Part shown: piece by piece, positions 1 to 37,453 of the stretch
How positions within the stretch are numbered: the stretch's first letter is position 1
How the letters are laid out: each line of letters begins with the position of its first letter
NCBI GenBank assembly: GCA_001275005.1
Contig: JWZX01003028.1
Span: forward strand, 1 to 37,453
DNA: 37,453 bases
Direction: 5' to 3'
Source: Chrysochromulina tobinii
Lineage: Eukaryota > Haptophyta > Prymnesiales > Chrysochromulinaceae
Program-made: the position numbers and the translations under genes
Notes under the pieces: model-generated
What the model was told of the DNA's origin: nothing
Databases searched by the model: none
The model's input: only the letters and a program-made list of their open reading frames with translations

Positions 1-438
1 CAATGATATAATCAAGATATATGATGATATATAATGATATCTTGTATTGAAAATTCCCTTTTCTTGTATTGAAAACTACCCCAATCCCCTGCGCCCCCCC
101 TCGGCCGCCACCGCAGTGTGGCCGGTTTGTTCGACGTGTGCGGCCGGTTGGTTACGCAGACGCCAGCGAAATTGCGGTGGAGCCACAAAGCGCGAACGGA
201 GACACCCCCGGGCCGAGACGCGACGACGCGAAGACTCGCGATACTATTGTACGACTCGCGTACTGATTCTTTGACCACGTGACGAACCGATCTCCGACGT
301 TGGTAAGGGCCCCCCATGGCAGGCCGTAACCTCGCCACCCGTGACAGCCAAATTCGAAACATCAAACTTGAAAGCTCGGAACAGTACCCGAGTACCAGGA
401 ATCGGGACAGACTCGCCGTCGGACCCCCGTGACCCACC
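1..438. other. 5' flanking region of the repeat coiled-coil gene
   Basis: No gene is recognised here. The first 75 bases are AT-rich and hold a 13-base direct repeat beginning cttgtattgaaaa, at about 41-53 and 63-75. The rest is GC-rich and leads to the ATG at 439. It probably holds the promoter and 5' UTR of the downstream gene, but no specific promoter motif could be identified. Confidence 0.4.
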
Positions 439-1266
439 ATGCCCGTCACCATGTCGCTCAACGTGTCGAGGTCGCCCACACACTCGCCCACCTCGATCAT
501 CTACGGCCAGCAGATGTCCTACCGGGGTCCTGACGGTGCGATGCGCGACTTCATTGCCAAGAAGACCGCTGATCAGATTCGGCAAGGCAACATTGAGCAT
601 ATGGCCAAAATTGCGTCCATCAAACCTGTCATCGACGATGACGTGGAAGATGAGGCGACGGGAGAGGCGCGCAAGGAAATGGCGGCGGCATCGGCTGCGC
701 GGCGCGCTGCTGAGGAGGAGGCCCGCAAAGCTGAGGTGAAAGAGTACTATGCTCGCCTCAAGGCCAAGACAACTGTGATTGACGATGAGATGGACACGGA
801 GGCAGCAGCGATTGCCCGGGCTGAGTTCGCCGCTGCGTCAAGGGCGCGGAGGGCGGCGGAGGCGGCGGAGATCCACAGGGAAAATGAGGAGCTGAAGCAG
901 CGTCTCTCCCAGATCAAGCCGCATATCGACATGGACATCACCGACGAGGTGGCGGGCGAGGCGCGTGAAAAGCGTGCGGCCGAAAACATGGCGCGGCGCC
1001 AAGCGAAGATTGAAAAGCTCAAGGCAGAAAATCTGGAGATGCGGCGGCGGATCGAGGAGTCCAAGGCGAAGACTGACGACGACGTGACCGATGACGCGAT
1101 GACCGGCGGCGGAACGATCGGCGACCTGCGCAACAAGGTGGCCTCGGATTCGAAGGAGCGAAAGGCCAAGCACGCAGCAAAGGTCAACGCCGAGAACGCA
1201 GCGTTGGCATCGCGGATTAAGAAAACCAAGTCGAAGACGAATGATGGAGATGGAACGACCCATTAA
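439..1266 (+). CDS. Coiled-coil protein built of four 49-residue repeats
   Basis: A single open frame of 275 aa runs from ATG 439 to TAA 1264-1266. After a Ser/Pro-containing N-terminus (residues 1-50) the protein is a charged, Ala-rich helix. It resolves into repeats at residues 65-113, 114-162, 163-211 and 212-266. The first three are exactly 49 residues; the last is about 55. Each opens with an acidic cap (IDDDV, IDDEM, IDMDI, TDDDV), continues through an ARRAAE-like helix and ends in a (E)N..L..RI...K segment. Forty-nine residues equal seven heptads, which suits a regular coiled coil. The N..L..RI..K end slightly resembles motifs of axonemal proteins such as CFAP97, but that is only a guess. 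No catalytic motif is seen. Codon use and length support a real gene; the function is unknown. Confidence 0.75.
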   Translation: MPVTMSLNVSRSPTHSPTSIIYGQQMSYRGPDGAMRDFIAKKTADQIRQGNIEHMAKIASIKPVIDDDVEDEATGEARKEMAAASAARRAAEEEARKAEVKEYYARLKAKTTVIDDEMDTEAAAIARAEFAAASRARRAAEAAEIHRENEELKQRLSQIKPHIDMDITDEVAGEAREKRAAENMARRQAKIEKLKAENLEMRRRIEESKAKTDDDVTDDAMTGGGTIGDLRNKVASDSKERKAKHAAKVNAENAALASRIKKTKSKTNDGDGTTH

Positions 1267-2044
1267 GCTTATGTCGACGTGCACGACGAGCAGACACAGC
1301 CCCCGCCCCCCAGCCCAAGGCGCGAGGTGGATGGTAAAGGGCTAACGGGGGGCGAGCGGGTCGCTTACACTTAGGTCACGCGGAGTAGGCGCGAGTACGT
1401 CCACAGACGTACACATTCGATCGCGGCGTGACGGGTACGTTCACCAATACCGAATACGGTATCATCGCATGCGTGACGGGTTCGATATGGCGTCACGCAC
1501 ACTCCACACATGTCGCCTTCGCACCACTGTTGAAAACGCGCACGCCGACGCGCGAGCCGCGACGGTGTTCGACCCGGCTATCGGATTCTCGCCCCCCCCC
1601 CCGTGTCTCTCGGCTGTCGGTCGTCGAGCAGTGCCGCACACACGCGCCCGTGCCGCATGCGGTAACGCGAGTACACCGCAATGAGATCTCGGACGGACCG
1701 CGTGACCGAGTTCCCTCTGAAGACGATAGACGTACCGAGTAAAACTTATGAATGATCACGATACAAGGTCGATCGAGGCGGGGACGACGAGGGAGCCCAC
1801 TTGTGGGGCTGGGGGACGCGATTGTTCGCGAGACACCGACCCTGACTCGCTGACTGCTGACACGAGTCGAGACGAGATGGTATGCGGAGATCGGATCGAA
1901 CCCGGGACAGCTCGACGCTGGTCGTTGACCCAACAAATGCAAATCTGCACAGTAACGAGTGTTGTGTAGCAATACAACCAGATAGTACAGCGTGGAGCGT
2001 GGGTGCGGACGACGGGCGAAGCCGGCACACAGCTCGAATGGCCA
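1267..2044. other. Intergenic region, no gene recognised
   Basis: This stretch separates the plus-strand coiled-coil gene from the 3' end of the minus-strand UVR gene. It contains only short, overlapping open frames without family features. A short direct repeat (gcgtgacgggt) occurs near 1426 and 1471. No convincing RNA gene was found. Confidence 0.5.
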
Positions 2045-2560
2045 TCACCGACCTGGCTCCGAGTTGTTTTCGGCGAGCACGAGCTGTGCCTTCAGGCTGG
2101 CCGCCGTCGTATAGTCCTCTCGGCTCACGGCCTCATTAAGCGCAGTGTTCAGCTGTGCGATGGATGCCGCACGCGCTATCCACCATTGCAGGTCTTCTTT
2201 GGAAACCACGAGTGATGCTCCAGAGGGGCCCGGTGCCGTGCGTAGGCCACCCATCAGCTTGCCCGCCTCCTGCACGCCTGCAAATTCGGAATTGTCGTCG
2301 AGGCCTATCGCGTGCCTCGGGCTGCCAACCCAGAATTTCGGGCTGCCAAGCCAGATTTCATCCTCAGCATCTCCCGCCTCTCGCAGCAGACGCCTGCGGA
2401 AACCGTCCTCATCCTGCGGAGTGCCGATAAGTGGTAACACCGTCACGGCGGTGAGCATGAGGATGGCCAAACTTTCTCCCCAGGGGATGATCATCGGGTT
2501 AGCGGTAGCCACCATGGGACTGAGAGCGATAGCCGCATGTGCGACGGACTGGAGGAGCAT
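2045..2560 (-). CDS. Small protein with one hydrophobic segment and a C-terminal UVR-type motif
   Basis: The frame is open on the minus strand from at least 2686 to TGA 2045-2047. The first ATG is at 2560, giving 171 aa. Residues 1-22 resemble a signal peptide, and a hydrophobic stretch (about residues 30-46, ILMLTAVTVLPLIG) could cross a membrane. The C-terminal part (about 132-162) contains AQLNTALNEAVSREDYTTAA, which fits the UVR pattern (L..L..A...EDY..AA.LK) of UvrB/UvrC and of several plastid proteins. UVR motifs mediate protein-protein contacts. A plastid or membrane location is plausible, but the leader is not diagnostic. Because the frame stays open upstream of the ATG, a missed upstream exon is possible. 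It lies 185 bp downstream of the glycosyltransferase gene on the same strand. Confidence 0.55.
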   Translation of the reverse strand: MLLQSVAHAAIALSPMVATANPMIIPWGESLAILMLTAVTVLPLIGTPQDEDGFRRRLLREAGDAEDEIWLGSPKFWVGSPRHAIGLDDNSEFAGVQEAGKLMGGLRTAPGPSGASLVVSKEDLQWWIARAASIAQLNTALNEAVSREDYTTAASLKAQLVLAENNSEPGR

Positions 2561-2744
2561 CGACGAAGGAAGGTGTTCTTCCACCTTCCACCTCGGCGCC
2601 TCACTTCCACAACTCGGGTTTCGGCACTCTTTCCAAAAATGGCAGGCCAATTTGGGGAAAACCGATTTCTTGTTCGTCAACCACACCCTCAGGTCGGGAA
2701 GAGCGCTACCCCATCACCCACAACCCCTCCTCTAAGGAGGAAGC

Positions 2745-5700
2745 TCACAGTAGGCGCCCATTCGTAGCACAGCGTGCACCCCCCTCGAGGGAGCGCAGCC
2801 ACCCTCCGAGGGCCCGGTGCAGCTCCGGAGCCCGCGGCGCACGATGGGCATCTGAGAGCTGAAAGTGGACGCGCGGTATGCGCAGCACCTGCATGAGCGT
2901 GTCGAACGCGTCGAGTTCGCCGCCTTCTGTGAGTGTGAAGAGTGCACATATCCGAGATTCGGAGCGAGCGGTGAGCTCGGGAGCGCATCCGTGAGGCGGC
3001 GGCTGGCAGGCGCCTCTTTCCGGGCACGTACCGTGGTCGCCAAGCTCGCAGCTTCCATAGATGGAGGTCCAGAGCAGCCGACGCCGAAGAGGCGCTGCAG
3101 CGCGGCGCAGAGCGTCCGCATCGACGCCGGCAAGGGCGGCGCTGAGCCGTGGCATGCGATTCGGCGGCACGCGCACGGCGATGGACGTCCAATTGATGGC
3201 CTCATCAAGCAATTCGGACGAGAAGCGCTCCTTCGGACGAGAAGGGATCGACCACCGAACGAACACTCAGGCGCAATCAAGGGTCATCAGGTGCACTCAG
3301 GGCGCACTCAGAGGCGAATCAAGGGAACTCAGGAGTATTCAAGGGTCATCAGCGCGCGCCTTAGTGATGAGTGGCACGCAGCCGAGCAGTAGCCCAACAA
3401 TGGCGCGGTGGCCGTAGCCCCCAATCTTGCCCTCGGGCACGACGCAGAAGCTCGCTTCGCGCCCAGCGCGGATGAGGTCACGTCGGGCCTCAACCTACGC
3501 ACGCGAGGGATCAAGCGACCGGGCGATCAAGTGAGACACTCAGTACACAGGTGGACAACCGACTCGAAATGGCCCAGATAGGAAAGGCGACTTGACGGCG
3601 TCGTCTTGGGCGTCTCAGCGGCGCGTGGCTCAGGTAGAGATTGGGCGACGAGACCACGCTTCACGCACCTCCCACGGGAGATTGGGGGAGATTGGGGGAG
3701 ATTGGGCGACGAGACAACGCTTCACGCACCTCCCACGGTTGCACCGCCTCGGGCTGCGTCTCCGTCTGCGTGATGGCGATGGACTCGTGCCGCGAGGCGT
3801 TCTTGTGGCACAGGTAGAGCACTAGGCGCGAGGGCTCGTAGAAGCCTGGTCCCTGCGGCACTGTCTACACAGCACCCCCGAAGAGCACACGTGGCTCGAG
3901 CAAACGTGCCCGTGGCACGCCGTTGGGCGCAAACGCTCCTTTGGCACGAATCGCGCGGCAGGTGGGGCCGTCAGGATAGTCTATCAGGCCCGGATGCCCC
4001 GGGATCATCACGTCTTTCCGCGGCTGGAAGCAGACGTAGCACGGCGCGCCCGACGAGACGCACCGGATCGGATTCCTCTGCCCCCCAGCCGGGTAGTCCG
4101 ATCGGCCGCTGAGCTGCAGAAGGACCAGTTGACGGGTCGCCGACGCCGGGTGCAGCGTGTCCCAAGTGCCTCGCGCGTTGGCATGATCGCCCAAGGAGCC
4201 TCTCAGCCAGTGCACCAAGTAGCGCCACACCTCGGCCCAGCCCTCCTCATGCGGCACCACAATCGCATGGCGGGGCAAGCCGGCACCGACCGACACGTTC
4301 CAGTACGGGGCATGCTGTCGTACCCAACGCAGCGCAGGAAGGATCGTATCGCCATTCGGACACCCGTAGATCCAAAAGAGGTCGGCATGGTTCGCGCGCG
4401 GCTCAAAGTGATCGGATCGCAGCAGTCGATCGCCCACGTCCTCCGCCAAGTGCCAAAAGTTGCATGAGCGGCGCAGCGAGGGCGGGAGTGGGTAGATATG
4501 GATGCGCGGACGGACGGTCGCCCGGCGTGCCTCGAGCGACGCCACACGCCCCAAGGAGAGGCTGCAGTCGAGCCCCCAGTACCCCTCCTCACAATGGCAG
4601 AATCCATACGAGCACGAGCGCCCATGTGACGTGCATGCATTTGGGCAAGCGGCGACCGCGTTCGAGGACGCCTCGCCGGCAGAGCGTCGCCAAACATCGG
4701 GTCCAAGTACGCTCGCAACGTCGTGGATGCCAAAGCCGCCACTGCCGTGCCGACGCCGAATGTCGCCCAGCGTGCTGCCTAATAACGAGCACGAGCGCCC
4801 CACTGCTCGTGCCGTGTTCCGCCCCCCCCGAGCCCGCGGATCGAAGAGCAACGCATTCTGACGAAACCCATCGCTGCCTAATAAGGAAGCACAGCGGCAA
4901 CGAGGCGTCGTATCGGGCACCGACGAGTCGCGCGAGCCATCGCACCAGCCCAACCCACTGCAACCGCCACACCGCGCGCTTGGGAGAAGCACTGGCGGCT
5001 TGGCCGCGCCCAACATGGAGCCCAGCCAGGGCTCCATCTCGCGCCAGCTCATCCGAACGGGTGCCAGCGCATCCGAGGGTCCCCTACGAGTCGGGACCAG
5101 AGGCGAGTGGCCAGCGCCCAGCACAGCGCCCAGCGAGCTCAGGTTGAGATCGATCGAATAACGGCCGGGCGGCGCCACGTAATCAGCCTCATGCACGAGC
5201 CCGGGCGGCAGGAGCAGAGGCGAGTGCGCGGGGAACATCTTGAGGAAGGCGAAGACGGGGATGTACGCCCAAGCCAGCTCATCCGAAGCTCGCCCATTTA
5301 TGGAAGCTTGATTCCCATCCGAACCTGCCGCACTCGCGCTCGGCACAGCGCTCGGCACAGCGCGCGGCACAGCGCTCGGCACAGCGCTCGGCACAGCGCC
5401 CGCCGCCGACCGCACTCGCGCCGCCCTCCGCCCAGAGCTCGCGGACGGTCCGCTGGGTCTCGACGCAGACGACGCGCTGCATCGAGAGGAACGGGTGCTC
5501 GATAAAGGCGGGCCACTCGGCAGGCATCGGCGATGCCTCGAGCGACAAGGCACGGATCGCCTCCATGACACACGCGCACGGCAGCGGGCCCAGCCAGCGG
5601 AACGGAGGCTTCAGCCGGCGCACGTCGCGCCCGTTGTTGGCCACGTCGCGAAGCCGCTGCCACGCTTGCTCGGAGACCAGGAAAGAGAGATTGATCGGCT

Positions 5701-6085
5701 CACCGTCGGCCAGCTCACAGGAGGGCATGTGCGGCACATTGCACGCCGGACCGTGGTGCGTGAACGGGCACTCGCACGTGCCCGAGAGCTCGTCGCAATT
5801 GCCGTAGCGCATGCAACCGGGCGGGCATTTGCTCTTCGCAGCGTTCGATTCGGTCGGCTGTGGCGTTGGCGCGGTTTCTGCCGAGGCAAGCTGCTGTGGC
5901 GGCGGCGGCGGTGGCGACGATGCGGCGGCCAGCGGAGGTGCAGCGCCGGTGATGGGAGTGGCGAAGTCGATATGGGTGCGTGCAGCATGCACGCGCACGA
6001 TTGGTGGCGGAGGGTTGTCGGAGGTGCGGAGTAAGGCGAGCCCAAGCAGCGTGAGGGCGGCGACAACCGTAAGCCGACGTTCCAT
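2745..6085 (-). CDS. GT47/exostosin-like glycosyltransferase with EGF-like segments, five exons, one in-frame TAG
   Basis: Proposed exons on the minus strand: 6085-5420, 5277-3730 (interrupted by TAG 3867-3865), 3494-3360 and 3230-2745. The TAG sits between two blocks in the same frame, so the second exon may be two. The protein starts with a signal anchor (about residues 6-20), typical of type II Golgi enzymes. EGF-like Cys clusters follow (CPPGCMRYGNCDELSGTCEC in exon 1; CPNACTSHGRSC...C.C in exon 2). The exostosin region includes NHADLFWIYGCPNG, GKIGGYGHRAIVGLLLGCVP (exon 4) and DEAINWTSIAVRVP (exon 5), the usual order of a GT47 fold. It probably transfers sugars to glycoproteins or polysaccharides in the Golgi. 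Intron 1 uses a GC donor (GCGAGT), and the exon 4 donor is probably also GC (GCGCGC). A 12-base repeat (gctgcctaataa) at 4774 and 4873, 99 bases apart in frame, may mark a further undetected intron. If TAG 3865 is genuine, the product would stop at about residue 692 and lose the C-terminal exostosin core. Confidence 0.75.
3231..3359 (-). repeat. Glycosyltransferase intron 4 with TGAT/TGAG repeat units
   Basis: On the sense (minus) strand this probable GC-AG intron is a run of related 8-13 base units: CTGATGACCC, CTTGAATACTC, CCTGAGTTCC, CTTGATTCGCC, TCTGAGTGCGCC, CCTGATGACCC and CTTGATTGCGCC. The exact acceptor is uncertain. AG at 3231-3232 keeps the frame, and a duplicated cttctcgtccgaa lies at the boundary. 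Confidence 0.55.
3637..3738 (-). repeat. Duplicated exon-3 donor region of the glycosyltransferase gene
   Basis: Positions 3637-3677 and 3698-3738 are 41-base direct repeats with one mismatch. They are separated by a short run of gggggagatt units. On the sense strand each copy holds the exon end CCGTGGGAG followed by donor GTGCGTGAAG. The copy at 3698-3738 is taken as the real exon 3/intron 3 boundary (intron 3495-3729) and the other as a decoy donor inside the intron. Confidence 0.65.
5278..5419 (-). other. GC-AG intron 1 of the glycosyltransferase gene, with 12-bp repeats
   Basis: This 142-base intron begins GCGAGT and ends TGAG on the sense strand. Splicing it out joins exon 1 (222 codons) to exon 2 (starting LAWAYIPVFAFL) exactly in phase 0. 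Its body is a near-tandem run of a gcgctgtgccga-like unit, about five copies at 5337-5400. Continued reading through the intron would hit a stop at 5279. Confidence 0.6.
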
Positions 6086-6234
6086 GATGGCTATCTTTCA
6101 TAGGAAAGCGCTGTGAAACGTGAAAATCGTGGTTCATCTCCTCACGAAAATCCACTACACCGCCTCTGTGCGCGCGCTGCGCTTTGGGGGACAAATCGGG
6201 AAAGAAGTTTGCCTCGCACGTCGTCCGACGACAC
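6086..6234. promoter_or_regulatory. Bidirectional promoter region between the glycosyltransferase and PRP40
   Basis: Only 149 bases separate the start codons of two divergent genes, so this stretch must hold both 5' UTRs and core promoters, unless a further upstream exon exists. No TATA-like element stands out. The assignment rests on layout alone. Confidence 0.4.
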
Positions 6235-8134
6235 ATGTCAAGCATTGCGAACTCGAAGTGGGCGGAGCACCGCACGCCGGAAGGCAAGGTCTACTACCAC
6301 AACACTGAAACGAACGAGACCTCATGGGAGAAGCCGGACGAGCTCAAGACTGGGCAGGAGCGTGCCGTTGGCGCAGCCCAGACTGCGTGGAAGGAGTTCA
6401 CCGCCGCTTCGGGCAAAAAGTACTTTTACAACGCGGAGACGAAGGTGACGACGTGGGAGATGCCCGAGGAGCTCAAGGCGGCGGTTGCCGCCACCGAGGC
6501 TCTCGCGACCGGCAAGACATTGGCTGCGGCACCTGCCGTCGCGGCAAGGCCGGCTGGGACGGTGGCGCCCTCCGCTGCGCCTGCGGTTGCGCCTGCAGCT
6601 GCGTGTGCGGCTGCGCCCGCGCCTGCGGCCGATGGCGGACCATCGGCTGCCGCAGCTCCGGCCGCGGCGCCGACGCTCTCGGCCACCGAGGAGGCCGCGG
6701 CTGCGGCCGCAGCCGCGGCCGCGAAGAAGACCTTCTTCGCGATGCTCGAGAGCGCAGGCGTGAGCGGGGAGGCGAGCTGGGAGGAGGCGATGAAGCGCAT
6801 CATCAATAAGCCCGAGTACCGCGTGCTGCAGACGCTGGCCGAGCGCAAGGCCGCCTTCTTCGCGTGGCGCGAGCTCAAGCGAGAGGAGCGTGAGGAGGAG
6901 GCGAGGCGCATTCTGCGCCAGCGAAAGGTAGCCTTCCTCGAGATGCTCAAGGGATGTGCCGAGCTGAGCAGCCGCACGCGCTTCCATAAGGTCGTGCAGC
7001 TCTTCGAGCGCGACCCGCGATGGAGCGCACTCGATGGGGACGAGAACGAGCGCGAAGAGCTCTATGAAGAGTACGTTGATTGCCATGGACCTGCCTTGCA
7101 TGCAAGTGCGCGAAGAATGCGTTGATTGCCATGGATGACCTGCCTTGCATGCAAGTGCTCAGCACAATCGCCTTGTCCTTATCAGGTACGCGCTCTCTCT
7201 CGAGCGCAAGGAGGCGCAAGAGCGTCGTGCCGAGCGCAAGGAGCAGATGGGCGCGTTCAAACGGCTGCTCGAGACGGCGCGCGTGGGCGGGCGCAGCCAG
7301 TGGCGCCACGTGGCCGATCAGCTTCGCGACGAGCCCGCGTACCGCGCCCTCGACAAGATCGATCGGCTCGCGCTCTTCGAGGAGCACGTGCGCGCGGCCG
7401 AGCTGGTCGAGGAGCAGCAGAAGCTTCAGGATCGCGAGGCGCGCCGGCGGGACGAGCGGCTCAAGCGCGACGCGTTCCGTGCGCTGCTGCTGCGCGAGCA
7501 CCGCGAGGGGCGCTTGCTGCCCCGGACGCGCTGGAAGGACCTCGTCAACGTCCTCCTGCCGACGCCCGAGTACCGCTTCGCCGCCGAGCAGAGTGGCTCG
7601 ACGCCCGCCGAGCTCTTTGAAGATGTCCTCGAGACCATCTGTGAAGAGTACGAGAGGCACCGAAGGAGCTTGACGCGCATCGGGGGCAACGGCGGCTTCG
7701 AGATCGACGTGAGCACGACGCTCGCGCAGCTCGAAGCGGCGATCGATGTGGCGTACACGCGCGGGGAGAGCGGCGTGCGCCCTCCATCGTGGGCGGTGCG
7801 CACGTACCTCGAGGACCATCTAGAAAGGCTCGCTCTCGAACGTGCCAGTCGCCCAGAACGGCGCGATGAGGGCGAGGGCGAGGGCGAAGGCAGCGGCGAG
7901 GCCCCCAACCGGGAGCGTAAGAAGAAGCACCACCACCACCGCGAGGGCGAGGAGGGCGAGCGCAAGAAGAAGAAGAAGCACAAGTCGAGCCGGCACAGCC
8001 ACCGCAGCCACGGCTCTGAGGACGAGGACGAGGGCGAGGGCAAGGGCGATAGCCCTGCCGAAGGGCGAGAGGCTGCCCCGGCCGCGGCGACGGAGAGGGA
8101 GGAAGGCGAGACCGAGCCGTTGCCGGCCCCGTAA
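6235..8134 (+). CDS. PRP40: PRP40-like pre-mRNA splicing factor (two WW domains plus FF repeats)
   Basis: Exons 6235-7070 and 7186-8134 encode 594 aa. The open frame extends a little upstream of 6235, but this is the first ATG. WW domain 1 spans W9-W31-P34 (SKWAEHRTPEGKVYYHN) and WW domain 2 spans W52-W74-P77. An Ala/Pro linker follows. From about residue 165 there are successive FF-type helical modules (KKTFFAMLE..SWEEAMKRI, KVAFLEML..TRFHKVVQLF, MGAFKRLLE..SQWRHVADQL, RDAFRALLLR..TRWKDLVNVL). A basic/acidic Lys-His-Arg-rich tail ends the protein. PRP40 belongs to the U1 snRNP. Its WW domains contact the branch-point factor SF1/BBP and its FF repeats contact other splicing proteins and the RNA polymerase II tail, bridging the two intron ends in the nucleus. 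The junction restores EEYALSLERKE. The gene is divergent from the glycosyltransferase. Confidence 0.9.
7071..7185 (+). repeat. PRP40 intron with internal duplication and GTACG at both ends
   Basis: The 115-base intron starts GTACGT, and exon 2 begins GTACGC after ATCAG, so GTACG flanks the insert like a short target-site duplication. Inside, a 34-37 base unit starting ttgattgccatgga is present twice (7076-7109 and 7122-7158). The second copy carries an extra TGA that creates GGATGACC. The units hold the same TGATTGCC and GATGACC words seen in other introns here. Confidence 0.7.
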
Positions 8135-8374
8135 TCGGCCGTGAGGCGAGGCCTCTTCTCTGGTCAAATTCTACGAGTCTGATGAGAATGCCATCCTTTA
8201 GCCGTGCAGACGAAGTGTCTAATAAAGGTGCAGCCACAGGGCGGACGCGGCTTCAGGGTTCGAGGCTCGCATCGGCGAGAGGCATCCTGCCATTTGGAGG
8301 AGTCGCCACCACAACTCGACACAAAAGATTCCTCATCTCCGCCGTCGTGCAGAGACCGCTGAATCTCCGATTTC

Positions 8375-10010
8375 ATGTCTTCGGTGATCCCATTCATCTG
8401 CTCCGTCGCCGCGCTGCAGACGCCGCCGCTTGTGCCGCCATCGCCGTCCGCCGTGCCCGCCAGCTTCGGACGCCGCGCTGCGCTCGCGTTCGGAGCGGCC
8501 TCGACGGCAGCTATGGCACTGCCGAATGCAGCCCATGCATCTTCCCAAGGGACGGAATGGAAACTGTGGCCCGCGCTGCCGCTCGCGCCCTACGGGAAGC
8601 GGAAAACGGTGATGCGCGAGGCTGTCCCAGGGCGCGCTTGGACCTTTGACCAGCTTCTTGGCGTCTTCTATGTACACGTGCCCATCAGGATGACGGTCAT
8701 ACGGATGGACGCTGGCGGCCTGCTCGTCTACGCGCCAGTCGCGCCGACCAAGGAGTGCCTGGCACTGCTGCAGCCGCTCATCGACGCGCACGGGCCGATT
8801 CGCCACATCATCCTCCCCTCGGTTGCGCCTGAGCACAAGGTCCTCGCCGGCCCCTTTGCTCGTCAATTTCGGAATGCCGAGTTCTGGACAACGGACGCAC
8901 AGTATGCCTTCCCGCTCAACCTACCGGCGACGTGGCTCGGCTTCCCGGGCAAGGTGAAGCAGCTCCCCCCGCGCGGCGACGGCCTCTTCGGCGGCGAGTT
9001 CAAGCTCGCCGTCATCTCGGCCAAGGCCTCGCGCGAGTCCATCTACCAGGACGCTGCCCTCTTCCACGAGCCGTCGCGCACCTTGCTCGTGTGCGATGCG
9101 GTCGTCTCCATCAACGCGGAGCCGCCTGCGATCTTGACGGCAGAGCCCGAATACACGCGCGCACTGCTCTACCACGCGCGCGACGACCCCCTCGAAAAGG
9201 TCGTCGACACGCCCGAGGTGCGGCGGAAGGGATGGCAGCGCATCGCTCTTTTTGGCAACTTCTTCATGCCAGGCTCGCTCCGTATGCTCGACCAGAGCGT
9301 GTGGCTGTCGGCGGCGTCGAAGAGCCCGATGCCGGAGCTCGGATGGGGCGGTGTGCTACCGTTCACGTGCGCGCCACCCGTGATCGACTGCGCTGCCGCG
9401 CGCGCGCGTGCCCGCGTGTGTGTGCCTCTGCGGGTGTGCCTCTGCGGGTGTGCCTCAGCACCACGTCCTCAATTCTCTTGACTTCTGGCATCTCCCTTCC
9501 CTTCGGGTATCCCACCTTCCTTCTAGCATCTCACCTTCCTTCTAGCATCTCATCTTCCCTCGTAGCATCTCACTTCCTTGATAGCATCTCACCCTCCACT
9601 GGATCGCCTGCACGCCGCGCAGTTGGACGGACAAGACCCCTCTCGCCTTCGAACGCTTCACGCAGGGAGGCGCGCCCGTGGTTGTGCCCATCATCCAGAT
9701 CATCCTCTCTCGCGCGCCGGAGGCGTCCGCCGCGTGGGTCGACACCATTTGTAGCTGGCCGGTTGAGACCGTCATTCCGGCGCACTTTGACGCACCGATA
9801 AAGGTGACGCCGAGCTCGCTGCGCAAGGCGTTCGCCTTCATCGATAATCGTGAGAATAAGGTGCGCGCGTGCGACGAGGACGTTGCCTTCTTGCGAGACG
9901 CACTCGATGGGCTGCCCCCCAACCTCGCCCTCTTCGACACGCCGTACGGCCCCTTGAGAGGCGAGCCGTGCGGGCTGGGGGGAGGGGGTCTCGTTGTGAA
10001 ATCCTTGTGA
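8375..10010 (+). CDS. DUF4336 protein with plastid/thylakoid-lumen leader
   Basis: Exons 8375-9366 and 9623-10010 give 459 aa. The junction restores GGVLPFT/WTDKTPLAFERF in frame. The body matches DUF4336 proteins of cyanobacteria and plastids, a family related to the metallo-beta-lactamase fold: YAPVAPTKECLALLQPL, IRHIILPSVAPEHKVLAGPF, FHEPSRTLLVCDAVV and WPVETVIPAHFDAPIK. The last block comes from exon 2. The N-terminus is layered: a hydrophobic start (MSSVIPFICSVAAL), a Pro/Ser-rich region with ASF, then FGRRAALAFGAASTAAMALP ending NAAHA. That is a twin-Arg, Tat-like signal with an AxA cleavage site, expected for import across several plastid membranes into the thylakoid lumen. The biochemical role of DUF4336 is unknown. 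Start ATG 8375 is the first in frame and yields this complete leader. Confidence 0.82.
9367..9622 (+). repeat. DUF4336 intron with 19-20 bp pyrimidine-rich repeats
   Basis: The intron starts GTGCGC and ends CGCAG. Its 5' part holds repeated gtgtgcctctgcggg. Its 3' part (about 9500-9600) holds about five copies of a 19-20 base unit, tagcatctcaccttccttc, each combining a TAG and a pyrimidine tract. Thus several potential 3' splice sites precede the real one. Confidence 0.65.
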
Positions 10011-10308
10011 GCAGCCCCTGAGTGTGCTGTCCCCTGCGGTCTGAAACCGCGGTCCGATGGGCGCGTGATTTTGAAAATTTGCATGCAACCGTTTCAAGAC
10101 TTGGCTCAGACTTCGCAATTGCAGAAGACCGTCCGCCAGTCCGCCATCTTTGCTTCTTGCATCTTCGAACTTCTAGACGGAGACGAGTTTCGAATGTCTG
10201 TGACCACGTCCGGGATCGACGCTGTCGCCGTCGAGCTGGTGACGAAGGGCGTCGACGACGCACTTTTTTGACAACTACAAGTACTTACGAGGCCGCCAGT
10301 TCCCGAAC
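10011..10308. other. Intergenic spacer
   Basis: About 300 bases separate two plus-strand genes. A 62-codon open frame (10083-10271, starting MQPFQDLAQT) is present but shows no family features and is not annotated as a gene. No other signal was recognised. Confidence 0.4.
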
Positions 10309-11643
10309 ATGTCAAAGCAGAACACCATGGATGGCGACATATCAATGCAAGCCGAAATGCAGGCGGTGAAGTTTGAGACCAAAATGCTGTTGTCACGGGT
10401 GAGCAAGCTCGAGGAGAAGCTCCAAGTCACTGCCACCTCAGCCTCACTCCATGACTGGGCCCGCGCGGCGACGCCCTCCGAGCTCCGGCAGAGGCGCCAG
10501 GAGCTTTCCAACGCTTATGTCCGGCAGGTCCATGTGGAGCTCGCAGATCAAATGAAGGCGGCTGGCATCGCGGCCGCAGCGAGCATCACGGCCGCGGCGC
10601 CGTCGGACATCGCGGCCACGAGGAGCTCTCCGTGGTGGGCGGAGACGCCCAAGGCGGACTACACACGCCAGCAGGTGCGCGCGGCTGCGATGGGATTGGA
10701 AGCAGGCTCCCTCGGCTCGGTCGCCCGCGGCCTGGCAGCGGGCATTCCTCTGAGGGTGCTGCGCACAGCAGGGGGATTGTCGCGAGGATGCTCGTACAGC
10801 AGGGGCGTCGAGCTGCACACCGCAGCAAAGGTGGCTGGGTCCTCCACTCACGAGGCGAGAGCTGCAGGCCACACTTTGGCAGAGGCCAAGACAGGCGTCG
10901 TCGGCGACTGCGCGACGACGTGCGTGTTCGCGAGACTGGCGGGTTACTCGTGCTTCGAAGCCAGGGCTGCTGGCTACTCATGCGCCGAGGCTAAGGCGGC
11001 TGGCTACACGTGCTCCGAAGTCCAGGCTGCCGGCTACTCATGCGCCGAGGCCAAGGCGGCTGGCTATTTCGCGCCGCGCCTCAGAGCGGCTGGATATTCG
11101 TGCGCCGAGGCCAAAGCGGCCGGGTTTTCGTTCGCCGACGCCAAGGCGGCCGGGTTTTCTTGCGCCGAGGCCAAGGCGGCCGGGTTTGTCGCGGGGCTCA
11201 AGGCCGCGGGGTACACGTTTGACGAGGCTAAGGATGCTGGGTACACGCTTTCGGAGATGAGAGTGGGCAGGTTCTCGTGTGAAGAGGCCAAGGCGGGTGG
11301 ATACTCTTGCGCCGAGGCCAAAGACGCGGGATACAATCCCAGGGAGTGCATGGAGGCCGGCTTCACTGTCTTTGAAGGCCTGGCTGCAGGCTATCCAATG
11401 GCCGACCATCTCAATCGACATGCGCCCGAGTTTTACTGGGACCACGGTATACATCGCCATCGCACCATCAGGGATCCGAACCCCCAAATCCCCCCCCCCC
11501 TCCTTACCCCCTCCTCGCGCCCAGTCCCACGCTGCCCTCTCATCAACTGTCATCAACTCTCACGCCCGCTCGTGTGCATTGAGTATGGATCGCTCGCTCG
11601 AGCGTCACTGCAGGTCGCGTCAATTGGGATGGGACTTGGCTGA
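10309..11643 (+). CDS. Decapeptide (AAGYSCAEAK) repeat protein
   Basis: The frame from ATG 10309 to TGA 11641-11643 encodes 444 aa. Residues 1-100 are predicted helical (coiled-coil-like MLLSRVSKLEEKLQ). From about residue 115, and clearest in 10930-11400, the protein is a run of 10-residue units with consensus AAG(Y/F)(S/T)CAEAK, at least sixteen of them, some decayed (AAGYFAPRLR, DAGYTLSEMR). The invariant AAG plus aromatic suggests a regular solenoid or helical rod. I know of no assigned function. After MADHLNRHAPEFYWDHG (about 11445) the sequence turns Pro/Arg-rich and repeat-free, right at a possible donor (GTATAC at 11448). The true C-terminus may therefore differ through a missed splice. 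The downstream cNMP-domain protein carries one similar unit (FESVKAAGYT). Confidence 0.65.
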   Translation: MSKQNTMDGDISMQAEMQAVKFETKMLLSRVSKLEEKLQVTATSASLHDWARAATPSELRQRRQELSNAYVRQVHVELADQMKAAGIAAAASITAAAPSDIAATRSSPWWAETPKADYTRQQVRAAAMGLEAGSLGSVARGLAAGIPLRVLRTAGGLSRGCSYSRGVELHTAAKVAGSSTHEARAAGHTLAEAKTGVVGDCATTCVFARLAGYSCFEARAAGYSCAEAKAAGYTCSEVQAAGYSCAEAKAAGYFAPRLRAAGYSCAEAKAAGFSFADAKAAGFSCAEAKAAGFVAGLKAAGYTFDEAKDAGYTLSEMRVGRFSCEEAKAGGYSCAEAKDAGYNPRECMEAGFTVFEGLAAGYPMADHLNRHAPEFYWDHGIHRHRTIRDPNPQIPPPLLTPSSRPVPRCPLINCHQLSRPLVCIEYGSLARASLQVASIGMGLG

Positions 11644-12183
11644 TGAAACCCAAGATGACCCCGCATGCCTCCCTGCGACAAAATCGCCGTGCCACGATCG
11701 AGCGCATCTTCCACGATCAAGCGATCGAGCGATACACTAGCCGTGCCGGGCTGGCTGTATCGAGGTCTCGAGATGTCGTTCAAGTCGTTGACCTCGCTGA
11801 CCTTGTCGCTGACTGACGACCTACTGAGCTACAACTGTCGAGTGCATGTGAATGGATGACGAATCGAACGTGACGCGGACAGATCGACGGTACTTCTAAA
11901 GTTCGTGTAGGCCGTAGCGGGACCAGGCCGCTTGGAAAACGGACTGTGAACTGCTAGACGCGGGCTTGCATCCTTGCAACCACCCATCTGAAACTGTGTG
12001 TTGAGCGCTATGTAGGGTTGAGCCATAAAAAAGCATTATTTTCGTCCCCGCCACTCTTGTCTTGATGCCCCGGACCAAGGGGCTGGGAGCGAGCCCCTCG
12101 CCCGGACCGTTACAGACTGACTCTGTGATGAACTTCCGGAGTCGGAGCCATGACCGCCGCGGCGAGCTTCTTCGTGGGGCAGA
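11644..12183. other. Spacer, no gene recognised
   Basis: About 540 bases lie between the decapeptide-repeat and cNMP-domain genes. Only short frames are present. It may include a 3' exon of the upstream gene and the 5' region of the downstream gene, but I cannot place either. Confidence 0.35.
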
Positions 12184-14976
12184 ATGCCACGACAAGCCGC
12201 CGCCGAGCGTATGCCGACACGACAATCCACCGCCGAGCGTGCTCGATCATCGATACAAACTGCCGCCACCAGCACTTTCCTGCTGCCACTCGGCCGAACG
12301 GCCACCAGCACCGAGGCGCTCATTCCGGCCGCGTTCCATCCACTTGCTGACTCGGTTCCACCGAGCTTCCGCATGCTTCCGCATCGACGTAGCGACGACG
12401 CTTCGCCGCGCATGCCAGTAAACTACGAGTTTGAATCCGTCAAGGCAGCCGGGTACACCGTTGGCTTACGCTCGCGCACGCCATTTGCGCCAGGTTGGGT
12501 GCCGCATCGCAACGCCGCCACGCTGCCACAGCATCAGACGCTCTCCTCGCCGCGCAACATGTCGCCACGGCCCCTGGTGCCGCTATCTCCAAACACTGCC
12601 TCGTTCCGCCACGAGATGCGGCAGCTGCCTCTGCCACCGCCGTTGACGGCGGCGTCGCATGCCGTCCACGCAGCGCATGCCGGCGCGCATGCCGACGTCC
12701 GGCGCGCACATGCCATCCACGTAGCGCGTGTGATGCAATGGGACCGCTCCATGAAAGGACTGTCGCGCAGCGCGACCTCGCTGGGACCGCCGAGCACCGC
12801 ATACGGAAGCCCCCGCCCACTCGCCGGCGCCATCGCCGCCATGGACCCGGCCATCGGCGCCATCCACGCCATGCACGCCGCGGCGCGCACCGCCAATGTC
12901 AAGGTTCGTCTTGTCGACGTCTCCGGGCTCCGTCCCTCGGCAAGCCTACCGGCACTGGCGCACGCGCCGTCCCTCTCGTACTCGCACTTTGCCAAGGCGC
13001 CCATCATCGATGGCAGAGCCATGACGCCCATGACAGAGCAGACGACGCAGCTCGTCGCGCGCTATCAACCAGCGGGGTATGCCCTGCCGGCGCCCATGCT
13101 CTCTGAGCATCACGCGATGCAGGTGGCCAAGAGCGCTCTATCCCGAACACGGGATGAATCGCACACGGACCCTGCCCTCGAGGGAGCGTGTCGCCCGTGG
13201 ACAGGCACGGAGGGCGGCGGCGGCAGCAGCGGCGGCAGCGGCGCCCGCGCCGCCGCCAAGGCGAGCGGCGCGCTCCCTCCGCCCTTGGCCGACTACGATG
13301 CTGCCCCTGCTGCCGCATACCCTTCCACCGCCTTCTCGTCACTCGATCGACCGCGAGCTGCCGGTCCATCAGGAAGGCGAGCACCCGCTACTGGCCTACT
13401 GGTAGCGGGTCCCGCTGTGCCCGATCCAGCGCTGGCTGAGGGTTTGAGCTTCCCCACTGGCTTCCCTTCGGAGGCATCGAGTGCTAGCCAGCATTCACAT
13501 TCACAGCCGCCAGCAGCTCTCACTGGCTTCAAGGCTCTACGGAGCCTCGACAGCCCGCCTCCTGCTGTGAATGTGAATGCTGAGCCGGTGCAACCCGCAG
13601 CCTACGGCGGTGTGAATGTGAATGACGCAGCCTACGGCGGCGGATGGCTCGGCGGCCTCGAGTCGATGGCCGGGCCAGCGGCTGACGATGGCAGCTGGCC
13701 CGGCGCAGACGCGCACATTCTCGACGCCGACGCCCATCTCGACGCGTACACGTGGCCTGCCGAGCAGTGCGCCCAATACGACGCGTCGCTCAGCGGCGAG
13801 TTGGGCGCCGAGCTGGGCATGCCCGCCGGCACAGGCGAGGACCAGCCCGGCCGCCATTCAAATTCACAGCGCGGCAAATTCCGCATCATAGGACCGGCCA
13901 AGGACGCCCACTACGGCGCCTCGCTCTGGGCGATGAAGTTTGGCGCGCGCGGCAAGTCGATGCAGGAACGAATGCTCGAGGAAGCCAAGCGGCGGCGCGG
14001 GAAGCAGGTCAACTTGTCGGACGTGACCAAGGGACTGCTGCTCAATCGGCGCATCGTCGCGGCGCTGCGCGCTTGCACCGTCTTCCACGGACTCGACTCG
14101 CTTCATCTCTCGATGATGGCCTACGGCGGCCTCAACATGCGCATGAAGCGGTACGGAGTCGTGTACCGAGCGGGCGCGGCCGCCTCCTCCTTTTTCGTGC
14201 TCACGCACGGCAGCGTGCAGATCGTCTCGGAGGACGGTCCGCCGCAGACGATCACCGTCGAGCGCGGCGCACGCCAGGGCATCGCATTCGGCCTCGAGAG
14301 CCTCGGGGGCCTCGGCTCGGGGGGCGCTGTGTCGGGCGGCTCGGGCCTGTGTCGGCAGGCGACCGTCTGCGCTCTCGAGGCAAGCTCCCTGGTTGTCTTT
14401 AGTACCAAGGACATGCGCCTCGACGAGGGTCGACTCGAGAGGCTGGCTGATCGCATCTTTGCCGAGACGGCGGCCGCGGCGCTACGCATCACGCCGGTGT
14501 TTGCCGACCTGACGCCCGCGCAGCTTGCGAGCCTCGCGCCTCTCTTCGAGTTTGGGGCTTTCAATCCGAACACCCCCTTCTTCAGTGCGGGCGGCGCGTG
14601 CGACAAGCTCTTTATCCTCCTGAACGGCTCGATGGTCATCAGTCAACGTAGCACCACTATCGCCACCCTCCACTCCACTGTCGGTGAGGGCTCTACCGTC
14701 TGGCATCCGTTCGTAGGCGCGGAGGGGCTGCTCGATGCCGAGACGCGCCGCCCGTACGACGTCGTCACGTGCACGCCTGCGAACGCGCTCGTGCTCCCCG
14801 CGCATGCATTGAAGCGCTTCCTGAAGTCGGTGCCTAACTTGTACGATCGGTTGCGGGAGTTTTCGGAGATGCGCCGGAAGGCGTGGGAGCTTGAGTGCGG
14901 CCTCAGCCTGAGTCTCGAGTACGATTCGGTCCCGGAGGCCGCCCAAAATGAGGACCCTGCTCAGGACGCCGACTGA
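12184..14976 (+). CDS. Large protein with two C-terminal cyclic-nucleotide-binding-like domains
   Basis: A single open frame of 930 aa. Roughly the first 600 residues are low complexity (Ala, His, Pro, Gly, Ser) and probably disordered. Then come a basic helical region (KSMQERMLEEAKRRRGKQVN) and two cNMP-type beta-rolls. Domain 1 lies at about 625-755 (CTVFHGLDSLHLSMM, FFVLTHGSVQIVSEDG, IAFGLESL, RQATVCALEASSLVVF). Domain 2 lies at about 765-900 (VFADLTPAQLASLAPLFEFG, KLFILLNGSMVISQ, FVGAEGLL, RRPYDVVTC). The phosphate-binding cassette is recognisable (FGLES/RQAT and VGAEG/RPYD), but domain 1 carries a Gly-rich insertion there, so ligand binding is uncertain. No channel or kinase domain is present. 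A regulatory or scaffold role is possible. The start is uncertain: ATG 12184 is the first, but ATG 12364 or 12412 would remove a poor-quality leader. A 17-base inverted repeat lies at 13491-13580. Confidence 0.75.
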   Translation: MPRQAAAERMPTRQSTAERARSSIQTAATSTFLLPLGRTATSTEALIPAAFHPLADSVPPSFRMLPHRRSDDASPRMPVNYEFESVKAAGYTVGLRSRTPFAPGWVPHRNAATLPQHQTLSSPRNMSPRPLVPLSPNTASFRHEMRQLPLPPPLTAASHAVHAAHAGAHADVRRAHAIHVARVMQWDRSMKGLSRSATSLGPPSTAYGSPRPLAGAIAAMDPAIGAIHAMHAAARTANVKVRLVDVSGLRPSASLPALAHAPSLSYSHFAKAPIIDGRAMTPMTEQTTQLVARYQPAGYALPAPMLSEHHAMQVAKSALSRTRDESHTDPALEGACRPWTGTEGGGGSSGGSGARAAAKASGALPPPLADYDAAPAAAYPSTAFSSLDRPRAAGPSGRRAPATGLLVAGPAVPDPALAEGLSFPTGFPSEASSASQHSHSQPPAALTGFKALRSLDSPPPAVNVNAEPVQPAAYGGVNVNDAAYGGGWLGGLESMAGPAADDGSWPGADAHILDADAHLDAYTWPAEQCAQYDASLSGELGAELGMPAGTGEDQPGRHSNSQRGKFRIIGPAKDAHYGASLWAMKFGARGKSMQERMLEEAKRRRGKQVNLSDVTKGLLLNRRIVAALRACTVFHGLDSLHLSMMAYGGLNMRMKRYGVVYRAGAAASSFFVLTHGSVQIVSEDGPPQTITVERGARQGIAFGLESLGGLGSGGAVSGGSGLCRQATVCALEASSLVVFSTKDMRLDEGRLERLADRIFAETAAAALRITPVFADLTPAQLASLAPLFEFGAFNPNTPFFSAGGACDKLFILLNGSMVISQRSTTIATLHSTVGEGSTVWHPFVGAEGLLDAETRRPYDVVTCTPANALVLPAHALKRFLKSVPNLYDRLREFSEMRRKAWELECGLSLSLEYDSVPEAAQNEDPAQDAD
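13491..13580. repeat. Perfect 17-bp inverted repeat inside the cNMP-domain gene
   Basis: The arms 13491-13507 (gcattcacattcacagc) and 13564-13580 (its exact reverse complement) are separated by 56 bases. Related gtgaatgtgaat words recur near 13612, and cattcaaattcacag recurs at about 13855-13869. The left arm looks like a 3' splice site and the right arm like a GTGAAT donor, yet the frame is open throughout. Confidence 0.75.
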
Positions 14977-15001
14977 GGGTGAGGGTAAACGTCATCAGTC
15001 A

Positions 15002-15054
15002 TCAGTCATCATCATCATCATCATATTCATCATCATCATCATGTCGACCAGAAG
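15002..15054. repeat. CAT-triplet microsatellite
   Basis: A run of (cat)n with one interruption lies just downstream of the cNMP-domain gene, preceded by two atcagtc units. It is a simple sequence repeat in the 170-base spacer before the JmjC gene. Confidence 0.8.
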
Positions 15055-15146
15055 GCCGTGCTATAAATTTTTTTGAACTTTGATGACCAGATTTTCCGCC
15101 GAGCCAGGTTTGGAAGCCCCGCGGCAAAGTCGAAAGAAAACATCTC

Positions 15147-16196
15147 ATGCGCACATCTCGCGAGGCATGGGAACTCGCGCACGTTCTCCAGCCGCCGCTG
15201 ATCCCATGCCCGCCGCAGCAGCCGTGCCTGGCAAATTGGATCTTGCGAGGCCGTGAGAGTGCCATGGGGGGGCACGACGATGGCAAGTGGTCTGGCGGTG
15301 GATGCTGGTGCTTGCAAGAGCCGTACATGATCGCAGACGAGCCAACGCGGCCACCACGTGCAGTTCCACGCATGACGTCGAGTCTGACACACTCAGAGTA
15401 CTACTGGCGCTTTGCCCGCCCTGGCATCCCTGTAGTTGTTGCCGGGATGTGTGATGGGCCAGAGTGGGTCGAGCGTGGCCGCAAAGTACTGGCGTGCTGT
15501 GGACAGAGACCAGAAAGCCGGATGTGCGGTTCAATGAAGTGTGACGACATTAAGCATGCCCACAAGAGCCACCAGGCAAACTTCTGCAGTAACGAATGCG
15601 CGACGCTTGCGTATCCGGGGCACGTGGACTTTCTGCCGCAGACCTTTCGGTTTCCACACCCGCTGCCATCGCTCTCTCAGATCTTCGACGACCCACCTTG
15701 GGTGGTCGCTGGCGCCGCTGGCGCCACCTTTGGTTCACCTGGGCACTACGACAATGGCTGCTCCGGCAGCATCTCAATACAGCTCCACGGGCGCAAGCTA
15801 TGGACGCTGTGGGCGCCGTGGGACGTGGACGTGCGAGATGAGGACGCAGCAGAAACCACTGACGAGCCATCTGACGGCTTCATCCAAGAGCGGGAGCGCT
15901 TTGAGGCCATGCTAGAGCCGGGTGATGCAATCGTCTATCCACCAGGCTGGTTCCACTCGACAGCAATCACGGAGGATGGCGCATCTGCCGCGGTAGCGTG
16001 GTGGGTGGACTTGATCCCGTCGTTTGGTGCTGTAGAGAGCAGGAGCAACACCTCGACGGCCATCGCACGCTCGCCGTTCGGCTTCGGCAGCTGTGCGACC
16101 GGCCCCAAAGGCTGGGCTCACCGCACAGCAGCCTGGGATGAGCATGTCGACCGGCCGGCCAAGAGAGTGTTGCGCGACAAAAAAGACGAGCTCTGA
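15147..16196 (+). CDS. JmjC/cupin-type Fe(II) oxygenase-like protein ending in KDEL
   Basis: A single frame of 349 aa. The C-terminal half fits the JmjC/Cupin_8 fold: GHYDNGCSGSISIQLHGRKL supplies H200 and D202 of the HxD motif, and LEPGDAIVYPPGWFHSTAI supplies the distal H270. These would bind Fe(II). A Lys/Arg after the barrel strand (GRKLW) is consistent with 2-oxoglutarate or substrate contact. Such proteins hydroxylate proteins or RNA, or demethylate histones. The central region has several Cys residues (CC, C..C, C...C), possibly zinc or disulfides. The last four residues are KDEL, the ER retrieval signal, so residence in the ER lumen and hydroxylation of secretory proteins are suggested. 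The annotated N-terminus has no clear signal peptide. An upstream exon with the leader may be missing, and TTTGATGACCAG near 15073 resembles intron sequence. Confidence 0.72.
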   Translation: MRTSREAWELAHVLQPPLIPCPPQQPCLANWILRGRESAMGGHDDGKWSGGGCWCLQEPYMIADEPTRPPRAVPRMTSSLTHSEYYWRFARPGIPVVVAGMCDGPEWVERGRKVLACCGQRPESRMCGSMKCDDIKHAHKSHQANFCSNECATLAYPGHVDFLPQTFRFPHPLPSLSQIFDDPPWVVAGAAGATFGSPGHYDNGCSGSISIQLHGRKLWTLWAPWDVDVRDEDAAETTDEPSDGFIQERERFEAMLEPGDAIVYPPGWFHSTAITEDGASAAVAWWVDLIPSFGAVESRSNTSTAIARSPFGFGSCATGPKGWAHRTAAWDEHVDRPAKRVLRDKKDEL

Positions 16197-16197
16197 T

Positions 16198-16269
16198 TTT
16201 CGTCTATGGCGTGGTGCATCCTTTCGTTTATGGCGTGGCGCAATCTTTCGTTTATGGCGTGGTGCATCC
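16198..16269. repeat. Three 24-bp tandem repeats
   Basis: Units at 16198-16221, 16222-16245 and 16246-16269 follow tttcgtYtatggcgtgg(t/c)gcaatc-like sequence with two to three differences. They lie immediately after the stop codon of the JmjC gene. They stay in frame with the downstream methyltransferase frame, which can be read back to 16206 but probably is not translated there. Confidence 0.8.
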
Positions 16270-16685
16270 TGCACTGCGTGGCGCGGCTCGCCAAGATCCC
16301 GCACCCGGTTCCCCTCTGCGCGCGACGCTGCTTGCTGGGCTCTTGCCCGCCTGCTCCATGCTGCGTGATGTGTGAACGGCTCAGACCGATATGGGCCCGG
16401 GGCAGAAGGATGGTAGGATGTCATTTTCATGACATGTGGCGTTTAGTGAGAGGTGCACACATACGGCGTAGGTACCGGTACCCCGGTGTCTTTTTACCGG
16501 TACACATTACACTTCAAGTTCTTGGAAATCCGCAAGGCGAGGGTGAAGGGAGAGCGATTGCAGAGCGATTGCAGAGGTTGCAGCAAAAGCAAGCGGATCA
16601 AGGTCCATGCCGCGGCCGATGCTGCCATCACGAGACGGGCGGCCGCAAGGACGTGCCACTTCAAGGCGTGCTACTCGCGTGCTAC

Positions 16686-17888
16686 ATGAACGAGAGTATG
16701 GGCCCCGGCCGGCTGAGCCCTGCCGCACTAGAGACCTTGGAGACACTCGGCTGGCGCATAGCTCGCATTCAGCTGCCACGCTTTGCCTCTTGGCATGTCG
16801 CGGAGCAGACACGCCTCATCGCGCATCTCAAGCACTTCTGGGGTGGGTACGCCGCCGTGCCGCGCACCATGGTCGACCTCGGGTGCCACGCGGGACATGG
16901 CAAACACAAGAACATCTCGGACGCGCTGCTCTGGCTCGAAGAGTTTCCTGGGCTCGGCATGGTTGTCGGCGTCGACGCGTTCGAGGACTTTGCATTTGAC
17001 TTGCAATACCGGTTCGACCGGGTTGAGCCGTACGCATCGTCCCCAGCGACGAAGCGCACGTTCGCCCTCGGCATCGGGCCCGTGGACAACACGGTCGGCG
17101 ACATGACTGGGTTAGCGCGCCAGCACATCATGTGCTGCTCGAATACGGGCTGGTGCCAGGACATGCACACTCAACTGGAGGCGCGTGGCTCCGATCACAT
17201 GTGCAAGCTCGTGCGCATGCGGCTCGGGATCCTTGTGCCCGACGGGCGGCTCACCCACCGGCCGTCGCGCTACTCGTCGAACCTGACCTTGGCCCTGTGG
17301 AAGAACCTTGGGCAGAGCTGGAAGAAATCGGATCCTCGCAGAAAGAACCTCTACATGGTGCCCATCATGCGCGTCGATACCTTCTGGACGGTCCACCTCC
17401 AGGAGCGTCACATCGACTTTCTCAAGATAGACATGGACATGTCGTGGAGGCGCATGGGGTTGGAGAAGCTCGTCGAGGCACAGGGGTTCACAGTGATGGT
17501 CATTGAGGTCGACGTGTCGTGGGTGCCCCCCTGGGGCGCCAAGAGAGGCGTTCGAGGCGGCGTCGACTTGATTTGGAACCTTACCGAGGCTGACCTGTTC
17601 GCATTCTATGCAAGCTCGCGCGGGTACGACGTGTTCTTCAAGGTGCCGTGTACGATGCGCGATCACTCTGGCAGCTTTGTGGGTCTCTCGGCTTGGTACT
17701 TTCTCGTCGCCAACGCCTCGTGGTTCGCGGCGACGGGCTACTGGGTCAGGAAGCGACATGCGGATCCGAATCTCGGTGGCATGGCCGTTCAGGATCTGCT
17801 GCTCGTGCGGCGCACCGCGCACGGACTCGCTGCGAGCCTCACCGCGCAAGGCATGGAGGACTGCCGGCAGGATTTGCGTAAGTGGTAA
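16686..17888 (+). CDS. FkbM-like SAM-dependent methyltransferase
   Basis: The frame is open from 16206 to TAA 17886-17888. The upstream part is repetitive and low in protein character, so the start is placed at ATG 16686 (400 aa), though earlier ATGs exist. The SAM-binding Rossmann motif is MVDLGCHAGHGKHKN (about residues 61-75), followed by VVGVDAFEDFAFDL. The FkbM-type motif is HIDFLKIDMDMSWRRMGLEK with VMVIEVD. Proteins of this family O-methylate sugars, lipids or small molecules. The C-terminal part contains aromatic blocks (AWYFLVANASWFAATGYW) and conserved Cys. No signal peptide is seen at this start. It lies on the same strand as the JmjC and ADH5 genes. The substrate cannot be deduced. 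Confidence 0.72.
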   Translation: MNESMGPGRLSPAALETLETLGWRIARIQLPRFASWHVAEQTRLIAHLKHFWGGYAAVPRTMVDLGCHAGHGKHKNISDALLWLEEFPGLGMVVGVDAFEDFAFDLQYRFDRVEPYASSPATKRTFALGIGPVDNTVGDMTGLARQHIMCCSNTGWCQDMHTQLEARGSDHMCKLVRMRLGILVPDGRLTHRPSRYSSNLTLALWKNLGQSWKKSDPRRKNLYMVPIMRVDTFWTVHLQERHIDFLKIDMDMSWRRMGLEKLVEAQGFTVMVIEVDVSWVPPWGAKRGVRGGVDLIWNLTEADLFAFYASSRGYDVFFKVPCTMRDHSGSFVGLSAWYFLVANASWFAATGYWVRKRHADPNLGGMAVQDLLLVRRTAHGLAASLTAQGMEDCRQDLRKW

Positions 17889-18236
17889 GACTCAGGGGTA
17901 GAGCTCTACGAGAACTGCAACGCAGGGCATGCGGCCGAATGTTGAGCACGAATCTGTTCTCTTAAAATCTCCACATCACTCACAGGGCCAGCTTGACCGG
18001 GTGGACGGGCTGGCATGGGCTGGTACGCGCGCAGGCGGAGAGGCGGTGCACCCCGGCACCTGCAGGCGACGGTCAAACGGTCACTTCGACATGCCGTGGC
18101 TGAGGGCGCCAAAGTGGTGACGAAATGACGAAGCCTACCGGTAAATGTATGCTTGACTTGTGGCATCCGCGCCCGCTCGAAGCTCGAGAGGAAGCGACAC
18201 AGCCTCACACCACCAGGGGGAAGCCACGTGAAAAGA
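17889..18236. other. Spacer upstream of ADH5
   Basis: About 350 bases contain the 3' end of the methyltransferase unit and the presumed ADH5 promoter. The ADH5 frame stays open back to 18153 but without an ATG. No other feature was recognised. Confidence 0.4.
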
Positions 18237-19409
18237 ATGGAGCCATCGCCCCCACCCGTTTGCCCTCCTTGCCCCACCGATATCACGTGCAAAGCCATGG
18301 TCGCCTTCGGGGTCAACGACCTTCGCGAGTGTGAGGTCATCGTGGCCCCGCCAAGGGCAGGAGAGGTCCGCGTCAAGATTGTTTGCAACGCCCTTTGCCA
18401 CACGGACATCTACACTCTCGGTGGCTCCGATCCGGAGGGGCTCTTCCCAGCGATCCTCGGCCACGAGGCCACGGCGATCGTCGAGTCCGTGGGCGACGGC
18501 GTCCGCTCCGTGAAGGTGGGCGACACCATCGTCCCCGGCTACACCCCACAGTGCAAAGAGCCCGACTGCATCTTCTGCATGTCGCCTAAGACGAACCTGT
18601 GCCCGAGGATCCGAGGCACGCAGGGCAAGGGTGTCATGCCCGACGGCACGTCGCGCTTCACGCTCAAGTCGGACCGCAGCACCATCTTCCACTTCATGGG
18701 GTGCAGCACGTTTAGCGAGTACACGGTGCTCGCGGAGATCTCGTGCGCCAAGATCAACCCCTCGATCCCGCACGAGCATGCTTGCCTCTTCGGCTGCGGC
18801 ATCGCCACCGGCCTCGGCGCAGTCTGGAACACCGCCAAAGTTGAGCCCTTTTCGTCCGTCGCCGTCTTCGGTCTGGGTGCGGTCGGGCTTGCTGTCGTCC
18901 AAGCGGCCAAGGCCATTGGCGCGCACCCGATCATTGGCATCGATGTCAACGAGAAGAAGTTTGCGATCGCGAAGCAGCTCGGCTGCACCGACTGCGTCAA
19001 CCCCAAGGACCACGACAAGCCGATGCAGCAGGTGCTCATCGGCATGAGCCCTACCGGCTTTGGGTACGACTACACCTTCGACGCCACCGGTAACACCGAC
19101 GTGATGCGGTCGGCTCTCGAAGCGGCGCACCGAGGGTGGGGCCTCATGACGATCATCGGAGTGGCGGCCGCCGGGAAGGAGATCTCCACGCGCCCCTTTC
19201 AATTCGTCACTGGTCGCCGGTGCACTGGCACTGCATTTGGCGGTTGGAAGACCCGCGACGCGATCCCCATGCTCGTGGAGCGCACCCTCAAGGGCGAGAT
19301 CAAGGTCGAGCACTTCATCACGCACAAGTTCAAGGGCGTGGCCGAAACCACCAAGGCGCTCGAGGCGCTGCACAGCGGCGACTGCCTCCGCGCTGTTGTG
19401 GAATATTGA
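18237..19409 (+). CDS. ADH5: S-(hydroxymethyl)glutathione dehydrogenase (class III alcohol dehydrogenase)
   Basis: An intronless frame of 390 aa. It oxidises S-hydroxymethylglutathione, the spontaneous adduct of formaldehyde and glutathione, with NAD+, and usually also reduces S-nitrosoglutathione; it acts in the cytosol. Diagnostic blocks are TDITCKAMVAF at the N-terminus, CNALCHTD (first catalytic zinc Cys), GHEATAIVESVGDGV (zinc His), CKEPDCIFCMSPKTNLC (four-Cys structural zinc loop), FGCGIATGLGAVWNTAKV (second catalytic Cys), VAVFGLGAVGLAVVQ (NAD fold), GIDVNEKKF, and FGGWKTRDAIPMLV near the C-terminus, typical of class III enzymes. Start ATG 18237 gives a short extension before the conserved ITCKA. 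The next ATG (MVAFG) would remove conserved residues. It is the most conserved gene in the window and is complete. Confidence 0.95.
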   Translation: MEPSPPPVCPPCPTDITCKAMVAFGVNDLRECEVIVAPPRAGEVRVKIVCNALCHTDIYTLGGSDPEGLFPAILGHEATAIVESVGDGVRSVKVGDTIVPGYTPQCKEPDCIFCMSPKTNLCPRIRGTQGKGVMPDGTSRFTLKSDRSTIFHFMGCSTFSEYTVLAEISCAKINPSIPHEHACLFGCGIATGLGAVWNTAKVEPFSSVAVFGLGAVGLAVVQAAKAIGAHPIIGIDVNEKKFAIAKQLGCTDCVNPKDHDKPMQQVLIGMSPTGFGYDYTFDATGNTDVMRSALEAAHRGWGLMTIIGVAAAGKEISTRPFQFVTGRRCTGTAFGGWKTRDAIPMLVERTLKGEIKVEHFITHKFKGVAETTKALEALHSGDCLRAVVEY

Positions 19410-20104
19410 GCTCTCATGTGTGGGCTGTGGGGTGGGAGACGGAGGACGTCTCAAAGACGATGTTGGGCCTGCCACAGATGATGATGCAGCGGATGCTTTT
19501 TGCCAAGAAGCCCGCTCAACGTCTGAGCTCTATCTGGACGCGACCAGTGTGCTCAAGCCGTTGTTCACTTAAATCTTAATCAAGCCCGTGCTTTATAACG
19601 TATTGGTATGTGCTATTGTACCGATATCCCGGGATTGGATCGGGAGATCGTTGATGGTTTCAGCATTCACAAGAAATGTCTGCCTCATGTGTGCGCCCGC
19701 CCGCCGCCGCGCGCGCCCGCGCGGCGGCAGCACGCTCCCCCAGGTGTCCTCCACCCGGCATGAATTCACATCGTAAAGCTGCCGATCTGCGTTCAACTCT
19801 TCTTCGGCGACGCCGCCACCCAAATCCCGTTTCACGCTGCGGTCGGACCGCTGTCGAGGTTTTCGATCTCTCGTTCGGAGGAAGGATCGGGCCTCGCGAA
19901 ACTGCGTTTCGCGGACCGCCGCGGAGAGGCCGAGGGCTGTCGAGTAAACACCTCTCCTCTCATTCACAAGTGACAAGCGAAGCGGCATTGCCCGAGCGTC
20001 ACACAGCGTGCTGTGGGGAAAGGAGAGGTGTTTACTCGACAGGGCCGAGGGCACCTTTCGGGCAAGGCCGAGGGCACCTTTCGGGCAAGACTAGTCAAAG
20101 TGCC
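19410..20104. other. Spacer upstream of the ferric-reductase-like gene
   Basis: About 700 bases without a recognised gene. They hold a 22-bp inverted repeat (19937-20042) and a 23-base tandem duplication, gccgagggcacctttcgggc plus three bases, near 20044-20089. The frame of the first reductase exon stays open upstream to 19676, so part of this region could encode a missing leader. Confidence 0.45.
19937..20042. repeat. 22-bp perfect inverted repeat
   Basis: The arm 19937-19958 (ctgtcgagtaaacacctctc plus ct) is the exact reverse complement of 20021-20042. A 62-base loop separates the arms. It sits about 60 bases upstream of the proposed start of the ferric-reductase-like gene, where it could form a hairpin or be a small inverted-repeat element or a palindromic regulatory site. 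Confidence 0.8.
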
Positions 20105-23100
20105 ATGCTGGCCTCGGCGACGACGCCGCCCGGATTCCCGCTGGTTTGGGAGGGAGTACCGACCGCGAACTACACGATGGTCGGGTACGACGCTGGAATG
20201 CTCAATATCCAGGTGAATGCCTGAGCACTGAAAACACACCTGAGCACTGAGCACTGACGGCCCTGCGTGCCTGCGCACGATCGAACAGTTCTCGAGCGAT
20301 TGCTCCGGCGGGCCGGCATCGCAACGAATGCGGACTGTGTATCCCGACAATTACACGGTGCTCTCGCGTTGCGATCTCGGATGGAACTACATCATCGACC
20401 CGAGCTCACGCGGCGGTGGCTGCGTGGTCTGGCCGCTCAAGAGCGACACGTGCAGCTCCTGCGCGTGCCCATTTTGCCTCCGTGACACAGGCGGCGTGTG
20501 GGGTTCTACTGGGTCGGGAAATGTGACGTGGCTTGACATGCATCCCGCCATCAGCCCCGTCACCGGGGCTCCTGTCACCGTGTGGCGCGCCTTGCAGGCC
20601 AACGGCAACATTGTCGAGCACGCGGTCTCGGCGGCGGGGCTGCCAGTCACGCAAAGCGTCTCGTCGCCAAGCTATCTTACTGTCGCCACCCACTTCGACA
20701 GCTTCACACTCTCGGTTCCACTCGGCACCTTCGATGTCCCCGCGATCTGCGCAAACGCAACGCGTCGACTGCACGCCGCCAACGCTAGCCACGATGCAGC
20801 TAGGAGCCGCGCCGCACTGCGAGTGGGCCCGGCTGCGGACGTCAGCGTTGCGGCAGACCAGGCGCGTCCTCCACCGCCGCTCGGCGTACGCTTCCGTGCG
20901 TCGGTGACGACCAACATTGCACAGCCCGGCTACGAAGGGGGAAATGTTCTCACTGTCGTGCATGCCGACTGCTCGCGAGGGCCACGCAAGCAGCGTATGC
21001 ACACCACCTACGGCAACTTCCACACTGTGAGTCTGCATGCACACCACCTATGCACACCACTTGCATGCACACCACCCATGGCAACTTCCGCACTGCGAGT
21101 CTCTCGCTCGCACCTCCTCGCGGCGACCTAAGCGCCCTTCTCCTGCCACGCATCGCGCGTCCGTCGACCCTTTTCGACAGCACTCCTAGAGCGCGCCTTG
21201 TTACGGAGGTGTGTGCGTGCCTTCTCGGCAGTTGCTTGTCGACTGCGCGGCGGGCCTTGTGCGCGAATACGACGAGGGCGGCATTAACTGCGAAACGACG
21301 ACCATTGGGCTGCGCGACACGGTCGACGCCCGCATCTGCGCGACGTGCGGCATGCCATTTGGAATCCGCGACACAAACGGCGTGTACCGCGTCGGCGAGA
21401 GCATGCAGCAGACGGTCACGTGGTCTAACGCCACCGCAGACGCGGCCGACGGCGCGACCACGTACTATGGCCGCGTGGATGCCGGCTCGCTCGAGATAGC
21501 ATTCACTTTCGCCGCTGGCGGCACGCCGCTGCAGCAGGCTATCCTTCAGCACGGCTGGCAACGCCTCCTCGTCAACTTCTCTAACTATTCGGCCGACGAT
21601 TTTGACGACGTAAGCCCGCGCCCGCCGTCCGCACACCGCCCGCCGCCGCGCCGCCGCCGCTCTCCTCTGTACAGCCCGCGTAATGCGCCCAGTCACCCTA
21701 GCACGTCGCCGACACGCGTGGCTGACACGCGTGGCTCTCGCTTCCCCTCTCTCTGATGCTCAGTCGATCTTTGAGCCGCCGCGATGCTTCGAGCCGCTCT
21801 CGTCGCGCCTCGCCGTCTTTTGGGCCGGCTGGACGACGGTCGGTTGGGTGCTGCTCACGGGCATGGCCGCGGTTGTCGGCGCCCATATCGTCGACCAGTT
21901 CGCTCGCCGCATGCCAGCGCCACGCGCCATCCCGGCAGCTACGAGCGCGAGCGCCCGGGATGGCGCGAGCACGAGCGCGTCCTCGTGGGCGCACGTGGCC
22001 ACGAGCATCGTCGGCACGGCGGTGCGTGCGGCTGCGCCGCTCGCCATCGTCATCAGCAGTTACTTGCTCGCAGCCACATACGAATCGCCACAAATTGTAC
22101 AGTCCAGTGCGCTCCCGTACTCATTTGCTGCACCGGCGCTCGCCGGTGGTGGCTATTGCTACCCGCCCGCACACTGTGACGCGTACGATGGAGTATACAA
22201 GCCGCCGTGGTGGCGCAATCCGACCACCGTTATCGGCACCACCGCCGATGTGCGCGTGCTCTCGGCGTACTACGCGTACCTCGCGTTGCTTGCCATAATT
22301 GGACCGCTCATGCGCCTCTCGGCCGCGCTCGACTCGTCGTGCAGTACGCCGCTGCGCGTGCGGCTGCCGACGATCGGCCGCGCGCACTACGTCGACACGA
22401 GCTGTGGTGAGATGCTCACAGTGCTCTTCCTATGTTCGCTGCTGCTCTATGCCTTCTACGACGCGCTCGACATTCAGACCCTCGCCCTTCTCGACACACC
22501 CGCTGCGCTGCAACGGCTTGGAGCTGCGTGCGGCTCGCTGCTCAACCTGTTGGTCGGGCTGGTGCTTCTGCCCGTAGGCCGCGCGCTCGTCGTTGTCGGT
22601 GTGCCGCATGAACGTGCCGTGAGCTATCATCGCACCATCGGCACATCCATCATCGCCGTCGGCGCGCTCCACGTCGCTGTCGAGCACGCGCACTGGCTAA
22701 TCAAGCGCACATGGCTCGCGTTCACATTCAACTATGTGCACACTCACACGGGGCAGGACGTGTGGCCGTGGGCCGTGCCCATGATGAACCTTCTCTTCGT
22801 CGCCCTCCTTGTTGCCAGCCTCGCCGCCCTCTCGCCAATCCGCCGCCGCTACTACAATGTCTTCCTCGCGATGCACGTCGTGGTGATGCCGTGCTTTCTT
22901 CTCGGTGCGTCACTGCACACGCCAGCTACTGCACACGCCCACGGCTGTGTACACGACTCACACGCTACGGCCATGTATACACACGTCACTGCACACGCCC
23001 ACGACTCACACGCTCGCGACTGGCACGCTCCACCCCCTTCTCTTCCACAGGCACGTTGGTACACTCGTGGAGCGCCTGGAAGTTCGCCCTTGCCGGCATC

Positions 23101-24348
23101 GCCCTCTATCTCGCTGACAAGCTCTCTCGCACAGTCTGCACCCTTGCGGAGGCCGTCTCGCCGACGACGCGTCTGGTGGGGCTCCGCGAGCTCAAGGGTG
23201 GCATTGTGGCACTCACACTACGCTCCAAAGCGCGCCCACCCACGCCTGGGACTACCGTACGGCTGCGCATCGGAGCCATCTCTTGGGTGCAAGCCCACCC
23301 GTTCACCGTTTCAGAGACGGGAGGCTACGGCGCGGCGGCGGCGATGGCAAGCACAGGCGGCGTCGCCAACGGCGCCGCCGCTGTTGTCAGTGCGCCGTGC
23401 GATGCGCGCACTCGTGACGTGGACGAGGCGGCGACACACACGTGGACGCTACACGTCAAGGCCACCGGCAACAATCGCTGGACCGACCGGCTGCTGATGC
23501 TGGCGAGGGCGCATGCATCTCAGCTAGCATCTGAGCATGTATCTCCGCATGCCTCGGGGGCCGCCGAGCCTCTCACGTCGCGAGGAGACGAAGCCGTAAT
23601 CAAGCTGCCTTCGCCTTCGACTCTCGCTTCTGACATTGCGCCTTGTTCGCCGCCGGTGCCACCGCTGCCGCCGCGGCTGCCGCGCGTGTGCGCGTTATGG
23701 TCCGAAGCCGAGGCGCAGTTGCAGACGTCTGCAACGCGGCGCCACGCCGCTGCTGATGTGGTGGTGCTGTTCGCTGGCGGGGTAGGAATCACACCTCTCT
23801 CTGCGCTCGCTCACCAGCTGCTTCTCGCCAGCGAGCGCAGCGCCAGCGGATGCAAGCACCCGTGCACTCTCGTTTTTAAGCGACGGCGGAGTGACCTCAA
23901 AGCGTCGCTCCTCCCATCAGCCACGTGCTCGACGGCAGAGGCTCTCTCGAGAGTTGGCGCTGGCTCTTGCCAAACGTCGGCGGTGGTGGCCGACGCGTCG
24001 CCGCCGGCGATATGGCTTGTTTGGTCGGTTCGCTCTATTGAGCTCGTCACAGAATTTGTGCCGCTGCTCGAGCTGTTGCACGCCGCGCCGAATGCAAAGC
24101 TGAGCATCCATCTCACCGACGAGTTTGGCGGTGGCGCCGAGTGCCTGCCGCCAGCGCTGCAAGCATGCGTGCACAATGCGCGCGCAGACGTCGACTCCAT
24201 CCTTGGCAAGTGCGCGGCCGCGAATGCGCGCGTGCACGTCTGCACGTGCTGTCCTGTCCAAATGGAGAGGGCCGTCGGCAGGCTATGTGATGCGCACTGC
24301 CGCAAGGGCACCATTATGCGTCTCACGCGAATGAACTTTCTCTTGTAG
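20105..24348 (+). CDS. Ferric-reductase/NOX-type flavocytochrome with duplicated Cys-rich ectodomain
   Basis: Exons 20105-20212, 20289-20957, 21232-21609, 21764-22904 and 23051-24348 give 1197 aa. The first three introns are phase 0. The N-terminal third is extracellular-like: two Cys-rich modules with the related cores CSSCACPFCLRDTGGVWG and CATCGMPFGIRDTNGVYRVG. The membrane region follows with several TM helices and two bis-heme His pairs. H674 and H688 fit H-x13-H. H756 and H770 form a second H-x13-H (HVVVMPCFLLGTLVH) that is complete only after intron 4 is removed, which confirms that junction. The cytosolic part has the FAD motif HPFTVSE and the NAD(P)H motif FAGGVGITPLSAL. The enzyme would pass electrons from NADPH across the plasma membrane to Fe(III), Cu(II) or oxygen. 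No EF hand is seen. The start lacks a signal peptide, so a leader exon is probably missing. Confidence 0.85.
20213..20288 (+). repeat. Reductase intron 1 with repeated GAGCACT units
   Basis: This 76-base intron (GTGAAT...AACAG) contains cctgagcactga twice plus gagcactgacgg. The repeated CTGAGC and CTGAC words resemble branch-point sequence. It is the shortest repeat-bearing intron in the window. Confidence 0.65.
20958..21231 (+). repeat. Reductase intron 2 with 37-bp duplication
   Basis: Positions 20998-21034 and 21066-21102 are 37-base direct repeats with four mismatches, starting tgcacaccacc. Extra gcatgcacaccac copies lie between them. The intron runs from GTGCAT to GGCAG and separates the two ectodomain modules in phase 0. 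Confidence 0.7.
22905..23050 (+). repeat. Reductase intron 4 with repeated cactgcacacgccca units
   Basis: The 146-base intron (GTGCGT...CACAG) is a degenerate run of actgcacacgcccacg and acacgactcacacgct units, two to three copies each. Its removal joins FLLG to TLVHSW and completes the second heme-ligand pair. Confidence 0.7.
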
Positions 24349-24446
24349 ACCTTTTTACCGTGCGTTCAGAAGTTCCCCCAAAGTAATTCACAGTGTGGTT
24401 ACAATTCACACGTCGCGGATGCGGACCGGCCAACTGTTTATTGCGC

Positions 24447-27400
24447 ATGCCGGCAGCGAGCGCGGCCATGCACACGCTCACGAGTCTGCAGGCCGACATC
24501 GACTCGTTGCACAGCAAGTGCAATGAGCTGCGCCAAAGCCTCGGCCACCCGACGACGCTCGAGTCAGAGGCGAGGGCACTCGTGAAAGACGGAGGCTCTC
24601 GGCCGGGCACGGAGCAGGCGCTGCTGCAGCTGCGCGAAAGCAAAGCGTCGGAGCTGCAGATGCTGTCCCTTCGCTGCTGCGGGCGCTCGACGCGGGACTG
24701 CCATGGCGCCGTCACCGGGCCGTCCGGCTCGCGCTTCAACTTGAAGCTCCTGCTCGCCGTCGCCGACTGCATGTCCACACAGGGTAAGGAGCTCGCCGAG
24801 CAGACGAAGCGCCACGAGGCGCTGCAGCGAGAGAACCGCGCACTGCGCGACCTCACTGGTCAGCGCAGCGCCGCAGAGGGCGGATCCTCCCAGCCCCTTG
24901 GTGGACCCGACGCGTTTCCGGCCTCGCCAGTGCCCTCTGCGGCTGCTCCCGTCCGTCCGTCCTCAGCGATGGCTGCTGTCCGTCGTCAGCCTCCGCCCGT
25001 ACCGAGCGACGGGCGGCCGTCACCGCACGAGGCGTTCGCCGAGCTGTTCGGCAGCAGCAGCAGCAGCGTCAGCGCCAGCGCCAGCGTCAGCGGCAACGTC
25101 AGCGGCAGCGGCAGTGGCAGCAGCGGCAGCGGCAGCAGCCAACCGTCAGGAATCTCAAGACAACCGCCGCCGCAGCCTTACGCACCTCCGGCGCTCGCGC
25201 TGCAGCGTCCGCCTCCGCCGAGCACGGCGGCGATGCGCCAGCCCGACGCGCCTTCGCACCGCGCGCCGCCCGCCCTGCGCCGCGACGCGAGTGGACTGAG
25301 CCTCACCGCCGCCGCCGCCGCCACGGCCGCCGCCGCCAACGCGTCCGACGCGGCGGCGGCCGCCGCCTTAACGGCCGAGGCGAGCGCTCGAGCGAGCGCC
25401 AACGGCTCCCGCGAGCTCCGGCTGCTCAGCTTGCAGCGGCGGCTCGACGAGTCCCTCGCCGAGAATGCGATGTGGAAGCGCCAATTTGCCAAGCGGCTCG
25501 AGGAGATGCTCGCCCAATACGGCGCGGGCGGCGCGGCGGCGCAAGTGCCCACGGCGGCGCTAGCCCAGGCAGCCCCCTCTGCCAAGGCGCCCAATACGGC
25601 GCCTCCTCCCGTCAAGCCGCCTCCGGCAGCCGCGCCCGGGCCAGCTCCGCCCAATACGGCGCCCGCGCCCAAGGCGCACCTACAGCCGTCCAAGGGTGCT
25701 CAGGATGGCGCTCCGGATGGCGCTGCGGCGGCGGTGGCGTCGGCGACGGCGGCGGATGCCCTCGCTGCGTCGGAGGCGGAGGCGGAGCGATTGCGTACGG
25801 AGCTGCAGGCGGCGCTAGTGCGCGCGCGCGCGGCGGAGACGGGGCGCGATGCGGAGAAGCAGCGCACCGCCAGGCTCGATGCGGAGCTCAAGGAGGCGCA
25901 TGCATCGCTCGAAAAGGCAAAGGCGAGCGCCGACGCGAGCGCCAAGCAGAGGAGCGCGGGAGAGGCGGACGCGGCCAAGGCGGCCGCAAGCAAGGCACAG
26001 GGAGCGGCGGCGCAGGCGGCGGCGCAGGCGGAGAGCCGCGCGCAGCAGCTCGAGCAGCGCGCGGAGAAGGTGGCGAGCCAGTTGGCGGCCCTGCACGCTG
26101 AGCACGCCGCGGTCGCTGCTAAGGCCAAGGCAGAGATGAGCGCCGACCTGTGCGCCACCCGTGAGTCGCTCGCGACGGTGGAGCGTGAGCTGAGCGAGGC
26201 GCGGCGCGCGGCGGAGCGCGCAGAGGCGCGTGCGAGCAAGGCCGAGAAGGAGGCGGAGAGGGTGGTGGCCGAGGCGCGCCGCGCGCGCGACGGAGCGCTC
26301 GCAAATGCCCAGGCGCAGGCGAGTGATGACCTCTGATGACCTCCGATGGCCTCTGATTGCTTCCCCCTTCAGGCGAGTGCCCAAGCACACGCGAGCGCCG
26401 AGGGCGATGCCTGCGCGCGAAGCTGATGGCCTCTGATGACCTCTGATGGCCTCTGATGACCTCTGATGACCTCTGATGACCTCTGATGACCTCTGATGAC
26501 CTCTGATGACCTCTGATGACCACTGATGACCTCTGATGACCTCTGATGACCTCTGATGACCACTGATGACCTCTGATGACCTCTGATGACCTCTGATGAC
26601 CTCTGATGACCTCTGATGACCTCTGATGACCTCTGATGGCCTCGCTCATCAGGCGAGTGCCGAGGGCGACGGCCTGCGCGCGAAGCTGCGCGAGGCCGAG
26701 GCGAGGCTCGAGGGCGCGCGAAAGCGGCACGCAGAGGAGGTGGCGGGGCTAGAGGCGACGGCCACGCACGAGCTGTCTCTCGAGAAGCAAGCGGCCAATC
26801 GCACCGTCACCCAATTGCAGACGCAATTGAGCCAGATGACGGCGCGAGCCGAGCGAGCTGAAGCGCAGCTGAGCAGCTCGGAACGTCAGCTGGCGGACGC
26901 GGCGGCCGAAGCGACGCGTCAACGTATGGCGGCGCACGAGGCGAATGTGCGTGCGCAGCAGGTGGAGCGCGCCGCCTCGGGCATGCAGCAGGCGGCCGAG
27001 AGCGCGATGAAACGTGCGGACGCGTGCGAGGCTGAGGCGCGCGAGATCGCATCTCGTCGCATCTCGTGGAAGGACGAGCGCGCGGCGCTCACAACGGAGC
27101 TGCATGCCGAGCGAGCGATACTCGACAAGGAGCGTCTGCACCTTCGCTCTCTCGAGGCATCCCTTGCGCACGAGCGTCAGGTGCGCCGCTCGATGGAGAC
27201 GCTGCTCGAGACGCGCCTCGGGGAGCTCTCGAGTGAGACACAGCCTGAGGACCTCGCCAAGGGCGCCGAGGCGCTGCAGCTGCTGCTCGGGACGGCGGCC
27301 ATCGCCCAGGCAGCCCTCGAGCAGCGGGAGGCACTCCTCGCTGACATCTTCATGCTCTTCGACACACGCCACGCGGATCGGATCGTCGCTCTCGAAGGCA

Positions 27401-28014
27401 CCGCAACCCATCGGCACAGGTGCGACGCCGCGCATGCCAAGCTCGACAGCACGCTCGCGCGCCTCGATGCGCTCGAGATGGCGCGCCTCGATGCGCTCGA
27501 GACGGCGCCCCCAACGGCCGCCGCTCTGGGGCCGCCGCCCACCGCCGCGTCCTCTGGCGCGTCGTCCAGGCCGGGCACAGCCGCCACCGCCGCCGAACAC
27601 GCGTCCGCGGCCGGCTCGTCGCCCGACACGGCGTTGCTCCGGAGCAGTTCGGGTCTGCTGGTACTCCGTCAAGAGCTGCGCGAGGTTGCTGGGCTGCTCC
27701 TTGCGGCGAGCAAAGCCGGCAGCGCGGCCTCCGACGTGGTGGCGGCGCAGGAGGCGGCCGTGCAGGCGGCGATCCACAAGTTCGCGGCGCGAGTCGACCA
27801 GTACCAGAGCGAGCTCAAGCACTCGAAGGAGCGAATCGCGGAGCTCGAGCGAGCCCTCGCGAAGGCTGGAGCCAAGGCGCCCCCCGCCCCCGTGCACCGC
27901 CCACCGCCCACTGGGTCCAGCGCGGCGCCCAAGAGTCGGCAGCAGCCCATTGCGGGCGGCGGCAGGAGCCCAAGAGGACCGCCGTCGCCGGATTGGCTGC
28001 CCAAAAATCGATGA
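24447..28014 (+). CDS. Long Ala-rich coiled-coil protein
   Basis: Exons 24447-26318 and 26653-28014 give 1077 aa (a small extra exon may lie at 26373-26414). The start is ATG 24447, the first in frame. Residues 1-140 form a helical domain (LTSLQADIDSLHSKCNELRQ, KLLLAVADCMSTQGKELAEQ). A low-complexity Ser/Gly/Pro/Ala region follows. From about residue 330 there is an extended coiled coil rich in Ala, Glu, Arg and Gln (LSLQRRLDESLAENAMWKRQ and the segment around the intron, then RAERAEAQLSSSERQLADAA). A compact region near LGELSSETQPEDLAKGAEAL could be globular, and the C-terminus is Pro/Gly-rich. No motor, kinase or known catalytic motif is visible. Such proteins commonly serve in centrosomes, cilia or cytoskeletal scaffolds, but nothing here decides this. 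The intron is a GC-AG decamer array. Confidence 0.75.
26319..26652 (+). repeat. Decamer-array GC-AG intron (NNCTGATGAC x 26) with a decoy exon
   Basis: The donor is GCGAGTG and exon 2 also begins GCGAGTG after CTCATCAG. Decamer units in exact 10-base register occupy 26321-26360 (four units) and 26421-26640 (22 units). The latter are almost all ctctgatgac, with cactgatgac at 26521 and 26561 and ctctgatggc at 26441 and 26631. Between the two arrays, 26373-26422 is a degenerate copy of the start of exon 2 (gcgagtgcc...gagggcga.gcctgcgcgc), preceded by its own TTCAG acceptor. If spliced with a GC donor at 26415 it would add 14 in-frame codons. Confidence 0.88.
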
Positions 28015-28225
28015 GACGCGCAACCATGGTGCCGTGTGAATTTTGTACATAGATTGCACGTCGCCGCGCCACGCCGTATATCCCGGCGTGAAATGCGAGT
28101 TCCCCCGTGGCCGCGATTTGAAATTAATATTGAACATCCTAAATGCGTTGCTCTCCGCAGGCCTGCTACGTGCTACCAACCTGCTTCCGACGCCTTCCTG
28201 ACAAGAGTGCTAAAAGCGTCGCGTC

Positions 28226-31341
<3,116 letters not shown>

Positions 31342-32734
31342 TCAGTGTGAGCTCCCAATGTCCTCATTGTTGACCTCCTCTCCGATGGACTTGACCAGAA
31401 GGGCGCTGAGGAAGCCTAGGAGACACACAAAGCCGACGATGTTGCCGCCAATCTCGAAGGCTTCCGGGAGCACCGTGGACGCGATCATGGTGAGCATCGC
31501 TCCTCCGCACACGCCCTCGATGATCGCGATCAGGTAGGAGGCTCCCAAAGTCCTCTGCTCACCGGGCCCGAGGGGGGGGAAGCAGATGGCGCCGAGCCCC
31601 GCCCCGAGACCTGTGCCGACAAAGATGGCGGACCACATGCCCATGATGACGATCGACCTCATGCTGTACGACTTCATGATCGCCGCGGAGGACATGGCTT
31701 CAGGCAGGTTGGCGAGGAAGACGCCGACGGTGAAGGTGATCAGCGAGGAGATGTTTCCCGAGTTCGCGAGGATGCCAAGTACGAAGGATTCTGGGATGGC
31801 GTCAAGCCCAATGCCTAGCCAAATCATGATCGCGGCGTTCTGCAGGGGAACGGTTAAGGTTAGGGAGAGGAATGAAGAGTTCAGAGGAGAATGCCTATCC
31901 AGATCCAGCCGATGACACTATAGGGGGCAATCAGCGGGCAATCAGCAGGCACTCATCGGGCATGCAAAGGGAGGGCAATCACCCTATCCAAATCCAGCCG
32001 ACAACATCGGAGGGAGGGCAATCAGCAGAGGCTCCATGAGAGGCAGTGGCATTTGAGCTGTGCGGTAGCAGAGTTGCGCGGCGTATCACCTTGCCGCCTT
32101 GATGGCCTTGATGGCTAGCCGCCTTCGCCGCCTCCTCGGCGCGCTTTTCAACAGCCTCGCGTCGATTCTCCTCTAGCATTTTCGTTATTTTCGATGACGA
32201 GACAACATGCGTTATCCCAGCGCGGAATTTTGCACGTGCAGCCGCGGCTGCTTCCTCCTTGCGGATGCGCTCTGCCTCCGCTTCGTCATACGTTTCAACT
32301 GCATTTGGGTCAGGCTTCTCTCCGGACTCCATGTCGGGCTGAACCTTGCCGAGGACCTTCGCGACTTTGAGCGTCGATCGCTTACGGAAGAAGGCTCCTT
32401 GATCATTCAGCACCTTGTCGAGGAAGCTGAAAAACGCCCCGCCACATACGGCCGCCGCAATCGCAGCGAGCGTGCAGCCGAGGCCTGTGTCTGACTGATG
32501 CTGCAAGATGGCGCCGAACAACTCGATGCTTAGCGCCTGGATGAGCGCTCCACCACCGAAGGCCATCATTGCAGCATTCACCTTCGGGCTGGGCGCTGCC
32601 GTGACGCCAATCGCAGCACCAATAACAAGCGAGAGCGCTGAGAGAAGCCCCCAGCCGGCAGCGTTGAGAAAGTTTAAGCCCCCGTCCACGGGCTCGCGCA
32701 CGATGGTCGTATTCAACAACAAGGAACCTCCCAT
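31342..32734 (-). CDS. ZIP-like divalent metal transporter
   Basis: Exons 32734-32090 and 31839-31342 (minus strand) give 380 aa. The start is ATG 32734; the frame extends upstream without ATG. N-terminal helices are GWGLLSALSLVIGAAIGV, AAMMAFGGGALIQALSIELF and LGCTLAAIAAAVCGGAFFSF. A cytosolic charged linker follows (EAEAERIRKEEAAAAARAKF). Exon 2 holds the ZIP-like core IWLGIGLDAIPESFVLGILA (TM4) and GVFLANLPEAMSSAAIMK (TM5), then three more helices. The paired PE motifs match a ZIP subgroup in which the TM4 His is replaced by Asp (LDAIPES). It should move Zn(II), Fe(II) or Mn(II) into the cytosol from outside or from an organelle. The tail ends EEVNNEDIGSSH. It is divergent from the acetyltransferase gene. 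Confidence 0.72.
31840..32089 (-). repeat. ZIP-gene intron with two decoy copies of the exon-2 start
   Basis: The donor is GTGATA and the acceptor CCCCTGCAG. The sense strand holds GGCTGGATTTGGATAGGGTG (near 31983-32002) and GGCTGGATCTGGATAGGCAT (near 31892-31911), both resembling the exon 2 start ATGATTTGGCTAGGCATTGG. Between and around them are CTGATTGCCC and GATGAGTGCC units (31925-32030). Confidence 0.65.
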
Positions 32735-33017
32735 TCGCCCCTGGTGGTGGTGGTGGTGGACGCTCGGCAAGTGTCGAGGGTTGGCGTCGCTCCCGTTCCC
32801 GAAGACTTGCGAAACGCAACAGATAGGAATCCTATAATCCAAAGCTTCCAAATAAGTTATTCATATGGACGCACCTCCAGGCAACAAAATAAAACGGACA
32901 TGCTGTCGTCATCCCGCGTCGCGGACGCGACGCGCCTCTCGATGACGCGGACGCGACGCTTGATGACGTCGCAATTTGGGTTCTGAAACTGTGTCTGAAA
33001 AGAGGACTCCGAACGTG
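32735..33017. promoter_or_regulatory. Divergent promoter region with repeated GATGACG motifs
   Basis: This 283-base region lies between the ZIP-like and acetyltransferase start codons. It contains cgatgacgcggacgcgacgc and then ttgatgacgtcgc near 32938-32972. TGACGTCG is close to the bZIP/CRE consensus TGACGTCA. It probably serves both genes, on layout grounds. A (tgg)n run (cca on the other strand) lies near 32740-32760. Confidence 0.4.
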
Positions 33018-34160
33018 ATGCCGAGCGCCGCCACGGCCGCGCACGTCGTGGCGGTGACGGCGTTGGCTTTGACGCTCACATGGCTCTTCTTCGCTCGCCG
33101 TAAGCGTCGCCACGTTGTCTCGCTTCCCATCACGTTGGCGGACAAGAATGGTGGAGCTATCACGGTACGCGTGGCGCGAGTCTCAGATCGGGAGGAGGTG
33201 GTCTCTTCGATTGCCGATCTCACGGGCACGGGCAGCGGCACGGGCAATGACGACTACCTCCTCCAGGAGTTCAACCGAATGGTCGAGGACGAGGATGTGC
33301 TGCTCCTTTTCGCCGAAGACGTTGAGACGGGCAAGGGCCTGGGCATGATGGCGATCGTGTGGTCGAGCCCAGTTGAAACATACTGGCAGAGCTTGCGCGT
33401 GTCGCAGGCGGCGCGCGGGCGAGGCATCGCCTCGCGCCTCTTCGATGTGGCTGCCCACATTGCGCTGCAGCGTCAGGGCCCGGCGAGCATCGGACGCTGG
33501 GGCGTCGTCTCCTCGAACGAGGTGATGACACGCTGGAGCGAGCGCCTCGGGCTGCATGGGCCGCAGCGCTTTCGGCGGTACGGCGCCCCCGCGTCCTCGG
33601 AGCCGCCCCCGCTGCCTCCGGGCTACGTGCTGCGCGAGGCGACTCAGGAGGACGTGCGCGCGATCATGGCGTTCCTCAAGAGCGCCCCCGTGTGGAATTC
33701 CGAATTTGGCTCCCAAAACTTTGTGCTCGCGGGCTGGGGGGAGTTTAGCGAGGAGATGCTCGGCAAGCTGGTGACGGGTGCGACCTCGCGCGGCCTCCCC
33801 GTGCCCAGCCCGCGTCTGCTCCTGAGCGCGAGCGGCGCCCTCGTCGCCTTCATGTGCATCTCATTCTTCCAGATGGGTGACCAACGGTTCTGCATGTTCC
33901 GGTACGCGGACGGCGCGTACGACGAGCTGCGCGTGCTGCTGCACTGCCTGCCGAGCATCGCGCACGGGCTCAAGTGCGTTGGGTGCGGTGGGTACGTGCC
34001 CACCCTGCCGCCCATCATCGCGTTAATGGACGCTTCTGAAAAGTACAAGCGCGCGACGGCGACCGAGCAGCACGAGTTCAAATGGAAGAACGCCGAGTTT
34101 GTGGCGCGCATTGACCTGGGCGAGGCGGCTCTCGCGCCCGCCACGACGCCCGCCAAGTGA
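33018..34160 (+). CDS. Membrane-anchored GNAT acetyltransferase (NAT16-like)
   Basis: An intronless frame of 380 aa from ATG 33018. Residues 5-24 (ATAAHVVAVTALALTLTWLF) form an N-terminal signal anchor followed by a basic stop (ARRKRRH). The GNAT core has VRVARVSDREEVVSSIADLT, DDYLLQEFNRMVEDEDVLLL, then the acetyl-CoA loop VSQAARGRGIASRLF at about residues 126-140 and a Trp/Ser-rich strand (GRWGVVSSNEVMTRWSERLG). A second, more divergent half (GYVLREATQEDVRAIMAFLK onward) resembles the two-part layout of NAT16/histidine N-acetyltransferase-like proteins. The substrate is probably a small amine or amino acid, but this is inferred from family likeness. Start choice: the frame runs back to 32976 without ATG, and this start gives a sensible anchor. 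Confidence 0.75.
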   Translation: MPSAATAAHVVAVTALALTLTWLFFARRKRRHVVSLPITLADKNGGAITVRVARVSDREEVVSSIADLTGTGSGTGNDDYLLQEFNRMVEDEDVLLLFAEDVETGKGLGMMAIVWSSPVETYWQSLRVSQAARGRGIASRLFDVAAHIALQRQGPASIGRWGVVSSNEVMTRWSERLGLHGPQRFRRYGAPASSEPPPLPPGYVLREATQEDVRAIMAFLKSAPVWNSEFGSQNFVLAGWGEFSEEMLGKLVTGATSRGLPVPSPRLLLSASGALVAFMCISFFQMGDQRFCMFRYADGAYDELRVLLHCLPSIAHGLKCVGCGGYVPTLPPIIALMDASEKYKRATATEQHEFKWKNAEFVARIDLGEAALAPATTPAK

Positions 34161-35160
34161 GGCCGTAGTGAGGCCGAGCATTGGTGCACTCCTGTGGCGG
34201 CCCCTGGGGTACTTGGAGGGGGATGTGAGGGTTCGTGAGGGTCGTGGGCTGCACCCAGCTCACTGGCCACTGATGATGTGAGCGCTCAAGATCGAGATCG
34301 AGAGCGAGAGCGAGATTGGTGCGAATTCCGAGATCGAGATCGAGAGCGAGATTGGTGCGAATTCCGAACACGTAGACTCTCGGAGCGGCGAAGGGAGCGA
34401 GGCGGATGCACGGAAAGAGGAGGGCAGGGGAAACGAGGCCGTCGGTGGAGCCGTAGGTCGGACCTAAGGTGAAAGGTCGGAGATCGAGAATCAAGCGTAA
34501 TGTCGAGGGCGTGGCACGCACGCGGGATTAGCAGATAGCAGTCCGGCGCTGCGCGCGCGCATGCGTGCGTCGACAGAGTGCGCACAAGCGTGGCCCAGGT
34601 GGATGTCGAGTGCACTCTGCACACGACCGGACGTGCCTGGGGCTCCACGGGCAGGACTTCTCTAGTTTGAGCACACGCACATCGCCGCACGGCACGCGGC
34701 GTTCAGCACGCGAACGATGGATCAGCCGTGGAGCGCGGCGAGTCGCACCCAGGAACTTATTGTGCGAGAGCGGCCGGAGCCGCGCGGGCCCGCAACCGGG
34801 GGCGCGGCGGGCGGCGAGCGGCACCCCCACCCACGGGACGGCCCGGTTGTGTCAGGTGGAGGTGCGTGGTTCTTGCGTGTGGAGACGTCGAGAAGTTTAC
34901 TACTTTCCTGTCTCTTTGCCGTGCCTCTCTCTCTCGTCTGTTCTCTCTACTGTGCGCCTGAAGCAAGAGCCGGTGCTGAACGTGCAACTGGATCGTTCGG
35001 TTTCAGTGGAGTTATGCAATCGCTCGGCGCTGGTCGGCGACTGGGATCGCATAGAGCGAGGCACATTTGTACGAGGCGCAGCTCATCGGCGGCACGCGCA
35101 TCATCCTCATATTGAAGACGACCTGTGCGTGTGACACGACGCGGTGGGCTCCGTCCTGTC
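34161..35160. other. Intergenic region between two convergent genes
   Basis: One kilobase lies between the 3' ends of the acetyltransferase (+) and the gamma-tubulin complex gene (-). Several short frames exist on both strands, but none shows family features. Repeat-derived Arg-Ser frames are artefacts of the gatcgaga repeats. It contains a pyrimidine-rich tract (about 34900-34960). Confidence 0.45.
34289..34366. repeat. Two tandem units of a gatcgaga/gcgaattccg repeat
   Basis: Units of 42 bases (34289-34330) and 36 bases (34331-34366) each start agatcgagatcgagagcgag and end ttggtgcgaattccg. The first holds one extra gcgaga hexamer. Confidence 0.8.
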
Positions 35161-37453
35161 TCACGCCGGTGCTGCGGGCTCGTGCAGCGGCTCGCTCCTC
35201 GGCTCTGCTGCCTCGGAGGCATGCTCATAGTAACTGTTGAAGTCGAGCCGGTAGAGGAGGAATGCGAGGTCGTACGACGAGTGGCGCTTGACTGCGCTCA
35301 CGAGCGCGAGGATACGCCGGCGGTACTCGGCGGCGGCAAGCTGCAGCTGCTCCTCGAAGCTGGCCTCGACGACGAGCTCGCCCATCTGAGCTGGCGTCAC
35401 CGCGCCACGTACCGCAAAGGTGCCTCGCGCGGCGGAGACGGCGATGGCGGCGGCGTGCTCGCGCGCGGCGGCCTTCTGCTCCAGGAGCGACATGTAGAGC
35501 TGGTCCTGCACGCGCGCGAACGCGAGGATCGCGTCGAAGAGCGAGACGAGCGCGCGATGCATCGGCTCGTCCTCGGCGCCGAGCATGGCCTTCTGTGTGA
35601 GGCTTGCGAGGAACTGGCCGTGCGCGGCGAGCAAACTGTCGAGGTCGGTGGCGGCGTGCAGCCGCTCATGGAGCACGAGGCTCTCGCACTCGATCACCTG
35701 ATGAGGGACGCAATCAGCATGCACTCAGAGATGCAATCAGTCGGAGCACGAGGCTCTCACACTCGATCACCTGATGAGGGAGGCAATCAGATGCAATCAG
35801 ATGCAATCAGAGACACTCAGAGGCAATCAGTGGCAATCAGAGGCCATCTCGATCACCTCGAACATGAGGTAGTACTGCAGGTTGTAGATGAGGTGCACCA
35901 TCTCGTTGCGCAGCACGTAGCAACCGTGTATCGTCGGGTCGCGGTGCAGCGTCGAAAGCAGGCGCGAGGCGGTGCAGTGCTTGCGCCAGACGGCAGTGAG
36001 CGAGTGCTCGACCCTCTTCAGCTGCCAGAGGAATGTGAAGAGTCGCCGGTACGACGCGAGCGCACTCGTGCTGAAGATCGTGTCGCACGGCGCTCCGACC
36101 CGATAATCGAGCGCAAAGGCATCCCAGCCGGTCGCCTTGGGTCCCTTGTTGAGCGACACATCGAGGTGGCGTAGCAGCAGGGTCGGCTCTGCCTCGGTCG
36201 GCGACGAGTGCGACGCGCGCACCGCCGCCTCGACGAGCGAGACCAAATGATGACGATGCAGCTGCTGGGCTGGTTTGGAGAGCGACGGCGCGAGGTGCTC
36301 CATCAACGTCTGTGCAAAGTCGCCCTTTCCGAGCAGCAAGAACTGCTGCAGGTTGGTCACGTGGGCACGGAGCTCATACCGGCCCCATAGCAGCTCAAGC
36401 AACCTCGCGTTCGCGAGCGCGGCGGCGCGACTGACTACGGCCGACAGTGCCGCCTCGCGCCCGTACTCCATGCACGCGAGGGCCGCGGCCGACGCCGCGC
36501 CCGCCTCGGCCGCCTCCGTCTCCGCCATCAGCGAGGATTCCGAAACCGCCCCTGCCGCGACGGCGCCCGCAACGGCGCTTCCCGCCGTCAGCGGCCGCTC
36601 GCCGTGGTTGGCGGTGCTTGCGCTGGTAGCGCTGGTGGCGGTGGGCAAGGGCGCACCTCTCGGCGTCTCGACGCTGAGCGCCGTCCCGAGCGCCGCCCAG
36701 CCGAGCGCCGTCCCGGGCGTCTCCCCGCCTCTCGCCGCCGCCGCCGCCGCCGCCGCCTTGGTCGGCGCCTTTGGTGGTACCGGCAACGGCGCCGAAAGGC
36801 GTAGCGACCAGTCGGCATCGCCGCAACACAGACGGATGAAGTTGATCGCCTTGCCCACGAGCAGCACCTTGGTCGCGAGAGCGCGCGGCAAGAAGCTTGG
36901 CACCATCGACTCGCGTATGGCGTACCTGATGAGCGGCGCCATCAGGTAGGACATCAGTGGCCATCAATGGCAATCAGGGCGACATGGCGTACCTGATGAG
37001 GTGAACCATCAGGGAAGTACTCCGAGGGGCATGCAGAGAGGCGATCAGAGAGGCGATCAGAGAGGCGATCAGAGAGGCGATCAAGGCATACCGCTGCTCC
37101 CACAGCGCGGTGAGCGGCGTGGCGCGGCTTTCGATGAAGAACTCCTCGTGCGCGTCGCGCAGCTCGCCCTGCAGCACCCACATGCGGATCATGCCAAACA
37201 GCGGCGCAGCGGCTGCGCGCAGCAGGTGGCGCACATAGCCTCGCACGAGAGGGTCGCCGTGGCGCTCGTGCCGCGCGATCGCGACGATCATGGCGCCGCC
37301 CTTGAGAGGCGCACAGGTGCGAGCGAGCTGCGCCATGAGCAGGAGCCGTTGCATCGGCTGCGCGCTCCAGACGCTCAGCTGGAGGAGCGTGAGCTCGGAC
37401 TGCCGCTGCTCCTCGAGGACCGCGAGCAGCTGATACCACTCATCGAGCTCGAT
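35161..37453 (-). CDS. GCP3: Gamma-tubulin complex component, GCP3-like (5' end beyond window)
   Basis: Exons on the minus strand: 37453-37092 (open at the right edge), 36925-35857 and 35697-35161; 655 residues visible. The spliced protein matches the Spc97/Spc98 family: IVAIARHERHGDPLVRGYVR, PLFGMIRMWVLQGELRDAHE followed by EFFIESR, then W..RYAIRESMVPSFLP, VLLVGKAINFIRLCC, NLQQFLLLGKGDFAQTLMEH, LDYRVGAPCDTIFSTSALAS, YRRLFTFLWQLKRVEHSL, YNLQYYLMFEVIECESLVLH, ATDLDSLLAAHGQFL and LLYRLDFNSYY at the C-terminus. ATDLDSLLAAH favours GCP3 over GCP2. GCPs bind gamma-tubulin and form the ring that nucleates microtubules at centrosomes and basal bodies. An Ala/Thr/Ser-rich insertion of about 110 residues (nt 36450-36780) interrupts the domain after the GKAINFIR block, where some GCPs have variable loops. 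Both introns are TGAT-array introns. Confidence 0.9.
35698..35856 (-). repeat. GCP3 intron with a 39-bp duplicated acceptor/exon start
   Basis: Positions 35670-35708 (the real acceptor and exon 3 start) and 35743-35781 (inside the intron) are identical except for one base, 73 bases apart. The donor GTGATCGAG also equals the exon start GTGATCGAG. TGATTGC(A/C) and TGAGTG units fill the rest (35783-35845). Using the upstream decoy acceptor would lead to a stop 19 codons later. Confidence 0.85.
36926..37091 (-). repeat. GCP3 intron with 12-bp array and a duplicated acceptor
   Basis: Donor GTATGCC resembles the exon start GTACGCC. Four gaggcgatcaga units (37035-37085; sense TCTGATCGCCTC) follow. 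CTCATCAGGTACGCCAT occurs twice on the sense strand, near 37000-36984 (decoy) and at 36933-36917 (real). Between the two lie CCTGATTGCC, TTGATGGCC and CTGATGTCC words. Confidence 0.8.

Follow-up and report, generated by a model that had tools for sequence, protein, structure and literature searches.

Introner-like features of TGAT-repeat introns in the haptophyte Chrysochromulina tobinii

How could unrelated genes come to carry introns made of the same short tandem words? The question is raised by a 37,453-nucleotide stretch of the Chrysochromulina tobinii genome (contig JWZX01003028.1; hereafter the window), in which a first-pass annotation had described related TGAT-unit introns in unrelated genes. 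We analysed these introns in the window and in the 53 Mb genome. The genome holds 58 light-harvesting gene matches, which marks a photosynthetic eukaryote. One of these genes is closest to Light harvesting protein (9jj8), iFCPI-7 (8z11) and FCPI-7 (9uh3), at 260–310 bits with the next match at 179; we take these three chains to be from haptophytes.

TGAT-unit introns in the window and across the genome

TGAT-type arrays were common to unrelated genes in the window and across the genome. TRF called periods of 10, 11, 12 and 53 in the window arrays (table 1). The names GCP3 and aquaporin were checked here; coiled-coil, ZIP-like, GT47 and PRP40 are the names given by the first-pass annotation. 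Frame-preserving GT/GC..AG points in accord with that annotation were placed by hand for 28808–28885, 29498–29648, 30043–30294, 35698–35856 and 36926–37091, and the boundaries of 26319–26652 were set by eye. An automatic codon-model intron caller produced models for 59 of 69 clusters, with noisy boundaries that often differed from those based on the exon duplicates described below. It agreed with the annotated coordinates for 30043–30294, 31840–32089 and 35698–35856, picked other points for 26319–26652, 28808–28885, 29498–29648 and 36926–37091, and chose another 3' end for 3231–3359. Because these boundaries were noisy, we relied on the duplicate-based results. A three-unit TGAT group at 31146–31183 (+) sits between two minus-strand genes.

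Table 1. Coordinates of introns, direct repeats and tandem arrays in the window (a dot marks the intron end).
Feature	Position	Strand	Length (bp)	Details
TGAT-unit intron, GT47 gene	3231–3359	-		GC donor; 3' boundary uncertain
TRF array	3264–3311			period 11
Intron, PRP40-like gene	7071–7185	+		boundaries by eye; ends TTATCAG·GTACG
TGAT intron, coiled-coil gene	26319–26652	+	334	GC..AG; ends GCTCATCAG; by eye
Host-derived direct repeat in this intron	26409–26425	+	17	second copy 26672–26688, in exon
TRF array	26423–26643			period 10, 22.1 copies
TGAT intron, aquaporin gene	28808–28885	-	78	ends CCTAATCAG; automatic caller chose a different donor
Host duplicate, 5' intron end	28855–28886	-	32	31/32 identical to exon copy
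Exon copy of this duplicate	28777–28808	-	32	contains NPA box
TGAT intron, aquaporin gene	29498–29648	-	151	period 11; ends TCCTCATCAG; automatic caller chose a different donor
Host duplicate at this intron	29632–29648 / 29481–29497	-	17	16/17 identical
TRF array	29509–29614			period 11
TGAT intron, aquaporin gene	30043–30294	-	252	53-bp period of several TGAT words; ends CCCTCATCAG; no host duplicate detected
TRF array	30052–30273			period 53
Intron with degenerate TGAT units, ZIP-like gene	31840–32089	-	250	GT..AG; ends CCCCTGCAG
TRF array	31925–31962			period 11
TGAT intron, GCP3 gene	35698–35856	-	159	two successive CTCATCAG ends; GTGATCGAG at both intron ends
Host duplicate in this intron	35743–35770	-	28	exon copy 35670–35697
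TRF array	35780–35848			period 10
TGAT intron, GCP3 gene	36926–37091	-	166	partly period 12; GTAYGCC at both ends; split by automatic caller
Direct repeat (element end + host), GCP3 gene	36984–37000	-	17	identical to 36917–36933
TRF array	37034–37083			period 12

Across the genome, CTGATTGCCTC occurred in 3229 copies against 1 of the reversed word, CCCTCATCAG in 2889 against 35, and the exact intron end CCCTCATCAGGT in 1827 against 2. TGAT words thus outnumbered their reversed forms 80- to more than 1000-fold, and GT directly followed CCCTCATCAG in 63% of its copies. A reversed-sequence control comprising the window and genome stretches L032–L051 yielded a single TGAT cluster. When stretches were sampled at every 100th contig, 10 of 18 contained TGAT clusters (29 in all). 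As the cluster pattern counts one 10-bp unit such as TGATGACCTC twice, four matches may represent two or three real units.

The period of 77 TRF arrays was 10 in 38, 11 in 14, 12 in 5, 7 in 3 and another value in 17, and was divisible by three in 10 (5 with period 12, none with period 9). Copy number reached 33.8. Identical 9-mers amounted to 44% within arrays and 3.5% between them; since units are alike within arrays and unlike between arrays, we conclude that the arrays grow in place. These data bear out the earlier description of related TGAT-unit introns in unrelated genes, as well as its view of them as a homologous, locally amplifying class with a common intron end, which we find in the shared CTCATCAG 3' end. 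Its proposal that units multiply about once per DNA helical turn, with the common periods 10 and 11 as sole backing, was not upheld.

Orientation was strongly biased. Among 69 clusters with at least four matches, 61 were sense to the flanking coding frame, 2 antisense, 3 low and 3 unscorable; the 26 three-match clusters (13 sense, 11 antisense, 2 low) are mostly noise. The strand model assigned 196 of 220 test windows correctly; these windows overlap with the exons used to train it. Independently of gene models, neighbouring CCCTCATCAG sites lay on the same strand in 29/29 cases at 150–1500 bp, 6/8 at 1.5–5 kb and 4/8 at 5–20 kb, in a test that drew on 100 listed places out of 2889 sites. The 29 clusters of the 18 sampled stretches were sense in 22 cases, antisense in 2, low in 2 and unscorable in 3. 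Their flanks were coding-like in 24/29, compared with 1555/1800 random places of the same stretches, a comparison that does not reveal a preference for genes over intergenic DNA. A genome-wide lack of strand bias had been named as a finding that would speak against the class; the bias was present. The sense orientation described in the first-pass annotation is supported. Shared words and sense orientation were in this way observed directly.

We also noticed a second, non-tandem family with the same architecture, in which AGTGCTCACCACGGC is present in 654 copies against 0 reversed genome-wide. It is likewise flanked by host duplicates and uses words unlike those of the TGAT family. The PRP40-like intron joins TGATTGCC and TGATGACC words to this second family (TTGCATGCAAGTGCTCA..). 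Viral contigs gave 0 matches to 22-base and 29-base TGAT patterns. One viral candidate for the second family, in the last 60 bases of an IMG/VR contig beside phage-like reading frames, was rejected as a probably chimeric end.

Exon duplicates at intron ends

In 27 of 97 clusters, a stretch of exon sequence, mostly 14–43 bp, recurred at one end of the intron (score of at least 15; 0.3 expected from mismatched flanks). The first-pass annotation overlooked these duplications, which bear on the origin of the introns. No host duplicate was detected in 70/97 clusters at this score or in 57/97 at a score of at least 11, which we ascribe to decay. At the latter threshold, duplicates accompanied 27/68 TCATCAG ends (0.06 expected), several of these 27 rows showing low complexity or repeating a single locus in nested copies, and 7/30 CCCACAG ends (0.0 expected). 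Direct repeats were present at 16/34 CTCATCAG·GT sites and at 18/1065 other AG·GT sites (Fisher p 1.9e-17). This background left out sites with units on either strand; a first background (159/1681 at a score of at least 11) was unusable because arrays read backwards contain AGGT. At least 10 of the 18 background repeats fall in repeat-bearing stretches (L038, L040, L043, L044), and one is a duplicate in the GT47 gene, where a different filler, GGGAGATTGG, is accompanied by a 41-bp duplicate.

Splice sites and reading frames were consistent with these duplicates. In-register GT..AG was found in 20/27 duplicate pairs, against 16.5% by chance, and 6/27 had no in-register GT/GC..AG. The joined empty site was open and coding-like in 16/27 pairs and not open in 11/27, some of the latter perhaps owing to neighbouring elements within the 60-bp flanks. 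Protein read-through was rejected as an explanation: the unspliced sequence was open in 2/27 pairs, and periods 10 and 11 place TGA in all frames.

The encoded proteins were continuous across the excised introns. GCP3, an identity supported by Pfam, runs over both of its intron junctions when compared with 6tf9 GCP3. Aquaporin, assigned to MIP by Pfam, is continuous with solved relatives at the second NPA box, of which excision of 28808–28885 leaves one, the alignment running through the junction; midasin reads across an excised intron against a solved relative. In-register splicing would remove the array and one host copy, so the protein would be unchanged. Where a duplicate is present, a single reading of the duplicated flank restores conserved protein, so the insert came into what had been exon. 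Host duplications, in-register GT..AG and coding continuity are, like the shared words, direct observations.

An alternative is that a minisatellite or MITE colonised introns that already existed and then expanded there. In-place expansion of arrays is indeed observed, and the 57/97 clusters without a host duplicate at the lower threshold would suit such a history. The duplicated flank is exon, however, and restores conserved protein when read once, and an inert satellite would orient randomly where we observed 61 to 2. We therefore consider colonisation extremely improbable.

The lengths of duplicate and insert were compared in 27 pairs collected by hand from the cluster and intron-end screens for duplicates, without nested copies, periods >100 or the low-complexity plus-strand rows of L037 and L044; the shared element end was first trimmed off some of the duplicates. 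Duplicates measured 9–43 bp (median 22) and inserts 39–79 bp, while their sum stayed within 67–94 bp with an sd of 7.2, against an average of 13.5 after re-pairing. The two lengths were negatively correlated, part of which may reflect misplaced boundaries since the period is measured directly. The 27 cluster duplicates found at a score of at least 15 were at least 90% identical, a value partly set by the scoring. Nested tandem duplications were seen at single loci, for example in L046 and L037.

Proposed origin and its alternatives

We propose that the TGAT introns are introner-like, born by insertion into exons with host duplication and followed by array growth in place, and give this reading a probability of roughly three in four. 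A short element (39–79 bp in young copies) would carry TGAT words, a pyrimidine stretch and the TCATCAG 3' end, and its insertion would duplicate a piece of exon, mostly 14–43 bp. Commonly, the intron would open with the 5' GT that starts the first host copy and close with the 3' AG of the element; a second form would take its GT from the element and its AG from the second host copy. In-register splicing would then take out the element and one host copy and leave the protein unaltered. After birth, expansion and homogenisation in place would bring the TGAT unit (mostly 10–12 bp) to as many as about 34 copies. The insert likely moves as an element and transcripts are likely spliced at these introns. 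The long, variable duplications fit no particular transposase.

The variable duplicate length, the nested tandem duplications and the GGGAGATTGG filler with its 41-bp duplicate would also fit staggered double-strand break repair, as proposed for Daphnia, or segmental tandem duplication. No mobile element would then be involved: the exon copy would be fill-in of a staggered break, and the TGAT stretch a filler taken over from introns already present, with survival limited to fillers that happen to splice. Direct repeats of 4–12 bp are read in this way in the excerpted Daphnia study (PMC4202315). The repeats here exceed those lengths, however, and the filler, far from being assorted DNA, comes down to one or two related sequences that recur thousands of times and share a 3' end, which makes this route unlikely.

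That each TGAT unit may be a branch point, as the first-pass annotation proposed, is compatible with the data. TGAT words fit yUnAy and the U2 snRNA of this genome carries the branch-pairing word GTAGTA, but inside arrays the presumed branch A varies only somewhat less than the positions next to it, being mismatched in 3.6% (14/388 units) against 4.6–9.3%, a constancy biased upward because the unit was defined by TGA. The TGAT word 16 nt before the AG may be the branch site. Convergent selection could in principle produce such a pattern, CTGAT-type branch sites and pyrimidine tracts being needed and extra copies favoured as redundant branch points; this would be compatible with the introner-like reading. 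Within the unit no position varies less than the A, and the shared end CTGATTGCCTCCCTCATCAG could plausibly supply branch site, tract and AG together. Still, the shared letters reach far past the branch site (TGCC, TCATCAG), the constancy of the A is slight, and the second family has different words, so we judge convergence very unlikely. Unusual folding was not detected in 18 introns compared with dinucleotide shuffles (mean z -0.58); judged by eye, CTGATGA of the units is complementary to the terminal TCATCAG over at most 7 bp, with no fold excess.

A bolder version of the introner-like reading, which we hold tentatively and at less than even odds, is a novel mobile-intron mechanism. A branch-site/pyrimidine/AG module would be inserted with a long, variable exon duplication, duplicate and insert together measuring about 78 bp. 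This sum might reflect a minimum spliceable length that screens newborn introns, the duplicate compensating for a short element, or an insertion process in which a fixed length is copied. Later multiplication of the stop-bearing unit would run in steps mostly not multiples of three, which would close all frames, and unspliced transcripts may therefore face decay.

Relation to known intron gains

Gozashti et al. (2022) surveyed introners in 3,325 genomes (PMC9860276; excerpts). As in that text, many similar introns lie here at unrelated sites with host duplication and unchanged coding sequence, and one splice site comes from the element and the other from the duplicate, as in its Symbiodinium and Chrysochromulina examples. 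Duplications there are 3–9 bp in earlier families and 4 bp in the Chrysochromulina example, whereas those here are mostly 14–43 bp and variable, and the body here is a tandem array. Of the similarity near both splice boundaries that characterises introners, the 3' end is shared (TCATCAG), while the 5' part is the host duplicate and differs per site. Similar introns occupy many non-homologous genic sites, including unrelated genes of the window (GCP3, MIP), and target-site duplication, found in 27/97 clusters, extends beyond the published 3–9 bp. The excerpts state that families rich in short repetitive motifs were filtered as possible microsatellite expansion, and the survey would thus probably have discarded the TGAT class.

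Amoebophrya introner elements (PMC7789003, in part) similarly spread similar introns with direct repeats at exon/intron boundaries, but have 3–5 nt repeats, 8–20 nt inverted repeats and non-canonical splice sites; here we found GT/GC..AG, long repeats, at most the 7-bp CTGATGA/TCATCAG match and no unusual folding. Recent Daphnia introns, as excerpted, have exon-derived repeats of 4–12 bp, the source of most inserts being unknown (PMC4202315). The flanking repeats here are mostly longer (median 22, 27 pairs), and the inserts belong to one related family with words in thousands of copies instead of diverse sources. Tandem genomic duplication with AGGT (PMC3443670, in part) shares the duplicated exon segment and in-register splicing; here, however, 39–79 bp of other sequence separates the copies (27 pairs), and the intron is not simply a duplicated exon segment. 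Nor is this a plain minisatellite without links to exons, given host duplications and sense bias, though most clusters lack a duplicate. Excerpts of Rogers and Bendich (2025; PMC11782384) describe 213 introns with border direct repeats of 4–30 bp (mean 11.4 bp, 71–100% similar), read as insertion marks. Ours are longer, at least 90% identical (the 27 cluster duplicates at a score of at least 15; scoring favours high identity) and tied to one insert.

The first-pass annotation knew of no description of such a class and did not connect it to introners. For the combination of repeat-array introns with long exon duplicates, we found no description in our searches of the open-licence literature.

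How introns originate is a long-standing problem, and among the known sources acting on a large scale introners are a main one. Many introns of this genome (1827 exact CCCTCATCAGGT ends) appear to have been born by insertion and to show their birth marks, the long exon duplicates, to this day. If this is confirmed, counts of intron gain have been too low for repeat-bearing genomes, and the way in which duplicate and insert lengths are related makes a minimum-intron-length rule at birth directly testable.

Strand and sampling of the TGAT arrays

The TGAT arrays are real, and TRF recovered those of the window where the first-pass annotation had placed them. Word counts were made genome-wide (53.15-Mb assembly, 2253 contigs, the window being contig C1869; 58 light-harvesting-protein matches and a U2 snRNA mark a photosynthetic eukaryote, probably a haptophyte): CTGATGACCTCTGATGACC has 1845 copies against one of the reversed word, CTGATTGCCTC 3229 against one, CCCTCATCAG 2889 against 35, CCCTCATCAGGT 1827 against two and CCTCATCAGGTACG 257 against none. 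From the counts for CCCTCATCAGGT and CCCTCATCAG, GT directly follows 63% of CCCTCATCAG ends. All other results come from the window, 20 ten-kilobase stretches (L032-L051; two on contig C33, which is rich in arrays, and eighteen sampled at every 100th contig between C100 and C1800) and 3-kb loci, well under 1% of the genome.

Clusters were defined by pattern matches because the unit pattern scores some units twice. Their strand was compared with a codon model trained on exons of the window and of the other analysed loci. This model called 196 of 220 test windows correctly, though these windows share sequence with the exons used for training. Among 69 clusters with at least four matches, 61 were sense, two antisense, three low and three unscorable, while the 26 three-match clusters divided into 13 sense, 11 antisense and two low. 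Among 100 listed places, and without a gene model, CCCTCATCAG ends 150-1500 bp apart agreed in strand in 29 of 29 cases; neighbours at 1.5-5 kb did so in 6 of 8, and those at 5-20 kb in 4 of 8. The larger clusters and the close neighbours together bear out the sense orientation that had been claimed from the sequence, to which one plus-strand group in the window is a weak counterexample (table). A genic preference of the arrays was not demonstrated, as coding-like flanks were found at 24 of 29 clusters versus 1555 of 1800 random places.

Exon duplication and putative in-register splicing

For 97 clusters of at least three matches, the two flanks were aligned to each other without gaps and the highest-scoring match was kept. 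Units were masked, and clusters close to the end of a locus or duplicating another cluster's flank were excluded. A duplicate scoring at least 15 was found at 27 of the 97 (0.3 expected; 8 of 2612 flank pairs from different loci) and one scoring at least 11 at 40 (3.3 expected). At TCATCAG ends, the following exon was copied 45-160 bp upstream in 27 of 68 cases (score at least 11; 0.06 expected), several of these 27 being low-complexity or nested copies. The reverse search yielded 119 direct-repeat pairs of at least 17 bp spaced 50-400 bp apart. Of these, 47 flank at least two same-strand pattern matches, compared with 8.5% of random stretches, and in-register GT..AG occurred in 26 of the 47 on the array strand versus 9 on the opposite strand. 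The cleanest control is the comparison of sites at which GT follows AG: a direct repeat was present at 16 of 34 such sites ending in CTCATCAG and 5 of 9 ending in CCCACAG, against 18 of 1065 others.

A typical young copy (locus L026) consists of exon ending in G, GTGCGGACATCTCGTTCCTCTC as the host copy, TGAT words, CCCCCGTCATCAG and then GTGCGGACATCTCGTTCCTCTC as exon. In the 27 TCATCAG-anchored rows the host copy begins with GT in 18, GG in six and GC in three; AG precedes it in 15, in 11 of which this AG is the end of the preceding element. A mirror form has GT at the element start and AG at the end of the host copy.

Of the 27 flank pairs scoring at least 15, 20 had GT and AG at matching places of both copies, versus 16.5% when pairs were mismatched. 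Joining the exons into an empty site gave an open, coding-like frame in 16 of the 27, whereas only two were open when left unspliced. In GCP3, the product aligned to 6tf9 (gamma-tubulin complex component 3) across both junctions with no gap at either. In the aquaporin, the duplicated 32 bp encodes the second NPA box, of which splicing leaves a single copy; the alignment to 2evu is continuous through it, at that one TGAT junction of three. The midasin C-terminus left by two successive inserts in L038 could be aligned with both 6or5 and 6qt8; the lengths differ slightly, starting a few residues past the junction. Since in-register joining restores reading frames and proteins, these sites were exon until the insert arrived, and the insert can be removed as a spliceosomal intron; such removal presumably takes place in the cell.

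In a set of 27 hand-collected pairs, duplicates measured 9-43 bp (median 22) and inserts 39-79 (median 53). Their sum was 67-94 (median 78, sd 7.2), whereas re-paired duplicates and inserts gave an sd of 13.5 with 0 of 20000 as narrow, although boundary error can imitate part of this narrowness. We interpret the narrow sum as a minimum length that an intron needs in order to be spliced; alternatively, the length copied may be constant.

Array growth and possible branch points

Periods in 77 arrays were 10 (38), 11 (14), 12 (5), 7 (3) and others (17), and the proposed multiplication once per helical turn found no support. Two units from one array had identical 9-mers in 44% of comparisons (mean over arrays), versus 3.5% for units from different arrays (44 arrays, 388 units). 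In L033 the host copies around a 34-copy array are still identical at 20 of 22 positions, which suggests that arrays grow quickly compared with the pace of point mutation. Two apparent introns of the window hold unrelated tandem repeats (table), so expansion of tandem repeats may be a common fate of introns in this alga. Repeat-rich coding-like stretches also occur.

The branch-site consensus is yUnAy, to which CTGAT, CTGAC and CTAAT conform. The assembly carries a U2 snRNA containing GTAGTA, the A of the last CTGAT of CTGATTGCCTCCCTCATCAG is placed 16 nt upstream of the intron end, and the least variable array position is the A (14 of 388; other positions 18-36). These features lend weak support to branch-point use, which is likely for one TGAT unit and possible for many, as first proposed for every unit.

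Positions of individual features in the window and in compared loci (L-numbers)
Feature	Locus	Position	Strand	Remark
TGAT group, three to four units	window	31146-31183	+	between two minus-strand genes, sense of neither
Mirror form	L026	1712		
Mirror form	L032	8188		
Mirror form	L033	7565		
Mirror form	L039			
Second family	window	7071-7185		
Second family	L001, L023, L030, L032, L033, L037, L041, L044, L049			
Second-family copy	L053, phage-like IMG/VR contig 3300027760	4495-4545		at contig end
Apparent intron, gene annotated as GT47	window	3637-3738	-	41-bp direct repeat enclosing some three copies of 10-bp GGGAGATTGG
Apparent intron	window	9482-9597		19-bp tandem repeat CTTCTAGCATCTCACCTTC
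Apparent intron	window	21033-21080		15-bp tandem repeat CTGCATGCACACCAC
Coding-like, many near-identical repeats	window	10948-11340		periods in this and the similar stretches e.g. 30, 69, 96-99 bp
Similar stretch	L044	350-1700		
Similar stretch	L044	7550-8270		
Similar stretch	L038	7150-8200		
Similar stretch	L040	7880-9000		

A second family and the origin of the introns

A second, non-tandem intron family runs from GCATGCAAGTGCTCACCACGGCGCC to CCCCACAG, followed by GT. Its 15-mer AGTGCTCACCACGGC has 654 copies genome-wide against none reversed, and the analysed loci hold 13 copies at up to two mismatches. Host duplicates reach 43 bp and accompany 7 of 30 CCCACAG ends (0.0 expected). Some copies (L001, L049 and the PRP40-like intron of the window) start with TGATGACCTGCCTTGCATGC, which raises the possibility that the TGAT array arose by amplification of part of such an element. 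The apparent GT47 intron listed in the table has the architecture of the TGAT introns with a third filler. The copy on the phage-like contig probably reflects a chimeric end of that contig.

The TGAT introns are best compared with introners. In the survey of PMC9860276, which removed low-complexity families, introners resemble the TGAT introns in sharing sequence between introns, in their duplications and in drawing one splice site from each side, and differ in duplication length and in the tandem body. Amoebophrya introners have repeats of 3-5 nt (PMC7789003), and a survey of 213 introns gives direct repeats of 4-30 bp, mean 11.4 (PMC11782384). The main rival, origin by break repair, has its counterpart in the staggered-break introns of Daphnia, described there with repeats of 4-12 bp (PMC4202315); we consider it unlikely here. 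Because their duplication length and tandem body are unlike the published cases, the TGAT introns would be a variant of introner-like introns, and birth by insertion is their best explanation, with a probability of roughly 0.75.
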